Part shown: positions 1 through 64,000 of the stretch, one piece after another
Layout of the letters: each line of letters begins with the position of its first letter
Numbering within the stretch: position 1 is the stretch's first letter
Source: Pseudomonas sp. FP453
GTDB taxonomy: Bacteria > Pseudomonadota > Gammaproteobacteria > Pseudomonadales > Pseudomonadaceae
Direction of reading: 5' to 3'
NCBI RefSeq assembly: GCF_030687495.1
Contig: NZ_CP117435.1
Location: forward strand, 5,708,501-5,772,500
DNA: 64,000 nt
The notes under the pieces: model-generated
Told to the model about the DNA's origin: nothing
Database searches by the model: none
Seen by the model: the letters and a program-made list of their open reading frames with translations, nothing else
Program-made: the position numbers and the translations under genes

Positions 1-1207
1 GCAAGCCATACAACGCCGCCAACCCCGCCGAAAAGCCCAGCCCATGGCTGATGCTGCGCAGCACATGGCAGACGTAGAAGCCGATCAACAACACACAGGC
101 ACTGGCGGAGATGAGGTAAGCCAGGGCGAAGCCGATGTGCTCGGACAACGACAACAGCAGCAGGTAAAAAAACGCCAGCGCAAAGCCCACCAACGCGTAT
201 TGGATCGGGTGCACTGCCAGGTTCTTCAGCACTTCGAACAGGAAGAAGCCGGCAAAGGTCAGGGCGATAAACAGCAGCGCGTATTTGATCGCACGGTCAC
301 TCTTGAGGTACTGGTCCACCGGGTCGATGAAGTTCACGCCGAAGCTGCGGTTGGTGAAGTCCTTGCAGCCCTGGCCGTCCAGGCAACTTTGCAGCGCCTG
401 TTCGAGGTTGGTGGAAAAGAAGGTGGTCTGCCAGTTGGCGGTAAAGCCTGTGTCGGTAACGTCCCGCTGGGCTGGCAGGAAATTGCCGATAAAGCTCGGG
501 TGCGGCCAGTTGGAGGCCAGCGCCACCTGGCTGATCTTGCCCACCGGCACCACTTGCAACTGCTCGGTGCCTTGCAGGCGCAGGTCAAAGGCGAAGTCCA
601 CGACGTAGGGCTTTTTGCTGTCCTGTTGCGGCAACGCCACATGTACGCCTTCCCCCAGCCAGTCCACTTGAGAGCCGGGTTCGAAGTCCAGCTGCTGGCT
701 GCCCAGCTCCAGTTTCAGCGCGTTTTCAATGCCGCGAATATCGCTGATACCCACCGCCAGAAACGCCGGCTCAAAGCGGTAATCGGCGAAGTCTTCAGTG
801 ATGCCCAACTGCGCAGGCAACTCGAAGCGCCCACTGATGCGGTTGTCGGCATGGAACAGCCGCGCCTGGTAGATGCCCCGCGCGCGCAGTTCGGTCTGCA
901 CCTTGCCGTCGAGCTCAAAACGGTCCGGCAGGAAATACAGACGACCCCGCTCTTCACGGGTGACTTCGTAGCGTTTGTTGAGCTTTTCATTGAGCTTCCA
1001 CTCGCGCACGGTCTTGCGGTAAGGCACCACCATCACCGGGCCGGTGAGGCGCTGGCTGTAGCTGGAACTGCGGGCAATATCCTCCAGCACGGTGTCGCGA
1101 GTGTATTGGCGATCGCCGATGATGCCGTTGATCATCAGCAATGGAATCAGCAATACCAGCATCAGCAGCGCAATCGCGCCGAGTTTGAAAAGCAGACTGC
1201 GGTTCAT
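1..1207 (-). CDS. creD: CreD inner membrane protein, C-terminus cut by window edge
   Basis: The reading frame starts at the ATG at 1207-1205 (MNRSLLFKLGAIALL...) and stays open to the left edge, so about 400 residues are present and the C-terminus is missing. The start lies 51 bp downstream of creC, as expected for a creBCD operon. The N-terminus has one hydrophobic helix (about residues 7-28), a long periplasmic region follows, and several hydrophobic helices come near the end visible here. This is the layout of the CreD/inner membrane family (CreD_Ecoli-type). In Enterobacteria and Pseudomonas CreD is the main output of CreBC and is linked to envelope integrity and beta-lactam response. That role is family knowledge; the identity rests on sequence pattern plus the adjacent creC and creB. 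Confidence 0.88.
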   Translation of the reverse strand, partial: MNRSLLFKLGAIALLMLVLLIPLLMINGIIGDRQYTRDTVLEDIARSSSYSQRLTGPVMVVPYRKTVREWKLNEKLNKRYEVTREERGRLYFLPDRFELDGKVQTELRARGIYQARLFHADNRISGRFELPAQLGITEDFADYRFEPAFLAVGISDIRGIENALKLELGSQQLDFEPGSQVDWLGEGVHVALPQQDSKKPYVVDFAFDLRLQGTEQLQVVPVGKISQVALASNWPHPSFIGNFLPAQRDVTDTGFTANWQTTFFSTNLEQALQSCLDGQGCKDFTNRSFGVNFIDPVDQYLKSDRAIKYALLFIALTFAGFFLFEVLKNLAVHPIQYALVGFALAFFYLLLLSLSEHIGFALAYLISASACVLLIGFYVCHVLRSISHGLGFSAGLAALYGL

Positions 1208-1258
1208 GGGACTCTCCCTGTTTTGATGGGGCGAGTCTGGGCAGCCTGTGTGGGGGGT

Positions 1259-2698
1259 TTATGTGGGCAATGTGGAGACTGTGTGGAGATGCAGCACCAC
1301 TTGCACGCCGCCGGGTACGTTGCCGATCTGCAAGGTGCCGCCGTGCAGCTTCACCACTTCTTCGACAAAGTTGAGGCCCAGGCCCGTGCTTTTGCGCCCG
1401 CTGGCCGGGCGTGGCAGCGAGTAGAAGCGCTCGCTCAGGCGTGGCAGGGCGTAGTCGGGAATCGGCGCCGCCTGGTTGAACACGCGGATGTGCACGTCGT
1501 TGTGCTGCGCGTGCGCGCTGAACGTCAAGGTGCCGCCCGCAGGCGTGAAATCCAACGCATTGTCCAGCAGATTGCCCAGGGCCTGGCGCAACAGGAACGG
1601 CTCGCCGTAGACCTTCACATCGGCAGCAATCAACTGTTCCACCTGCAAACCTGCTCGCTCGATCCGCGCACATTGCGCCGCGAGCATGTCCTCGACCATC
1701 GCCGCCAGCGGGATGCTCGACTGTTCTTCCAGGCCCTGGCGCTGCTCCACCTGCGCCAGGTTCAACAGGCGTTCGATCAACTGCTGCAAGCGCGCGCTTT
1801 CGCTGTCGATATTGCCGACAAACCGCTGCTGCTGCTCACGGCTCATATCACCCTGCAACAGCTCCGCCGCGCCGCGAATCGCCGCCAGCGGGCTTTTCAA
1901 TTCATGGGTCAGGGTGTGCACGTAATGTTCGACGTAGGCCTTGCCTTCCAGCTGCGTGCGCATGTGCTCCACGGCGGTGGACAACTGCTTCAACTCACCG
2001 CCACGGTAATGCGGCAACTCGGCACGGCGGCCTTCGCTGACGGCTTCGGCATACGCCGTGAGGCGACGCAACGCGACCGTCAGCCACCACGACAACAACG
2101 CCCCGAGCAACAGGCCCAGCACCACCAGCCCGGCGCCGTACCACAGCAGGCGCCGCTCGGTGCGGTCCACATAGGGCTGCAACGAACTGTTGGGCTTGGC
2201 CACGGTGACCACGCCGATGATCTCGCCGTTGTCGCGGATCGGCGCGCCGACGTGCATCACCGACGACGTGGCGTCGTCCTCCGCACTGCGGGTGGAACGC
2301 GCACCGTATTCGCCGCGCAGGGTCAGGTACACGTCGTTCCACTTGGAATAGTCCTGGCCCACCGCCTCGCCCGTGGAGTCGAGCAGCACGATGCCCTTGG
2401 CGTCGGTCACGTAGATGCGGTGGTTGACCTGGTTTTTCGGCAACCCCCAGATGGTCGCCCCCGGCTGGCGATTGCCGTAGGCCTTGAGCCATTCGGGCCA
2501 GTGGCTTTGGCCGAGGGTGCCGTTCTTCACGTCATCGCGCAGGATCTCGGCGAGCAGGTTGGCGGTGTCCACCAGGGTTTCTTCGGTGGACTGGCGCACG
2601 CCGGGGCGGATTTCCTTCATCACCGTGCTCAGCACAAAGTAGCCGGTGAAGCCGATAAACAGCGCATACACCAGGAAGATCCGCAGCCCCAGGCGCAT
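1259..2698 (-). CDS. creC: Sensor histidine kinase CreC
   Basis: This 479-residue membrane sensor kinase has an N-terminal helix at about 7-26, a periplasmic sensor region to about 183, a second helix at about 186-208, then HAMP and kinase domains. The phospho-acceptor His is in the HELKSP motif (His265), with the N-box GNLLDNALDF and a G-box STGLGLNF near the C-terminus. The ATG overlaps the creB stop by one base (TGATG), so the two are translationally coupled. CreC phosphorylates CreB in response to metabolic or cell-wall (penicillin-binding protein) signals in characterised relatives. Assignment is firm because creB lies immediately upstream and creD immediately downstream. Confidence 0.92.
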   Translation of the reverse strand: MRLGLRIFLVYALFIGFTGYFVLSTVMKEIRPGVRQSTEETLVDTANLLAEILRDDVKNGTLGQSHWPEWLKAYGNRQPGATIWGLPKNQVNHRIYVTDAKGIVLLDSTGEAVGQDYSKWNDVYLTLRGEYGARSTRSAEDDATSSVMHVGAPIRDNGEIIGVVTVAKPNSSLQPYVDRTERRLLWYGAGLVVLGLLLGALLSWWLTVALRRLTAYAEAVSEGRRAELPHYRGGELKQLSTAVEHMRTQLEGKAYVEHYVHTLTHELKSPLAAIRGAAELLQGDMSREQQQRFVGNIDSESARLQQLIERLLNLAQVEQRQGLEEQSSIPLAAMVEDMLAAQCARIERAGLQVEQLIAADVKVYGEPFLLRQALGNLLDNALDFTPAGGTLTFSAHAQHNDVHIRVFNQAAPIPDYALPRLSERFYSLPRPASGRKSTGLGLNFVEEVVKLHGGTLQIGNVPGGVQVVLHLHTVSTLPT

Positions 2699-3366
2699 CA
2701 GCTGTGGCTCGGGCTGTAGCTGTAGCCGAGGCCGCGATGGGTCTGGATCGGCTCGGCGTCGGCCGCCACGCTGCGTAGCTTGCTGCGCAGGCTTTTGATA
2801 TGGCTGTCGATATTGCGCTCATAGCCGGCATCCGCCGCCACGCCGACCGCGTCCAGCAATTGCTCGCGGCTGAACACGCGCTCAGGCTGCTCCAGCAGGC
2901 TTTGCAGCAGGCGGAATTCGTGGCGGGTCAGGCTCAGCGGCTGGCCGCGATAGGTAATCTGCATGCGTTCCAGGTCGACCTGGAACAGCGCCGGTGCCAC
3001 ACCGGGGCCGACGCGCTTGAGGATCGCCTTGACCCGTGCCGCCACTTCCCGTGGGCTGAACGGCTTGACCACATAGTCGTCGGCGCCGATTTCCAGGCCC
3101 ACCACGCGGTCGATTTCACCGTCGCGGGCACTGAGGAACATCACCGGCACTTCGCTGAAACGGCGCAGTTGCTTGCAGGTTTCAAAGCCGCTGATATCGG
3201 GCAGGCCGATGTCGAGGATAATCAGGTCGGCCGGGGTCTGGCGCTGATGGGCCAGCGCCTCCTGGCCGAGACTCAGCCAGGTGGTGGTGAAGCCCTCGCC
3301 TTGCAGGGCGAATATCAGCGTATCGGCTATGGCCGCTTCGTCTTCGACAATCAGGATGTGGGGCAT
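2698..3366 (-). CDS. creB: DNA-binding response regulator CreB
   Basis: A 222-residue OmpR/PhoB-type regulator. The receiver domain (about 1-120) has the acidic pair VEDE (residues 7-10), the phospho-acceptor Asp52 in ILDIGLPD, and the conserved Lys in VVKPFSP. The C-terminal winged helix contains LTRHEFRLLQSLLE and ends in THRGLGYSY, typical of this subfamily. It is the first gene of the creBCD transcription unit read on the minus strand. The gene in front (3376-3876), in the same direction and 9 bp away, may be co-transcribed. Confidence 0.92.
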   Translation of the reverse strand: MPHILIVEDEAAIADTLIFALQGEGFTTTWLSLGQEALAHQRQTPADLIILDIGLPDISGFETCKQLRRFSEVPVMFLSARDGEIDRVVGLEIGADDYVVKPFSPREVAARVKAILKRVGPGVAPALFQVDLERMQITYRGQPLSLTRHEFRLLQSLLEQPERVFSREQLLDAVGVAADAGYERNIDSHIKSLRSKLRSVAADAEPIQTHRGLGYSYSPSHS

Positions 3367-3375
3367 GGGGGTCTG

Positions 3376-3876
3376 TCAGCAGTCCGGTTTGTCCGCAGTG
3401 TAACGACGGGCCGGGTTTACCGCTGCGCCAAATTCACGCAGGGCCTTGGCGCCGATCAGCAGCGGGTAGTTGAAGCTGCTGCGATCGGTGAGGTTGACCT
3501 CGACGGTGCGCTTGACGTTGCCCAGGCACATTTCCAGGTCGATCACCGGGCGCTTGGCCACTGTGGCCTCGTCCTTGTCGTCGTCTTCGTCGGCGCGGCT
3601 CTTGATCTTGCTGATGCGCGAGACTTTGTGTTCGAAGACCTTATCGGACGCGTCCTTGCCACCGAGGCGGAAGCGTACCCAATCGTCGCCGTCACGCTGG
3701 AAGGTTTCGATGTTGCGCGCAGAGAGCGAGGCGGTCAGGGCGCCGGTGTCCATCTTGGCCTTGAAGGTCTGGCCGATCTCCGGCAGTTGGATGTATTCGT
3801 AACGACCGTAGAGGGTCGGTTCGGCGGCCATGACGGGCACGGCAACCAGGGCGAACGCAGCAAGTAACAATTTCAC
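3376..3876 (-). CDS. Periplasmic retropepsin-like peptidase (PF05618 family)
   Basis: A 166-residue protein with a Sec signal peptide (MKLLLAAFALVAVPVMA, cleavage after about residue 18). The mature part carries the retropepsin-type active-site motif KMDTGALTAS (Asp43-Thr-Gly) and a second conserved region, YPLLIGAKALREFGAAVNP. The family is often annotated as 'ATP-dependent zinc protease' although the motif is that of an aspartic peptidase dimer; homologues in Pseudomonas include RimB-like proteins. The highly charged stretch RADEDDDKDEAT (about 115-126) is probably an exposed loop. It lies directly upstream of creB and could belong to the same transcript. The substrate is unknown from sequence. 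Confidence 0.75.
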   Translation of the reverse strand: MKLLLAAFALVAVPVMAAEPTLYGRYEYIQLPEIGQTFKAKMDTGALTASLSARNIETFQRDGDDWVRFRLGGKDASDKVFEHKVSRISKIKSRADEDDDKDEATVAKRPVIDLEMCLGNVKRTVEVNLTDRSSFNYPLLIGAKALREFGAAVNPARRYTADKPDC

Positions 3877-4050
3877 GAAGGGATATCCTCGGAAAGAAGT
3901 AGGCGGATTCTAGACCGCAAAAGCGCGGGTTAGTTAGCTCGCTTCAACCATACCGGCCGCATTGTGAAACATTCGTCCGGTGCTTTGCGATTTGGCCTCT
4001 AGACTCACCTTGCTTATCATGGCCCGCCCACAAGAATCCAAGAGTTGCTT

Positions 4051-4929
4051 ATGCGCCGCCTGCTCACCGGCTGTTTGGTCACCCTGCTGCTGTTGCTCAA
4101 CACCCTGGTCCTGATCGGTCCGTTGATGGTGTTTGCCCTGCTCAAACTGGTCGCCCCCGGCCGCTCGCGCGACGCCATGTCGTGGGCGGTGATGTGGATC
4201 GCCGAGACCTGGGCCGAGATCGACAAGCTGATCTTCGCCCGCTGCATCCCCACCCAATGGGACATTCGCGGCGGCGGCGACTTGCGCACCGACACGTCCT
4301 ACCTGGTCATCAGCAATCACCAATCCTGGGTGGATATCCCGGCGCTGATCCAGGCCCTGAACCGGCGCACGCCGTTCTTCAAATTCTTCCTGAAAAAAGA
4401 ACTGATCTGGGTGCCCTTCCTCGGCCTGGCGTGGTGGGCGCTGGATTACCCGTTCATGAAGCGCTACAGCAAGGCATTCCTGGCCAAGCACCCGGAGCTG
4501 GCGGGGCAGGATTTGCAGATCACCAAGCAGGCGTGCGAGCTGTTCAAGCGCCAGCCGGTGACGGTGGTCAATTATCTGGAGGGGACGCGATTCACAGATG
4601 CCAAGCGGGCGCAGCAGAACTCGCCGTTCACGCGTTTGCTCAAGCCCAAGGCGGGCGGCGTGGCGTTTGTCCTGGCGGCGATGGGTGAACAGCTGGATGC
4701 GATCCTTGACGTCACCGTGGTTTATCCAGAGGCGAAGATTCCGGGGTTCTGGGACTTGATCAGCGGCGCGGTGCCGAAAGTGATCATTGATATCCAGACC
4801 CGTGAACTGGACCCGGCGTTGTGGCAAGGGGATTACGAAAATGATCCGGCGTTTCGCCAGACCGTCCAGAGCTGGGTAAACCAGCTCTGGAGGGAGAAGG
4901 ATCGACGCATTCAAGAACTTCTCAAATGA
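4051..4929 (+). CDS. Lysophospholipid acyltransferase family protein, YihG-like
   Basis: A 292-residue membrane-associated acyltransferase. It has an N-terminal hydrophobic helix (about 5-33), the catalytic HX4D motif in NHQSWVD (His90/Asp95), the acceptor-binding motif FFLKKEL and the EGTRFT block near residue 173. These define the PlsC/1-acyl-glycerol-3-phosphate acyltransferase superfamily, and the overall pattern is that of E. coli YihG. The ATG at 4051 is preferred over an upstream in-frame TTG because of the AGAG-type ribosome site just before it. It is probably a single-gene unit, with divergent or convergent neighbours on both sides. The acyl donor and acceptor cannot be read from sequence. 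Confidence 0.82.
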   Translation: MRRLLTGCLVTLLLLLNTLVLIGPLMVFALLKLVAPGRSRDAMSWAVMWIAETWAEIDKLIFARCIPTQWDIRGGGDLRTDTSYLVISNHQSWVDIPALIQALNRRTPFFKFFLKKELIWVPFLGLAWWALDYPFMKRYSKAFLAKHPELAGQDLQITKQACELFKRQPVTVVNYLEGTRFTDAKRAQQNSPFTRLLKPKAGGVAFVLAAMGEQLDAILDVTVVYPEAKIPGFWDLISGAVPKVIIDIQTRELDPALWQGDYENDPAFRQTVQSWVNQLWREKDRRIQELLK

Positions 4930-4973
4930 AAGCGCCAAAGCCGGCAGGGCTATTGACCCCTATCGCCTCGAAA

Positions 4974-5891
4974 CTATTGATTAGCGTGCGCCTCAATGCT
5001 TTTGCGCAAAGCATTGCGCACCTGCTCAGGGTCGTTAGTCAGAGTGGGATTATCAAGAAGCTGCTTTAAGGACGAGCGCAAGTTTGCCAATGACGACGAG
5101 ATATCGTTTCCAGCAGCCTCAGCGTCCAGTAGTGTCTTGAGATCCGAAATCACATGGCCAGCGGCAGTACCCAAAGGCAGGTTCGATCCCTTGTTCACTC
5201 CGAAAGGCACTTCGGATGAATTGCCGTCTTCACTCTCGTAAACAGGCTCGCCGTCTTCACCCACGACAAAAGGCCTGCCCTCTTCACCCTTCACGAAACT
5301 CATACCCTTGGTACCGGCTGGGAGTGCTTTGTCAGCGGGCCACTCTTGGGCGTCGGTAACCGGCTTGCCGTCCTTACCCACGTAAACAGGCTCGCCGTCT
5401 TCACCCACGACAAAAGGCCTGCCCTCTTCACCCTTCACGAAACTCATACCCTTGGTACCGGCTGGGAGTTCTTTGTCAGCGGGCCACTCTTTGGCGTCGG
5501 TAACCGGCTTGCCGTCCTTACCCACGTAAACAGGCTTGCCGTCTTCACCCACGACAAAAGGCTTGCCCTCTTCACCCTTCACGAAACTCATACCCTTGGT
5601 ACCGGCTGGGAGTTCTTTGTCAGCGGGCCACTCTTTGGCGGATGCGCCGGTAGAACGAGAGAGGTGTTGCAGCCCAGTCAGCAGGTTATTGAGTGCCCGA
5701 TCAGGATTCGACCCATGCGTCACAGCATTCAGATCCTGTCGTAGGTTTGCTACGAGATCCGCGCTCAATCCCAGGTTATGCAACACATTGGGGTCAGCCT
5801 TCATAGACTGGGTGTTGCTCTGCATATTACTGCCGAGCTGAGCATATAGACTCTGAAGTGCTGTTTGCAGCGAGTTGTTAATAGAAGTCAT
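4974..5891 (-). CDS. Unrecognised protein with 48-residue tandem repeats
   Basis: A 305-residue protein that I do not recognise. Residues 1-84 are Asn/Gln/Ser/Leu-rich and look helical, with no signal peptide and no cysteine. Residues 85 to about 216 are two full copies and one decayed copy of a 48-residue unit beginning AKEWPADKELPAGTKGMS and ending in three short turns of the type G-E/K-D/E-G-K/R-P-V/F. The C-terminal ~85 residues are helical again (LKTLLDAEAAGNDISSSLANL region). DNA of the copies is nearly identical, so the expansion is recent. The coding DNA outside the repeats is visibly more AT-rich than its neighbours, which hints at horizontal origin. A secreted or surface role is possible by composition only. 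Confidence 0.7.
   Translation of the reverse strand: MTSINNSLQTALQSLYAQLGSNMQSNTQSMKADPNVLHNLGLSADLVANLRQDLNAVTHGSNPDRALNNLLTGLQHLSRSTGASAKEWPADKELPAGTKGMSFVKGEEGKPFVVGEDGKPVYVGKDGKPVTDAKEWPADKELPAGTKGMSFVKGEEGRPFVVGEDGEPVYVGKDGKPVTDAQEWPADKALPAGTKGMSFVKGEEGRPFVVGEDGEPVYESEDGNSSEVPFGVNKGSNLPLGTAAGHVISDLKTLLDAEAAGNDISSSLANLRSSLKQLLDNPTLTNDPEQVRNALRKSIEAHANQ
5244..5639 (-). repeat. 144-bp tandem repeat inside the 4974-5891 gene
   Basis: Two complete copies (5496-5639 and 5352-5495) and a partial third (about 5244-5351) of a 144-bp unit. For example CACTCTT recurs at 5341, 5485 and 5629, exactly 144 bp apart. The period is a multiple of three, so copy number can change without breaking the frame. 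Only a few substitutions separate copies 1 and 2. Within each unit a shorter ~27-bp sub-repeat encodes GEEGKPF/GEDGKPV/GKDGKPV. Confidence 0.93.
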
Positions 5892-6077
5892 CAGATCACC
5901 ACTAAGTCAGTTGAGTTATCCCTCACGCAAGCGACGTAAAACGTGGCCTGCGAAAGGTACTGCTTGGTGGCCGGCAGTTCTCCTACCGTTCCTCGTGCTT
6001 TGCTACAACTGATTGCGGTGACAATCACTGTTCACAATGAACAATCACATCAGCGCTAGAAAGCACATTCCTCAAGA

Positions 6078-6650
6078 TCAACCGCCCGTACCCCATGCCT
6101 GGGCCAATTTGCCCAAGACAGAACTGCTGGCACCCTGGCCACCCAGGTATTGCAGGATCACCGGCGCAAACTGGCCGATCATGCCGCTGTCCATGCCCAA
6201 GGCGCTGAATGCGGTGTTCAGGTCGTTGGTGCTCTTCACGTTACCCAGCAGGCCGTCCAGGCCGCTGGTCTTGCTGCCGCCGCTCTGCCCGAGCATGCCG
6301 CTCAAGGCACCAAGGCTGCCCAGGGAATTGCTCCCCGAGAGTTGATCCAGGCCCGGTACGCTTTTGCCCAGTTGCGAGTAATCGCTGCTGCTCAGTTGGT
6401 TCTTGGCCAGGCCCAACATGGCGCCGGTGCCGCCGACGGCTTGCTCAGGGGTGACATTCAGCTGCGAGGTCAGTGCGCTCAGCAGGCCAGCGGTCTGGGA
6501 GCTTGGCGCTGCGGCAGCCGCCTTATTGTTGCCGCCCTGGGCACCGGAAACGGCGTTGGCCACATCGCCGAGGCTGAAACCTGCGGCAAATACCGGGCTG
6601 GCGGCCACGGTCATCAGGCAGGAAAGGGCAAAACCGCGTGAAATCTTCAT
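6078..6650 (-). CDS. Exported DUF2780 family protein
   Basis: A 190-residue protein with a clear signal peptide (MKISRGFALSCLMTVAASPVFA, residues 1-22). The mature part is Gly/Ser/Ala/Gln-rich and includes LTSQLNVTPEQAVGGTGAML and the DYSQLGKSVPGLDQL block, which I associate with the DUF2780 family (VcgC/VcgE-like). It ends with a QYLGGQGASSSVLGKLAQAW segment typical of the family. Function is unknown; the location is expected to be the periplasm or cell surface. It is divergently transcribed from the ECF sigma gene at 6802 with about 150 bp between them, so it may be a target of that sigma factor, but I see no direct evidence. Confidence 0.78.
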   Translation of the reverse strand: MKISRGFALSCLMTVAASPVFAAGFSLGDVANAVSGAQGGNNKAAAAAPSSQTAGLLSALTSQLNVTPEQAVGGTGAMLGLAKNQLSSSDYSQLGKSVPGLDQLSGSNSLGSLGALSGMLGQSGGSKTSGLDGLLGNVKSTNDLNTAFSALGMDSGMIGQFAPVILQYLGGQGASSSVLGKLAQAWGTGG

Positions 6651-6801
6651 TGAAACAACCTCTGGATGTAGGAGCTAAAAGCAGGCGTTTGACTGACACT
6701 CCCGAAGGAATGTTCCCACTTCAAGATTAGTTCAGAAAAAGCTGCATCCGAATGGCCTGCCCCTGCGTATATCGGGTATGCACCGCCCGGAGTCGGATGG
6801 A

Positions 6802-7428
6802 ATGAATGCAAGAGCTGAACTACCCTCTGCCTACCGTGCGCAGTTCCGTCGCTCTCGTCCGAGTGCTTGGAGAAGCCCTATTTCCATCAACGATGCTGAC
6901 CCATTGCGGCCTTTACTGGCCCAATGCGCCCTGGGCAACCGCCAGGCGTTCGAAACCCTGTACCGCAGTGTTTCACCGCGTCTGCACGGTGTTGCCTTGC
7001 GGTTCATGGGGCGCTCGGACCTGGCTGAAGAAGTGCTGCAAGAGGCTTTCGTGCGCATCTGGTACAACGCCTCGCGCTACGAGGCCCACCTGGCGGCGCC
7101 GATGACCTGGATGGTCAACATCACCCGCAACCTGGCCATCGACCAACTGCGCAAACGCCGCGAACAGCCCCTGGCCGACGGTCAGCAGGATGCGATGCTC
7201 GACGACAGCCCCAGCGCCCACGAACAACTCGACCGCGAACGCGATGCCCATGCCCTGAACCGCTGCCTCGATAGCCTCGACGGCCTGCAACGCCAGTCCA
7301 TCAGCGTGGCTTACTTCAAGGGCCTGTCGTGCGCGGAGCTGGCCGAGCATATGGCCGCGCCCCTGGGCTCGGTCAAATCCTGGATCCGTCGCGGCATGGA
7401 GCGCCTGCGCAGGTGCCTTGAATCATGA
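6802..7428 (+). CDS. ECF-family RNA polymerase sigma factor
   Basis: A 208-residue sigma-70 family factor of the extracytoplasmic-function type. Region 2 contains LAEEVLQEAFVRIWYNASRY and the MTWMVNITRNLAIDQLRKRR segment. Region 4 contains LQRQSISVAYFKGLSCAELA and PLGSVKSWIRRGMERLR. The gene overlaps the following anti-sigma gene by 4 bp (ATGA), the usual arrangement for co-translated sigma/anti-sigma pairs. An in-frame ATG exists 24 bp further upstream (6778); I chose 6802 because GGATGGA lies just ahead of it. The pair resembles the SigK/RskA type. The signal is unknown. Confidence 0.88.
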   Translation: MNARAELPSAYRAQFRRSRPSAWRSPISINDADPLRPLLAQCALGNRQAFETLYRSVSPRLHGVALRFMGRSDLAEEVLQEAFVRIWYNASRYEAHLAAPMTWMVNITRNLAIDQLRKRREQPLADGQQDAMLDDSPSAHEQLDRERDAHALNRCLDSLDGLQRQSISVAYFKGLSCAELAEHMAAPLGSVKSWIRRGMERLRRCLES

Positions 7429-8102
7429 ACTACCAAACCACACCACTGCGCCGGGCGCTCGCCGCCGACTACGCCATCGGGCTGATGCCGGCTACCGCTC
7501 GTCGTCGATTCGACCGCTTGTTGCTGGAAGATCCAGCACTGCGAGTCGAACTCGGCCACTGGCAGGATGCCCTGGCCAGCCTGACCGGCACGCTGCCTGA
7601 ACATCCGCTACCTGACCACGTATGGGCAGGCATCCAGGCGCGCATCGAACCGCAGGTGCTGCATCTGCCGGTGAGGAAGCCGATGTGGAGGAATGTACGC
7701 TTGCTGGCGGCCGCATGCGCAGTGGGCGTGGCGTTGCTGGTAGGCGTGCTGTACCCGCGCGATCCGGGCGTGACGTACAACGCCACGCTGGTCAACGCCA
7801 GCCAGGAACCGGCGTTGCGGGTCCAGGCGGTGGGCGATCATCTGCAAGTCGAGGCGCTGACCCTGGCCGCCGTGGAACCGGCGCGAGACCTGGAGCTGTG
7901 GGCGATTCCAGGCGGCGGCAAGCCGATCTCCCTAGGCCTGGTGCCTGGCAGCGGCAAAGGTCGGATCCCGCTCAATCGGGCGCAGCAAGCCTTGCTCACC
8001 CAACCGCTGACCCTGGCGGTCAGCCTGGAGCCACGCGGCGGCTCACCGACCGGCCAGCCTACGGGTCCCGTGCTGTACCAGGGCGCACTGGCAACTCGCT
8101 GA
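7425..8102 (+). CDS. Anti-sigma factor, RskA/ChrR-like
   Basis: A 225-residue membrane-anchored anti-sigma factor that overlaps the sigma gene by 4 bp. The N-terminal cytoplasmic anti-sigma part (about 1-85) contains LAADYAIGLMPATARRRFD, the type of helix that binds ECF sigma factors. One transmembrane helix follows at about 90-107 (VRLLAAACAVGVALLVGVLY). The C-terminal periplasmic domain contains LELWAIPGGGKPISLGLVP, the conserved core of the RskA C-terminal family. The protein presumably holds the upstream sigma factor at the membrane until a signal releases it. The gene is followed by a strong hairpin terminator. Confidence 0.85.
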   Translation: MNYQTTPLRRALAADYAIGLMPATARRRFDRLLLEDPALRVELGHWQDALASLTGTLPEHPLPDHVWAGIQARIEPQVLHLPVRKPMWRNVRLLAAACAVGVALLVGVLYPRDPGVTYNATLVNASQEPALRVQAVGDHLQVEALTLAAVEPARDLELWAIPGGGKPISLGLVPGSGKGRIPLNRAQQALLTQPLTLAVSLEPRGGSPTGQPTGPVLYQGALATR

Positions 8103-8134
8103 TAAACGACTGGCGTTTACACATCCAGCCCGGC

Positions 8135-8163
8135 AAAAAAAAGCGACCTATCGGTCGCTTTTT
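8135..8163. terminator. Bidirectional rho-independent terminator
   Basis: AAAAGCGACC and its inverse GGTCGCTTTT are separated by the 4-base loop TATC, with an A-run on one side and a T-run on the other. It sits between the convergent anti-sigma gene and fdhA and can end both transcripts. Confidence 0.9.
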
Positions 8164-8177
8164 CCAGGCTCTAGGGG

Positions 8178-9377
8178 TTACGCCGCACTGAACAGCTTGT
8201 GCGGATCAATCACAAACTTCTTCGGCACGCCCGCGTCAAACTCACCGTAGCCACGTGGCGCTTGATCCAGGCTGATCACCTCCACGCCAACGATGTCGGC
8301 GATGTTGAGCCGGTCCCACATGATCGCCTGCATCAGTTGGCGGTTGTACTTCATCACCGGCGTCTGCCCGGTGTGGAAGCTGTGGGACTTGGCCCAGCCC
8401 AGACCGAAGCGAATGCTCAGGCTGCCCATCTTCGCGGCGGCATCCACGGCACCCGGGTCTTCGGTGACGTACAGGCCCGGGATACCAATCTTGCCCGCCA
8501 CGCGCACCACGCCCATCAGCGAGTTGAGCACGGTGGCCGGCGCTTCGGCCTTGACGCCGTCATGCCCGTGGCCACGCGCTTCGAAGCCCACGCAATCCAC
8601 CGCGCAGTCCACTTCCGGCTCGCCCAGCAGCGCGGCGATCTGTTCGTGCAGCGGGGTGTCGGTGGACAGGTCGGCAATCTCGAAACCCTGGGCCTTGGCG
8701 TGGGCCAGGCGGATCGGGTTGACGTCGCCGATAATCACCACGGCCGCACCCAACAGGCGCGCAGAGGCGGCAGCGGCCAGGCCGACCGGTCCCGCACCGG
8801 CAATGTAGACGGTACTGCCCGGGCCAACGCCGGCAGTTACGGCGCCGTGGTAGCCCGTTGGGAGAATGTCGGAGAGGCACGTCAGGTCACGGATTTTTTC
8901 CATGGCCTTGTCGCGGTCCGGCAGTTTCAGCAAGTTGAAATCGGCGTACGGCACCAGCACGTATTCGGCTTGGCCACCGGTCCAGTCGCCCATGTCCACG
9001 TAGCCGTAGGCACCGCCCGGGCGGGCCGGGTTGACGCTCAGGCACACGCCGGTGTGTTGTTCTTTGCAGGAGCGGCACAGACCGCAGGCAACGTTGAACG
9101 GTACCGAGACCAGATCGCCGATTTTCAGGTTTTCGACGCCGCTGCCCATCTCGATCACTTCGCCCGTGATCTCGTGACCGAGCACCAGGCCGACCTGCGC
9201 AGTGGTGCGGCCGCGCACCATGTGTTGGTCGGAGCCGCAGATATTGGTGGAGACCACGCGCAGGATGACGCCGTGCTCAATCTTCCTGCCACGGGGGTCC
9301 TGCATTTTGGGATAGTCGATTTTCTGTACTTCGACTTGGCCGTTGCCGAGATACACGACACCACGATTACCAGACAT
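8178..9377 (-). CDS. fdhA: Glutathione-independent formaldehyde dehydrogenase FdhA
   Basis: A 399-residue zinc-dependent medium-chain dehydrogenase of the P. putida formaldehyde dismutase/dehydrogenase type. The catalytic zinc region is TNICGSDQHMVRGR, with GHEITGEV nearby. The structural zinc cysteines are in ACGLCRSCKEQHTGVC, and the Rossmann fold carries VYIAGAGPVGLAAAASA (about residue 185). It oxidises formaldehyde to formate with NAD and no glutathione. It is the last gene of the glyA-soxBDAG-purU unit, where it detoxifies formaldehyde released during sarcosine demethylation. An AGGTGA ribosome site precedes the ATG at 9377. Confidence 0.93.
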   Translation of the reverse strand: MSGNRGVVYLGNGQVEVQKIDYPKMQDPRGRKIEHGVILRVVSTNICGSDQHMVRGRTTAQVGLVLGHEITGEVIEMGSGVENLKIGDLVSVPFNVACGLCRSCKEQHTGVCLSVNPARPGGAYGYVDMGDWTGGQAEYVLVPYADFNLLKLPDRDKAMEKIRDLTCLSDILPTGYHGAVTAGVGPGSTVYIAGAGPVGLAAAASARLLGAAVVIIGDVNPIRLAHAKAQGFEIADLSTDTPLHEQIAALLGEPEVDCAVDCVGFEARGHGHDGVKAEAPATVLNSLMGVVRVAGKIGIPGLYVTEDPGAVDAAAKMGSLSIRFGLGWAKSHSFHTGQTPVMKYNRQLMQAIMWDRLNIADIVGVEVISLDQAPRGYGEFDAGVPKKFVIDPHKLFSAA

Positions 9378-9482
9378 GCTTTCACCTCGCTGTTGTTTTT
9401 ATGGAACTGCGTTGCCCTTGGGTGGGCAGCGCGTTAAATGCTCGGGTACAGATGCTGTTTCTTGGGTTGTTTGTTGGGGCCT

Positions 9483-9550
9483 CATCGCAGGCAAGCCAGC
9501 TCCCACAGGCGTACGCATTCCAAATGTGGGAGCGGGCTTGCCCGCGATAG
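9483..9550. repeat. REP pair, tail-to-tail type
   Basis: The core ATCGCAGGCAAGCCAGCTCC and the diverged inverse TGTGGGAGCGGGCTTGCC face outward around a linker containing GCATTCCAAA. It lies between purU and fdhA inside the operon. Confidence 0.85.
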
Positions 9551-9556
9551 CGTCAG

Positions 9557-10414
9557 TCAGAGCACCACCGTCCGATTGGCGTTCAAGAAAACCCGCCGCT
9601 CAATGTGATACCCAACGGCCCGGGCCAACGTCAGCCCTTCAATATCGCGCCCCTTGGCAATCAAATCCTCGGGATAGTGACTGTGGTCCACCACCTCCAC
9701 GCCCTGGGCGATGATCGGGCCTTCGTCCAGATCGTTGTTGATGTAGTGCGCCGTCGCGCCGACCAGTTTCACACCCTTGTTGTACGCCTGATGATAGGGC
9801 TTGGCGCCCTTGAACCCTGGCAACAACGAGTGGTGGATATTGATCGCCTTGCCATCCAGCTTGCGGCACAGCTCCGGCGACAGCACTTGCATGTAGCGCG
9901 CAAGAATCACCAGTTCCGCACCGGTGTCTTCCACCACCTGCCACACCTGACGTTCCTGCGATGGCTTGTCGTTGGGGTCGAGGGGGAAATGGTAGTAGGG
10001 AATCTGGTGCCAGTCGGCCAACGGCTTCAGATCGGGGTGGTTGGACACCACTGCGACCACGTCCATCGACAGTTGGCCGATGCGCTGGCGGTACAACAGG
10101 TCGTTGAGGCAGTGATCGGCCTTGGAGACCATGATCACCACTTTTGGCCGGTAGTTCGGCGCCGTTAGCTCGAAGATCATGCCGAAGGCTTCACCGCGCG
10201 TGGCCAGGCCGTCGCGGAAACCTTGTTCGTCAAAACCGTCCGGCTGGCGGAACTCCACGCGGATGAAGAACCGGCCCGAAAGCCGGTCATCGAACGAATG
10301 GTGCTCAGTGACGTAGCAACCCTGCTCGAACAGGTAGCGGGTGACCGCGTCCACCGTGCCGAGCACGCTGGGGCAGTCGGCGGTCAAAATCCATGTATCA
10401 GGGGCGCGGCTCAT
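9557..10414 (-). CDS. purU: Formyltetrahydrofolate deformylase PurU
   Basis: A 285-residue hydrolase that converts 10-formyltetrahydrofolate to formate and tetrahydrofolate. The N-terminal ACT domain (about 1-85) begins RAPDTWILTADCPSVLGTVD. The C-terminal formyltransferase fold carries NIHHSLLPGFKGAKPYHQAY and GATAHYINNDLDEGPII, which include the catalytic His and Asp of the family. The ATG at 10414 is chosen over an upstream in-frame start at 10438 because GAGGA lies 8 bases ahead of it and the length matches the family. In this operon it frees one-carbon units and folate during sarcosine oxidation; it is the second, sox-linked purU copy in many Pseudomonas. Confidence 0.92.
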   Translation of the reverse strand: MSRAPDTWILTADCPSVLGTVDAVTRYLFEQGCYVTEHHSFDDRLSGRFFIRVEFRQPDGFDEQGFRDGLATRGEAFGMIFELTAPNYRPKVVIMVSKADHCLNDLLYRQRIGQLSMDVVAVVSNHPDLKPLADWHQIPYYHFPLDPNDKPSQERQVWQVVEDTGAELVILARYMQVLSPELCRKLDGKAINIHHSLLPGFKGAKPYHQAYNKGVKLVGATAHYINNDLDEGPIIAQGVEVVDHSHYPEDLIAKGRDIEGLTLARAVGYHIERRVFLNANRTVVL

Positions 10415-10424
10415 AAGGTATTCC

Positions 10425-11057
10425 TCAGGCTTGGACACTCAGGCCGAACTCGGCGGACGCGTCCTGCAACCACAACCACCAGTAGTCCGAGAAGCTACGG
10501 CGAATCAACAGTTCCCAGGTGTCTTCGGCCGTGTGGCGGATCACCAGTTGCGACTTGGCGAACACCGTGCCCACGGCCTTGCCCACCGGAAAGTTGTCGG
10601 GGTGCACGTCGTAGCTGGTGGACTTCATCAGCACATCGCGTACGTTCGGGCCGCTCAGTTCAAGGATCTGCTGGCCGCCGCTGACGTTGACGATCTGGAT
10701 ATGCAACTCACCCAGGGCGTCACGCAGCTTTTGTTCGGCGGCGAATTCTTCACCGCTGGGCACGATGAGCAACCACTCATCCGGGCCGAGCCATTGCAGG
10801 CTGGTGTCGCCCTTGACGATCACGGTCAACGCGCTTGGCAGTTCGATGCCCAGTGCCTTGTGCACACCGGCGGCAAAGGCCGCGTCATGGCCATCACCAC
10901 GAATGGTCAGGTGGCCCAGGAGTTTCTTTTCGCGCACGGTCACGCCGGCGTTCTTGCGGCCCTTGCCGACCAGGCTGGCGAGGTCGGCATGGTGCAGCGA
11001 CGACTCGGCCTTGGCCCCGGTGGTTGGGCGTTGTTGGTAAACATTGGCTGCTGTCAT
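10425..11057 (-). CDS. soxG: Sarcosine oxidase gamma subunit SoxG
   Basis: A 210-residue subunit of heterotetrameric sarcosine oxidase. The pattern LLGHLTIRGDGHD, WLGPDEWLLIVPSG and VNVSGGQQILELSGPNVRDV resembles a folate-binding GcvT-like fold, as known for SoxG. It lies 125 bp downstream of soxA with a REP pair in the gap and 11 bp ahead of purU. Together with SoxA, SoxB and SoxD it oxidises sarcosine to glycine and formaldehyde (or methylene-tetrahydrofolate). Confidence 0.92.
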   Translation of the reverse strand: MTAANVYQQRPTTGAKAESSLHHADLASLVGKGRKNAGVTVREKKLLGHLTIRGDGHDAAFAAGVHKALGIELPSALTVIVKGDTSLQWLGPDEWLLIVPSGEEFAAEQKLRDALGELHIQIVNVSGGQQILELSGPNVRDVLMKSTSYDVHPDNFPVGKAVGTVFAKSQLVIRHTAEDTWELLIRRSFSDYWWLWLQDASAEFGLSVQA

Positions 11058-11096
11058 AAAGCACCTGTTCTGAATGCTGTGGTGTCTGTTCTGGCC

Positions 11097-11170
11097 TCAT
11101 CGCGGGCAAGCCCGGCTCCCACAAGGGAATGCATTCCAAGTGTGGGAGCTGGCTTGCCTGCGATGCAGGC
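11097..11170. repeat. REP pair, tail-to-tail type
   Basis: ATCGCGGGCAAGCCCGGCTC and TGTGGGAGCTGGCTTGCC face outward around the linker GGGAATGCATTCCAAG. It lies in the soxA-soxG gap. Confidence 0.85.
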
Positions 11171-11181
11171 GACTCGGTCCA

Positions 11182-14100
11182 TCAGATGTTCTGGCGATCG
11201 CCTTTCGGGTCAAAGAACACCGAAGACACAATCTCCGCCTCGATCACGCTGCCATCCGCCTGCGGTGAGAACACCCGCTCGCCAATGCGCTTCAAGCCGC
11301 CCTTCACCACGCCCATCGCGAACGAATAGCCGAGGGAGTTGTGGGCATAACTTGAGGTCACGTGACCGACCATCTTCATCGGGATCGACTGCTTCGGATC
11401 GAACACCAACTGCGCGCCTTCCGGCAGCCACACTTTCGGATCCACCGGCTTCAAGCCCACCAGTTGCTTGCGCTCTTCACGCACGCAGTCTTCACGGTTC
11501 ATGCCGCGCCAGCCGATCCACGAGAACGGCTTGGTACGCCCCACGCACCACCCCATGTTCAGGTCGTCCGGAGTCATCGAGCCGTCGGTGTCCTGGCCGA
11601 CGATGATGAAGCCCTTCTCGGCCCGCAATACGTGCATGGTTTCGGTGCCGTACGGGGTCAGGTTGTACTTCTTGCCGGCGTCGACGATTTTTTCCAGCAC
11701 GCCCATGGCGTAGTCGGCCTGCACGTTGACTTCGTACGACAGCTCACCGGTAAACGAGATCCGGAACACCCGCGCCGGCACGCCACCCACCAGGCCTTCT
11801 TTCCAGGTCATGAACGGGAAGCCGTCCTTGTCCAGGTCGATGTCGGTGACTTCGGCCAGCAGCTTGCGGCTATTGGGGCCGGACAGGGTCATGGTGGCCC
11901 AGTGGTCGGTGACCGAGGTGAAGTACACCTTGAGGTCTGGCCACTCGGTCTGTTGATAGATTTCCAGCCACTGCAGTACGCGGGCCGCGCCGCCGGTGGT
12001 GGTGGTCATCAGGAAGTGGTTGTCGGCGAGGCAGGCGGTGACGCCGTCATCGAAGACCATGCCGTCTTCCTTGCACATCAGGCCGTAGCGCGCCTTGCCC
12101 ACGTCGAGCTTGGTCCAGGCGTTGGTGTAGATGCGGTTGAGGAACTCGCGGGCATCCGGGCCCTGGATGTCGATCTTGCCGAGGGTGGACGCATCCAGCA
12201 GACCAACGCTGTCGCGCACGGCCAGGCATTCGCGTTTCACCGCAGCGTGCAGGTCTTCACCGTTGCGCGGGAAGTACCACGGGCGTTTCCACTGGCCGAC
12301 GTCTTCAAACTCGGCGCCGTTCTTCACGTGCCAGGCTTGCAGGGCGGTGTAACGGACGGGTTCGAAGATGTGCCCACAGTGACGACCGGCTACCGCGCCA
12401 AACGTCACCGGCGTGTAGTTCGGGCGGAACATGGTGGTGCCCATCTGCGGGATGGCCACGTTCAACGAACGCGCAGCAATCGCCAGGCCGTTGACGTTGC
12501 CCAGCTTGCCCTGGTCGGTACCAAAGCCCAGCGCGGTGTAGCGCTTGACGTGCTCCACCGACTCGAAACCTTCGCGGGTCGCCAGTTCGATGGCGGCGGC
12601 GGTCACGTCGTTTTGCAGGTCGACGAATTGCTTCGGTGCCCGTGCGGTTGGTTTGTCGTGGGGCACTTGGTAGATCGCCAGGGTCGGCTCTTCCAAGCGG
12701 CTCAGGGCTTTTGGCAAGGTGCCTTCGACCGGCGCAAAACCAGCTTCGCTGGCTGCGCGCACGCCGCCTTCAAAACCATCGGCCAGGGAATCACCGAGAC
12801 CGTAGACGCCGTTGATACCACCGACACACACGCGTTTCTGCGGTGCCTCGCCCGGTACAAAACCGAGGATGTCTTCACGCCAGGTCGGCTTGCCGCCCAG
12901 GTGCGAAGCCAAGTGGACCACCGGGCTGTAGCCGCCGGAGCTGGCTACCAGGTCGCAGTCCAGCCACTCGCCGGGGCTGGTGACTTTGTGGGCCTTGACG
13001 TCAATCGCAGCGACGCGAGCAGCGGTCACGCGCTTGGTGCCACGGGCTTCGACCACGGCGCTGCCGGTGAGGATGCGAATACCTTTGGCGCGGGCTTCTT
13101 CAACCAATGCGCCGCGTGGGTTGTGACGCACATCGGCCACGGCGACCACTTGCAGGCCGGCGTCGAGCCAATCCAGCGCAACACGGTAGGCATGGTCGTT
13201 GTTGGTCGACAGCACCAGCTTCTTGCCCGGTGCCACGCCGTAGCGACGCACGTAGGTCGAAACCGCGCCGGCCAGCATGTTGCCCGGCACGTCGTTGTTG
13301 CCGTACACCAGTGGACGTTCGCACGCACCCGTCGCCAGCACCACACGCTTGGCGCGAACACGGTGGATACGCTGGCGCACCACACCAATCGGCGCACGGT
13401 CACCGAGGTGGTCGGTGAGGCGTTCGTGGATGGTCAGGAAGTTATGGTCGTGGTAGCCGTTGACGGTGGCGCGGGGCAGCAGCACCACGTCGGGCAGGGC
13501 TTTCAATTCAGCAATGACGCTGGCGACCCACTCAGTGGCCGGCTTGCCGTCGAGGCTTTCACGGGAATCCAGCAGCGAGCCGCCGAACTCTTCCTGCTCG
13601 TCGGCGATGATCACGCGGGCACCGCTACGTGCAGCCGCCAGGGCAGCCGCCAAACCTGCAGGGCCTGCGCCGACCACCAGCACGTCGCAGTGACGGTTGA
13701 AGTTGTCGTAGGTGTCCGGGTCGTTCTCGGTCGGCGAGCGGCCAAGGCCGGCAGCCTTGCGGATGTACTTCTCGTACGTCATCCAGAACGATTGCGGGTA
13801 CATGAAGGTTTTGTAGTAGAAACCCGGCGGCATCAGCTTGCCGCCGACCTTGCCAAGAATGCCCATCACGTCGGTGTTGACGTTCGGCCAGCCGTTGGTG
13901 CTGGTGGCGACCAGGCCCTGGTACAGCGCCTGTTGCGTGGCGCGCACGTTGGGGATCTGGGTGGCTTCGGTGGCGCCGATCTGCAGCACCGCGTTCGGCT
14001 CTTCGGCGCCGGCGGCAAAGATGCCGCGCGGGCGCGAATACTTGAAGCTGCGGCCGATGATATCGACGCCGTTGGCCAGCAGGGCTGCGGCGAGGGTGTC

Positions 14101-14199
14101 GCCTTCAAAGCCCTTGTAGGTCTGGCCGTTGAAGGTAAACGTCAGGACTTTGTTACGGTCGATCCGGCCACCGTTGGACAGGCGATTGGTCTGGCTCAT
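11182..14199 (-). CDS. soxA: Sarcosine oxidase alpha subunit SoxA
   Basis: A 1005-residue subunit of normal length. The N-terminal segment (about 1-100) contains FKYSRPRGIFAAGAEEPNA, the ferredoxin-like region of the family. The dinucleotide-binding motif VLVVGAGPAGLAAALAAARS is at about residue 173. The C-terminal half is a GcvT-type aminomethyltransferase domain (DARKLL... region, GTETMHVLRAEKGFIIVGQD near residue 890) that binds tetrahydrofolate and captures the methyl carbon. The start overlaps the soxD stop by 4 bp (ATGA). Known alpha subunits bind NAD; electrons pass to FAD/FMN on SoxB. Confidence 0.95.
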   Translation of the reverse strand: MSQTNRLSNGGRIDRNKVLTFTFNGQTYKGFEGDTLAAALLANGVDIIGRSFKYSRPRGIFAAGAEEPNAVLQIGATEATQIPNVRATQQALYQGLVATSTNGWPNVNTDVMGILGKVGGKLMPPGFYYKTFMYPQSFWMTYEKYIRKAAGLGRSPTENDPDTYDNFNRHCDVLVVGAGPAGLAAALAAARSGARVIIADEQEEFGGSLLDSRESLDGKPATEWVASVIAELKALPDVVLLPRATVNGYHDHNFLTIHERLTDHLGDRAPIGVVRQRIHRVRAKRVVLATGACERPLVYGNNDVPGNMLAGAVSTYVRRYGVAPGKKLVLSTNNDHAYRVALDWLDAGLQVVAVADVRHNPRGALVEEARAKGIRILTGSAVVEARGTKRVTAARVAAIDVKAHKVTSPGEWLDCDLVASSGGYSPVVHLASHLGGKPTWREDILGFVPGEAPQKRVCVGGINGVYGLGDSLADGFEGGVRAASEAGFAPVEGTLPKALSRLEEPTLAIYQVPHDKPTARAPKQFVDLQNDVTAAAIELATREGFESVEHVKRYTALGFGTDQGKLGNVNGLAIAARSLNVAIPQMGTTMFRPNYTPVTFGAVAGRHCGHIFEPVRYTALQAWHVKNGAEFEDVGQWKRPWYFPRNGEDLHAAVKRECLAVRDSVGLLDASTLGKIDIQGPDAREFLNRIYTNAWTKLDVGKARYGLMCKEDGMVFDDGVTACLADNHFLMTTTTGGAARVLQWLEIYQQTEWPDLKVYFTSVTDHWATMTLSGPNSRKLLAEVTDIDLDKDGFPFMTWKEGLVGGVPARVFRISFTGELSYEVNVQADYAMGVLEKIVDAGKKYNLTPYGTETMHVLRAEKGFIIVGQDTDGSMTPDDLNMGWCVGRTKPFSWIGWRGMNREDCVREERKQLVGLKPVDPKVWLPEGAQLVFDPKQSIPMKMVGHVTSSYAHNSLGYSFAMGVVKGGLKRIGERVFSPQADGSVIEAEIVSSVFFDPKGDRQNI

Positions 14200-14498
14200 A
14201 CCTTCTCTCCAGAGGCCTTGGCGGTGAATTGTGGCTTCTCACCGATCTTGTAGGTTTCAAGAATTTCGTAGGTCAGGGTGTCGCGGGTCGCGTTGAAGTA
14301 CTGGCGGCAACCGGCGGCGTGAATCCACAGTTCGTGGTGCAGGCCGCGCGGGTTGTCGCGGAAGAACATGTAGTCGCCCCACTGTTCATCGGTGCAGGTA
14401 TTCGGGTCCAGCGGGCGCGGGATGTGCGCTTGGCCGGACGCGTGGAATTCCTCTTCGGAGCGCAGTTCGCCACAGTGAGGACAGAAGATATGCAACAT
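14196..14498 (-). CDS. soxD: Sarcosine oxidase delta subunit SoxD
   Basis: A 100-residue zinc-binding subunit. The N-terminal MLHIFCPHCGELRSEEEF supplies two cysteines and a histidine, and HAAGCRQYFNATRDT supplies the other ligands, as in solved heterotetrameric sarcosine oxidases. It lies 15 bp after soxB and overlaps soxA by 4 bp, so it is clearly part of the soxBDAG operon. Length is typical. Confidence 0.94.
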   Translation of the reverse strand: MLHIFCPHCGELRSEEEFHASGQAHIPRPLDPNTCTDEQWGDYMFFRDNPRGLHHELWIHAAGCRQYFNATRDTLTYEILETYKIGEKPQFTAKASGEKV

Positions 14499-14513
14499 AG
14501 GAAATTTCTCCTG

Positions 14514-15764
14514 TTAGTGGGCGACGGCCGCAGCGCCGTGTTCGTCGATCAACGCACCGTTGTGGAAACGGTCGATGGAGAAAGGTGCGGCCAACGGGTG
14601 CATTTCACCCTTGGCCAGGCTGGCGGCAAACACGTTGCCTGAGCCCGGGGTGGCCTTGAAGCCACCGGTACCCCAACCGCAGTTGAAGAACATGTTCGGT
14701 ACCGGGGTCTTGGAGATGATCGGGCACGCGTCCGGCGTGGTGTCGACGATGCCGCCCCACTGCCGGTTCATGCGCACGCGGGACAGCACCGGGAACATCT
14801 CGACGATGGCCTGGATGGTGTGTTCGATCACCGGGTACGAACCACGCTGGCCGTAGCCGTTGTAGCCGTCGATACCGGCGCCGATCACCAGGTCGCCCTT
14901 GTCGGACTGGCTGATGTAACCGTGTACGGCGTTGGACATGATTACGCTGTCGATAATCGGCTTGATCGGCTCCGACACCAACGCTTGCAGCGGGTGGGAT
15001 TCGATCGGCAGGCGGAAGCCCGCCAGCGAGGCCATGTGCCCGGAGTTACCGGCGGTGACCACACCGACGCGCTTGGCGCCGATAAAGCCCTTGTTGGTTT
15101 CCACGCCGATGCACACACCGTTTTCCTTGCGGAAGCCGATCACTTCGGTCTGCTGGATCAAGTCCACGCCGAGGGCGTCGGCAGCACGGGCAAAGCCCCA
15201 CGCCACGGCATCGTGACGGGCCACGCCGCCGCGGCGTTGCACGGTGGCGCCGAGCACTGGGTAGCGGGTGTTTTTCGAGCAATCCAGGTACGGGATCTCG
15301 TCCGCCACCTGCTTGGCGTTGAGCAGCTCACCGTCCACGCCGTTGAGGCGGTTGGCACTCACGCGGCGCTCGGAATCACGGATGTCTTGCAGGGTGTGGC
15401 ACAGGTTGTACACGCCACGCTGGGAGAACATCACGTTGTAGTTCAGGTCCTGGGACAGGCCTTCCCACAGTTTCATCGCGTGTTCGTACAGGTGCGCCGA
15501 CTCGTCCCACAGGTAGTTGGAACGCACGATGGTGGTGTTGCGCGCGGTGTTACCGCCGCCCAGCCAGCCTTTCTCGACCACGGCCACGTTGGTGATGCCG
15601 TGCTCCTTGGCCAGGTAGTAGGCGGTCGCCAGACCATGCCCGCCGCCGCCGACGATGACCACGTCGTAGACCTTCTTGGGGGTCGGCGTGCGCCACATCT
15701 TCTGCCAGTTTTCGTGGTGGCTGAGGGAGTGCTTGAAGAGGCCGAAGCCCGAGTAGCGTTGCAT
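14514..15764 (-). CDS. soxB: Sarcosine oxidase beta subunit SoxB
   Basis: A 416-residue FAD-dependent subunit of the DadA/glycine oxidase fold. The FAD-binding motif [18 protein letters not shown] starts near residue 36, and [20 protein letters not shown] follows. The C-terminal part contains [16 protein letters not shown]. This subunit carries the active site for sarcosine and, in known enzymes, a covalent FMN. The frame extends further upstream, but the ATG at 15764 has GGAG at 8-base spacing and gives the family length; another ATG at 15770 is too close to that site. Confidence 0.94.
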
Positions 15765-15786
15765 AGTCATTACTCCAAAACCGCGC

Positions 15787-17040
<1,254 letters not shown>

Positions 17041-17200
17041 CGCGTCTCTCCCAGCCTTTCGTATTGTTGAGGCCCGGTGCAGGGCCCTTTGATGCGATGG
17101 TAGGGCTGGCGCTGGTAGATCAAATGCCTACGCACGCCACGCAAAGGTGCGTTTACGACATGGCGCGAACAACACCGAAACAAATGTGGGAATGGGCTCT

Positions 17201-17288
17201 TGTGGGAGCTGGCTTGCCTGCGATGGCATCACCACTGTTTTGCTGATAGACCGAGGTGTCTGCATCGCAGGCAAGCCAGCTCCCACAG
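17201..17288. repeat. REP pair, head-to-head type
   Basis: TGTGGGAGCTGGCTTGCCTG and its exact inverse enclose about 40 bp, between glyA and the TraX-like gene. A partial extra core (TGTGGGAATGGGCT) starts near 17185. Confidence 0.88.
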
Positions 17289-17291
17289 GGG

Positions 17292-18014
17292 TTAGGCGAT
17301 GATCTGACGGACGAATAGCAACAGCAGGAAATGCAAGGGATACAGGGCATAGGCCCAACGCCGCATCGCCGGTGGCGAGACGTACTTGGCACGTCGCAAC
17401 AAGAACAGCCCCGCCAATGGCGCAATCAGGCATGCCGCCAACCCCAACCTCGCCACCAGCGTGTCGCTATCGAGCAAAACCTGCCATTGATTGGCGGCCA
17501 CGCAAACCAACCCCGGCAATACGCTGAAATACCAAGGACGGCTGAACACCAGCAGCATCGCCAACGGCAACAACACACCAAAAAAACCGAACATCAGGTG
17601 CGCAGAAAAAATGCCCGCTATCGTGACGGCAATCAGCGCCAATCCTCGATCAAAAAGCGCCTTCTGCTGCCATCCTCGCGCAACCAGCAAACCCAACGCC
17701 AAGGTCGGCAATACGTTCAACGTATCGGCATCGTCGATGAACATGCGATACGGCACTTCGCTGATCACACTGAACAGCAGCAGCCAGCCCAGATAACGAC
17801 CGCTGACGGGCGCGCCTTGCACCCGGTGCAGGTTCGCCGCAATCGCCAGGCAAAACCACGGGAACGCCAGGCGCCCCGGCACATACAAGCCATCCAGGCT
17901 CAAGCCGACGTACCGCAGGTGATCGAGCACCATGCACAGCAGCGCCAGCCATTTGAGCAAGTCCAAAGCGCCATCTCGGACAGGTCCGACAGGCAAGGTG
18001 TGAGTGCCGTGCAT
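17292..18014 (-). CDS. TraX-like integral membrane protein
   Basis: A 240-residue polytopic membrane protein with about seven hydrophobic segments. The LDLLKWLALLCMVLDHLRYV stretch near the start and LFSVISEVPYRMFID are characteristic of the TraX family. In conjugative plasmids TraX acetylates pilin; chromosomal versions are uncharacterised. The ATG at 18014 is preferred over one at 18035 because GGGGAA lies just before it. It is divergent from ltaE, with about 90 bp between the starts. A TraX-like gene next to ltaE is also found in P. aeruginosa, as far as I recall. Confidence 0.8.
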   Translation of the reverse strand: MHGTHTLPVGPVRDGALDLLKWLALLCMVLDHLRYVGLSLDGLYVPGRLAFPWFCLAIAANLHRVQGAPVSGRYLGWLLLFSVISEVPYRMFIDDADTLNVLPTLALGLLVARGWQQKALFDRGLALIAVTIAGIFSAHLMFGFFGVLLPLAMLLVFSRPWYFSVLPGLVCVAANQWQVLLDSDTLVARLGLAACLIAPLAGLFLLRRAKYVSPPAMRRWAYALYPLHFLLLLFVRQIIA

Positions 18015-18104
18015 AATTCCCCAACGACTTTGCATTTACAGTGCGTGCGCACCCGCGACAATCTTGGTTACAGTGCGCACCAACATCGACCACAGGAATG
18101 GGCC

Positions 18105-19145
18105 ATGACCGACAAGAGCCAACAATTTGCCAGTGACAACTATTCCGGCATCTGCCCGGAAGCCTGGGCCGCCATGGAACAAGCCAACCAGGGCCATCAA
18201 CGTGCCTACGGCGATGATGAATGGACCCACCGCGCCGCCGACGGTTTCCGCAACCTGTTCGAAACCGATTGCGAAGTGTTCTTCGCCTTCAACGGCACCG
18301 CGGCCAACTCCCTGGCGCTGTCCTCGCTGTGCCAGAGCTACCATAGCGTGATTTGCTCGGAAACGGCCCACGTCGAAACCGACGAATGCGGCGCGCCGGA
18401 GTTTTTCTCCAACGGCTCCAAGCTGCTCACCGCCCGCACCGAAAACGGCAAGCTGACCCCGGAGTCGATCCGCGAGATCGCGCTCAAGCGTCAGGACATC
18501 CACTACCCCAAACCCCGCGTAGTCACCCTGACCCAGGCCACCGAAGTCGGCAGCGTGTACACCCCGGAAGAAATCCGCGCCATCAGCGCCACCTGCAAGG
18601 AACTGGGCCTGAACCTGCACATGGACGGCGCGCGCTTCTCCAACGCCTGCGCATTCCTCGGCTGCTCACCCGCCGACCTGACCTGGAAAGCCGGCGTGGA
18701 CGTGCTGTGCTTTGGCGGCACCAAGAACGGCATGGCCGTGGGTGAGGCGATCCTGTTCTTCAACCACAAGCTGGCCGAAGACTTCGACTACCGCTGCAAA
18801 CAGGCCGGCCAACTGGCGTCGAAAATGCGCTTTTTGTCTGCCCCGTGGGTGGGCCTGCTGGAAAACGACGCCTGGCTCAAACACGCACGCCACGCCAACC
18901 ATTGCGCGCAATTGCTGAGCAGCCTGGTGGCGGACATTCCGGGCGTGGAGCTGATGTTCCCGGTGCAGGCCAACGGCGTGTTCCTGCAACTCTCGGAACC
19001 GGCTATCGCTGCGTTGACGGCCAAGGGCTGGCGCTTCTACACCTTCATCGGCAAAGGCGGCGCGCGCTTCATGTGTGCGTGGGATACCGAGGAAGAGCGC
19101 GTAAGAGAATTGGCAGCGGATATTCGCGAAGTAATGGGCGCCTGA
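18105..19145 (+). CDS. ltaE: Low-specificity L-threonine aldolase
   Basis: A 346-residue PLP enzyme that cleaves L-threonine and L-allo-threonine to glycine and acetaldehyde. The N-terminal motif DNYSGICPEAWAAMEQANQG binds PLP and substrate. The PLP lysine is in VLCFGGTKNGMAVGEA, and HMDGARFSNA supplies the Asp/Arg pair. The length equals the characterised Pseudomonas enzyme. The ATG at 18105 follows AGGAA. Placed between the sox operon and gbcAB, it adds another source of glycine. Confidence 0.92.
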   Translation: MTDKSQQFASDNYSGICPEAWAAMEQANQGHQRAYGDDEWTHRAADGFRNLFETDCEVFFAFNGTAANSLALSSLCQSYHSVICSETAHVETDECGAPEFFSNGSKLLTARTENGKLTPESIREIALKRQDIHYPKPRVVTLTQATEVGSVYTPEEIRAISATCKELGLNLHMDGARFSNACAFLGCSPADLTWKAGVDVLCFGGTKNGMAVGEAILFFNHKLAEDFDYRCKQAGQLASKMRFLSAPWVGLLENDAWLKHARHANHCAQLLSSLVADIPGVELMFPVQANGVFLQLSEPAIAALTAKGWRFYTFIGKGGARFMCAWDTEEERVRELAADIREVMGA

Positions 19146-19236
19146 TACTGGCGCAATGCCGAGTCTGTTATTTGATATTTCTGACAGCAGCGCACTGCAT
19201 TTTCATTGACTAGCCTCTTGGAACCCGCAAGGAAAA

Positions 19237-19252
19237 GGCCGCTGCAGCGGCC
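19237..19252. other. Perfect 16-bp palindrome downstream of ltaE
   Basis: GGCCGCTGCAGCGGCC lies about 90 bp after the ltaE stop, flanked by AAAA and ACCTT. It could fold as a hairpin, but there is no T-run, so it is at best a weak terminator of ltaE or an RNA-stabilising stem. Confidence 0.55.
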
Positions 19253-19318
19253 ACCTTCCGGGCCCAACTGCCTGCCGAATCATCGGCCGGAAACGGAAAT
19301 CCAGCAGAGAGCTAAACC

Positions 19319-19519
19319 ATGGAATATCAAAGCAACGGCACTACCCTGCAAAGCGACGACGGCGTCAGCACCACCGTGATTGACTGGGATGAGTTCAGGA
19401 CATCCGCCAAAGTCGGCGACACCATCCGCGAGCCATCCAGGACATTGCGGATCTACGACAAAGTCTATGAACTGACAGCATCAGGCCAGCACTTCGTCGT
19501 ACACATCTACGCCCAGTAA
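19319..19519 (+). CDS. Small hypothetical protein
   Basis: A 66-residue acidic protein (begins MEYQSNGTTLQSDDGVSTTV) that I do not recognise. It has no signal peptide, membrane segment or cysteine. The pattern alternates short polar and hydrophobic stretches (RTLRIYDKVYELTASGQHFV), suggesting a small beta-rich fold. There is an AGAGAG stretch before the ATG at the right distance. It stands alone between ltaE and gbcB and is followed at once by a REP pair, as is common after real genes here. Existence as a gene is likely but not certain. Confidence 0.55.
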   Translation: MEYQSNGTTLQSDDGVSTTVIDWDEFRTSAKVGDTIREPSRTLRIYDKVYELTASGQHFVVHIYAQ

Positions 19520-19531
19520 CCACCCCACCCA

Positions 19532-19619
19532 TGTGGGAGCTGGCTTGCCTGCGATAGCGGAGCATCAGAACCTTATAGGTAGCTGACACACCGCTATCGC
19601 AGGCAAGCCAGCTCCCACA
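19532..19619. repeat. REP pair, head-to-head type
   Basis: TGTGGGAGCTGGCTTGCCTG and its inverse GGCAAGCCAGCTCCCACA enclose about 40 bp. It sits between the small gene and gbcB. Confidence 0.88.
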
Positions 19620-19636
19620 TTGAACTGCGCTCGCTG

Positions 19637-20737
19637 TCAGAACTCGATGCGCACATCGCCTTTCGGCACGCTGCAGCACGACAGGATGTAACCCTCGGCT
19701 TCGTCTTCCTCGGTGATCCCGCCGTTGTGCTCCATCTCGACTTCGCCGCCCAGCTTCATCACCTTGCACGTCCCGCAGATCCCCATGCCGCAGGCTTTCG
19801 GGATCAACAGGCCGAGCTTGGCCGCTGCGGCGTGCACAGTTTCGCCCGGGGCCACGCGGATGCTCTTGCCCGAGGCAATGAATTCCACCTGGTGCAGATC
19901 CGCCAGATCGACTTCCGGCGCATCGGCGGCCTGTTCGGCTTGCTCCACCGCATCGGCGCGGGCTTCCGGCGGCGTCGCGCCGAAGGATTCTTCGTGATAA
20001 CGCGCCATGTCGAAACCGGCGACTTCCAGCAGGCGCTTCACCGCGTTCATGTAGGGCGTCGGCCCGCAGCAGAACACTTCGCGCTCGAGGAAGTCCGGCA
20101 CCATGAGTTCCAGCATCTTGTGGTTCAGGTACCCGCGATAACCGGCCCATGGCTCGCCCAGGCCGTGTTTTTCGCAGATCAGGTGCAGGCTGAAGTTGTC
20201 GATCCGCGACGCCATGTGTTCCAGCTCACGGTGGTAGATGATGTCCTTGGGCGAGCGGGCGCTGTGGATAAACGTCATGTCGACGTTGGCGTTGGTGTCG
20301 TAGAACCAGCGCGCCATGGACATCACCGGGGTGATCCCCACGCCGCCGCTGAGGTACAGCACTTTGGGGCTGGGGAAGTCGATGGCGTTGAACAACCCCA
20401 CCGGCCCGTGCACTGCCAGTTCCTGGCCTTCGTGCAAGGTGTCGTGCAACCAGTTGGAGACCTTGCCACCCGGCACACGCTTGATCGTCACCGAGAAGCT
20501 ATACGGCACCGACGGCGAACTGGAAATGGTGTAGGACCGCATGATCGGCTGACCTTCGATTTCCAGCTCCAGGGTGACGAACTGCCCCGGCTTGAAAAAG
20601 AACAGGATCGGCTGGTCGGCCATGAAACAAAAGGTGCGCACGTCCCAGGTTTCCTGGATGACTTTGACGCAACGGACGATGTGCCGACCATTGGCCCAGG
20701 TCTGGGTGGTTACCGGATTCAGGAAGCTGTTGGACAT
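19637..20737 (-). CDS. gbcB: Glycine betaine demethylase reductase subunit GbcB
   Basis: A 366-residue reductase that passes electrons from NAD(P)H to the Rieske oxygenase GbcA. The order is an FAD-binding barrel with MRSYTISSSPS, a nucleotide-binding domain with LYLSGGVGITPVMSMARWF and EVFCCGPTPYMNAV, and a C-terminal plant-type 2Fe-2S domain. The iron-sulfur cysteines are in ACGMGICGTC with a fourth in LSCC. The ATG at 20737 follows GTGGAGAA and gives the family length. It is divergent from gbcA. Confidence 0.93.
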   Translation of the reverse strand: MSNSFLNPVTTQTWANGRHIVRCVKVIQETWDVRTFCFMADQPILFFFKPGQFVTLELEIEGQPIMRSYTISSSPSVPYSFSVTIKRVPGGKVSNWLHDTLHEGQELAVHGPVGLFNAIDFPSPKVLYLSGGVGITPVMSMARWFYDTNANVDMTFIHSARSPKDIIYHRELEHMASRIDNFSLHLICEKHGLGEPWAGYRGYLNHKMLELMVPDFLEREVFCCGPTPYMNAVKRLLEVAGFDMARYHEESFGATPPEARADAVEQAEQAADAPEVDLADLHQVEFIASGKSIRVAPGETVHAAAAKLGLLIPKACGMGICGTCKVMKLGGEVEMEHNGGITEEDEAEGYILSCCSVPKGDVRIEF

Positions 20738-20811
20738 GCTTATTCTCCACTGCCGATGTTCGGCTTTATGGTGGCGATTCTGCGTAACGGCGCAAACGCC
20801 CATTTACCTAT

Positions 20812-20838
20812 CTGCGACATTCACATACTTATCGCGAC
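20812..20838. promoter_or_regulatory. Candidate activator half-sites in the gbcB-gbcA intergenic region
   Basis: GCGAC occurs at 20814 and again at 20834, 20 bp apart on the same strand, in the divergent promoter region of gbcA and gbcB. Direct half-sites two helical turns apart are typical of AraC-family activators. GbdR is known to control gbcAB in P. aeruginosa, but binding here is inferred. Confidence 0.4.
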
Positions 20839-21021
20839 CAGCCCCCAACGACCGGGGGTTGCGCGTCGGGAACAGATTGGGCCATGTCGCCCATGGATAA
20901 GGTTCGACGCATCCGCGGCCCCACACTCGCTCCCAACAACGACGCTTTCTTTACGCCTTGCACTGCACCAACCGTAGCCACTATTCGCCGGCCACACAGA
21001 ATGGCCATGAGGACACACACG

Positions 21022-22317
21022 ATGGACGTCACCGCAACCTTAAGCTTGGGCGATCCGCTGGAACCCGCACGCAAGGCCACCGCGCAAATGCTGCAAGAGC
21101 GCGAGCGCACCTTCTCGCTGCCCCAGCCGTTTTACTCTGATGAGCGGCTGTTCGATATCGACATGCAGGAGATCTTCCAGAAAGAGTGGTTGATCGCCGG
21201 CATGACTTGCGAGATCCCCGCCAAGGGCAACTACCTGACCCTGCAAGTGGGCAAGAACCCGATCATCGTGATCCGTGGCGCCGAAGGCGTGGTGCATGCG
21301 TTCCACAACGTGTGCCGCCACCGCGGTTCGCGCTTGTGCACCAGCGACAAGGGCAAGGTCGCCAAACTGGTCTGCCACTACCACCAGTGGACCTACGAGC
21401 TGGACGGCCGCCTGCTGTTCGCCGGCACCGAGATGGGCGCCGACTTCGACATGAAGCAATACGGTTTGAAACCGGTGAACGTGAAGACCGCTGGCGGCTA
21501 CATCTTTATCAGCCTGGCCGAGAACCCGCCGGCCATCGATGACTTCCTGTCGACACTGAACCACTACATGGAACCGTACGACATGGAGAACACCAAGGTG
21601 GCGATCCAGACCACCTTGTTCGAAAAAGCCAACTGGAAACTGGTGCTGGAAAACAACCGCGAGTGCTACCACTGCAACGCGTCGCACCCTGAATTGCTGA
21701 AAACCCTGCTGGAATGGGACGACGTCACCGACCCGCGTGCCGACCAGGCCTTCAAGGACCACGTCGCCGCCTCCGCTGCTGCCTGGGACGCCGAGAAGAT
21801 CCCTTACGCCCACGCCAGCTTCGGCCTGCGTAACCGTATCGTGCGCATGCCGCTGCTCAAGGGCACTGTGTCGATGACCCTCGACGGCAAGCAGGGCTGC
21901 AAGAAGTTGATGGGCCGTATCCAGAACCCGGACCTGGGCTCGATGCGCATCCTGCACCTGCCCCATTCGTGGAACCACTGCATGGGCGACCACATCATCG
22001 TGTTCACCGTGTGGCCGATCAGCGCCCAGGAAACCATGGTCACCACCAAGTGGATCGTGCACAAGGACGCTGTCGAAGGCGTGGACTACGACGTGGAGCG
22101 CATGCGCCAGGTGTGGGACGCCACCAACGACCAGGACCGGCGCCTGGCCGAGGAGAACCAGCGCGGTATCAACTCCACGGCCTACCAGCCTGGCCCGTAC
22201 TCCAAGACCTATGAGTTCGGCGTGGTGAACTTTGTGGATTGGTACAGCGAGCGCATGCTCAGCAACCTGGGCGCGGCGCCAGCGCCGTACCTCAAGGGTG
22301 TTGCCGTACACGAGTAA
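21022..22317 (+). CDS. gbcA: Glycine betaine demethylase Rieske oxygenase GbcA
   Basis: A 431-residue ring-hydroxylating-type oxygenase that removes one methyl group of glycine betaine as formaldehyde, giving dimethylglycine. The Rieske 2Fe-2S ligands are in NVCRHRGSRLCT and VCHYHQWTYELDG. The C-terminal catalytic domain has the mononuclear iron region NRECYHCNASHPELLKTL. The ATG at 21022 (MDVTATLSLGDPLEP...) follows GAGGA at a good distance and matches the known protein start; the frame is open further upstream without support. It works with GbcB, encoded divergently. Confidence 0.95.
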   Translation: MDVTATLSLGDPLEPARKATAQMLQERERTFSLPQPFYSDERLFDIDMQEIFQKEWLIAGMTCEIPAKGNYLTLQVGKNPIIVIRGAEGVVHAFHNVCRHRGSRLCTSDKGKVAKLVCHYHQWTYELDGRLLFAGTEMGADFDMKQYGLKPVNVKTAGGYIFISLAENPPAIDDFLSTLNHYMEPYDMENTKVAIQTTLFEKANWKLVLENNRECYHCNASHPELLKTLLEWDDVTDPRADQAFKDHVAASAAAWDAEKIPYAHASFGLRNRIVRMPLLKGTVSMTLDGKQGCKKLMGRIQNPDLGSMRILHLPHSWNHCMGDHIIVFTVWPISAQETMVTTKWIVHKDAVEGVDYDVERMRQVWDATNDQDRRLAEENQRGINSTAYQPGPYSKTYEFGVVNFVDWYSERMLSNLGAAPAPYLKGVAVHE

Positions 22318-22336
22318 ACAGGTGAGTAGTGGCTTA

Positions 22337-22426
22337 TGTGGGAGCGGGCTTGCCCGCGAATGCGCGGGATCAGCTTGCACATGCAGCGGCTGACACACCG
22401 CCTTCGCGGGCAAGCCCGCTCCCACA
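22337..22426. repeat. REP pair, head-to-head type, GC variant
   Basis: TGTGGGAGCGGGCTTGCCCG and its inverse enclose about 45 bp immediately downstream of gbcA. Confidence 0.88.
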
Positions 22427-22499
22427 TTTGGGTCCGCACACTGTTCAAAATCTAGCCAGACAGCCTCCAGCCCGCCAACCCCCTGCCCTCCAGCCTTTA

Positions 22500-23045
22500 C
22501 CCAACAACTTATCCACAAAGACACCCACAGCAATTGTGGGCAACTGTGCTTGTCACCCACAAATAACTGAAGAAAATCCGTGACTTATTCAAGCAGACGG
22601 TTTTAGGCAGCCACTGATCAATTTTTAACCATAACTCTGCAAGCTGCGTAAACCGTGGCCTGTAGCGGTACGCAAACACCTTATCCACAGATCCGCCAAC
22701 AGACTTTGGGTGTAACTTTGGCTGCGCTGTGGAAAACCACGCCAAAGCTTCATAAACCGAGGCTTTCAGAGCTTTCATTCGCATTTGCAGGCAAATTGAT
22801 CACTTTTTAATCATGTCGACGAAAGCCTTTATCCATAAGGCCTGTAGCCAATAGCGAACATCTTATCCACAGAAGCGCCAACAGACTTTGGGGGCAAGTC
22901 CAGATCCCCAGGTGTCCTTATCCACACGAAAACTGCCCTAAAAACCGTTACTTAGCCTGGTTATTTTTCGTACAAGCGCCTGTAGCCGTTGATTCACGTG
23001 GCCTGTGGACAACCACGAACACCTTATCCACAGCCACGCACACAG
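22500..23045. repeat. Degenerate ~182-bp tandem repeats carrying DnaA boxes
   Basis: This gene-free region holds about four diverged units. GGCCTGTAGC recurs at 22657 and 22839 (and a partial copy near 22979), GCCAACAGACTTTGGG at 22695 and 22877, and TGATCA/C-A/T-TTTTTAA at 22615 and 22798. These are all offset by 182-183 bp. Each unit contains one perfect DnaA box TTATCCACA: 22509, 22681, 22863 and 23024, with an extra one at 22918 and a near match TTATCCATA at 22829. The GATC-led AT-rich stretches resemble the 13-mers of bacterial replication origins. No coding potential is evident. See the findings for interpretation. Confidence 0.8.
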
Positions 23046-23170
23046 CGATTGTGGGTAACCGCGGCAACTGTACAAAAAACACACGGCATCTACACTTTCC
23101 CTTGCAGTTCATTTCACAAGCCTGGGTTAACGCGGAAGTCCTTGGCGGGATAACAGGAGACACGACGGTG

Positions 23171-23665
23171 ATGCGGCAGGGTAAAACCAGCCATCACTGC
23201 GCCACAGGTTTTACGCTGATTGAATTGCTACTGACGCTGGCCCTGCTGGCCACGCTCGCGACAGTGGCTTATCCGCTGACGGCATTGATGGGTAAACGCG
23301 ACCGGGAACTGGACTTGCAACGTTCGTTGCGGGAGATCCGCCGCGCCATCGATTCCTACAAAGAGGCCACCGACGACGGCCGCATCGAAAAAAGCGTGAC
23401 CGCCAGTGGTTATCCACCGACCCTGCACGTACTGGTTGAAGGCGTCACGGATAAAACCAACCTGCAAGGCAACAGACTCTACTTCCTGCGACGCATTCCA
23501 CGCGACCCGATGTGCGAGTGCCCCGACCTTGCGCCTGAAAAAACCTGGCGACTGCGCAGCTACAAAAGCACCGCCGACAACCCACAAGAGGGAGAGGATG
23601 TATTCGACGTTTCATCCCGCAACACCCGGGAGAGTTTGAATGGAACGTTATACAGCCAGTGGTAA
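23171..23665 (+). CDS. Pseudopilin (type II secretion GspG-like)
   Basis: A 164-residue protein with a class III (prepilin) signal: a short basic leader, then cleavage at G/F in TGFTLIELLLTLALLATLAT, with the conserved Glu at mature position 5. The mature part continues as the usual long helix with KRDRELDLQRSLREIRRAID. It has two cysteines (PMCECP). The start could be GTG 23168 or ATG 23171; both fit the AGGAGA site. It opens an apparent operon of secretion genes that runs to 34243. Its stop overlaps the start of the next pseudopilin gene. Confidence 0.82.
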   Translation: MRQGKTSHHCATGFTLIELLLTLALLATLATVAYPLTALMGKRDRELDLQRSLREIRRAIDSYKEATDDGRIEKSVTASGYPPTLHVLVEGVTDKTNLQGNRLYFLRRIPRDPMCECPDLAPEKTWRLRSYKSTADNPQEGEDVFDVSSRNTRESLNGTLYSQW

Positions 23666-24020
23666 ACGGGGCTTTACCCTGATCGAGTTGCTCGTGGTCA
23701 TGGCCATAATCGCCACCCTCATGACCCTGGTGACGCCCCAGTATTTCCGCCAGCACGCCAAGGCCCAGGAAACCGTGCTGCGCCACAACCTGTCGTCCAT
23801 CCGCCAGGCCCTGGACCAATACCGCGAAGACCACGGCGCCAACCCCGAATCCCTGCAAGCCCTGGTGGAAAAACGCTACTTGCGCGAGGTGCCCAAGGAC
23901 CCGGTGACCGGCAGCCGCGACACCTGGCAACTGCAACCCTCGGACGAACAAGGCCTGGGCGACGTGCGCAGCGGTGCGCCCGGCACGGCCAACGACGGGA
24001 GCGCCTATGCCGACTGGTAA
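23640..24020 (+). CDS. Pseudopilin (type II secretion GspG-like)
   Basis: A 126-residue pseudopilin with leader MERYTASGKRG and the cleavage motif G/FTLIELLVVMAIIATLMT, including Glu5. The C-terminal part contains LQALVEKRYLREVPKDPVTG, which matches the GspG-like core (PxDPxxG). It overlaps the previous gene by 26 bp and the following gene by 14 bp, so the three are translated together. It is likely processed by a prepilin peptidase encoded elsewhere, because none is in this cluster. Confidence 0.84.
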   Translation: MERYTASGKRGFTLIELLVVMAIIATLMTLVTPQYFRQHAKAQETVLRHNLSSIRQALDQYREDHGANPESLQALVEKRYLREVPKDPVTGSRDTWQLQPSDEQGLGDVRSGAPGTANDGSAYADW

Positions 24021-24522
24021 ACAGCGCCAACAGGGCTCGGTGTTCATGGGCATGTTGGTGACGGTGGCCGTGGTCGCCGTGATGCTGATGGAAGTCGGCA
24101 CGCTGTGGTCCAGCGTGTTGCAGCGCGAGCGCGAGCTGGAATTGCTGGCGCGGGGCAATGAGATTCGCCGGGCGATTGGGCTGTATTACCGCGAGGGCAA
24201 CAGCTTTCCGAAAACCCTCGAAGACCTGGTGCTCGACCGCCGCCAGCCCACCGTCAAACGCTACCTGCGCCGGGTCTACGACGACCCGCTGACCGGCAGC
24301 TCTGAATGGGGTGTGGTCGAGGGGCCGGGTGAAACCATCATGGGTGTGTTCAGCAAGGCCAAGGGCACGCCGTTCAAACAAGGCAACTTCTCAGTCATCA
24401 ATCAACGTTTTACAGGGCAAGGTAGTTATCAAGGGTGGGTGTTTCTGTATGGCTCTGTGCAGAGTAATCCTGCAACCCGCACCACTCCCGTGGGAGATCA
24501 GCTGACCCATGATACCAATTGA
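24007..24522 (+). CDS. Atypical pseudopilin-like protein without Glu5
   Basis: A 171-residue protein with one N-terminal hydrophobic helix. The motif is RQQGSVFMGMLVTVAVVAVM: a Gly precedes the helix, but mature position 1 is Ser instead of Phe and position 5 is Gly instead of Glu. The following ERELELLARGNEIRRAIGLY and KRYLRRVYDDPLTGS blocks closely parallel the two preceding pseudopilins, so common origin is clear. Loss of Glu5 is a feature of the tip pseudopilin GspK, so this may cap the fibre or stay in the membrane uncleaved. The next gene is 64 bp away. Confidence 0.72.
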   Translation: MPTGKQRQQGSVFMGMLVTVAVVAVMLMEVGTLWSSVLQRERELELLARGNEIRRAIGLYYREGNSFPKTLEDLVLDRRQPTVKRYLRRVYDDPLTGSSEWGVVEGPGETIMGVFSKAKGTPFKQGNFSVINQRFTGQGSYQGWVFLYGSVQSNPATRTTPVGDQLTHDTN

Positions 24523-24586
24523 ATAATCACCCTGATCGTTCCAGCAGTTCGGAACTTGTTTATCTGAATTGAAGGTGGACTAGAGC

Positions 24587-26047
24587 ATGAGAAACTCACA
24601 GCGATTTACGAAGAGCTTAATCAAACTGGTGCTGCCAGCGTTACTTCTATTGCCGACACTGCACGCGCTTGCACACGGGTACTTGGACGGCGATTTATCT
24701 TCACGTGCGCGCCTGTGCCAAACCGGCGTCAACACTAACTGCGGCGGCGCGCAGTATGAGCCGCAAAGTACCGGTGAAACGTTCCAAGGCTTTCCTGGAG
24801 GCTCTGGAGGGTCAGCCGGCCAAGGGCCAAAGGACGGCCAGATAGCCAGCGGTGGGAACAGTCTTTTTTCGGCGCTGGATGCTCAGACAGAGACACGCTG
24901 GAAAAAAATAGAAATAACCGATCAAAACATTGTTTTTGTCTGGAAATACTTGGCGCCGCACCCGGTAGACTTTCACAAATACTTCATCACGAAGAACAAC
25001 TGGGATCACAACAAACCCCTGACACGCGCATCGTTTGAAAGTACGCCATTCTGTATATTCCCAGGCTCCGGTGTCATGCCAGTACCCGACACAAAGCATG
25101 CCTGTGTGATTCCGCCAGGGAAGGATGGCTACCACGTGATTCTGGGAATTTGGGGCGTTCGCGACACGAAAATGGCGTTTCATGACCCCGTCGATGTGAT
25201 GATCAATATCCAACCAGGTTTACCAGGCGGCTGGAAAAGCGTGGGCAGTATCAGACCGTCTGTCTCCCTGCTGCCCGGTGACACGGTCAAGGCACGCGCG
25301 TTCAGCAACACCGGCGAAAGCTTCAACTACAGCGCCGATATTGCGATTAACAGCGCAACCGAGGGCCAGCCTGCAGAATGGTCCCACGCACTTGCCAAAA
25401 AGCTTAACGACACCCAAAGCCTGATCAAGGCAGGTGTTCGCGACGCAAGCGATAACATCACTCCCGTGAAAGGCCCCAATGAGATATACGCGAAGCCGGA
25501 GAGTGGCGTGACCCACTATGAAATTGAGGTAAACGTTAAAGATGACCCAAGCGTACGTATGGCTATTTCGGCGCTGGCTTCGGAATACCCTCTGGTAGAT
25601 GGAAAAGGGCGTATGCGCTTTCCAATACTGCTCACCCACCCGATGAACGTCGAAGCCACTTTGCTTGATCAAAAGAACAAAGCCGTCGGCTCCGTTGCAG
25701 CTGACGTCCAAAGCGGCACTCACTGGCTTGAGATGGATGTAACCAGTACGCCAGGGCCGCACACACTGATCATGACGGGCACAACGAAAGATGACAGGAC
25801 TTCACGCCAGGATTCGCAAAGCGCCAATATCACCGGTTCCGGTGGATCGCAGGAATATGATTTTGTATTCCCCAACGGGCTGAAAGAATACAAGGCGGGA
25901 ACCCGTGTGCTTCAACCAAAAAACGGAAAGGTCTACGAATGCAAGCCAGGAAGCGTCGCAGGTTGGTGCACGATCTGGACGCAGCATGCGAACCAATACG
26001 AACCCGATGTGGGGTCCAATTGGACTGACGCGTGGTTCCTCAAGTAA
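24587..26047 (+). CDS. GbpA-like lytic polysaccharide monooxygenase, chitin-binding
   Basis: A 486-residue secreted protein. The Sec signal peptide ends at LHALA, so the mature chain begins with His30 (HGYLDG), the N-terminal histidine of the copper 'histidine brace' in AA10 enzymes. The AA10 catalytic domain covers about 30-215 and includes LFSALDAQTETRWKK. Middle domains like those of Vibrio GbpA follow (about 220-415), and a C-terminal chitin-binding module ends the protein (ECKPGSVAGWCTIWTQHANQ). Its DNA is visibly less GC-rich than the flanking secretion genes, which suggests separate acquisition. Such enzymes cleave chitin oxidatively and leave the cell by type II secretion, so it is the probable cargo of this system. 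Confidence 0.88.
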   Translation: MRNSQRFTKSLIKLVLPALLLLPTLHALAHGYLDGDLSSRARLCQTGVNTNCGGAQYEPQSTGETFQGFPGGSGGSAGQGPKDGQIASGGNSLFSALDAQTETRWKKIEITDQNIVFVWKYLAPHPVDFHKYFITKNNWDHNKPLTRASFESTPFCIFPGSGVMPVPDTKHACVIPPGKDGYHVILGIWGVRDTKMAFHDPVDVMINIQPGLPGGWKSVGSIRPSVSLLPGDTVKARAFSNTGESFNYSADIAINSATEGQPAEWSHALAKKLNDTQSLIKAGVRDASDNITPVKGPNEIYAKPESGVTHYEIEVNVKDDPSVRMAISALASEYPLVDGKGRMRFPILLTHPMNVEATLLDQKNKAVGSVAADVQSGTHWLEMDVTSTPGPHTLIMTGTTKDDRTSRQDSQSANITGSGGSQEYDFVFPNGLKEYKAGTRVLQPKNGKVYECKPGSVAGWCTIWTQHANQYEPDVGSNWTDAWFLK

Positions 26048-26286
26048 CGGCCGACAAAGACAGCAACGGGGCAATTTGAGCGTCGCACTCATCACGCGAC
26101 GCTCTTCCCAAAAGACCGTTATTCACAAAAACGCTATAGAAAAGTGCCAATCGTTATAGGGCGCACAACGTCGCCATATATCGAGCGACGCTACAGTTGA
26201 ATATGTACTCGTTCAAACGCAGTTCTACCGGCGGTGCCCGCCTTAATGCGGGCCGGGAGAGTTCCACACAACCGCCGGGTATTACC

Positions 26287-26718
26287 ATGCGCGAACGCTC
26301 CTTTATCCACAGCCCCCAACACGGCTTCACCCTGCTGGAGCTGCTGGTCGTCCTCCTCATCATCGCCCTCCTCGCCGGCTACGTCGGCCCGAAGATGTTC
26401 GATCGCCTCGAACTGGCCAAAGTCCAGACCGCCCAAGGCCAGATGAAGTCCCTGGCGGATGCCTTGAACCAATACCGCCTCGACACGGGCAACTACCCCG
26501 ACGAGACCCTGGGCCTGAATGCACTCACCACCCGCCCTGCGAACGCGAACAACTGGCAGGGGCCCTATTTGAAAACCTTGCCCCCCGACCCGTGGGGCAA
26601 CCCGTACCTGTTCAAGAACCCCGGTTCACCGCCCAACGACGCAGAGATCATTTCGCTCGGCCGAGACGGCAAGGCCGGCGGGGAGAACACCTACGCCGAT
26701 ATCGTGTACGGCCTGTGA
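26287..26718 (+). CDS. Major pseudopilin GspG
   Basis: A 143-residue protein that matches GspG best of the four prepilin-like proteins. The leader is MRERSFIHSPQHG, cleavage precedes FTLLELLVVLLIIALLAGYV (Glu5 present), and the globular part has LNALTTRPANANNWQGPYLK and PDPWGNPYLFKNPG, the calcium-loop region of GspG. An ATG at 26287 is used; an in-frame start 90 bp upstream would give an unusually long leader. It forms the periplasmic pseudopilus. The gene is separated by about 240 bp from the monooxygenase gene, so it may have its own promoter. Confidence 0.9.
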   Translation: MRERSFIHSPQHGFTLLELLVVLLIIALLAGYVGPKMFDRLELAKVQTAQGQMKSLADALNQYRLDTGNYPDETLGLNALTTRPANANNWQGPYLKTLPPDPWGNPYLFKNPGSPPNDAEIISLGRDGKAGGENTYADIVYGL

Positions 26719-26719
26719 C

Positions 26720-27184
26720 ATGCGCAGGCTGCCGTTTGCCCTGACCCTGCTGTGCCTGGCAGGCACTGCCCAGGCCAATTGCTGGCAGCTGGCAGCCAGC
26801 CGCTACCACGTCGATCCGCTGTTGCTGTACGCCATCGCCAAGGTCGAATCCAACCTCAATCCCCGCGCGCGCAATATCAACGGCGATGGCAGCCAGGACA
26901 TCGGCCTGATGCAGATCAACAGCCGCCACTTGCCCGCCCTCGCCCGCTTCGGTATCACCGAACAGCAATTGATCAGCCAGCCCTGTACCAGCGTGATGGT
27001 CGGCGCGTGGATCCTGGCCGCGTTCATTCAAGAAAAGGGCTACGGCTGGCAGGCCGTCGGCGCCTATAACGCGGGCGCCCGGCCGGATCGCGAGGCGCAC
27101 CGGACGCGTTATGCCCTGGCGGTGTGGCGCTACTACGGCGAGTTGCTGCAACAACGCCAGCAATTGGCGAGGCACGGCCCATGA
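26720..27184 (+). CDS. Lytic transglycosylase (SLT/IagB-like)
   Basis: A 154-residue periplasmic muramidase with signal peptide MRRLPFALTLLCLAGTAQA. The catalytic Glu is in AIAKVESNLNPRARN, with IGLMQINSRHLP and WQAVGAYNAG completing the goose-lysozyme-like signature. It resembles the small transglycosylases IagB/VirB1 that open peptidoglycan for secretion machines. The start is 1 bp after the gspG stop region and its end overlaps gspF (ATGA), so it is a fixed part of the operon. This is not a standard component of type II clusters. Confidence 0.87.
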   Translation: MRRLPFALTLLCLAGTAQANCWQLAASRYHVDPLLLYAIAKVESNLNPRARNINGDGSQDIGLMQINSRHLPALARFGITEQQLISQPCTSVMVGAWILAAFIQEKGYGWQAVGAYNAGARPDREAHRTRYALAVWRYYGELLQQRQQLARHGP

Positions 27185-28365
27185 TCGACATCGACGCCCG
27201 CATCATCCGCGACGGCCATTTGCAGACCCTGCGCCTGCAAGCTGTCGACGTGACCCAGGCCCGCCAGCAACTGCAAGCCGGGGGAGCCCATGTCATCTCG
27301 CTCAAGGCCCGGCGCCCACTCACCTTGCCCAGCCGTCGCGCCAAATTCGCCCTGGGCCTGTTTATCCAGGAACTGGTGGTGCTGCTGGACGCCGGCCTGG
27401 TGCTGGTGGAAGCCGTGGAAACCCTGCGCGACAAGGCGCCACCCGGGATCAACCGGCAGGTCATGAGTGATCTGCTCGCGTCAATGTACGAAGGCAATTC
27501 ATTGTCCAGGGCAATGCAACTCAAGCCCCAGGTATTCCCTGCGCTGTTGATCGCCACCGTGGCCTCATCCGAGCACAGCGGCCAACTGGCCGTGGCGCTG
27601 CGTCGTTATCACCATTTCGAAGCGCATCTGGAGACCGTGAAAAAGCGCGTGAGCGGCGCGCTGATGTACCCCTTGGTGGTGCTCGGCGTTGGGGCGTTAA
27701 TCTTGCTGTTTCTGTTGTTTTTCGTGATTCCGCGCTTCGCCTCCGTGTTCGACGCGGTGGCCGATCTGCCCGCCACCGCGCGCTTTATGGTGGGGTGGGG
27801 TGCGCTGGTGGAGACGCGCGGCACCGAGTTGTTGATCGGCCTGGCGCTGGCGATTGGCGCGCTGCTGGTGCTGTTTCGCAGCGCTGCGTTCAAGCGCCGG
27901 GTCGCCAACCTGTTATGGAAAATCCCCCGCCTCGGCGCCCAGCGCACGCTGTTTATCCTCGCGCGCTTTTATCGCACCGCCGGCATGTTGCTGATGGGCG
28001 GGATGCCCGTGGTCACGGCGGTGGAAATGTCCGGCGCACTGCTGCCCATCGAGCGCCAGGCTGACCTGCGCCACGCCATCAGCGATATCCAGGCCGGCCA
28101 GCCGCTGTCCACGTCCCTGGCGCGCCATCAACTGACCACTGCTGTCGCCGAACGCCTGCTGCGCGTCGGCGAGCAAAGCGGTGAATTGGCGGCCATGTGC
28201 GAGCGCATTGCGCAGTTTCACGACGAAGCGCTGGAACGCGCCATCGAGCTGTTCAGCAAGGTTTTCGAACCGTTGCTGATGTTGGTGGTGGGCGGGCTGA
28301 TCGGCCTGATCGTGTTCATGCTGTACATGCCGATTTTCGAACTGGCCGGGTCCATACAGGGGTAG
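27181..28365 (+). CDS. Type II secretion inner membrane protein GspF
   Basis: A 394-residue platform protein of the GspF/PilC family. It has two repeated cytoplasmic helical domains, each followed by hydrophobic segments: LMYPLVVLGVGALILLFLLF at about 160-180 and MLVVGGLIGLIVFMLYMPIF at the C-terminus. LSRAMQLKPQVFPALLIATV and LSTSLARHQLTTAVAERLLR are the two family motifs. The ATG at 27181 overlaps the stop of the transglycosylase gene; a longer frame upstream is not needed. It contacts the GspE ATPase encoded next. Confidence 0.9.
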   Translation: MIDIDARIIRDGHLQTLRLQAVDVTQARQQLQAGGAHVISLKARRPLTLPSRRAKFALGLFIQELVVLLDAGLVLVEAVETLRDKAPPGINRQVMSDLLASMYEGNSLSRAMQLKPQVFPALLIATVASSEHSGQLAVALRRYHHFEAHLETVKKRVSGALMYPLVVLGVGALILLFLLFFVIPRFASVFDAVADLPATARFMVGWGALVETRGTELLIGLALAIGALLVLFRSAAFKRRVANLLWKIPRLGAQRTLFILARFYRTAGMLLMGGMPVVTAVEMSGALLPIERQADLRHAISDIQAGQPLSTSLARHQLTTAVAERLLRVGEQSGELAAMCERIAQFHDEALERAIELFSKVFEPLLMLVVGGLIGLIVFMLYMPIFELAGSIQG

Positions 28366-28369
28366 TGCC

Positions 28370-30007
28370 ATGAGCGAACAGACACGCCAATGGCAAGCAC
28401 TGGCAGAGCAACGGTCAATGTCCTTGGCCAACTACCTGCTGGAAGTGCTGCACAACAGCCCCGACCAATTGGGCAGCATCGCCGCGCCGCTGGGCTTGAT
28501 CGCCATCGAGCCCGGCCAGTTGGGAAACCATTGGCGTTTCGACGTGCTGCCCCTGCCCCAGGCATTGCTCCACAACGTGCTGCCCCTGGACTATCAGGGC
28601 CGCACCTGCCTGGTGCTGGGCGAGCCCTTTGCCCAGGCCTGCCGGCACTGGATCCAGGCCACCCCTGACCTGCGCCAACTGCCGCTGGCCATGAGCCTGC
28701 CGGACGCGGTCAAGGCCCAACTGAAACTCGCCGAAACCAGCCAGCGCGTCATGCAACCCTTCGGCGCAGGCGACGAAAACGCCCGCGTCGGCCAGGCCGC
28801 CGAGGAAATTTCCCTGACCAGCATTGCCCGCGACGACAACCCGGTGGTGCGTTTAGTCAATTCGATGCTGTTCGACGCCTTGCAAAGCCGCGCCAGCGAT
28901 ATTCATGTGGAAACCAACCCCGAAGGCCTGGAGATCAAATACCGCATCGACGGCGTGTTGCAAAAGATGGGCAACGCCAGCGGCCTGGACATGGCCGAAC
29001 AGGCGCTGTCACGGATCAAGGTGCTGTCGGAACTGGATATCGGCGAACGCCGGGTGCCCCAGGACGGGCGGTTCAAGATGAAAATCCAGGGCCGCGAGGT
29101 GGATTTTCGCGTGTCGATCATGCCCAGCATCCATGGCGAAGACGCGGTGCTGCGCATCCTCGACAAGTCCCAGCGCGGCGAATCCCTGACCCTGGAAAGC
29201 CTCGGCCTGGCCGCTGACACCATCGCACGCATTCGCGTGTTGGCCCGCGAGCCCTACGGCATGTTGATCATCACCGGGCCTACGGGCAGTGGCAAATCCA
29301 CCACCCTGTATGCCGCACTCACGGAGATCAACACGGGCGAGCAGAAGATCATTACCATCGAGGACCCGGTCGAATATCACCTGGCCGGGGTGACGCAGAT
29401 CCCGGTCAACGACAAGAAGGGGCTGACGTTCGCCCGTGGCCTGCGCTCGATCCTGCGCCACGACCCCGACACGATTCTGGTGGGGGAAATCCGTGATGGC
29501 GACACCGCTGGCATCGCCGTGCAAGCCGCGTTGACCGGGCACCGCGTGCTGACCTCGTTGCACGCCAACAGCGCCTTCAGCGTCCTGGAGCGTTTCAACT
29601 ACATGGACGTCGATGCCCACAGCGTGGTGGAAGCTCTCAACGGCGTGGTTGCCCAACGCCTGGTGCGACGCATCTGCCCGGACTGTGGGACCAGTACCAA
29701 ACCGGATGCAGAAATCGCCCGGCTCGCCCACTTGACCAGCGCCCAGCTCAAGCAGGGCCACTACCGCATCGGCAAAGGCTGCGAAGCCTGTCGCCACACC
29801 GGCTATCGCGGGCGGATCGCCCTGGCGGAAGTCCTCGCCATGACCGACAGCATCAAACAAGGCCTGCTCAACCGCAGCTCCGCATCCACCTTGCGCGAAC
29901 TGGCGCGCGAAGCCGGCCATGTGTTCATTCGCGATATCGCCCTGGCCCATGCGGCCCGGGGCGAGACCACGCTCAAGGAGATCCACCGTGTCATTTCCCT
30001 TTACTGA
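28370..30007 (+). CDS. Type II secretion ATPase GspE
   Basis: A 545-residue hexameric assembly ATPase. The N-terminal N1E-like domain covers about 1-130. The core has the Walker A motif GPTGSGKST (303-311), the Asp box ITIEDPVEYHL, the Walker B region DPDTILVGEIRD and the His box TSLHANSAFSVLERF. A four-cysteine zinc motif CPDC...CEAC follows near residues 445-480. This combination is typical of GspE/PilB. It begins 4 bp after gspF and overlaps the next gene. Confidence 0.92.
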   Translation: MSEQTRQWQALAEQRSMSLANYLLEVLHNSPDQLGSIAAPLGLIAIEPGQLGNHWRFDVLPLPQALLHNVLPLDYQGRTCLVLGEPFAQACRHWIQATPDLRQLPLAMSLPDAVKAQLKLAETSQRVMQPFGAGDENARVGQAAEEISLTSIARDDNPVVRLVNSMLFDALQSRASDIHVETNPEGLEIKYRIDGVLQKMGNASGLDMAEQALSRIKVLSELDIGERRVPQDGRFKMKIQGREVDFRVSIMPSIHGEDAVLRILDKSQRGESLTLESLGLAADTIARIRVLAREPYGMLIITGPTGSGKSTTLYAALTEINTGEQKIITIEDPVEYHLAGVTQIPVNDKKGLTFARGLRSILRHDPDTILVGEIRDGDTAGIAVQAALTGHRVLTSLHANSAFSVLERFNYMDVDAHSVVEALNGVVAQRLVRRICPDCGTSTKPDAEIARLAHLTSAQLKQGHYRIGKGCEACRHTGYRGRIALAEVLAMTDSIKQGLLNRSSASTLRELAREAGHVFIRDIALAHAARGETTLKEIHRVISLY

Positions 30008-30713
30008 GCACGTGGTGTGGTTACACAGCAGCGGCGCCACGTGGGCCGCCCGCCCGCGCTGGCGGGGTGCGACCGTCTGGCGCGCGGAGCGGGCCGGCGA
30101 GCCGTTGGCGGCCTGCGCGCAGTTGCTGGAGCAGGCACCGCGCGGGCGCGTGCGGTTTCTGGACCGGGCCAGCGTGCTGCTGGGCTTTCCCCATGTGCAG
30201 TACCTGATGCTCCCATGGCAAACCGGCCTGCACCGCAGGGCTGACTGGCAAGGGTTCGCCGCAGCCGCGTTCAACCAGCAGGCCGGGATGAGTGCCGAGG
30301 GCTGGCAGGTGCAGGTCGCCAACAGTGCCTTCGGCCATGACCGCCTCGCGGTGGCAATCCAACGGGATTTGCTGCAAGACCTGCGCGATCTGTTCAAGCT
30401 GGCGCGCTTGCCCCTGCTGACCTGCACCCCACTGCTCACGGCCGTGGCCCAGCGCTACTGGCGATACCTGCCCGAAGACTGCGTGCTGGCGGTCGCCGAA
30501 TCCGACGCCCTCAGCTGCCTCTATCGGCAACGGGGCGCGCCGGCCCAGGTGTGCGTGCTGCCCACCCCACCCGACAGCCAATTGAGCGACAACCTGTTCA
30601 CCGCCGACCTGCTCGCTCAACGCAGCGCGCCGGCCACGCTGATTGTCGCCAACCGCCCTGTCACGCCATGGCTGGGGCCGTTGCATCCCTGGCTGGAGGA
30701 CGCGCCCGCATGA
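29988..30713 (+). CDS. GspL/PilM-like cytoplasmic component (divergent)
   Basis: A 241-residue protein with a GTG start at 29988 preceded by AAGGAG and overlapping gspE by 20 bp. There is no membrane segment. It has Trp-rich stretches (VVWLHSSGATWAARPRWRGA) and a middle part with LAVAIQRDLLQDLRDLFKLA. I do not recognise the family from sequence. Its place between gspE and the PilN/PilO-like genes is that of PilM or the cytoplasmic part of GspL, which link the ATPase to the membrane platform. The assignment rests on position. Confidence 0.55.
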   Translation: MSFPFTEHVVWLHSSGATWAARPRWRGATVWRAERAGEPLAACAQLLEQAPRGRVRFLDRASVLLGFPHVQYLMLPWQTGLHRRADWQGFAAAAFNQQAGMSAEGWQVQVANSAFGHDRLAVAIQRDLLQDLRDLFKLARLPLLTCTPLLTAVAQRYWRYLPEDCVLAVAESDALSCLYRQRGAPAQVCVLPTPPDSQLSDNLFTADLLAQRSAPATLIVANRPVTPWLGPLHPWLEDAPA

Positions 30714-31264
30714 AATCCTGGCTCGCCAGTGCCTGGCAGCTGCTGCGCACGCCCCCTGCGCCCGCGGTTGATTTCCAACACGCCAACGCCCCCCTTCGGC
30801 CACTGATCGGAGTGTTGTGGCTGGTGGCGCTCCTGCTCCTGTTCAACACCTGGCAGCACTGGCAGCGCATGGAGCAACAGCAACTGCACACCGATGAATT
30901 GGAGCAGCAGTTTATCCAGCTGACGCGCCGCCAAGAGCAGTTGATCCAGGCCGCGATTCGCCTGTCTCCGCAACAAAAACAGCAACTGGCCGCGTTTTCC
31001 CGGCAAGCAATCACGCCCTTCCCGCTGATGGACGCCGTAGCCCGGGCCTGGTCCGCAGATATCGCCTTGACGCGGGTGGAGGTCAACACCCAGAACCAGA
31101 TGTTGCTGTTGGAACTTGAAGCCAAGGCGCTGGGCGATGCGTTCCGCTTTGTCGAACGGCTCAAGGCCCAACCCGGGGTCCATGTGAACGTGCAACAGAG
31201 CGCGCGCAAGGCCAACGACCCGCAGCACCCGGTGCAGGTCAAGCTTGCCGTTGGCGCGGAGTAA
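30710..31264 (+). CDS. PilN-like secretion platform protein
   Basis: A 184-residue bitopic membrane protein: a short cytoplasmic N-terminus, one helix (LIGVLWLVALLLLFNTW, about 31-47), a coiled-coil stretch rich in Gln/Glu (HWQRMEQQQLHTDELEQQF) and a small periplasmic domain. This is the PilN/GspL C-terminal layout. The ATG overlaps the previous stop (ATGA) and follows a GGAGG site. With the next two genes it forms a PilN-PilO-PilP-like trio rather than the usual GspL-GspM-GspC set. Confidence 0.65.
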   Translation: MKSWLASAWQLLRTPPAPAVDFQHANAPLRPLIGVLWLVALLLLFNTWQHWQRMEQQQLHTDELEQQFIQLTRRQEQLIQAAIRLSPQQKQQLAAFSRQAITPFPLMDAVARAWSADIALTRVEVNTQNQMLLLELEAKALGDAFRFVERLKAQPGVHVNVQQSARKANDPQHPVQVKLAVGAE

Positions 31265-31271
31265 GCCAGCG

Positions 31272-31808
31272 ATGGACACGCTGACCCGTCACCTGCCGCG
31301 CTTGCGCTGGTACCTGCTGCAATGGCAGCAGAGCCTGGGCTTCTGGGGCCTGCTGGCGCTGACCTTGATGGCCACAGCACTGGTGATCGATGCCACGGTG
31401 GTGCACCCGGCGCGCATCGCCGACAGCCAGCGACGCCAGGAGCTGGAAGCCGGTATCGCCGAACAACCCCAGGATGTACAAGTCACCGAACCTGCGGTGG
31501 TGGAAGAGATGCCCGGCGCCGCCGACTTCGCCCCTCGCCTGGAAAAACTGCTGGATACCCTCGGCCGACGCGGTTTCATCATCGACCGAACCACCCTCGC
31601 CTACTCCGTTCCCGGCGATATCGGCCTGCAACGCCTGGACGTGGAGATCCCCCTCAGCGGCCCCTACAGCCTGTTGCGCGAAGCCTTGGCAGATGCGGCG
31701 CAAGAACCGGCGGTGCGCATCGAAAGCCTGACCCTGGAGCGCAAGGAAATCGTCAGCGGCTTGCTGAGTATCAACCTCAAAGTCAGCCTACTGGGGGTGG
31801 CGCAATGA
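31272..31808 (+). CDS. PilO/GspM-like secretion platform protein
   Basis: A 178-residue bitopic protein. The membrane helix (SLGFWGLLALTLMATALVID) is at about residues 20-42, followed by a periplasmic domain with a short linker (EAGIAEQPQDVQVTEPAVVE) and a ferredoxin-like pattern (LQRLDVEIPLSGPYSLLREA). The topology and size match PilO and GspM. It starts 7 bp after the previous gene, with GGAG ahead, and overlaps the next by 4 bp. Confidence 0.65.
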   Translation: MDTLTRHLPRLRWYLLQWQQSLGFWGLLALTLMATALVIDATVVHPARIADSQRRQELEAGIAEQPQDVQVTEPAVVEEMPGAADFAPRLEKLLDTLGRRGFIIDRTTLAYSVPGDIGLQRLDVEIPLSGPYSLLREALADAAQEPAVRIESLTLERKEIVSGLLSINLKVSLLGVAQ

Positions 31809-32290
31809 AACTGCCGCTGTATTTGCGCGTGCTGTTGCTGCTGACCCTGGTCGGCTGCGGCTGGCTGTTCTGGCAGGACACCCCGGAAAACCCCGCCCCC
31901 CAGCCCAGCGCGGCCGTGGTCAAACCCGCCGAACCTGCGCCGGCCCCAACGCCCGTGCCCCAACCGGGAGCAGTGATCGACCTGTTCCCAGCCCAGTCCT
32001 GGATCCCACCACCGCCGCCGGCCGCCGTGGATAACGCGCCGCCCAAACCACCGCCGCTGCCCTTCACCGTCAGCGCGCAATGGCGTTACGAGCACCAAGG
32101 AAAAATCGTCGTACTGCGCGGCAACGGCACCCAGTACACCCTGTGCAACCGCTGCGCGGTGCCCGGGCGCATCGTGCCGGGCACGATGCTCGACGCCCAC
32201 TACCGGCTGGACAAACTCACCGATACCGCCGTGGTGCTGACCTACCTGCCACTCAAGCATGTCAGCACCCTGCGCCTGGACCACCACTGA
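31805..32290 (+). CDS. GspC/PilP-like periplasmic connector
   Basis: A 161-residue protein with an N-terminal membrane anchor (LYLRVLLLLTLVGCGWLFW), which could also be a lipobox (TLVGC). A Pro/Ala-rich linker (about 30-85) follows, then a C-terminal domain with FTVSAQWRYEHQGKIVVLRG, resembling the homology-region domain of GspC/PilP that docks onto the secretin. Two cysteines lie in LCNRCAVPG. It is located directly before the secretin gene, as pilP or gspC often is. Confidence 0.65.
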   Translation: MKLPLYLRVLLLLTLVGCGWLFWQDTPENPAPQPSAAVVKPAEPAPAPTPVPQPGAVIDLFPAQSWIPPPPPAAVDNAPPKPPPLPFTVSAQWRYEHQGKIVVLRGNGTQYTLCNRCAVPGRIVPGTMLDAHYRLDKLTDTAVVLTYLPLKHVSTLRLDHH

Positions 32291-32308
32291 CCGGGCAAGG
32301 ATACGATC

Positions 32309-34243
32309 ATGACGAGACGTACGTGGATTCCCCTGAGCCTGGCGCTGCTGCTCCATGGCTGTGAGACCCAGCGGGCGATCAAGCACAGCGACGAGTTACG
32401 CCAACAGGGCGATATCGTCAGGTCAGTCGAAGTGCTGCAAGCCGAAGCCAAGCAATCACCTGACGACGTGCAATTGCGCACGGCGCAATTCGGCACGCTG
32501 GAACTGCTGGTTGCCCAATACAGCCGCGAGGCCAGCACCGCGCTGGTGCGCGGCGACGACGCGGCGGCCATCCGCGCCCTGGAAACCATCCTCAAATACG
32601 ACCCCGGCAACCTCGGCGCGCGCCAGGAAATCCAGAGCATCCAGGCCATGAAACAACTGCGTCCGCAACTGGCGCGGGCCTATGAGATGAAACGCGCCAA
32701 CCCGGTGGAGGCGCTCAACCTGGTGCGCCAGATCATCGCGCAAAAGCCCAACTACCGAGAGGCCCTGGACTTTCGCAACGCCCTGACCCGCGAACTGGTG
32801 AGCGCCGACTACCTCAGCGCCGACCTGTCCGACGCCATGCGCAAACCCCTGAGCCTGGAGTTCAGCGCCCAGAGCCTGAGCACGATTTTCGAGACCATCG
32901 CGCGCCTGTCGGGGGTCAACTTTGTCATCGACAAGGACGTCAACCCCAGCGCCGCCGCCAGTATGACGGCCAGCCGCACCACGGCCGAAGACGCGTTGAA
33001 CCTGTTGCTGACCACCCAGGGCCTGGAGAAGAAAATCCTCAACCGCAACACCATCCTGATCTACCCCCGACGCCCCGACAAGGAACGTGAATACCGCGAG
33101 TTGGCGGTGCGCACGTTTTACCTCAGCCATGGCGACGCCAAGATCGTCGCCGCCGAGATCAAGCAGGTACTCAAGCCCAGGGAAGTGCTGGTGGACGAGC
33201 GATTGAACGCGGTGATTGTGCGCGATGGCCTGGACACCCTCAGCGCCGTGGAAAAAATGGTCGAGGCCATTGATATCGCGCAGTCCGAAGTGACCATTGA
33301 TATCCAGGTGCTGGAAGTCAGCCTCACCGATGAATTGAACCTGGGCATCAAGTACCCGGAAAGCGTGGGGGTGTCAGTGGGCAACCTGGCCAATGTGCCC
33401 GCCGGGCTCGCCGGGATTCCCCTCAGTGCATTGCGCGGCATCAATGGCGACAACATCCTGCTGGACGCCGGCAGCACCTCGGCACGCATCAACATGCTGC
33501 AACGCAGCGGCAACACGGTGACCCTGGCCAACCCACGGGTGCGCGTGCGTAACCGGGAAGAAGCGGCGGTGAACATCGGTGACAAGATCCCGGTGGTGAC
33601 CACCACCACGGCCAACCAGATCACCACCTCGTCGGTGTCCTACCAGGACGTGGGGCTGCAGATCACGGTCAAGCCGATCATCAGCCTGAGCGATGAGGTA
33701 AACCTGGAGTTGAATGTGGAGATGAGCCATATCACCAAGCGCATCCCCGGCTCGGAAAACGTGCCCGCCACGTTTGAACTGGGTTCGCGCGCCACCAAGA
33801 CGCTGCTGACCGCGCGCAACAATGAAACCCAGATCGTCTCGGGGCTGATCCGCACGGCGGACGTTGACGAAGGCTCGGGGTTGCCGTGGTTGAGCCAGAT
33901 CCCGTGGATCGGCAAGAAGCTGTTTGGCACCAACCAGAGCACCCAACAGAAAACCGAGATCATCTTGCTGCTGACGCCACGGATCGAGCGCAACCTGGAT
34001 TTGCCGATCTCGCAGATCAGTACCTTTCACAGCGGCACCGAGGCGCGCAGTTCGACGGAGGGCATGATCCTGCGCGATACCACCGAGAAGATGATTCTCA
34101 AGCCCACCGGCGGCGATCCGACGCCTGCGCTGCCGCCCCCCATGCAGCAGCCGGATGCCAACTGGGCACCGCTGCCGCCACCGTTGCCGGATTTGGCGCC
34201 CAAGCCTGTGCCAGTACCAGCGCCGCAACCCCAGGCACAATGA
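32309..34243 (+). CDS. Secretin GspD, lipoprotein type
   Basis: A 644-residue outer membrane channel. The signal has a lipobox (LALLLHGC), so the protein is probably lipidated, which can replace a separate pilotin. The N-terminal part has TPR-like helices (VEVLQAEAKQSPDDVQLRTA; LNLVRQIIAQKPNYREALDF). The N-domain block starts LSLEFSAQSLSTIFETIARL. The C-terminal secretin core has VLEVSLTDELNLGIKY, the VTLANPRVRVRNREEAAVNI segment and RTADVDEGSGLPWLSQIPWI. The last ~60 residues are Pro-rich. TPR plus secretin is closer to MshL/tight-adherence-like or non-classical type II secretins than to Xcp-type GspD. Confidence 0.88.
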   Translation: MTRRTWIPLSLALLLHGCETQRAIKHSDELRQQGDIVRSVEVLQAEAKQSPDDVQLRTAQFGTLELLVAQYSREASTALVRGDDAAAIRALETILKYDPGNLGARQEIQSIQAMKQLRPQLARAYEMKRANPVEALNLVRQIIAQKPNYREALDFRNALTRELVSADYLSADLSDAMRKPLSLEFSAQSLSTIFETIARLSGVNFVIDKDVNPSAAASMTASRTTAEDALNLLLTTQGLEKKILNRNTILIYPRRPDKEREYRELAVRTFYLSHGDAKIVAAEIKQVLKPREVLVDERLNAVIVRDGLDTLSAVEKMVEAIDIAQSEVTIDIQVLEVSLTDELNLGIKYPESVGVSVGNLANVPAGLAGIPLSALRGINGDNILLDAGSTSARINMLQRSGNTVTLANPRVRVRNREEAAVNIGDKIPVVTTTTANQITTSSVSYQDVGLQITVKPIISLSDEVNLELNVEMSHITKRIPGSENVPATFELGSRATKTLLTARNNETQIVSGLIRTADVDEGSGLPWLSQIPWIGKKLFGTNQSTQQKTEIILLLTPRIERNLDLPISQISTFHSGTEARSSTEGMILRDTTEKMILKPTGGDPTPALPPPMQQPDANWAPLPPPLPDLAPKPVPVPAPQPQAQ

Positions 34244-34251
34244 AGATCAAC

Positions 34252-34354
34252 TGTGGGAGCTGGCTTGCCTGCGATACAGGCACCTCGGTCTATCAGCCAG
34301 ACCGAGGCGATGCTATCGCAGGCAAGCCAGCTCCCACACACGCCAGCTCCCACA
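34252..34354. repeat. REP pair plus truncated third copy
   Basis: TGTGGGAGCTGGCTTGCCTG and its inverse form a head-to-head pair (34252-34338), followed by a fragment CCAGCTCCCACAG at 34342-34354. It lies between the convergent secretin gene and etfB. Confidence 0.85.
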
Positions 34355-34375
34355 GGGTTTTGTCGTGTTTTCGGG

Positions 34376-35146
34376 TTAGCGTACGACGCCCTCTTCCACC
34401 AACAGCTTGAGGATCGCCTGGGCGCCTTCTTCCGCGCTCACGCCCTTGAGCACTTGCCCGCCACCGCCACTGGCCTTGGCCGTCGCGGCCTTCATCCGGT
34501 CCGCACCGCTCTTGGCCTTGATCACCTTCAAGCGCTTGGGCCGAGGCTTGGCCGGTTGCAGCACGGCGTCGGTGAACAACCCGTCCTCTTCCACCTCGAC
34601 CTCATGGGCCGTCAACTCACCCCGTTGCGCCGGGCCGTAGGCACTTTGCCGTGGCTTGGGCGCGGCGTTGTCCACCGTGGCCAAAAACGGCAAGCGCACC
34701 TTCAACCGTCGCCGCTGCCCGCGCGGCAACGCTTGCAGCACATGCGCCACGCCGCCGTCGATGGACTCCACTTGCGCCAGCCCGACGATCAGCGGCCAGC
34801 CCAATTGTTCGGCGAGCAAAAACGGCAACATGCCCGAGCCTTCGCCGGTTTCCGCCTGGCTGCCGGCGAGCACCACGTGGGCACCGGCATCGCGCAGGTA
34901 CTCGCTGAGCACCGGCAACGCATCGCTGCCCGCCGGTTGTTCCAGCACATGCAATTGCGGCAGGCCCATGCCCAGGTAACTGCGCAGGGTCGGCTCGTTG
35001 ATATTGCCGGCGTGCAGCACCTGCAACTGATCCCCCGCCATCTGCAAACCCAACTCGACGGCGCGGGCGTCTTGCTCGGCACGGCGCGGGCGCCCGGACG
35101 TCGGGTGTGCGCCGATGGACACCAGGCTGATTACATTCGTGGTCAT
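34376..35146 (-). CDS. etfB: Electron transfer flavoprotein beta subunit
   Basis: A 256-residue ETF beta-type protein. It has the AMP/FAD-binding fold with LVSIGAHPTSGRPRRAEQDA at the start and VLAGSQAETGEGSGMLPFLL in the middle. The ATG at 35146 follows AAGGAG; the frame extends 21 bp further without support. It sits 10 bp downstream of etfA. This dgc-linked pair accepts electrons from dimethylglycine demethylation rather than from fatty acid oxidation; that role comes from operon context and from the known P. aeruginosa cluster. Confidence 0.85.
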   Translation of the reverse strand: MTTNVISLVSIGAHPTSGRPRRAEQDARAVELGLQMAGDQLQVLHAGNINEPTLRSYLGMGLPQLHVLEQPAGSDALPVLSEYLRDAGAHVVLAGSQAETGEGSGMLPFLLAEQLGWPLIVGLAQVESIDGGVAHVLQALPRGQRRRLKVRLPFLATVDNAAPKPRQSAYGPAQRGELTAHEVEVEEDGLFTDAVLQPAKPRPKRLKVIKAKSGADRMKAATAKASGGGGQVLKGVSAEEGAQAILKLLVEEGVVR

Positions 35147-35156
35147 GGCCAACTCC

Positions 35157-36377
35157 TTAAGCCGCATCGCGCTTGGCGCCGTTGCGGTAGGTTTCTACCG
35201 CCGCGATCAAGGCGTGCAGGATTGCGGCGCTGTCGCCGATCACCGACAGGTCGGCACGCTTGATCATGTCGCAACTCGGGTCGAGGTTGATCGCCACCAC
35301 CTTGTCGCAGGCACCGATGCCTTGCAGGTGCTGGATCGCCCCGGAAATACCCACCGCCACGTACACCCTTGCAGTGACCCAGATACCACTGGCGCCGACC
35401 TGGCGGTCGCGGGCCATGAAACCGTCGTCCACGGCCACCCGTGACGCGCCTTCGGTGGCGCCGAGGGCGGCGGCGGTCTGGTGGAACAGCGCCCAGTCCT
35501 TCACGCCATTGCCGCCGGAGAAAATGAACTCCGCTTCGGCCATCGGAATGGCCGCCGGATCCACCGCCACCGCGCCGAGGTCTTCGATACGCGGCAGGCT
35601 GCGCGCCAGGCCTGTGGATAACTCCACGGGCAACACTTCGTGACGGGTTTCGCTGACCGGTTCCGCGCACTCGACGGCGGCGAGGATCAGGCGCGGCAGT
35701 GGTCGGGCCAAGTCTTCCTGGCCGGCGCCAGCACGGCCGATGCATTCGTCACCCTTGATCTGCCATACGCGCGTCGCCGGGCGTTCCTTGAGGCTGGCGG
35801 CAAAGCGCCGACCCAATTCGCCGCCACCGCTGCGGCTGTCCGGCAGCAGCCAGTGGCGTGGGTTGAACTGGTTATCCACAGCGCGCAAACCCTGTACTCG
35901 TTGTTCCGGTGCATAACCGTCGAACTCAGGGCCATCGAGCACCAGCAGGCGATCGACACCAGCCGTGGCAAACGCGTTTTCCTTGTGCTCGCCAAACACC
36001 ACGGCCAGCACTGCGCCGTCGCTGCCGGCGAGTTGGCGGGCGAGGCCGAGCAAGTCGCGGTCGTGGCTGCTCAGGCGGCCACCGACCATGTCCGGCACCA
36101 CGTTGATATAGAACGCCGGCGCGGCAACCTGATGCAGCGGCAACTGCACTTCCACCGCCGCCGTGCGCTTGGCCGCGCCGCCCTGCTGGGCGCCGCTGCG
36201 GTCGATGCGCTTGATCCCGTTGGGGCCGATAAAACCGACGCCATGTACGTTCTTGCGGATGACGCCGTTAGGCCCCATCCAGCTGTGTTGCACCGGTTGC
36301 ATCGCCGCATGCAGCGGGTGCAGGCGGTTGCGGGCGATCCACTCAGCGCGTGGGTCGCGGCGGATAATGTCGCTCAT
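35157..36377 (-). CDS. etfA: Electron transfer flavoprotein alpha subunit
   Basis: A 406-residue ETF alpha-type protein. The N-terminus is longer than that of housekeeping EtfA (about 310 residues): the first ~90 residues include GPNGVIRKNVHGVGFIGPNG. The C-terminal FAD-binding domain has IFSGGNGVKDWALFHQTAAA, VGASGIWVTARVYVAVGISG, AIQHLQGIGACDKVVAINLD and ADLSVIGDSAAILHALI. The ATG overlaps the dgcB stop by one base. It works with EtfB and probably passes electrons to DgcB or to ETF dehydrogenase. Confidence 0.87.
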   Translation of the reverse strand: MSDIIRRDPRAEWIARNRLHPLHAAMQPVQHSWMGPNGVIRKNVHGVGFIGPNGIKRIDRSGAQQGGAAKRTAAVEVQLPLHQVAAPAFYINVVPDMVGGRLSSHDRDLLGLARQLAGSDGAVLAVVFGEHKENAFATAGVDRLLVLDGPEFDGYAPEQRVQGLRAVDNQFNPRHWLLPDSRSGGGELGRRFAASLKERPATRVWQIKGDECIGRAGAGQEDLARPLPRLILAAVECAEPVSETRHEVLPVELSTGLARSLPRIEDLGAVAVDPAAIPMAEAEFIFSGGNGVKDWALFHQTAAALGATEGASRVAVDDGFMARDRQVGASGIWVTARVYVAVGISGAIQHLQGIGACDKVVAINLDPSCDMIKRADLSVIGDSAAILHALIAAVETYRNGAKRDAA

Positions 36378-38320
36378 CAGTGCACCTCCGCAGGTTCACG
36401 CTTTAGGGGGGCTTTGGCGGGCGCAGCGTCTTCTAGCAACGCATCGGCCACCAGTTCCGCGATGTCCTTGATCAATGGACGCGGTTCGACCACGCCCTCA
36501 AGCATCGCCGTGCACTGCGGGCAACCCACCGCTACCACTTCGGCACCGGTTTCGCGGATATCTTCCATGCGCATATCGGGAATGCGTTGCTTGCCAGGAA
36601 TGTCGGTAATCGGCGCCCCGCCACCGCCGCCGCAGCAGCGTGAACGGAAGCCCGAGCGTTGCATCTCCTTGACCTCGATCCCCAGCGCGCGCAGCACCTG
36701 GCGCGGCGCCTCGTATTCGCCGTTGTAGCGGCCCAGGTAGCACGGGTCGTGATAGGTCACGCTGTTGCCCTTGTGCTGGCCCAGGTTCAGCGCGCCCTCG
36801 CCGATCAGCTCGGCCATGAAGGTGCTGTGGTGGTGCACAACGTAGTTGCCGTTGAAGGCGCCGTACTCGTTTTTCAGCACATGGAAACTGTGGGGGTCGC
36901 AGGTGACGATGCGCTTGAAACTGTACTTGGCCAGGGTCTGGATATTGCGCGACGCCAGCAACTGGAAGGTGGCTTCGTCGCCCAGGCGGCGGGCCACGTC
37001 GCCGCTGTCGCGTTCTTCCAGGCCGAGCACGGCGAAGTCGACATTCGCCGCCTTGAGCACTTTGACGAAGGCGCGCAGGGTGCGTTGGTTGCGCATGTCG
37101 AAGGCACCGTCGCCGACCCAGAACAGCACGTCGGCGCTGCCCTTTTCGCTGAGCAACGGCAGGTTCAAATCCGCTGCCCAGTTCAAGCGACCGCCCGGAG
37201 CAAAACCGCCCGGGTTGTCGGTGGCGATAAGGTTTTCGAGGACTTCGGCGCCTTTGTTCGGCGTGGCGCCTTTTTCCAGGGTGAGATGGCGGCGCATGTC
37301 GACGATGGCGTCCACGTGCTCGATCATCATCGGGCACTCTTCCACGCAGGCGCGGCAGGTGGTGCAGGACCACAGGGTCTCGGCGTCCACCAGACCGTTG
37401 ACGATCGGCTGATGCGGGTTGCCGCTGTGTTCGCCAATGGCTTTGCCCGGATACGGGCTGCCGGCGAACTTGGCATCGGTGCCACCGGCCAGGCCGACGA
37501 CCATGTCCTGGATCAGCTTTTTCGGGTTCAGCGGCTGGCCGGCAGCAAAGGCCGGGCACGCGGCTTCGCACTTGCCGCACTGCACGCAGGCGTCGAAACC
37601 GAGCAGTTGGTTCCAGGTGAAATCCTTGGGTTTTTCCACGCCCAGGGGCGCGGTCTTGTCGCTCAGGTCCAGCGGTTTCAAACCGGTGGAGCGGCCACCG
37701 CCAAAGCGCTCGGCGCGACGGTGCCAGGCCAGGTGCAGGGCACCGGCGAAGGCGTGTTTCATCGGGCCGCCCCAGGTCATGCCGAAGAACATCTCGCTGA
37801 CGCCCCACAACACACCCACGCCGAGCAGCGCCGCGAGCAGCCAGCCGCCGAAGTCCGCCGGCAGGATCCCGGCCACCGGCAAGGTCACCAGGAAGAAGCT
37901 CACCGAGAACGCCATCAGGCTTTTCGGCAGGCGCATCCACGGGCCTTTCGACAGGCGCGCCGGCGGGTTGCGCCGACGCAGGTAGACGAAGGTCGCGCCG
38001 ACAAACATCAGCACCGAAGCCAGCAGCAAGGCGTACCCGAGGAGGCGGTTGTGCAGGCCGAAGCCGTGCACCAGGATGGCCAGCAATGCCGACAGCACAA
38101 AGCCCAGCGCCGTGGCGACGTGGGTGTTGGCGATGTATTTGTCGCGGGCGACCACATGGTGCAGGTCGACCATGTAGCGCTTGGGCATGGCCAGCAGGCC
38201 GCCCAGCAGGTCGACTTTGGAGGCACGGCCACGGCGCCACATGTTTACCCGGCGCAGGGCGCCGAGGACGGCAAGGCCCAGGGCGGCGAAGAGCAGGATG
38301 GGAAGAAGGGTGTTCAGCAT
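36377..38320 (-). CDS. dgcB: Dimethylglycine catabolism Fe-S oxidoreductase DgcB
   Basis: A 647-residue membrane-bound iron-sulfur protein. The N-terminal ~220 residues contain several transmembrane helices (LLPILLFAALGLAVLGALRR and four more). Two 4Fe-4S motifs follow: CVQCGKCEAACP and CTTCRACVEECP. The C-terminal half has two CCG-type domains with HDPCYLGRYNGEYEAPRQVL and RSRCCGGGGGAP. This is the build of heterodisulfide-reductase-like electron carriers. With DgcA it is required for dimethylglycine demethylation in P. aeruginosa. Confidence 0.9.
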   Translation of the reverse strand: MLNTLLPILLFAALGLAVLGALRRVNMWRRGRASKVDLLGGLLAMPKRYMVDLHHVVARDKYIANTHVATALGFVLSALLAILVHGFGLHNRLLGYALLLASVLMFVGATFVYLRRRNPPARLSKGPWMRLPKSLMAFSVSFFLVTLPVAGILPADFGGWLLAALLGVGVLWGVSEMFFGMTWGGPMKHAFAGALHLAWHRRAERFGGGRSTGLKPLDLSDKTAPLGVEKPKDFTWNQLLGFDACVQCGKCEAACPAFAAGQPLNPKKLIQDMVVGLAGGTDAKFAGSPYPGKAIGEHSGNPHQPIVNGLVDAETLWSCTTCRACVEECPMMIEHVDAIVDMRRHLTLEKGATPNKGAEVLENLIATDNPGGFAPGGRLNWAADLNLPLLSEKGSADVLFWVGDGAFDMRNQRTLRAFVKVLKAANVDFAVLGLEERDSGDVARRLGDEATFQLLASRNIQTLAKYSFKRIVTCDPHSFHVLKNEYGAFNGNYVVHHHSTFMAELIGEGALNLGQHKGNSVTYHDPCYLGRYNGEYEAPRQVLRALGIEVKEMQRSGFRSRCCGGGGGAPITDIPGKQRIPDMRMEDIRETGAEVVAVGCPQCTAMLEGVVEPRPLIKDIAELVADALLEDAAPAKAPLKREPAEVH

Positions 38321-38376
38321 GGTGAAGCTCCCAAAGACCTCGGGGTCTTGCAGGTCGAGATGCCTTGCTCAATTCC

Positions 38377-38466
38377 TGTGGGAGCGGGCTTGCCCGCGAT
38401 TGCAGTGTGTCAGTCAACAAAGATGTTTACTGAACCACCGCTATCGCGGGCAAGCCCGCTCCCACA
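38377..38466. repeat. REP pair, head-to-head type, GC variant
   Basis: TGTGGGAGCGGGCTTGCCCG and its inverse lie in the 160-bp gap between dgcA and dgcB, inside the operon. Confidence 0.88.
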
Positions 38467-38483
38467 GGGTTCTCCACAAGCCG

Positions 38484-40544
38484 TCAGAAATCCTTGCACA
38501 AGCGCAGGGCGTCATAGATCGCAGCGTGGGTGTTGCGCTGCGCCACGCAGTCGCCGATGCGGAACAGCAAGTAGCCGTCACCCGCCTCGCTCAGGCACGG
38601 CTGCGGCTTGATCGCGAACAGCGCCTCGACGTCCATCTGGCCCTTGTTGCGCGAGCCTTCCTTGAGGGCGTAGTAGATCGCTTCGTCCGGGCGCACGCCG
38701 TTTTCGACGACCACCTGGTCCACCACCCGTTCCTCTTTGGCGCCGGTGTATTCGTTCTCCAGCACCGCCACCAGCTTGTCGCCTTCGCGGTAGACCTTTT
38801 CCAGCATCATGTCGCCGGTCATGATCACTTCCTTGGGGTACATGCTGCGGTAGTAGGTCGGGAACGACGTACCGCCGATGGCCACGCCGGGCTTGATGTC
38901 GTCGGTGACGATCTCCACCTGGCTGCCTTTGTCCGCAAGGAAATCCGCCACCGACATGCCGGTGAATTCGCAGATGGTGTCGTACACCAGCACGTTTTTA
39001 CCCGGCGCGACTTTGCCGTCGAGCACGTCCCAGCTGCTGACGATCAGGCCTTCAGCCGCGCCCCAGTGTTCGTTCTGTTCGATGAACGGATGCCCGCCCA
39101 CGGCCAGCACCACGACGTCCGGGCGCAGGTCCAAGATAGTCGCCGCATCGGCGGCCACGCCCAGGCGCAGGTCGACATTCAAGCGCGCCAGCTCCAACTG
39201 GAACCAGCGGGTGATCCCGGCAATCTGGTCGCGCTGCGGCGCCTTGGACGCGGTGGTGATTTGCCCACCGATAAATTCTTTCTTCTCGAACAGCGTCACG
39301 TCATGGCCACGCTCGGCGGCGACGCGTGCAGCTTCCATCCCGGCCGGGCCGGCACCGACCACCACGACCTTGCGCTTGACCCCGGTGGTTTTCTCGATGA
39401 TGTGCGGCACGCCCATGTACTCACGGGACGTCGCGGCGTTCTGGATGCACAACACATCCAGGCCCTGGTACTGGCGGTCGATGCAGTAGTTGGCGCCGAC
39501 GCACTGTTTGATCTGGTCGATCTGGCCCATCTTGATCTTGGCGATCAGGTGCGGGTCGGCCATGTGTGCACGGGTCATGCCGACCATGTCCACGTAGCCG
39601 CCTTCCAGAATACGGGTGGCCTGGTTCGGGTCCTTGATGTTCTGCGCGTGCAGCACCGGCGCCTTGACCACTTCCTTGATCCCGGCGGCCAAGTGCAGGA
39701 ATGGCTCCGGTGGATAACTCATGTTGGGGATAACGTTGGCCAGGGTGTTGTGGGTGTCGCAACCCGAGCCCACGACGCCGATGAAATCGAGCATGCCGGT
39801 GTCGTCGTAATACTTGGCGATCTGTTTCATGTCCTCGTGGGACAAGCCGTCCGGGTGGAACTCGTCACCGCACAGGCGGATGCCCACGCAGAAATCCGGG
39901 CCGACTTCCTTGCGCACGGCTTTCAATACTTCCAGGCCGAAACGCATGCGGTTTTCGAAGCTGCCGCCCCATTCGTCGGTACGCTTGTTGACCCGTGGGC
40001 TCCAGAACTGGTCGATCATGTGCTGGTGCACCGCCGACAGTTCCACGCCGTCGAGGCCACCAGCTTTCGCGCGGCCAGCGGCGGCGGCGTAGTTGCCGAT
40101 CACCCGCCAGATTTCTTCCGGCTCGATGGTCTTGCAGGTGGCACGGTGCACCGGCTCACGCACGCCGGACGGCGACATCAGGGTCGGCCAGTTGAAGCCG
40201 TCCCACCGCGAGCGCCGGCCCATGTGGGTAATCTGGATCATGATCTTGGCGCCATGCTTGTGCATGGCGTCGGCCAGGTTCTGGAAGTGCGGGATGATGC
40301 GGTCGGTGGACAGGTTGACCGAACTCCACCATTCCTGCGGGCTGTCGATGGCCACGACGGACGAGCCGCCGCAGATCGCCAGGCCGATGCCGCCCTTGGC
40401 TTTCTCTTCGTAATAACGGATGTAGCGCTCGGTGGTCATGCCGCCGTCGGTGGCATACACCTCGGCGTGGGCGGTACTGAGCACGCGGTTGCGGATGGTC
40501 AGTTTGCCGATCTGGATCGGCGCAAACATTGCTTCGAAAGCCAT
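38484..40544 (-). CDS. dgcA: Dimethylglycine demethylase flavoprotein DgcA
   Basis: A 686-residue protein of the Old Yellow Enzyme/trimethylamine dehydrogenase type. An N-terminal TIM-barrel FMN domain (about 1-370) includes SAVHQHMIDQFWSPRVNKRT. A 4Fe-4S cluster motif CVGANYCIDRQYQGLDVLC follows, then an FAD/NAD domain with VVVVGAGPAGMEAARVAAER at about residue 395. It oxidises dimethylglycine to sarcosine, releasing formaldehyde, with electrons leaving via DgcB and the ETF pair. Gene order and size match the characterised P. aeruginosa dgcA. Confidence 0.92.
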   Translation of the reverse strand: MAFEAMFAPIQIGKLTIRNRVLSTAHAEVYATDGGMTTERYIRYYEEKAKGGIGLAICGGSSVVAIDSPQEWWSSVNLSTDRIIPHFQNLADAMHKHGAKIMIQITHMGRRSRWDGFNWPTLMSPSGVREPVHRATCKTIEPEEIWRVIGNYAAAAGRAKAGGLDGVELSAVHQHMIDQFWSPRVNKRTDEWGGSFENRMRFGLEVLKAVRKEVGPDFCVGIRLCGDEFHPDGLSHEDMKQIAKYYDDTGMLDFIGVVGSGCDTHNTLANVIPNMSYPPEPFLHLAAGIKEVVKAPVLHAQNIKDPNQATRILEGGYVDMVGMTRAHMADPHLIAKIKMGQIDQIKQCVGANYCIDRQYQGLDVLCIQNAATSREYMGVPHIIEKTTGVKRKVVVVGAGPAGMEAARVAAERGHDVTLFEKKEFIGGQITTASKAPQRDQIAGITRWFQLELARLNVDLRLGVAADAATILDLRPDVVVLAVGGHPFIEQNEHWGAAEGLIVSSWDVLDGKVAPGKNVLVYDTICEFTGMSVADFLADKGSQVEIVTDDIKPGVAIGGTSFPTYYRSMYPKEVIMTGDMMLEKVYREGDKLVAVLENEYTGAKEERVVDQVVVENGVRPDEAIYYALKEGSRNKGQMDVEALFAIKPQPCLSEAGDGYLLFRIGDCVAQRNTHAAIYDALRLCKDF

Positions 40545-40559
40545 GGCACGGTCCTCGGC

Positions 40560-41090
40560 TTACAACGGCTTGACGGTGAACAGGCCGTCATCGTGGCCCT
40601 CTTCGGAGCCTCCGTAGACTTGCTCTGCGACGGTGCGGAGGTTGCTGCCGCGCGCCTGGAGAATCTGGTCCATGGCACCGGCAAACCAGCCGGTGAACAT
40701 GTAGTCCACCTTGCGCCCGACCTTGCCGTACACGTAGACGAATGCCGAGTGTTCCAGCTTGACGCTGCAGGTGCCCTTGTCGAGGTCGATGTCCTGGATC
40801 TTGAACAGGCCCCAGCCGCGTTGCGACAGGCGCTTCATGTAGTGCTCGAACACCGCGACGCCTTCCAGGCCGTGGCATTCGGCTTCTTTCTCGCACCAGT
40901 GCCAGGCGGATTTGTAGCCGGCCTTGTAGAGGATCTCGGCGTAGGCGTCGGCGCCCAGGACTTCTTCGATACCGATGTGGTTATTGACGAAAAAGTGGCG
41001 CGGTACGTAGAGCATGGGCAGGGCGTCGGAGGTCCAGACACCGGTCTCGCTGTCGACTTCGATAGGTAATTGCGGGGCGATCTTGGCCAT
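40560..41090 (-). CDS. DUF5943 protein of the dgc operon
   Basis: A 176-residue soluble protein that I assign to DUF5943. The pattern LPMLYVPRHFFVNNHIGIEE, YKSAWHWCEKEAECHGLEGV and GWFAGAMDQILQARGS resembles the 4-vinyl-reductase/small-ligand-binding fold. No catalytic motif is recognised. It lies 15 bp upstream of dgcA and 55 bp after the dipeptidase, so it is co-transcribed and probably has an accessory role in dimethylglycine breakdown. Confidence 0.75.
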   Translation of the reverse strand: MAKIAPQLPIEVDSETGVWTSDALPMLYVPRHFFVNNHIGIEEVLGADAYAEILYKAGYKSAWHWCEKEAECHGLEGVAVFEHYMKRLSQRGWGLFKIQDIDLDKGTCSVKLEHSAFVYVYGKVGRKVDYMFTGWFAGAMDQILQARGSNLRTVAEQVYGGSEEGHDDGLFTVKPL

Positions 41091-41145
41091 GGAAACTTAA
41101 CTCCAGAAAATTTGTTGTAGGTGTGTTGCGCAGTGATGCGCTGGC

Positions 41146-42123
41146 TTATTCGCCCCAGACGTCCTTGAGGACGTTGACCCAGTTCTCGCCCATGATCTTG
41201 CGCACCACGCGTTCGCTGTGGCCGCGCTTGAGCAGGGTTTCGGTGAGGTTGGGGAACTCGCCCACGGTGCGGATGCCCAGTGGGTTGATGATCTTGCCGA
41301 AGCTGGTCAGGCGGCGGGCGTAACCCTTGTCATGGGTCAGCATTTCAAAGAAATCCTGGCCATGGCCCTGGGTGAAGTCGGTGCCGATGCCGATGGCGTC
41401 TTCGCCGACGATGTTCATGGTGTATTCGATGGCTTCGGCGTAGTCGTCGATGGTCGAATCGATGCCCTTGGCCAGGAACGGCGCGAACATGGTCACACCA
41501 ACAAAACCGCCGTGGTCCGCAATAAACTTAAGCTCTTCATCGGACTTGTTGCGCGGGTGCTCCTTGAGCCCGGACGGCAGGCAGTGGGAGTAGCACACCG
41601 GTTTTTTCGATTCGAGGATGACTTCTTCGGAGGTTTTGGAACCGACGTGGGACAGGTCGCACATGATGCCGACACGGTTCATCTCGCCGACGATCTCACG
41701 GCCAAAACCCGACAGGCCGCCGTCGCGCTCGTAGCAACCGGTGCCCACCAGGTTCTGGGTGTTGTAGCACATCTGCACCACGCCCACGCCGAGCTGCTTG
41801 AAGATCTCGACGTAGCCGAGTTGGTCTTCGAAGGCATGGGCGTTCTGGAAGCCGAAGATGATGCCGGTCTTGCCCAGTTCCTTGGCTCGGCGGATGTCGG
41901 CGGTGGTTTTCACCGGGATCACCAGGTCGCTGTTCTCACGGATCAGGGTCTGGCTGGCCACGATGTTATTGATGGTGGCCTGGAACCCTTCCCACACCGA
42001 CACGGTGCAGTTGGCGGCGGTGAGGCCACCTTTGCGCATGTCCTCGAACAGGTCGCGGTTCCACTTGGCAATAATCAGCCCGTCGATAACGATGCTGTCG
42101 GCGTGCAATTCGGCTGGGCTCAT
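41146..42123 (-). CDS. Membrane dipeptidase (renal dipeptidase family)
   Basis: A 325-residue zinc hydrolase of the M19 family. The start has the metal-binding-like segment ADSIVIDGLIIAKWNRDLFE, and the core has MCDLSHVGSKTSEEVILESK and KPVCYSHCLPSGLKEHPRNK with the zinc-binding histidines; VGEDAIGIGTDFTQGHGQ is near the C-terminus. In classic members the first motif is D-x-H-D; here the first His is not evident (DGLIIAKWN), so the metal site may differ. It is the first gene of the dgc operon. The ATG at 42123 follows AAGGGGA. Confidence 0.82.
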   Translation of the reverse strand: MSPAELHADSIVIDGLIIAKWNRDLFEDMRKGGLTAANCTVSVWEGFQATINNIVASQTLIRENSDLVIPVKTTADIRRAKELGKTGIIFGFQNAHAFEDQLGYVEIFKQLGVGVVQMCYNTQNLVGTGCYERDGGLSGFGREIVGEMNRVGIMCDLSHVGSKTSEEVILESKKPVCYSHCLPSGLKEHPRNKSDEELKFIADHGGFVGVTMFAPFLAKGIDSTIDDYAEAIEYTMNIVGEDAIGIGTDFTQGHGQDFFEMLTHDKGYARRLTSFGKIINPLGIRTVGEFPNLTETLLKRGHSERVVRKIMGENWVNVLKDVWGE

Positions 42124-42342
42124 CAGGCGTCCCCTTATTGGCGATTCATGCGCCGAATCGTCTGCCGGCGCTTTGGGGCCAGCATATGCCCAGGGGCAAC
42201 CCGAGCCGGGTGCAAAAACGACAGGGGAATTGCCGAAAGCGTCAATCCACGACAAAGGCTGCTATGACAGCTCTGACTGGCGGCTGTTCTTTGTCCTACT
42301 CTTGGGCCAGAATTCCCGCATCACCTGATATGAGACGGCGCA

Positions 42343-42744
42343 ATGAAATCGATTTTCCTGGCTTTGGCACTCATCGCAACCACCGCCCACGCGGCCGAAG
42401 ACACCGACAGCACGCCCTGCGATGGCATCGAAAACGACAAGCAAACCCTGGAATGCGCCACCTACAACAAAACCACCGCCGAACAACTGCTCAAGGATAA
42501 CTACCAAGGCCTGCTGGAACGCATGGCTGCGACCTACGGCAGCGACAAGACCAAGCTGGCGGACATTACCGCTCGTCTGAAGGATGCCCAGCAGAAGTGG
42601 GAAAAACTGCGGGATGCCGATTGTGCGGTGGACACCTTTCCGGCGGTGAATGGCACCAAGGCGTATGCGATTGCGGTGAATGACTGTTTGGCGCGCATGA
42701 GTGATGAGCGGTCGGAGTTTCTGGAGTCGATTGGGCAGGAATAA
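42343..42744 (+). CDS. LprI-like lysozyme inhibitor family protein (DUF1311)
   Basis: A 133-residue exported protein with signal peptide MKSIFLALALIATTAHA. The mature part has conserved cysteines (TPCDGIENDKQTLECATYN; DADCAVDTF; NDCLARMSDERSEFL) and a helical QQKWEKLRDADC stretch. This is the DUF1311/LprI pattern. Proteins of this family have been linked to lysozyme inhibition in Mycobacterium, but the role in Pseudomonas is unknown. It is transcribed away from the dgc operon and stands just ahead of a DUF3010 gene. Confidence 0.78.
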   Translation: MKSIFLALALIATTAHAAEDTDSTPCDGIENDKQTLECATYNKTTAEQLLKDNYQGLLERMAATYGSDKTKLADITARLKDAQQKWEKLRDADCAVDTFPAVNGTKAYAIAVNDCLARMSDERSEFLESIGQE

Positions 42745-42785
42745 GCGACAATCCCCGGCACTTTCTTTCTGAACCAAGGCCACTC

Positions 42786-43202
42786 ATGACTATCTGCGGC
42801 ATCGAAATCAAAGGCAGCGAAGCCATCATCGCCGTCGCCTCCCTGGACAACCAGGCGCTGACCCATGTCGCCCTGGCCACCAAGAAAATCGCCCTCGAAG
42901 ACGATGATGAAGCGGCCAACGTCAAAGCCTTCGCCGCCCAGGTGAAGGCGTTTGTGCAGGCCAACGGCATCGAGCGGATTGCGATCAAGAAGCGCAGCAA
43001 GAAAGGTGAGTTTGCCGGTGGGCCGACTACGTTCAAGATCGAGGGTGTATTTCAATTGCTGGACGGTGTGGAGGTGACGTTGTTGTCGCCACAGACCATC
43101 AATGCGCAGAACAAGAAGCACAGCTTTGAGCTGCCGGCGAGCCTGAACAAATACCAGCATGAAGCCTACAAAGCTGCCTGCTCGGCGCTGCTGAAGAAAT
43201 AA
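42786..43202 (+). CDS. DUF3010 family protein
   Basis: A 138-residue soluble protein beginning MTICGIEIKGSEAIIAVASL. The acidic-then-basic pattern (IALEDDDEAANVKAF; RIAIKKRSKKGEFAGG) and FKIEGVFQLLDGVEVTLLSP match DUF3010, which has an RNase-H-like fold by my reading of the N-terminal strand pattern. No function is established. It is 41 bp after the previous gene and is followed by a REP pair. Confidence 0.75.
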   Translation: MTICGIEIKGSEAIIAVASLDNQALTHVALATKKIALEDDDEAANVKAFAAQVKAFVQANGIERIAIKKRSKKGEFAGGPTTFKIEGVFQLLDGVEVTLLSPQTINAQNKKHSFELPASLNKYQHEAYKAACSALLKK

Positions 43203-43219
43203 GCCACACAGAGTATCCC

Positions 43220-43308
43220 TGTGGGAGCTGGCTTGCCTGCGATAGCGATGTATCAAATGGCATTTGTGGTGCTGACCCACCGCCATCGCAGGCAAGCCAG
43301 CTCCCACA
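43220..43308. repeat. REP pair, head-to-head type
   Basis: TGTGGGAGCTGGCTTGCCTG and its inverse enclose about 45 bp between the convergent DUF3010 gene and the ATPase gene. Confidence 0.88.
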
Positions 43309-43326
43309 TTTGTCCTGCGTTGTCTT

Positions 43327-44505
43327 TTAGAGGGATGTCTGGCGCTTGTGCAGCAGCCACTCGCCGAACGACTTGTCTTCCAGGGCATAGCCTCCCCGAC
43401 TCGACTTCCAGACCAGCTCCTTGTCGCGCAAGGCATCGATACAGGCCTGAATAGTCTGAGTGCCCGGCACCACGTCACTGCCCATGTCTTCCAGCGCCTT
43501 GCTCACCGCCGTGACAGTACTGTCGGTAAACGGTGCGAAGGGTTCGTTGCTCTGTGAACGCTCCACCATCACTTCCAGCACCGCACGCTGAGGGATGGTC
43601 AGGGCATTCCAGGCACTTTCGAATTCGGTCCACACGCCAGCACGCAGCGACTCGGCACGACTGTGCAGTAATTGACCCAGGTTACTCGCCTCACCCAACT
43701 CAAGCGCCACTTCACCCAGGATGGTGCGCAACATCTCCGGGCGACGGCCCACCCGCTCAAAGACTTCATCAATGTCAGCAGCGTTGAACTGGTTGGTCTC
43801 GGCCAAAAGGGCGTTGATATGCAGGGTATACGCTTGGGTAAACTCCCTGCCCAGCAGCGGAAAAGGTGTGATGCTGGAACCGAAGAATGGCTGGCTTTTG
43901 CCTAAGACCAAATGGGCCAGCTTGTCGCGATTGGAGCCGGTGAACACCAGATACAAGCCGTTGCCTTCCTCGTCGCGGCCTTGGTTGAGCTGGTCCCGGG
44001 CAGCCTTCAGCGCAAACATCGCGTTGATACCAGACTCGCTGGTAAGTGCGTGCTGCGCTTCATCTATCACCAGCACGACGGTTTTTTCTGCCGCGCTGTG
44101 GAGCAGTTCCAACGCCTGGGTCAGCGTTGCGCCGACCGGTAATTGTGGTTTGGTAAAGTCCCAGGACAGGGTACGCAGAAAGCTTAGCTTCTCGATTCCC
44201 ATGTTCTTCGCCAGCTTGCGAATGCCCTTTTCATAGGGAACCAGCGCTGCGGCAATCGCGCTGGCAATCAGCTCTGCGGGGTCTTTTTCTTTGTCCGCCC
44301 ACAGGTCGACGTACACGGTCAGCCAGCCCCTGAGCTGGCACTCCGGGATCAAGTCCTCCCGCAAAAAGGTGCTTTTGCCGGTACGACGTGGCGCCGCGAG
44401 AAACAGGCCAGACGTGAAATCCTGAATGCCAGCCCCCACCAAGCCGTCGGCAATGCTGCTGGCCAGGGTGGGACGGCGGAACACGAAGCCGTTGTTCTTG
44501 GACAT
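43327..44505 (-). CDS. AAA-type ATPase of unknown function
   Basis: A 392-residue P-loop ATPase. The Walker A motif is APRRTGKST (residues 38-46, with Ala in place of the first Gly), the Walker B is VVLVIDEAQH (about 141-150), and a sensor-1-like TGSNRDK follows. The C-terminal ~120 residues (WNALTIPQRAVLEVMVERSQ...) look like a winged helix, as in Orc1/STAND-type ATPases. It stands alone, with no partner gene, between a REP pair and cdhR. The upstream region is very AT-rich and carries inverted and direct repeats. The class includes mobile-element and defence proteins, but nothing here proves such a role. Confidence 0.65.
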   Translation of the reverse strand: MSKNNGFVFRRPTLASSIADGLVGAGIQDFTSGLFLAAPRRTGKSTFLREDLIPECQLRGWLTVYVDLWADKEKDPAELIASAIAAALVPYEKGIRKLAKNMGIEKLSFLRTLSWDFTKPQLPVGATLTQALELLHSAAEKTVVLVIDEAQHALTSESGINAMFALKAARDQLNQGRDEEGNGLYLVFTGSNRDKLAHLVLGKSQPFFGSSITPFPLLGREFTQAYTLHINALLAETNQFNAADIDEVFERVGRRPEMLRTILGEVALELGEASNLGQLLHSRAESLRAGVWTEFESAWNALTIPQRAVLEVMVERSQSNEPFAPFTDSTVTAVSKALEDMGSDVVPGTQTIQACIDALRDKELVWKSSRGGYALEDKSFGEWLLHKRQTSL

Positions 44506-44529
44506 GCTTTTATACCCAATTATTGGAAG

Positions 44530-44570
44530 GACTATAAATTATAGTCGCGAGTATAATTGACTATAATTGC
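44530..44570 (-). promoter_or_regulatory. AT-rich promoter with inverted and tandem repeats before the ATPase gene
   Basis: GACTATA-AAT-TATAGTC (44530-44546) is a perfect 7-bp inverted repeat. AGTATAATT and ACTATAATT (44550-44568) are tandem copies 10 bp apart. On the minus strand these read TATACT and TATAAT, good -10 boxes. The repeats overlap the promoter, as an operator for a repressor would. Confidence 0.55.
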
Positions 44571-44573
44571 TCG

Positions 44574-45518
44574 TCAAACCACCTCCCGTCGCCGATCCTC
44601 CCGCGGACACTTCGCAAACCGCGCCCGGTAACTGCGGGTGAAATACGACGGCGATTCAAACCCGCACGCAATACTCACCTCCAGCACACTCATGTCGCTC
44701 TGGCGCAACAGCTGCCGGGCTTTTTCCAGGCGCAGGCCGAGGTAGAAGTTGCTCGGTGTGTCGTTCAGGTGCAGGCGAAACAGGCGCTCCAACTGGCGCC
44801 GCGTGACCTTGATCGCGTCGGCCAACGCCAGGGTGGTCAGCGGCGGTTCGCTGTGCTGTTCCATCTCGCCGATCACCTGCACCAGTTTCTTGTTGTTGAT
44901 GCCGTAGCGCGTGGCGATCTGCATGCGCTGGTGGTCTTTGCGCGGGCGGATGCGCCCGAGCACAAACTGTTCAGACACCTGGATCGCCAGCTCCGGGCCG
45001 TGGGCCTGGGCGATCAGGTCGAGCAGCAGGTCGATGGACGCGGTGCCGCCGGCGCAGGTGATGCGGCGGCGGTCGATCTCGAACAGTTCCTGGGTCACGC
45101 TGAGGTGCGGATAGGATTCCTTGAAGGCGTCGATGGCTTCCCAGTGCAGGGTCAGGCGGTAGCCGTCGAGCAGGCCCGCTTCGGCGAGGACGCAGGCGCC
45201 GGTGTCGATGGCGCCAAGGGTTACGCCGTCGTGGTCGAGGCGGCGCAGCCAGTGCTCCAGCGCCGGCGTGGCGAACTTCAACGGTTCAAAGCCGGCGACC
45301 ACCAGCAAGGTCGCGCCCTTTTTCAGCGGTTCCAGCGCCGCATCGGCGTTGACCGACATGCCATTGCTCGCCAATACCGCGCCGCCATCGGCGCTCAGCA
45401 CGTGCCAGCGGTACAGCTCGCCGCGAAAACGATTGGCCACCCGCAGCGGCTCAAGGGCGGAGATAAAACCGATGGCCGAGAAGCCCGGCATCAGCAGAAA
45501 GTAGAAATCCTGGGACAT
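44574..45518 (-). CDS. cdhR: Carnitine regulator CdhR, GlxA/AraC family
   Basis: A 314-residue activator with an N-terminal DJ-1/PfpI-like domain (FLLMPGFSAIGFISALEPLR; GAIDTGACVLAEAGLLDGYR) and a C-terminal AraC domain with two helix-turn-helix units (DAIKVTRRQLERLF; SVLEVSIACGFESPSYFTRS). In P. aeruginosa CdhR senses carnitine and activates caiX-cdhCAB; here it is divergent from caiX and 193 bp away. The ATG at 45518 (MSQDFYFLLMPGF) is chosen on family length. Confidence 0.87.
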   Translation of the reverse strand: MSQDFYFLLMPGFSAIGFISALEPLRVANRFRGELYRWHVLSADGGAVLASNGMSVNADAALEPLKKGATLLVVAGFEPLKFATPALEHWLRRLDHDGVTLGAIDTGACVLAEAGLLDGYRLTLHWEAIDAFKESYPHLSVTQELFEIDRRRITCAGGTASIDLLLDLIAQAHGPELAIQVSEQFVLGRIRPRKDHQRMQIATRYGINNKKLVQVIGEMEQHSEPPLTTLALADAIKVTRRQLERLFRLHLNDTPSNFYLGLRLEKARQLLRQSDMSVLEVSIACGFESPSYFTRSYRARFAKCPREDRRREVV

Positions 45519-45588
45519 GGTGGCGCTCTCGTCGGGCGGGCAGCGTGGCCCTGTGATACTCCCGTTCGCGGCGGGTTTCAAGGGGACA

Positions 45589-45615
45589 GGTCGCTGCAGT
45601 GCAAGAGTCGGTCGC
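45589..45615. promoter_or_regulatory. Candidate activator direct repeat between cdhR and caiX
   Basis: GGTCGC occurs at 45589 and 45610, exactly 21 bp apart, in the divergent cdhR-caiX promoter region. Read on the minus strand it is GCGACC, similar to the half-sites near gbcA. This fits an AraC-type activator such as CdhR. Confidence 0.45.
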
Positions 45616-45711
45616 CGCCGTGCGTTTTGCCGCCCCGCAAGCTGCGTAACGTGGCGTCACGGTGCACAAAGACACCGGCCCCCACAATAACGACCTGCCG
45701 AGGGACCCACC

Positions 45712-46644
45712 ATGAACCGACTGTTACTCGCACTCAGCGCCAGCGCCATTTTCAGTACCAACGTCATGGCAGCCGACGCGGCTTCGTGCCAGAACGTGCG
45801 CATGGGCGTGGTGAACTGGACGGACGTGATCGCCACCAGCGCCATGACCCAAGTGTTGCTCGACGGCCTCGGCTACAAGACCAAACAGACCAGCGCCTCC
45901 CAGCAAATCATCTTCGCCGGTATCCGCGACCAGCGCCTGGACCTGTTCCTCGGCTACTGGAACCCGCTGATGACCCAGACCATCACGCCGTTCGTCGACG
46001 CCAAGCAGGTCAAGGTCCTGGACAAACCGAGCCTGGAAGACGCCCGCGCCACCCTCGCCGTGCCGACGTACCTGGCAGACAAGGGCCTGAAAACCTTCGC
46101 TGACATCGCCAAGTTCGACAAAGAACTGGGCGGCAAGATCTACGGCATCGAGCCCGGCTCGGGCGCCAACACCCAGATCAAGGCGATGATCGCCAAGAAC
46201 CAGTTCGGCCTGGGCAAATTCCAACTGGTGGAGTCCAGCGAGGCCGGCATGCTCGCCGCCGTGGACCGCGCGGTGCGGCGCAAGGAAGCCGTGGTGTTCT
46301 TCGGCTGGGCGCCGCACCCGATGAACGTCAACGTCGCCATGACCTACCTCAGCGGCAGCGACGACGCCCTGGGCCCGAACGAAGGCATGGCCACCGTGTG
46401 GAGCGTGACGTCGCCGACCTACGCCGAACAGTGCCCCAACGTGCACAAGCTGCTGACCAACCTGACCTTCACCGCCGCCGACGAGAGCCGGATGATGCAG
46501 CCGTTGCTGGACCACAAGGACGCCATCGAGTCCGCCAGGCAGTGGCTCAAGGACCACCCGCAAGACCAGCAGCGCTGGCTTGAAGGCGTGACCACTTTCG
46601 ACGGCAAGCCGGCTGCGGCCAACCTGCAACTGACCAGCAAGTAA
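45712..46644 (+). CDS. caiX: Carnitine ABC transporter substrate-binding protein CaiX
   Basis: A 310-residue periplasmic binding protein of the OpuAC/ProX type with signal peptide [60 protein letters not shown] and [16 protein letters not shown] are the ligand-binding segments of this group, and [13 protein letters not shown] is conserved with CbcX. In P. aeruginosa CaiX delivers carnitine to the CbcWV permease; the same is likely here because no permease accompanies it. It heads the carnitine operon. Confidence 0.88.
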
Positions 46645-46717
46645 CTCACCTTCAATCACCGCTTCGCAGCCAGATCCGGCTGCGAACGGCACCACCACGC
46701 CTGTAAGGAACCGCCCC

Positions 46718-47605
46718 ATGAACCACGACGTCATCATCACCTGCGCACTCACCGGTGCTGGCGACACGACCAGCCGCAGCCCCCACGTGCCGGTCACTCC
46801 CAAGCAAATTGCCGCTGCGGCGGTGGAAGCCGCCAAGGCCGGCGCCACCGTCGTGCATTGCCACGTGCGCGACCCCGAGACCGGCAAGTTCAGCCGCGAC
46901 GTCGCCCTGTACCGCGAAGTGATGGAGCGCATCCGCGAGGCCGACATCGACATCATCGTCAACCTCACCGCCGGCATGGGCGGCGACCTGGAAATCGGCG
47001 CCGGTGAAAACCCCATGGAATTCGGCCCCAACACCGACCTGGTCGGCCCGCTGACGCGCCTGGCCCACGTCGAAGCGCTGCTGCCGGAAATCTGCACCTT
47101 GGACTGCGGCACCCTCAACTTCGGCGATGGCGACACCATCTACGTGTCCACCCCGGCCCAACTGCGGGCCGGCGCCAAACGCATCCAGGAGCTGGGCGTG
47201 AAGGCCGAGCTGGAAATTTTCGACACCGGCCACCTGTGGTTTGCCAAGCAGCTGATCAAGGAAGGCCTGCTCGACAACCCGCTGTTCCAACTGTGCCTGG
47301 GCATCCCGTGGGGCGCGCCGGCCGACACCACCACCATGAAAGCCATGGTCGACAACCTGCCCGCCGACGCCGTGTGGGCCGGCTTTGGCATCGGCCGCAT
47401 GCAAATGCCGATGGCCGCGCAAGCGGTGCTGCTGGGCGGCAACGTGCGGGTGGGGTTGGAAGACAACCTGTGGTTGGACAAGGGCGTGCTGGCGACCAAT
47501 GGGCAACTGGTGGAACGCGCCAGTGAAATCCTCAGCCGCTTGGGTGCGCGAGTGCTGACCCCAGCCGAAGGCCGCATCAAGATGGGCCTGACCCAACGCC
47601 GCTAA
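46718..47605 (+). CDS. cdhC: Dehydrocarnitine cleavage enzyme CdhC (BKACE family)
   Basis: A 295-residue zinc-dependent beta-keto acid cleavage enzyme (DUF849). The N-terminal [20 protein letters not shown], the metal ligands in [15 protein letters not shown] and the segment [20 protein letters not shown] are diagnostic. It transfers part of 3-dehydrocarnitine to acetyl-CoA and releases glycine betaine. It lies between caiX and cdhA with an AAGGAA ribosome site. Confidence 0.9.
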
Positions 47606-47627
47606 CCCCCCAAACACCACAAAACCC

Positions 47628-47699
47628 TGTGGGAGCGGGCTTGCCCGCGATGGCTGCATCAACTGACACACCGCTATCGCGGGCAAGCCCGCTCCCACA
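47628..47699. repeat. REP pair, head-to-head type, GC variant
   Basis: TGTGGGAGCGGGCTTGCCCG and its inverse enclose about 22 bp between cdhC and cdhA, inside the operon. Confidence 0.88.
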
Positions 47700-47730
47700 A
47701 GGGACCACCGAACTCTTTAGGAACATCGTC

Positions 47731-48696
47731 ATGAGCTTTATCACCGAAATCAAAACCTTCGCCGCCCTCGGCAGCGGTGTCATCGGCAGCGGCTGGGTCT
47801 CCCGCGCCCTCGCTCACGGCCTGGATGTCGTCGCCTGGGACCCCGCGCCCGGCGCCGAGACCGCGCTGCGCAAACGTGTCGCCAACGCCTGGGGCGCCCT
47901 GGAAAAACAAGGGCTGGCCCCCGGTGCATCGCAAGACCGCTTGCGCTTCGTCGCCACCATCGAGGCGTGCGTGAAAGACGCCGACTTCATCCAGGAAAGC
48001 GCCCCGGAACGCCTGGAGTTGAAGCTGGATTTGCACAGCAAGATCAGCGCGGCGGCCAAGCCAAATGCTCTGATCGGCTCCAGCACCTCCGGCCTGTTGC
48101 CGAGTGAATTCTACGAGGGCTCGACCCATCCGGAACGCTGCGTGGTCGGTCACCCGTTCAACCCGGTCTACCTGCTGCCGCTGGTGGAAGTGGTGGGCGG
48201 TAAAAACACCGCGCCAGAAGCCGTTCAGGCGGCGATCAAGGTGTACGAATCCCTCGGCATGCGCCCGCTGCATGTGCGCAAGGAAGTCCCTGGCTTTATC
48301 GCCGACCGCCTGCTCGAAGCCCTCTGGCGCGAGGCGCTGCACCTGGTGAACGACGGCGTGGCGACCACCGGCGAAATCGACGACGCGATCCGCTTTGGCG
48401 CCGGGCTGCGCTGGTCGTTCATGGGTACATTCCTGACCTACACGCTCGCCGGTGGCGATGCCGGCATGCGCCACTTCATGGCACAGTTCGGCCCGGCGTT
48501 GCAGTTGCCGTGGACGTATTTGCCAGCGCCGGAATTGACCGACAAGTTGATTGACGATGTGGTCGACGGCACCAGCGATCAGCTAGGCAAACACAGCATT
48601 TCCGCGCTGGAGCGCTATCGTGATGATTGCCTGCTGGCGGTGCTGGAGGCGGTGAAAACCACCAAGGCCAAACACGGCATGAGCTTCGCCGAATGA
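47731..48696 (+). CDS. cdhA: L-carnitine dehydrogenase CdhA
   Basis: A 321-residue NAD-dependent dehydrogenase of the 3-hydroxyacyl-CoA dehydrogenase fold. The NAD motif is [20 protein letters not shown] at residues 11-30. [20 protein letters not shown] and [20 protein letters not shown] supply the catalytic region. It oxidises L-carnitine to 3-dehydrocarnitine, the substrate of CdhC. The ATG at 47731 follows TAGGAA. Confidence 0.91.
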
Positions 48697-48700
48697 CTAA

Positions 48701-48772
48701 TGTGGGAGCTGGCTTGCCTGCGATAGCGGTGCAAGATTCACCACCGCTATCGCAGGCAAGCCAGCTCCCACA
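48701..48772. repeat. REP pair, head-to-head type
   Basis: TGTGGGAGCTGGCTTGCCTG and its inverse enclose about 24 bp between cdhA and cdhB. Confidence 0.88.
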
Positions 48773-48806
48773 TTTTTGACCGAGTTTCTGATCCAGGATT
48801 AATGCC

Positions 48807-49292
48807 ATGCCTGCACTGACGACTTACACCACCAGCATCCACCCCGACTGGGTCGACTACAACGGCCACCTGCGCGACGCGTTCTACCTGCTGATCTTCA
48901 GCTACGCCACCGACGCCCTCATGGACACGCTCGGCCTCGACAGCGAAAACCGCGAAGCCAGCGGCCATTCGCTGTTCACCCTGGAGCTGCACCTGAACTA
49001 CCTGCACGAAGTGAAACTCGGGGCCGAGGTCGAGGTGCATACCCAACTGATCGACCATGACGCCAAGCGCCTGCACCTCTACCACAGCCTGCATCTGGTG
49101 GGGGATGAAAAGGAGCTGGCCGGCAACGAGCAGATGCTGCTGCACGTCGACCTCGCCGGGCCACACGCGGCGCCGTTTACCGAGGCGTCATTGCAACGCC
49201 TGTCGACGATCAGCCAGGAGCAGGCCGACCTGCCGCGCCCTGCCCTGCTCGGCCGGGTCATCGGCATAAAAAAAGCCCCGATCAAGCCGTGA
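48807..49292 (+). CDS. cdhB: Thioesterase CdhB of the carnitine operon
   Basis: A 161-residue hot-dog-fold thioesterase. The catalytic segment HPDWVDYNGHLRDAFYLLIF has the Asp (DYNGH) typical of 4-hydroxybenzoyl-CoA-type thioesterases. HLNYLHEVKLGAEVEVHTQL follows. It likely hydrolyses the CoA ester (betainyl-CoA) formed by CdhC, giving free glycine betaine. The gene closes the carnitine operon. Confidence 0.85.
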   Translation: MPALTTYTTSIHPDWVDYNGHLRDAFYLLIFSYATDALMDTLGLDSENREASGHSLFTLELHLNYLHEVKLGAEVEVHTQLIDHDAKRLHLYHSLHLVGDEKELAGNEQMLLHVDLAGPHAAPFTEASLQRLSTISQEQADLPRPALLGRVIGIKKAPIKP

Positions 49293-49517
49293 CAAGATCG
49301 AGGCAGAATGTGTTGTGTGAGCCGTACATCCCGAGGGTGACCAAACCGTCAAGCTGCTTGCTTGCGCCCAGTGTGCCTATTAGTTCTGTCGGCAAATGGC
49401 CCGAAAACGACATGCCCATAGCCATCTGAGGCATTCGTGCAATCTGCCCTTGCCGACCGGTTGAGCGGCTACCAGAATCCAGGTCGAACCCCGCTCCCTT
49501 CACCAGGATAAAACGTC

Positions 49518-49781
49518 ATGATGCATGCGGATTTGATTGACCAGGATGACCTGCTGGGCCAACTGCGCTCACTGGGTTTTGAGGTTTCCAGCGGCTCCAC
49601 CGCCGAGCAGGCGTGCGAGTGTGCGGTGCGCGGTTTGAGCGAAGCGCGGGCCAAGGCGCTGAAAGGCATGGTCGAGCAGATGTACACCGGCAGTGCGACG
49701 ATTTTGCCGGCTGTGCGCCAGGCGATTGATAAGCAGTTGTTGCCGGCGTTGGTGCAGTTCAGGCAGAACTCTGGGGCCTGA
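49518..49781 (+). CDS. Small hypothetical protein
   Basis: An 87-residue protein, acidic and helical, that I do not recognise (MMHADLIDQDDLLGQLRSLG...). It has two cysteines close together (EQACECAVRGL) and no signal peptide or membrane segment. An AGGA site precedes the start; either of the two adjacent Met codons could be used. It is isolated between cdhB and gbdR and followed by a REP pair. Codon use looks like that of the neighbours, which supports a real gene. Confidence 0.6.
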   Translation: MMHADLIDQDDLLGQLRSLGFEVSSGSTAEQACECAVRGLSEARAKALKGMVEQMYTGSATILPAVRQAIDKQLLPALVQFRQNSGA

Positions 49782-49788
49782 TAGATAG

Positions 49789-49872
49789 CTATCGCAGGCA
49801 AGCCAGCTCCCACAGTTGGAATGTATTCATATTTGGAATGCATTCCCCTGTGGGAGCTGGCTTGCCTGCGAT
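49789..49872. repeat. REP pair, tail-to-tail type
   Basis: ATCGCAGGCAAGCCAGCTCC and TGTGGGAGCTGGCTTGCC face outward around a linker that contains TTGGAATG twice. It lies between the small gene and gbdR. Confidence 0.83.
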
Positions 49873-49886
49873 GCAGCCGACTCGGT

Positions 49887-50990
49887 CTAGAGCCGAACGC
49901 TGGCGAAAGTCGACTCGTTCCTGGCCTGACTCAACGCCGACAACGGCCCCGACAACGGTGACAACACCAGTGCCTGCGGAATCGGCATCATCGCCACCTG
50001 CTGGGTGGTGTTGGAGCCCACGCGCTCATCCCGCGGCGGAATGCCGAAGTATTCGCGGTAGCACTTGGAGAAGTGCGGTGTGGAGACAAACCCGCACACC
50101 GACGCCACTTCGATGATCGACATCGGCGTTTGCTTGAGCAACTGCCGTGCACGGATCAGGCGCAGTTTGAGGTAGTAGCGCGACGGCGAGCAGTGCAGGT
50201 ACTTCTGGAACAGCCGCTCCAGCTGGCGCCGCGACACGGCGACGTACACCGCCAACTCGTCCAGGTCGATTGGCTCTTCCAGGTTGGCTTCCATCAGCGC
50301 GACGATTTCCTGCAGCTTCGGCTGGTTGGTGCCGAGCATGTGCTTGAGCGGCACACGCTGGTGATCCTGTTCATTGCGGATGCGCTCGTACACAAACATC
50401 TCGGAGATCGCGGCGGACAGTTCACGCCCGTGATCGCGGCTGATCAGGTGCAGCATCATGTCCAGCGGCGCGGTGCCGCCCGAGCTGGTGAAGCGATTGC
50501 GGTCGAGGGTGAACAGGCGTGTGCTCATGGCCACGCGGGGGAAGGCTTCCTGCATCGACGCCAGGCATTCCCAGTGCACGCTGCAATCAAAACCGTCGAG
50601 CAGACCGGCGCAGGCCAGGGCCCAGCTGCCGGTGCACACCGCGCCCAAGCGGCGCGACTGGCGCGCCTGGCTTTGCAGCCACGACACGTGTTCACGGGTA
50701 ACGGTGCGCTGGATGCCCACGCCGCCGCAGACGATCACGGTGTCCAGCGCCGGGGCTTTGTGCATGGAGGCATCGGGGGTGATTTGCAGGCCGTCGCTGG
50801 CCCACACCTGGTTGCCATCGACACTCAGGGTTGTCCAGCGATACAGCTCGCGGCCGGACAGCTGGTTGGCCATGCGCAGGGGTTCGACTGCGGACGCCAG
50901 GGAAATCAGCGTGAAATTGTCCAGCAGCAAAAAGCCGATGGATTGAGGCGCACGGTTCTGGGGTTGAGCCCCGGAGTTGAACGACGTCAT
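49887..50990 (-). CDS. gbdR: Glycine betaine regulator GbdR, GlxA/AraC family
   Basis: A 367-residue activator with an N-terminal DJ-1/PfpI-like domain (SIGFLLLDNFTLISLASAVE; LGAVCTGSWALACAGLLDGF) and a C-terminal AraC domain (ELAVYVAVSRRQLERLFQKY; SIIEVASVCGFVSTPHFSKC). In P. aeruginosa GbdR responds to glycine betaine and dimethylglycine and activates gbcAB, dgc, sox and cbcXWV, nearly all of which are in this window. The ATG at 50990 follows GAGGAGA; an in-frame GTG lies one codon upstream. Confidence 0.93.
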   Translation of the reverse strand: MTSFNSGAQPQNRAPQSIGFLLLDNFTLISLASAVEPLRMANQLSGRELYRWTTLSVDGNQVWASDGLQITPDASMHKAPALDTVIVCGGVGIQRTVTREHVSWLQSQARQSRRLGAVCTGSWALACAGLLDGFDCSVHWECLASMQEAFPRVAMSTRLFTLDRNRFTSSGGTAPLDMMLHLISRDHGRELSAAISEMFVYERIRNEQDHQRVPLKHMLGTNQPKLQEIVALMEANLEEPIDLDELAVYVAVSRRQLERLFQKYLHCSPSRYYLKLRLIRARQLLKQTPMSIIEVASVCGFVSTPHFSKCYREYFGIPPRDERVGSNTTQQVAMMPIPQALVLSPLSGPLSALSQARNESTFASVRL

Positions 50991-51407
50991 CACAGTATCT
51001 CCTCACACAAAGCGGGTGATGGCCTCAGGCGAGGCTCTTGTTATTGCACTCTTCAACCAGCGAGGTGAGAGGCTTTGAATTGATAGAGCAATTGCCATGC
51101 CTAAAATTGAATGGCCGTCCAATAACTCCTAAAAACGACGTTTTGACGCGTCTATATAAGCCCGTGTCGCAAGTGGGGGTATGAGCGGAAAAGGACGTAG
51201 GAACGGGCCCGCTCAAGGGGTGTGAGCAGATCGGTAGCACTTGTGGGAAGGCGCTTTGCGGGCGTGGGGAAAGTCTGTCACCCCAAGCACATGGGATGGG
51301 GGGTGAGGGGGAAAATCGTTTGGGAGCTACTTATCTGTTTGCGACGCGCTAAAAGGTGGCGCTTTTGGTCTGGGCGTTCACTTTGTGAGCAGTGTTGTCT
51401 GGGCTAC
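50991..51407. other. Non-coding region upstream of gbdR
   Basis: No convincing gene. The part next to gbdR (50991-51190) is AT-richer than average and is where the gbdR promoter must lie. The rest shows no repeat or hairpin that I can support. Confidence 0.5.
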
Positions 51408-51489
51408 CGCTATCGCAGGCAAGCCAGCTCCCACACTTGACCGCGTTTAACCTGAAGGAACACGGTCGACTGTGGGAGCTGGCTTGTCG
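51408..51489. repeat. REP pair, one arm degraded
   Basis: CGCTATCGCAGGCAAGCCAG at about 51408 is intact. The opposite arm TGTGGGAGCTGGCTTG near 51471 diverges after that into GTCGGGTCG. It lies between sdaB and the gbdR upstream region. Confidence 0.75.
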
Positions 51490-51524
51490 GGTCGCCGCAT
51501 CGCTGCGATGGCGGCATCACTGAC

Positions 51525-52902
51525 TCAACACTCCACAGCACTCACCGCCAACCCACCCCGCGATGTCTCCTTGTACTTGTCATGCATATCCGCCCCGGTA
51601 TCGCGCATGGTGCGGATCACCCGGTCCAGCGAGATAAAGTGCTGGCCATCCCCACGTAGGGCCATCTGCGCCGCGTTGATCGCCTTCACCGCCGCAATCG
51701 CATTGCGCTCGATGCACGGCACTTGCACCAGCCCGCCTACCGGATCACAGGTCAGGCCGAGGTTGTGTTCCAGGCCGATTTCGGCGGCGTTGCACAGTTG
51801 CTCAGGTGTGGCGCCGAGGATTTCCGCCAGCCCGGCAGCGGCCATGGCGCAGGCCGAACCGACTTCGCCCTGGCAGCCCACTTCGGCGCCGGAGATCGAC
51901 GCGTTTTTCTTGCACAGGATGCCCACCGCCGCCGCGCCGAGCATGTAGTCCACGACATTGGCTTCGGTGACTTCTTCGCTGAACTTCATGAAGTAGTGCA
52001 GCACCCGCCGGGATGATCCCCGCCGCGCCGTTGGTGGGGGCGGTGACCATGCGCCCGCCGGCGGCGTTTTCCTCGTTCACCGCGAGGGCGAACAGGTTGA
52101 CCCATTCCATCGCGCTCAAGGTCGAGCCGATCACGTTGGGCTTGCCCAGCTCCTGCAAGCTGCGGTGCAACTTGGCGGCGCGGCGACGTACGTTGAGGCC
52201 GCCGGGCAGGATGCCTTCGTGCTTGAGGCCCTGCTCCACGCAATCTTGCATGGCGCGCCAGAGCTTCATCAGGCCGCTGCGGATTTCTTCTTCGCTGCGC
52301 CAGACCTTTTCGTTCGCCAGCATCAGCTCGGCGACGCGCAGGTTGTGGGTCTTGCACAGCTGCAACAGCTCTGCCGCGCTGGAAAAATCGTAGGGCAGCT
52401 CGGTGCGGTCCATGTCGGCCACGCCGCTTTGCGCCTGGGCTTCATCCACCACAAAACCGCCGCCCACCGAATAGTAGGTGTCGCGGTGCAACTCGCCGTT
52501 GTCGCCGTGCACCACGAGGGTCATGGCATTGGGGTGGAACGGCAGGTTTTCGTCGAGCAGTTGCATGTCGCGCGCCCACACAAAAGGCACTGGCAGGCGC
52601 CCGTCCAGCAGCAGGGTGTCGGTTTCGCGCAGTGTGGCGATGCGAATGCCGATTTGCGACGGGTCGATAGCGTCGGGCCACTCGCCCATCAGGCCCATGA
52701 TGGTGGCGGTGTCGCTGCCATGGCCGATGCCGGTGGCGGACAGCGAGCCATACAGCTGCACTTCGACGCGGCGTACTTGCTCCAGCCACTCGCGTTCGCG
52801 CAAGCCTTGCACAAACAACGCCGCGGCGCGCATGGGGCCGACGGTGTGAGAACTCGAAGGCCCGATGCCGATCTTGAACAGGTCGAAAACGCTGATAGCC
52901 AT
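51525..52902 (-). pseudogene. sdaB: L-serine ammonia-lyase SdaB, frameshifted
   Basis: Two overlapping frames together encode a full L-serine dehydratase (about 458 residues): MAISVFDLFKIGIGPSSSHT to [13 protein letters not shown] in one frame, then [20 protein letters not shown] to the stop in the next. The join is at 52004-52006 (plus strand CCC), where one base fewer would restore IIPAVLHYF. The iron-sulfur cysteines of the enzyme ([36 protein letters not shown]) lie downstream of the shift. SdaB converts serine to pyruvate, the last step of this betaine route. The frame break is either a sequencing error or real loss. Confidence 0.85.
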
Positions 52903-53318
52903 TGCCGTGGAACTCCTCGATAAGCACGGGCCAGGCATGAACGAGGTGCTACGCTCAGATCGCCCAGATGGCGGCATCATCAGCCTTTTGTTCGTCATCA
53001 CGGCGTCTCACACCGACGTGACCATGCTCACCAGCGTCGCTGCCGTGCGATCCCTGGTTTTGGCCGTTTTTTGCGGTGCAGATGGGTAAAAACAGCAGTT
53101 TTACCTTTGGAAAAATCTGTAAGCGACGTCACCGACACTGGATACGACCATCCCTGTACTGGATACGACGCCCCCTGTAGGCGTCAGATTTTCACTGGTA
53201 CATGATCAGTCTCGACTCGTTTGCAAGGCACCGTGCCAGAGCTGTTGTCGCACGTACCAACCGCAACACCTATAAAGCGCGGCCAAGGCCGCCAGAAAAA
53301 ACACAGGAGTCTAGCCCT
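52903..53318. promoter_or_regulatory. Intergenic region with cbcX operators
   Basis: Divergent gap between sdaB and cbcX. ACTGGATACGAC occurs twice, at 53137-53148 and 53158-53169, 21 bp apart (two helical turns), about 150 bp before the cbcX start. This is the geometry of an AraC-family activator site. GbdR is the likely binder because it controls cbcXWV in P. aeruginosa. No gene is seen here. Confidence 0.6.
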
Positions 53319-54266
53319 ATGAAAGGTTCACCCCAGTTGTTGTTGGCCGCCATGTTGAGTCTGCCAGTCCTGGCGCACGCTGCAGAACCGGCACAATGTC
53401 AGACCGTCAACTTCTCCGATGTCGGCTGGACCGACATCACCGTCACCACCGCGACCACCAGCGAAGTCCTCAAGGGCCTGGGCTACAAGCCGCGCACCAC
53501 GATGATTTCGGTACCGGTGACCTACAAGTCCCTGGCCGACGGCAAGAACATGGACATCTTCCTCGGCAACTGGATGCCGACCATGGAAAACGACATCAAG
53601 CAGTACCGTGATGCCGGCACCGTGGAAACCGTGCGCGCCAACCTGGAGAACGCCAAGTACACCCTGGCGGTCCCCGAGGCGCTGTACAACAAAGGCCTGA
53701 AGGACTTCGCCGATATCGCCAAATTCAAGGACGAGCTGGGCGGCAAGATCTACGGCATCGAGCCGGGTAACGACGGCAACCGCACCATCCAGACGCTGAT
53801 CGACAAAGACGCCTTCGGCCTGAAAACCGCCGGTTTCAAGGTGGTCGAATCCAGCGAAGCCGGCATGCTCTCCCAGGTCGAGCGCGCCTCCAAGCGTGAC
53901 CAGGCCATCGTGTTCCTCGGCTGGGAACCGCACCCGATGAACACCCGCTTCAAGATGAAGTACCTGACCGGTGGTGACGACTCGTTCGGCCCCAACTACG
54001 GCCAGGCGACCATCTACACCAACACCCGCAAGGGCTACTCCGAGGAATGCAGCAACGTTGGCCAGCTCCTGAAAAACCTGGTGTTCACCCTGGACATGGA
54101 AAGCACCCTGATGGGCAAAGTCCTGGACGACAAACAAAAGCCCGACGCAGCCGCCAAAGCGTGGCTCAAAGCTAACCCGCAAGTCCTCGACACCTGGCTC
54201 GCCGGTGTTACCACTGTGGATGGCAAACCTGGATTGGACGCCGTTAAAGCCTACCTCGCCAAGTAA
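53319..54266 (+). CDS. cbcX: Choline/betaine ABC transporter binding protein CbcX
   Basis: A 315-residue periplasmic binding protein with signal peptide MKGSPQLLLAAMLSLPVLAHA. VNFSDVGWTDITVTTATTSE, YKSLADGKNMDIFLGNWMPT and YGIEPGNDGNRTIQTL are the ligand-binding segments of the OpuAC type. It is the main binding protein of the CbcXWV quaternary amine transporter. The ATG at 53319 follows AGGAG. A strong hairpin just after its stop suggests extra protection of its mRNA. Confidence 0.9.
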   Translation: MKGSPQLLLAAMLSLPVLAHAAEPAQCQTVNFSDVGWTDITVTTATTSEVLKGLGYKPRTTMISVPVTYKSLADGKNMDIFLGNWMPTMENDIKQYRDAGTVETVRANLENAKYTLAVPEALYNKGLKDFADIAKFKDELGGKIYGIEPGNDGNRTIQTLIDKDAFGLKTAGFKVVESSEAGMLSQVERASKRDQAIVFLGWEPHPMNTRFKMKYLTGGDDSFGPNYGQATIYTNTRKGYSEECSNVGQLLKNLVFTLDMESTLMGKVLDDKQKPDAAAKAWLKANPQVLDTWLAGVTTVDGKPGLDAVKAYLAK

Positions 54267-54276
54267 CACCGTTGTC

Positions 54277-54300
54277 CCCGGGGCGGTACGCTGCCCCGGG
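54277..54300 (+). other. Intercistronic hairpin between cbcX and cbcW
   Basis: CCCGGGGC (54277-54284) pairs with GCCCCGGG (54293-54300) around an 8-base loop, about 10 bp after the cbcX stop. There is no clear T-run. Such stems often keep binding-protein mRNA more abundant than that of the permease. Confidence 0.75.
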
Positions 54301-54335
54301 ATGTTTTCCCTCTTCGCATGTGGACATTCACTACC

Positions 54336-55181
54336 ATGCTGACTGAACAGAAAATCCCACTAGGCCAGTACATCGCTGCCTTCGTTGAATGGTTGACCCA
54401 ACACGGCGCCAACTACTTCGACGCAATCGCATCGACCCTGGAAACGATGATCCACGGCGTGACATTTGCGCTGACCTGGTTCAATTCGCTGGCATTGATC
54501 GGTCTGATTGCGCTGCTGGCTCACTTCATTCAACGCAAATGGGGCCTGACCGTCTTTGTCATCGCCTCCTTCCTGCTGATCCTCAACCTGGGGTACTGGC
54601 AGGAAACCATGGAGACCCTGGCGCAAGTGCTGTTCGCCACCCTGGTCTGCGTGGTCATCGGTGTGCCGCTGGGCATTGTTGCCGCGCACAAACCGTTGTT
54701 CTACACGATGATGCGGCCGGTGCTCGACCTGATGCAGACCGTACCGACCTTCGTCTACCTCATCCCTACCCTGACCCTCTTCGGGCTGGGTGTGGTGCCC
54801 GGCCTGATTTCCACGGTGGTGTTCGCGATTGCCGCGCCGATCCGCCTGACCTACCTGGGTATCCGCGACGTTCCCCAAGAGCTGCTCGACGCCGGCAAGG
54901 CCTTTGGCTGCTCACGCCGTCAACTGCTCTCACGCATTGAACTGCCCCACGCCATGCCGAGCATCGCTGCCGGCATTACCCAATGCATCATGCTGTCGTT
55001 GTCGATGGTGGTGATCGCGGCCCTGGTGGGCGCCGACGGCCTCGGCAAGCCAGTGGTCAACGCACTCAACACCGCCGACATCGCCCTGGGCTTTGAAGCC
55101 GGCCTGGCAATTGTCCTGCTGGCCATCATGCTCGACCGCATCTGCAAACAACCCGACGCCAAAGTAGGGGGTGATGCATGA
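54336..55181 (+). CDS. cbcW: Choline/betaine ABC transporter permease CbcW
   Basis: A 281-residue inner membrane permease with about six helices. The EAA-type loop that contacts the ATPase is YLGIRDVPQELLDAGKAFGC. The first helix pair includes LIGLIALLAHFIQRKWGLTV. The ATG at 54336 (MLTEQKIPLGQYIAAF) matches the family start; an in-frame ATG 18 bp upstream is an alternative. Transports choline, betaine or carnitine with CbcV and the binding proteins CbcX and CaiX. Confidence 0.9.
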   Translation: MLTEQKIPLGQYIAAFVEWLTQHGANYFDAIASTLETMIHGVTFALTWFNSLALIGLIALLAHFIQRKWGLTVFVIASFLLILNLGYWQETMETLAQVLFATLVCVVIGVPLGIVAAHKPLFYTMMRPVLDLMQTVPTFVYLIPTLTLFGLGVVPGLISTVVFAIAAPIRLTYLGIRDVPQELLDAGKAFGCSRRQLLSRIELPHAMPSIAAGITQCIMLSLSMVVIAALVGADGLGKPVVNALNTADIALGFEAGLAIVLLAIMLDRICKQPDAKVGGDA

Positions 55182-56356
55182 GCATTATCCGATTCGACAA
55201 TGTCGACGTGATCTTCTCCAAAGACCCACGCGAAGCGCTCAAGCTGCTGGACCAGGGCATGAGCCGTAACGAGATCCTGAAAAAGACCGGGCAGATTGTC
55301 GGCGTGGAAAAAGCCAGCCTGGATATCGAGAAAGGCGAGATCTGCGTGCTGATGGGCCTGTCGGGCTCGGGCAAGTCCAGTCTGCTGCGCTGTATCAATG
55401 GCCTCAACACCGTGAGCCGTGGCCAGTTGTTCGTCGAGCATGAAGGTCGCCAGATCGACATCGCTTCGTGCACCCCGGCCGAACTGAAAATGATGCGCAC
55501 CAAACGCATCGCCATGGTGTTCCAGAAGTTCGCCCTGATGCCCTGGCTGACAGTGCGCGAAAACATCAGCTTCGGCCTGGAGATGCAAGGCCGCCCGGAG
55601 AAAGACCGGCGCAAGCTGGTGGATGAAAAGCTCGAACTGGTGGGCCTGACCCAATGGCGCAACAAGAAGCCGGATGAGCTGTCCGGCGGCATGCAGCAGC
55701 GCGTCGGCCTGGCCCGTGCGTTGGCGATGGACGCCGACATTTTGCTGATGGACGAACCCTTCTCCGCCCTCGACCCACTGATCCGCCAAGGCTTGCAGGA
55801 TGAACTGCTAGAGCTGCAACGCAAGCTGAGCAAGACCATCGTGTTTGTGAGCCACGACCTCGACGAGGCGCTCAAATTGGGCAGCCGCATCGCGATCATG
55901 AAAGACGGCAAGATCATCCAGTACAGCGTGCCGGAAGAAATCGTGCTGAACCCGGCGGACGACTATGTGCGCACCTTCGTCGCCCATACCAACCCGCTGA
56001 ACGTGTTGTGCGGGCGCAGCCTGATGCGCACCCTGGACAACTGCAAGCGCGTCAATGGTTCGGTCTGTCTCGATCCGGGTGGCGATTCGTGGCTGGACCT
56101 GGCCGAAGGCAACACCATCAAGGGTGCTCGCCAGAATGGCGCAGTGATGAATCTGCAGAACTGGGCGCCGGGGCAAGCGGTGGAAGGGCTGGGTCGGTTG
56201 CCGACGCTGGTGGATTCGAATATCGGCATGCGTGATGCGTTGCAGATTCGCTATCACACCGGGAACAAGCTGGTGCTGCATAACAACAACCAGGTGGTGG
56301 GGATCTTGGGGGATAGCGAGCTGTACCATGCCCTGCTAGGCAAGAACCTGGGCTAA
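55178..56356 (+). CDS. cbcV: Choline/betaine ABC transporter ATPase CbcV
   Basis: A 392-residue ATPase. Walker A is GLSGSGKSS (60-68), the signature is LSGGMQQRVGLARAL, and Walker B is DILLMDEPFSALD. The C-terminal ~110 residues are the CBS-type regulatory tail found in OpuA/ProV-like ATPases (MRDALQIRYHTGNKL region). It overlaps cbcW by 4 bp (ATGA). Confidence 0.93.
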   Translation: MSIIRFDNVDVIFSKDPREALKLLDQGMSRNEILKKTGQIVGVEKASLDIEKGEICVLMGLSGSGKSSLLRCINGLNTVSRGQLFVEHEGRQIDIASCTPAELKMMRTKRIAMVFQKFALMPWLTVRENISFGLEMQGRPEKDRRKLVDEKLELVGLTQWRNKKPDELSGGMQQRVGLARALAMDADILLMDEPFSALDPLIRQGLQDELLELQRKLSKTIVFVSHDLDEALKLGSRIAIMKDGKIIQYSVPEEIVLNPADDYVRTFVAHTNPLNVLCGRSLMRTLDNCKRVNGSVCLDPGGDSWLDLAEGNTIKGARQNGAVMNLQNWAPGQAVEGLGRLPTLVDSNIGMRDALQIRYHTGNKLVLHNNNQVVGILGDSELYHALLGKNLG

Positions 56357-56388
56357 CACCCCAAACCCACCTGAAGACACTGGGTCAA

Positions 56389-56460
56389 TGTGGGAGCTGG
56401 CTTGCCTGCGATAGCTTTGGTGAATTCACTACAGCTATCGCAGGCAAGCCAGCTCCCACA
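56389..56460. repeat. REP pair, head-to-head type
   Basis: TGTGGGAGCTGGCTTGCCTG and its inverse enclose about 24 bp between the convergent cbcV and betT. Confidence 0.88.
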
Positions 56461-56485
56461 GTTGAACTCATTTCAACCTTGAGAA

Positions 56486-56509
56486 AGCGGCGCCAGTGAC
56501 GGCGCCGCT
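56486..56509. terminator. GC-rich hairpin between cbcV and betT
   Basis: AGCGGCGCC pairs with GGCGCCGCT around AGTGAC, 12 bp past the betT stop (minus strand). Only a short T-run follows on that strand, so termination is likely but weak. Confidence 0.6.
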
Positions 56510-56520
56510 CACTTCAACTA

Positions 56521-58513
56521 TCAGCTATAGACCCGGCCAAGGAGCTGCCGATGGCTTTCAAACTGATCGAGCACGTCCCGGGTGATCTGTTCCTGGGCAA
56601 AGCCCATCAGGTCGTATTCCTGAGGCCCGTTGTGCAGGTACACCTCGGCACGGTAGTAGCGGGTGCGCTCTTCTTCAGGCAGGTCAGTGGAAGCCGACGA
56701 GTAAGCATCCAGGCTCACTTCGTAGACAAACGGGTTGCCCTCTTCCATCTCGATGCGCACACCGATGCAGCGCTTGGATTTGCCCAGCAGCGTCTGCACT
56801 TCCAACCCTTGCTCACGCAGCGCAACAGCGGCTTCTTCCAACGCCGGCGTTACGTGCTTGTCCATGAAACGCTGCACCGTGCCCTGGCTCGGCTGCAGGT
56901 CCAGCGCAGTCAGGCGCTCGCTGAAACCACGACGGCCACGCTCGGCCAATTGCGCCTGCTCTTGTTCGATGGCCACGTCCTGGCGCATCGCCTTGTGCAA
57001 ACCGAACATAAAGAACACCAGCACCACCGAGAACGGCAGCCCCGCCAGCACCACCATGGTCTGCATGGCCTGGAAGTTGCCGGCAAACAGCAAGCCGATG
57101 GTCACCAGGGTGATCACCGCCGACCAGAAGATCCGCAACCAATGCGGCGCGTCTTCGTCCACATTGCCGCCTTTGCACGACAGGTTGGCCATCATCACCG
57201 CGCCGGAATCCGCCGGGGTCAGGAACAGCACAAAGCCGACAAAGATCGACACGCCGATGACGATTTTCGACGCCGGGTAATGCTCCAGCAGTTGGTAGAT
57301 GGCCATCGACGGCTGTTCCAGCGCCGTCTTGCCCAACTCCACCGCACCATGGTTGAGCACCAGATCCAGCGCCGAGTTACCAAAGATCGACAGCCACGCC
57401 AGGGTGAAGCCCAGCGGGATCAGCAGCACGCCAGCCACCAGTTCACGCACCGAGCGACCACGGGAAATCCGCGCGATAAACATGCCGACGAATGGCGCCC
57501 AGGAAATCCACCACGCCCAGTAGAACAGGGTCCACAGGCCCATCCAGCCTTCGGTCTTCGCCGCGTCGCCTTCGTACACATAGAGGTCGAAGGTTTTCAG
57601 CACGATACCGTTGAGGTAATCACCGGTGTTCTGCACCAAGCCGTTGAGCAGGTGCAGGGTCGGGCCAAACAACAGCACAAAGATCAGCAGGCCGCTGAAC
57701 AGCACGATGTTGAGGTTGGACAGGCGGCGAATGCCGTTCTCCACACCCGACACGGCGGCGATGGTCGCCACGGTGCTCATCACGATGATCACGATCAGCA
57801 GGTTGGTGTTGTTGTGCTCCATGCCGAACAGGTTTTCCAACCCGGACGACACTTGCATCGCGCCAATCCCCAGGTTGGTCACCAGGCCCAGCAGGGTCAC
57901 GAACATGCCGAAACCGTCTACCGCGTGGCCGGCCGCGCCCTTCACCCAACGCTCGCCCACCAGCGGGTACAGCGCCGAACGCAAGGCCAGCGGCTGGTTA
58001 TGACGGTAGGCAAAGTAGGCCACGGCCAGGCCGACCAGGGCGTAGATCGCCCAGCCGTGCAGGCCCCAGTGCAGGAAGGTCAGTTGCAGCGCCTGGCGTG
58101 CAGCCGTGTTGCTGGCGGCCGCGCCTTCGGGCGGGTTGAAGTAGTGATCCAACGGCTCCGAGGCCGCCGAAGTACAGCAGCGAGATGCCGATACCCGACG
58201 AGAACAACATGCCGGCCCAGGCGCCGTAGCTGAAGTCCGGGGTGTCGTCCTTGCTGCCCAGTTTCAATTTGCCGTAGGACGAAAACGCCAGGCCGACCAC
58301 GAACACGAGGTAGGCGGCGATGACCACCATGTAGTACCAGCCAAAGCTTTTCGACAGCCACGCTTGCGCGACGCCGAGCATGCGCCCGGCCTCCTGCGGG
58401 GCGATGATCAGGATGGCCGTCAACAACAGAATCAACGCGGTGGAGGTGTAGAACACCCAACCGTTGACCCGCACCTTTTCTGGCGGGGTCTTTATAAGAG
58501 AGGCAGAACTCAT
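56521..58513 (-). pseudogene. betT: Choline transporter BetT, frameshifted
   Basis: A BCCT-family choline transporter (about 663 residues if joined), split over two frames. The N-terminal part (MSSASLIKTPPEKVRVNGWV... to SGIGISLLYFG) is in one frame and the rest (LDHYFNPPEGAAASNTAARQ onward) in another. The expected junction YFGASEPLDHYF is restored if one base is removed from CC at 58164-58165 (plus strand). TM segments, the BCCT signature region LFYWAWWISWAPFVGMFIA and a hydrophilic regulatory C-terminus (about the last 150 residues) are otherwise intact. BetT imports choline at high osmolarity. Assembly error versus real loss cannot be decided here. Confidence 0.87.
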
Positions 58514-58836
58514 GGCGCAGATGCTCCGGGCAGTGCGAAAGAGAAACACAAGGCAGCGGTTATCCCGGGACATCGCTTTATGGGCAGGCGACGGACGGGT
58601 GTTATAAAGACACCCCGAAAATCCTTGGTCCCCTACCGGACCGGTAGACAGGGCGTTTCAAGGGTTTTTGCAGGTGTCATTTGTCGCGGCTCCCAGGTAG
58701 GAAACTTCTGTAGGCAGCGACCATTTGTCGCAGATCTTATTCTTTGTTGATTGAACGTTCAATCAAAACAAAATAGACTGGCCATCAAGCCGAAGGACGT
58801 TTATCGCCAGTCGGCAGGCCTAAGGAGAGGTGCTAC
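58514..58836. promoter_or_regulatory. betT-betI intergenic region
   Basis: This 320-bp divergent gap holds the betT promoter on one side and the betIBA promoter on the other. Apart from the palindrome at 58747-58766 (listed separately) I see no gene or repeat. Confidence 0.6.
58747..58766. promoter_or_regulatory. Probable BetI operator
   Basis: TTGATTGAACGTTCAATCAA is a perfect 20-bp palindrome 71 bp before betI and 233 bp before betT. BetI is a TetR-type repressor that binds such sites between the divergent betT and betIBA units. The match to known BetI sites (ATTGAAC-type half) is from memory. Confidence 0.85.
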
Positions 58837-59430
58837 ATGCCCAAGGTCGGTATGCAACCCATACGCCGCCAGCAATTGATCGAAGCCACCTTGACGGCCA
58901 TCGATCAGGTCGGGATGGGAGATGCCAGCATTGCGCTGATCGCCCGTTTGGCCGGCGTCTCGAACGGCATCATCAGTCACTACTTCAAGGACAAGAACGG
59001 CCTTATTGCAGCGACGATGCGCTACTTGATGAACGCGCTGATCGATAACGTCCACGAACGCCGACAGGCCCTGACGGACGACAGCCCACGGGCGCACCTT
59101 CAGGTGATCATCGAGGGCAACTTCGACGCCAGCCAGGTCAACGGCCCGGCAATGAAAACCTGGCTGGCCTTCTGGGCCACCAGCATGCACCACCCGTCAT
59201 TGCACCGGTTGCAGCGGATCAACGATCAACGTCTGTACTCCAACCTGTGCTGCCAGTTCCGCCGAGTGCTGCCGTTGCCGCATGCACGCAAAGCAGCCCG
59301 CGGGCTGGCGGCCCTGATCGACGGTTTGTGGTTGCGCGGCGCCCTGTCGGGAGACGCTTTCGACACGGCGCAGGCGCAACGGATCGCTTACGAATACATG
59401 GATTTCCAATTGGCCAAGCAGGTGAGTTAG
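58837..59430 (+). CDS. betI: Choline-responsive repressor BetI
   Basis: A 197-residue TetR-family repressor. The N-terminal helix-turn-helix is in [20 protein letters not shown] (about 36-56). The C-terminal ligand domain includes [20 protein letters not shown]. Choline releases BetI from its operator and so opens betIBA and betT. It is the first gene of betIBA and intact, although betA and betT appear broken. Confidence 0.93.
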
Positions 59431-59522
59431 AGCACACATAAACCGCTCAACCCCTGAACGCTGCCGCACCGGCCTACGGTGCGGTGGTCAACGCCAACCA
59501 CTTATGCACTTGCGAGGACTTT

Positions 59523-60995
59523 ATGGCCCGTTTCGAACTGCAAAAACTCTACATTGACGGCGGCTACAGCGACGCTGGCAGCGATGCCACCTTCGAAGCC
59601 ATCAACCCGGCTAACGGTGAAGTTCTCGCCCAAGTGCAACGCGCTACCAAGGAAGACGTTGAACGTGCCGTGGTCAGCGCTGAAAAAGGCCAGAAAATCT
59701 GGGCAGCCATGACCGCCATGGAGCGTTCGCGCATTCTGCGTCGTGCCGTCGACATCCTGCGCGAGCGCAACGACGAACTGGCCGCCCTGGAAACCCTGGA
59801 CACCGGTAAAGCCTTCTCCGAAACCAAGTACGTCGACATCGTCACCGGCGCCGACGTACTGGAATACTACGCAGGCCTGGTGCCAGCGATCGAAGGCGAG
59901 CAGATCCCGTTGCGCGACACCGCCTTCGTCTACACCCGCCGCGAGCCGCTGGGCGTGGTCGCCGGTATCGGCGCGTGGAACTACCCGATCCAGATCGCCC
60001 TGTGGAAATCCGCGCCAGCCCTGGCCGCCGGTAACGCAATGATCTTCAAGCCAAGCGAAGTCACCTCGCTGACCACCCTGAAACTGGCCGAGATCTACAC
60101 CGAAGCCGGCGTTCCAGCAGGCGTCTTCAACGTATTGACCGGCAGCGGCCGTGAAGTCGGCACCTGGCTGACCGAGCACCCGCGCATCGAAAAAATCTCC
60201 TTCACCGGCGGCACCGACACCGGCAAGAAGGTCATGGCCAGCGCTTCCAGCTCTTCGCTGAAAGACGTGACCATGGAACTGGGCGGCAAGTCCCCGCTGA
60301 TCATCTTCGACGACGCCGACCTCGACCGCGCCGCCGACACCGCGATGATGGCCAACTTCTACAGCTCCGGCCAGGTCTGCACCAACGGCACTCGCGTGTT
60401 CGTACCCAAGCACCTGCAAGAGGCGTTTGAAGCCAAGATCGTCGAGCGTGTTGCACGCATTCGCGTCGGCAACCCGGAAGACGAAAACACCAACTTCGGC
60501 CCGCTGGTCAGCTTCCAACACATGGAAAGCGTGCTGGGCTACATCGCCAAGGGCAAAGAGCAAGGCGCACGCCTGCTGTGCGGCGGCGATCGCCTGACCG
60601 ACGGCGACTTCGCCAAAGGCGCCTTCGTGGCCCCGACCGTGTTCACCGACTGCACCGACGACATGGTCATCGTGCGTGAAGAAATCTTCGGCCCAGTCAT
60701 GGCGATCCTGACCTACGAAACCGAAGAAGAAGTGATCCGCCGCGCCAACGACACCGACTTCGGCCTGGCTGCCGGCCTGGTGACCAAGGACCTGAACCGC
60801 GCGCACCGCGTGATTCATCAGCTGGAAGCGGGTATCTGCTGGATCAACGCCTGGGGCGAGTCCGACGCGAAGATGCCGGTGGGCGGCTACAAGCAATCCG
60901 GTGTGGGCCGTGAGAACGGCATCAGCTCGCTGAACAACTTCACCCGCATCAAATCGGTACAGGTTGAGCTGGGCGATTACGTCTCGGTGTTCTAA
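59523..60995 (+). CDS. betB: Betaine aldehyde dehydrogenase BetB
   Basis: A 490-residue NAD(P)-dependent aldehyde dehydrogenase. The catalytic Glu is in [12 protein letters not shown] and the catalytic Cys in [16 protein letters not shown]. The NAD region includes [16 protein letters not shown], and [20 protein letters not shown] is conserved among BetB proteins. It oxidises betaine aldehyde to glycine betaine. The ATG at 59523 ([11 protein letters not shown]) matches the family start; upstream frame is unsupported. Length is normal. Confidence 0.95.
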
Positions 60996-61027
60996 GACCC
61001 GAGCCTTGTATTGCCTGTGAGTGCCCT

Positions 61028-61094
61028 ATCGCAGGCAAGCCAGCTCCCACAGTTGGAATGCATTCCCCTGTGGGAGCGGGCTTGCCCGCGATGA
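61028..61094. repeat. REP pair, tail-to-tail type
   Basis: ATCGCAGGCAAGCCAGCTCC and TGTGGGAGCGGGCTTGCCCG face outward around the linker TTGGAATGCATTCCCC. It lies between betB and betA. Confidence 0.85.
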
Positions 61095-61130
61095 GGCCCG
61101 ACCTGACCATCTCAAAAGAGGGTGCATCCA

Positions 61131-62826
61131 ATGTCCCAAGAATACGACTACATCATCGTGGGTGCCGGCTCCGCCGGTAACACCCTGGCGACCCGTCTTA
61201 CCGAAGACGAAGGCGTCACCGTCCTGCTGCTGGAAGCCGGCGGCCCCGACTACCGCTTCGACTTCCGCACGCAAATGCCAGCGGCGCTGGCGTTCCCGCT
61301 GCAAGGCCGTCGCTACAACTGGGCCTACGAGACCGATCCAGAGCCACACATGGACGGCCGCCGTATGGAATGCGGGCGCGGCAAGGGCCTCGGCGGTTCC
61401 TCGCTGATCAACGGCATGTGCTACATCCGTGGCAACGCGATGGACTACGACGGCTGGGCGAAACTGCCAGGCCTGGAAAACTGGACCTACCTCGACTGCC
61501 TGCCGTACTTCCGCAAAGCCGAAACCCGCGACATCGGCCCCAAACGATTGGCACGGCGGCGATGGCCCGGTCAGCGTGACCACGCCAAAAGCCGGCAACA
61601 ACCCGCTGTTCCACGCCATGGTTGAAGCCGGCGTACAGGCCGGTTACCCGCGCACCGTGGACTTGAACGGTTACCAGCAAGAAGGCTTCGGCCCGATGGA
61701 CCGTACCGTCACGCCGAAAGGCCGTCGCGCCAGCACCGCTCGCGGTTACCTGGACACCGCCAAGAAGCGTTCCACACTGACCATCGTCACCCACGCCCTC
61801 AGCGACAAAGTGCTGTTTGAAGGCAAGCGTGCCGTTGGCGTGCGCTACCTGATCGGCGCGGCTGAAGAGCGCGTGGAAGCCCGTGCACGCAAAGAAGTGA
61901 TCGTGTGCAGTGGCGCCATCGGTTCGCCGCAACTGCTGCAACGCTCCGGCGTCGGCCCGGCCGAACTGCTGAACAACCTCGACATCCCGGTGGTCCACGA
62001 CCTGCCCGGCGTCGGCGAAAACCTGCAGGACCACCTTGAGTTGTACCTGCAATATGCGTGCACCCAACCGGTGTCGCTGTACCCGTCGCTGCTCTGGTAC
62101 AACCAGCCGGCCATCGGTGCCGAGTGGCTGTTCAACGGCACCGGCATCGGCGCCAGCAACCAGTTCGAAGCGGGCGGTTTTATCCGTACCCGTGAAGAAT
62201 TCGAGTGGCCGAACATCCAGTACCACTTCCTGCCGGTAGCGATTAACTACAACGGCAGCAACGGTGTGAAAGAGCACGGTTTCCAGGCGCACATGGGCTC
62301 CATGCGTTCGCCAAGCCGTGGTCGCATCCAATTGAAGTCGAAGAACCCACGGGACTACCCGAGCATCCTCTTCAACTACATGGCCACCGAACAGGACTGG
62401 CAGGAATTCCGCGACGGCATCCGCCTGACCCGGGAAATCATGCAACAGCCGGCGCTGGACCAATACCGTGGCCGCGAAATCAGCCCGGGCATCGACGTGC
62501 AAACCGACGAGCAACTCGACAAGTTCATCCGTGAACACGCCGAGACCGCGTTCCACCCGTCCTGCTCGTGCAAGATGGGCACCGACGACATGGCGGTAGT
62601 GGACGGTGAAGGCCGCGTGCACGGCATGCAAGGCCTGCGCGTTGTGGATGCGTCGATCATGCCGATCATCACCACCGGCAACCTGAACGCGCCGACGATC
62701 ATGATCGCCGAGAAAATCGCCGACAAGATCCGTGGCCGCCAGCCGCTGCCGCGCAGCACCGCCGACTACTACGTAGCGGGCGATGCGCCGGTGCGTGGCA
62801 AGCCGATGCGTGAAATTGCGCAGTAA
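61131..62826 (+). pseudogene. betA: Choline dehydrogenase BetA, frameshifted
   Basis: A GMC-family flavoprotein split over two frames (about 564 residues if joined). The first frame has the FAD motif [20 protein letters not shown] and [17 protein letters not shown], to [10 protein letters not shown]. The second starts at [20 protein letters not shown] and runs to the end, with the catalytic His region ([20 protein letters not shown]) and [20 protein letters not shown]. Removing one A from AAA at 61542-61544 restores DIGPNDWHGG. BetA oxidises choline to betaine aldehyde at the membrane. Error or real loss cannot be decided from this sequence. Confidence 0.9.
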
Positions 62827-62847
62827 CTGAGACACCGCGCTGCCTGT

Positions 62848-62930
62848 ATCGCAGGCAAGCCAGCTCCCACACCTGACCGAGTTCGCCTGAACAACTCGGT
62901 CAACCTGTGGGAGCGGGCTTGCCCGCGATG
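62848..62930. repeat. REP pair, tail-to-tail type
   Basis: ATCGCAGGCAAGCCAGCTCC near 62848 and TGTGGGAGCGGGCTTGCC near 62906 face outward around about 35 bp, downstream of betA. Confidence 0.8.
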
Positions 62931-63015
62931 AGGCCCGACCCGCCAATGCAAAACCCCTCCTTGATCGGCTACTCTGTCCGCCTGCCCGCGACGAGCCGCC
63001 CACAAGGAAGGCCCC

Positions 63016-64000
63016 ATGTTCGATCACCACGCCACACTCAAAAAACACTTCGCTGCCCTGCGCACCCGCGCCGAATTCTTCTCCCTGCGCTACGTGCGCG
63101 AATCCGGCCACTACCTGGCCGTGCGCAAGAATGTCGCCGAACCGCCGCACCTGAACCACGACGAAGGCGCCATGCTCACCGTGCGTCTCAACGGTGTGGA
63201 AGCCTATGCCGCCACCAACGATATTTCCCTCGTTGGCCTGCAAGCCGCCCTTGAGCGCGCCGAGCAACAAGCCCGATTGATCAAACCTCACGCCCTGCTC
63301 GACCTGCGCGACCAGCCGGTGTCCAGCGATGTGGCTGATTACCTGTCCCCCGACCTCGAGCAAGCCTTCCCGTCCTTGAGCGACTGCTACCAGCTGCTGG
63401 GCGATGAGTCTGCCGCCGTGCCAGCGGACGAGCGCCTGGTGAACTGGGAAGTCAGCCTGGGCCTGACCCACGTCGAACAGATCTACCTCAACAGTGCCGG
63501 CGCCGAACTGCGCCAGGCCCAGCGTTTTGTGTTCCCCGGCGTCAACGTCACCGCCTACGACGGCCATGACAGCCAGACCCGCACCCTCGGCGGCAGCAAC
63601 TTCGGCCAGCAAGGCGGCTTTGGCGTGATCAGCCGCTTCGGCCTGGCCGGCGCCGCGCCGCGCATTGCCGACGAAGCCCTGCAACTGCTGCTGGCGCCGA
63701 ACACCCCCAACGGCCCGCGCGACCTGCTGCTGATGCCCGACCAGATGATCCTGCAGATCCACGAATCCATCGGCCATCCGCTGGAGCTGGACCGCATCTT
63801 GGGCGATGAGCGCAATTACGCCGGCACCAGCTTTGTCAAAGCCAGCGACTTCGGCCAGCTGCAATACGGCTCAGCGCTGCTCAACGTGACCTTCGACCCG
63901 GAGATCCCCGAACAGCTCGCCAGCTACGGCCATGACGACGACGGCACTGCCGCCAGCAAACAATTCCTGATCCGCGACGGGCTGTTGCTCAAGCCGTTGG
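63016..64000 (+). CDS. TldD/PmbA family metallopeptidase, C-terminus cut by window edge
   Basis: About 328 residues are present and the end is missing. The zinc motif HESIGH (in QIHESIGHPLELDRILGDER, about residue 252) identifies the TldD-type HEXXXH active site. The N-terminal half has LRTRAEFFSLRYVRESG and AMLTVRLNGVEAYAATNDIS. It does not look like the housekeeping TldD, so I give no symbol. TldD/PmbA proteins act as a heterodimer; whether a partner follows lies outside the window. The ATG at 63016 follows AAGGAAGG. Confidence 0.82.
   Translation, partial: MFDHHATLKKHFAALRTRAEFFSLRYVRESGHYLAVRKNVAEPPHLNHDEGAMLTVRLNGVEAYAATNDISLVGLQAALERAEQQARLIKPHALLDLRDQPVSSDVADYLSPDLEQAFPSLSDCYQLLGDESAAVPADERLVNWEVSLGLTHVEQIYLNSAGAELRQAQRFVFPGVNVTAYDGHDSQTRTLGGSNFGQQGGFGVISRFGLAGAAPRIADEALQLLLAPNTPNGPRDLLLMPDQMILQIHESIGHPLELDRILGDERNYAGTSFVKASDFGQLQYGSALLNVTFDPEIPEQLASYGHDDDGTAASKQFLIRDGLLLKPL

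Follow-up and report, generated by a model that had tools for sequence, protein, structure and literature searches.

Results

Gene content of the cluster

The window, a stretch of 64,000 nucleotides of DNA from Pseudomonas sp. FP453, carries at positions 23171-34243 a row of co-directional genes on the + strand. The original prediction gave these genes, their strand and their coordinates correctly, but counted twelve where there are 13:

23171..23665, + strand: psA, prepilin-like protein with GFTLIE and a C-x-C pair
23640..24020, + strand: psB, small pseudopilin, GspG-like
24007..24522, + strand: psC, pseudopilin-like, without Glu at +5 (likely start 24007, frame open from 23974)
24587..26047, + strand: LPMO, AA10-type, LPMO_10 plus GbpA_2, putative cargo
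26287..26718, + strand: GspG, major pseudopilin, above the NCBIfam cut-off
26720..27184, + strand: SLT lytic transglycosylase, IagB-like, below the IagB cut-off
27181..28365, + strand: GspF, inner-membrane platform protein
28370..30007, + strand: GspE-like assembly ATPase
29988..30713, + strand: M, candidate free-standing GspL-type cytoplasmic (actin-like) domain, GTG start
30710..31264, + strand: N, bitopic, PilN-like
31272..31808, + strand: O, bitopic, PilO/GspM-like
31805..32290, + strand: P, TM segment, Pro-rich linker and GspC/PilP-type domain with a CxxC insert
32309..34243, + strand: D, secretin with lipobox-like Cys18, TPR-like N-terminal region, STN and one Secretin_N

Start choice and pseudopilin cut sites were set by a heuristic. 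As counted from the coordinates, adjacent genes overlap by 4-26 nt at 6 of the 12 junctions, and the gap or overlap is at most 26 nt at 10 of the 12. Larger gaps occur only around the LPMO gene, 64 nt upstream and 239 nt downstream. We found no prepilin peptidase within the cluster, an absence that had been predicted and that holds for the cluster itself, since two are encoded elsewhere in the same genome; with these present in trans, we rejected the description of the cluster as missing a peptidase. The transglycosylase scores 176 bits against the IagB model (cut-off 208).

Among the pseudopilins, GspG passes TIGR01710 (144.6 bits; cut-off 88.85), psA and psB stay below all NCBIfam GspG, GspH, GspI and GspJ cut-offs, and psC has no match in NCBIfam. 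GspK lacks Glu+5, and psC, which has no Glu+5 either, would resemble GspK in this respect. Three psA, seven psB and one GspG among the homologues are also without it, whether misparsed or real.

Phylogeny of the secretin, GspE and GspF

The best NCBIfam matches of D, GspE, GspF and GspG are all Gsp models. The first three do not reach the cut-offs, with 147 bits for D against GspD (cut-off 351), 474 bits for GspE (630) and 229 bits for GspF (424), whereas the genome's own canonical T2SS, L019, passes with 689, 735 and 533 bits and that of another genome, L335, with 536, 720 and 513 bits, respectively. D scores 100 bits against the MshL model (cut-off 250), and its TPR-like N-terminal region is below the Pfam cut-off. 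Cys18 is invariant in the homologue alignment of D, which is consistent with the lipoprotein secretin proposed at the outset.

In our trees the secretin, GspE and GspF each cluster with beta- and gammaproteobacterial relatives, apart from the sampled canonical T2SS and MSHA rows, and the secretin lies also apart from the sampled type IVa pilus (T4aP) rows. This lineage forms its own clade for the secretin (UFBoot/SH-aLRT 100/99), GspE (100/100) and GspF (SH-aLRT 100). The T2SS rows form their own clade for GspE (99/95) and the secretin (100/99), while their branch in the GspF tree has a support of 0; the MSHA clade is separate at 100/100 for both the secretin and GspE, and the T4aP clade of the secretin tree also has 100/100. 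The agreement of the three trees bears out the predicted non-canonical machine on a separate branch, and the secretin phylogeny that had been suggested as a check places D outside the T2SS clade, in a tree where Xcp and Hxc are not typed separately. The later trees leave out tad (L021) and L020, and the careful trees leave out 12 of the 27 lineage rows as well as T2SS_L266, L341, L328, L331 and L336; among the 19 loci added for the trees, L329, L332-L334, L337, L338 and L340 are in none. In the GspE tree long branches of the lineage come together with those of L339/L342. The later GspE trees include no T4aP row, and in the first T4aP is represented only by one gene labelled PilB, the third GspE-like gene of the genome; this gene was rejected as a reference for the genome's own T4aP on account of neighbours unlike a pil cluster.

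The platform proteins M, N, O and P

None of M, N, O and P has a Pfam match above cut-off. M (241 aa) has no visible TM segment and N (184 aa) has one, judged by eye. The four had been predicted to form a PilM/N/O/P platform, a reading that stands for N and O, which are nearest PilN and PilO with GspM close behind. The hhalign values are 96% for N against PilN and 93% against GspM, and 98% for O against PilO and 95% against GspM; the PDB profile matches are PilN for N (E 0.042) and PilO for O (E 9.4e-9), and T2SSM_b is matched by 4 of the 5 O homologues scanned. The same reading fails for M, which we rejected as a PilM on hhalign (0.2% against PilM), on Foldseek, whose top five matches are all T2SS entries, four of them named EpsL/GspL cytoplasmic domains, and on the nucleotide motif, a crude first-motif pattern being present in 30/30 PilM, 4/80 M and 0/25 GspL proteins; the size is wrong as well, and VIA-align alone gives a tie between PilM and GspL. 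With modest probability, M is a detached GspL-type cytoplasmic domain, and since it is separate from N, GspL would therefore be split into two genes. A single GspL with cytoplasmic, TM and periplasmic parts is absent from the cluster, which has M and N instead. P leans weakly, and again with modest probability, to GspC (hhalign 52-66%, against 23-30% for PilP); PilP is the only platform protein among its PDB matches, at E 0.15-0.34, and P as a clear PilP was set aside. Thus the proposed mix of type IV pilus and type II secretion parts applies to N and O only, and the refuting outcome named beforehand, small proteins matching GspL, GspM and GspC, holds for M alone.

The LPMO gene and its replacement

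The LPMO consists of LPMO_10 and GbpA_2 (NCBIfam GbpA 477 bits, cut-off 481) and has, as judged by eye, a signal peptide and a mature N-terminal His (cut between ALA and HG). An LPMO gene is in the cluster at 18/18 other Pseudomonas loci of the window type and in Pandoraea. Within the stretches examined, one is found at 19 of the 21 loci of this subclade and at 0 of 70 other relatives. The remaining two subclade loci, Paraburkholderia L056 and Roseateles L062, have GH18 chitinases with CBM5/12 nearby, L056 also a GH19 chitinase, and chitin-enzyme genes are therefore present at 21/21. Among the loci compared, Cys pairs in P (CxxC) and psA (C-x-C) likewise occur in the chitin-linked subclade only (20/20 proteins and 21/21 loci inside it, 0/61 and 0/70 outside).

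The slot proteins of other loci are LPMO_10 plus GbpA_2 in all 7 scanned (of 18), and in 16 of the 18 loci the LPMO in this slot is only 22-31% identical to that of the window. Between L035 and L036 the LPMOs are 22% identical and all other cluster proteins 78-95%; against the window, the DNA homology of L036 stops at 24590, the LPMO start codon, and resumes at 26142. The LPMO gene is replaced precisely while the machine is kept, and related species appear to carry swapped, quite different LPMO versions in the same slot. This persistent linkage and slot replacement argue strongly, at the level of the genes, that the LPMO is the probable cargo of the cluster's machine, as first put forward.

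Distribution and genomic setting

Of 91 loci (one a duplicate, L027 = L053; 16 shorter than 15 kb, where absence means absence from the stretch examined), 77 carry the full set of gspE, M, N, O and D genes, and the grouping is therefore not chance. Beta- and gammaproteobacteria both have loci with this kind of gene set, psA has at least 376 relatives, and the psC profile gives 2935 matches among 8000 candidates scored; on the psC-profile list, lineage proteins have generic names where they are named. The gbcA gene lies within the upstream stretch examined in 17/18 other window-type loci (about 8 kb away in L047 and L048), so the cluster looks settled, and we rejected a mobile island on this constant neighbour. 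Some related clusters adjoin curli genes; that these are without GspF was also rejected, since 4/4 genomes checked have GspF (41-45% identity) about 14-21 kb away.

Discussion

We consider it likely that the products of this cluster form a dedicated machine for secretion across the outer membrane, one that belongs to a separate T2SS-like lineage within the type IV filament superfamily and exports the LPMO onto chitin. The gene set, the homologies, the separate clade, the linkage to LPMO or chitinase genes and the replacement of the LPMO gene are observed, and from these we infer how the machine may assemble and secrete, its cargo and the order at its tip. The LPMO would enter the periplasm via Sec, and GspE and GspF would polymerise a GspG pseudopilus with psA-psB-psC at the tip, the prepilins being cut by a peptidase encoded outside the cluster. 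M, as a detached GspL cytoplasmic domain, would bridge GspE and the N/O membrane pair, P would join the platform to D, a secretin that is probably a self-piloting lipoprotein, and the transglycosylase would open the peptidoglycan for assembly. The pseudopilus would then push the LPMO out onto chitin. We further speculate, as a doubtful extension, that this branch exports chitin enzymes only, exchanging cargo cassettes while the machine is kept and recognizing a feature common to divergent LPMOs, and that the Cys pairs of P and psA help to handle the cargo, for example through a metal site or a platform-tip bond.

Compatible with a dedicated machine, and in our judgement evenly balanced, is the view that the cluster is of the same kind as the atypical Pul/Oxp T2SS of Geobacter or the Hpl system of P. 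aeruginosa, in which case the novelty would be limited to the LPMO-linked branch. According to the literature drawn on here (PMC3543383, PMC10599522, PMC7894505, PMC6668835, PMC12369383, PMC3570484, PMC8619066), Geobacter Pul, called an atypical T2SS in work cited by the source paper, has PulG, OxpG and TklG as pseudopilins, and secretion of the multicopper oxidase OmpB depends on it; the genes pulGPQF are upregulated together, and the pulF promoter is bound by a regulator. In the same literature the names HplR and HplS are used for Hpl, CbpD of P. aeruginosa is grouped under T2SS, and the Txc T2SS of P. paraeruginosa PA7 is involved in secretion of the chitin-binding protein CbpE encoded beside it. 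The cluster may be of the Pul/Oxp kind, with three pseudopilins plus Pul proteins and a secreted copper enzyme as the points of likeness. We know of no LPMO link for Geobacter Pul/Oxp. Hpl seems to start gspE-gspF-gspG, and the unassigned clusters with this start fall outside the lineage in our trees, which would speak against the Hpl identity. In the literature searched, mostly without subscription papers, we found no description of such a gene set for Pseudomonas; the earlier claim that it is undescribed thus holds for Pseudomonas, with the similar-looking Geobacter system as a qualification.

It is unlikely that the cluster builds a surface fibre resembling a type IV pilus or MSHA, with the LPMO a mere neighbour or displayed on it. 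MSHA has a PilM/N/O/P-type platform and a secretin with no GspH-M set, similar to the cluster, and T4aP PilMNOPQ also has M and N as separate genes; the nearness of N and O to PilN and PilO and the curli genes beside related clusters would fit a fibre. However, the GspG score is that of a T2SS major pseudopilin, the secretin, GspE and GspF are separate from MSHA and the secretin from T4aP, the PilM nucleotide motif and size are missing from M, and chitin-enzyme genes accompany every subclade locus.

Export of the LPMO by the canonical T2SS of this genome, L019, with the cluster exporting something else, appears quite improbable. GbpA is secreted by the T2SS, and L019 has one T2SSC and one T2SSM match besides GspD, GspE and GspF above cut-off; the listing of CbpD under T2SS also favours this route. 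However, the LPMO gene lies inside the operon, stays there through wholesale replacement and is absent from the related clusters of other types in the stretches examined. The L019 secretin begins like a lipoprotein, and L019 may be Hxc, a canonical T2SS with the full Gsp set whose secretin HxcQ is a self-piloting lipoprotein; Hxc and the cluster would have a lipoprotein secretin in common, and of the two only Hxc has the full Gsp set.

PA7 Txc resembles the cluster in having a gene for a secreted chitin-binding protein alongside. An ordinary T2SS (Xcp, Hxc or Txc) with diverged parts is very improbable indeed: the best matches are Gsp models, and M tends towards GspL and P towards GspC, but D, GspE and GspF miss cut-offs that canonical T2SS pass, the GspH/I/J cut-offs are not reached, GspL appears split, and the T2SS clade includes the LPMO-neighboured canonical loci that we label Txc-like (L327, L328 and L330).

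What appears to be new is a separate lineage variant of a T2SS-like machine linked to chitin enzymes. Cargo choice by the T2SS has long been an open question, and closely similar machines with very different LPMOs in one slot are a ready-made test of cargo recognition. The split GspL would offer a T2SS component already taken apart by nature, and the lineage, including curli-linked versions, is widespread under generic names. As a minor observation, the SLT gene of L056 has matches in three loci outside the subclade.

The gene cluster and its products

The genome to which the window belongs is a single contig of 6.28 Mb, and the cluster studied is the following:
23171-34243, plus strand, 13 genes in one run, in the order psA, psB, psC (all pseudopilin-like), LPMO, gspG, transglycosylase, gspF, gspE, M, N, O, P and secretin D

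Here M is a free-standing GspL-type cytoplasmic domain, and N and O are PilN- and PilO-like. The original prediction gave a total of twelve genes, but its own list has thirteen, which agrees with this run. The upstream neighbours resemble what we take to be gbcA/gbcB, and the downstream ones presumably etf/dgcB. Judging from translated frames, we have the impression of Pseudomonas REP-like sequences at 22317-22560, after gbcA, and at 34243-34400, the downstream end of the cluster.

GspG reaches its NCBIfam cut-off, while GspE, GspF and GspD of the cluster do not; those of two canonical T2SS, one of them from the same genome, score above theirs. Both psA and psB carry the prepilin motif and stay under every NCBIfam cut-off for GspH, GspI and GspJ, and psC matches no NCBIfam family. 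Glu at +5 is absent from all 16 aligned psC proteins, and a heuristic scan finds it in 0/90 psC, 88/91 psA, 83/90 psB and 47/48 gspG products. The T2SS pseudopilin known to be without this residue is GspK, so that psC, which lacks it likewise, may stand in for GspK at the tip. Secretin D combines a TPR-like N-terminal region with STN and a single Secretin_N domain, and its Cys18 is invariant in the seven aligned sequences. The secretin of the genome's own canonical T2SS (L019, 9198-11483 of the locus) has a lipoprotein-like N-terminal start, and HxcQ likewise begins as a lipoprotein.

A separate and widespread lineage

A T2SS-like lineage with a split GspL is real and widespread. Scanning genomes with psA gave at least 376 relatives, the best 80 of which, together with eleven congener loci, make up a set of 91 loci. 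gspE, M, N, O and D occur together in 77 of these, preceded in many by gspG-gspF and followed in most by psA-psB-psC, in genera including Pseudomonas, Azotobacter, Zobellella, Nitrosomonas, Janthinobacterium and Paraburkholderia. Among 398 genomes sampled across the phylum, psA is found in eight, our own counted, all of one class. The window type is present in 2 of 35 congeners (secretin 88-91%) and a curli-linked type in 9 of 35 (secretin 32-34%).

In each tree the lineage forms one side of a single branch (secretin, 27 rows, SH-aLRT 99; GspE, 27 rows, SH-aLRT 100; GspF, 21 rows, SH-aLRT 100). It is still separate when LPMO-neighboured T2SS and clusters beginning with E-F-G are added, the enlarged GspE tree carrying a long-branch warning, and mixture-model trees with 15 lineage rows support it at 100/99 (UFBoot/SH-aLRT) for the secretin and 100/100 for GspE. 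Since the trees are unrooted, they show the separateness of the lineage, not its age.

Denise et al. report PilMNOP homologues in MSH and T2SS, and on that account a PilNO-like pair is by itself not unusual. Geobacter Pul, which has been described as an 'atypical' T2SS, has three pseudopilins and exports a copper enzyme; it may be of the same kind as this lineage. A further T2SS-like order, gspE-gspF-gspG-pseudopilins, is seen in L339 and L342-L345; in L343-L345, GspL/PilN-, GspM/PilO- and GspC-like genes come next, ahead of a secretin. This arrangement is possibly related to Hpl. In the genome's own pilMNOPQ locus, PilM (G000:C1:474354-474857; open frame 248 aa) matches only the first half of that family's model, and the gene may therefore be shortened or broken.

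The chitin-linked branch and its LPMO

Three loci outside Pseudomonas fall into one clade together with the loci of the window type (support 100/99 for the secretin, 92/99 for GspE): Pandoraea L078, which runs LPMO-gspG-transglycosylase-gspF and onward; Paraburkholderia L056, with a GH18 ahead of gspG and two GH19 behind the pseudopilins; and Roseateles L062, with a GH18 about 4.5 kb past the pseudopilins. In the stretches examined around the 91 loci, a nearby LPMO occurs in 19/21 clade members versus 0/70 other loci, and so does an IagB-like transglycosylase (19/21 versus 0/70). The chitinase queries also matched two loci outside the clade, L071 and L072. A CxxC pair in P marks 20/20 clade proteins versus 0/61 others, and in psA a pair of the form C-x(1-3)-C marks 21/21 clade loci versus 0/70 others; psB has no such pair (0/90). 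Because the loci carrying them are one clade, each pair probably represents a single gain, not a repeated correlation.

An LPMO-profile protein occupies the same place in all 18 other Pseudomonas window-type loci (L024, L025, L035-L050), and the seven slot proteins scanned are all LPMO_10 plus GbpA_2. Its median identity to that of the window is 27% (range 22-97), compared with 92% for D and 90% for GspF; M and O, at 72%, come lowest after the LPMO. Between L035 and L036, identity is 92-95% in psA, psB, psC, GspG, the transglycosylase, GspF, GspE and D; M stands at 91% and each of N, O and P at 78%, yet the two LPMOs share 22%. DNA homology of the window with L036, L044, L038 and L039 stops at 24590 (the start codon of the LPMO is at 24587) and restarts at 26120-26218, past the stop at 26047; in L040, whose LPMO is related, the DNA aligns throughout. 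Because homology breaks off at the start codon and returns past the stop, the LPMO coding sequence looks as if it was swapped out and had not merely drifted.

Against LPMO export by the cluster, a canonical T2SS is also present in the genome (L019), LPMO-profile matches adjoin canonical T2SS in other genomes (L327-L330, from other genera of the family), and the parallel of Txc with CbpE is itself a canonical T2SS. The chitin-linked branch is the likeliest exporter of its resident LPMO, the putative cargo.

Other neighbours of the lineage

In many Pseudomonas a related machine adjoins csgE/csgG, and often curlin too (csg names being our assumption from sequence). These curli-linked loci are L026-L034 and 16 of the 80:
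L053 (the same as L027), L070, L074, L075, L080-L083, L085, L091, L098, L101, L104, L108, L109, L113

The adjoining csgE/csgG suggest a role of this machine in or near amyloid fibre export. In L027 the secretin frame (7673-10459) has a long C-terminal extension which, by sequence impression, resembles a cohesin-type domain. Seven Janthinobacterium loci (L092, L084, L102, L103, L106, L107, L114) contain a thermolysin-like M4 metalloprotease gene, directly ahead of gspF in L092, whose product is another possible dedicated cargo. In Noviherbaspirillum (L058), the pseudopilin genes are followed at 11721-20468 by a gene whose product, of 2916 residues, contains SpvB, TcdB-mid and RHS domains.
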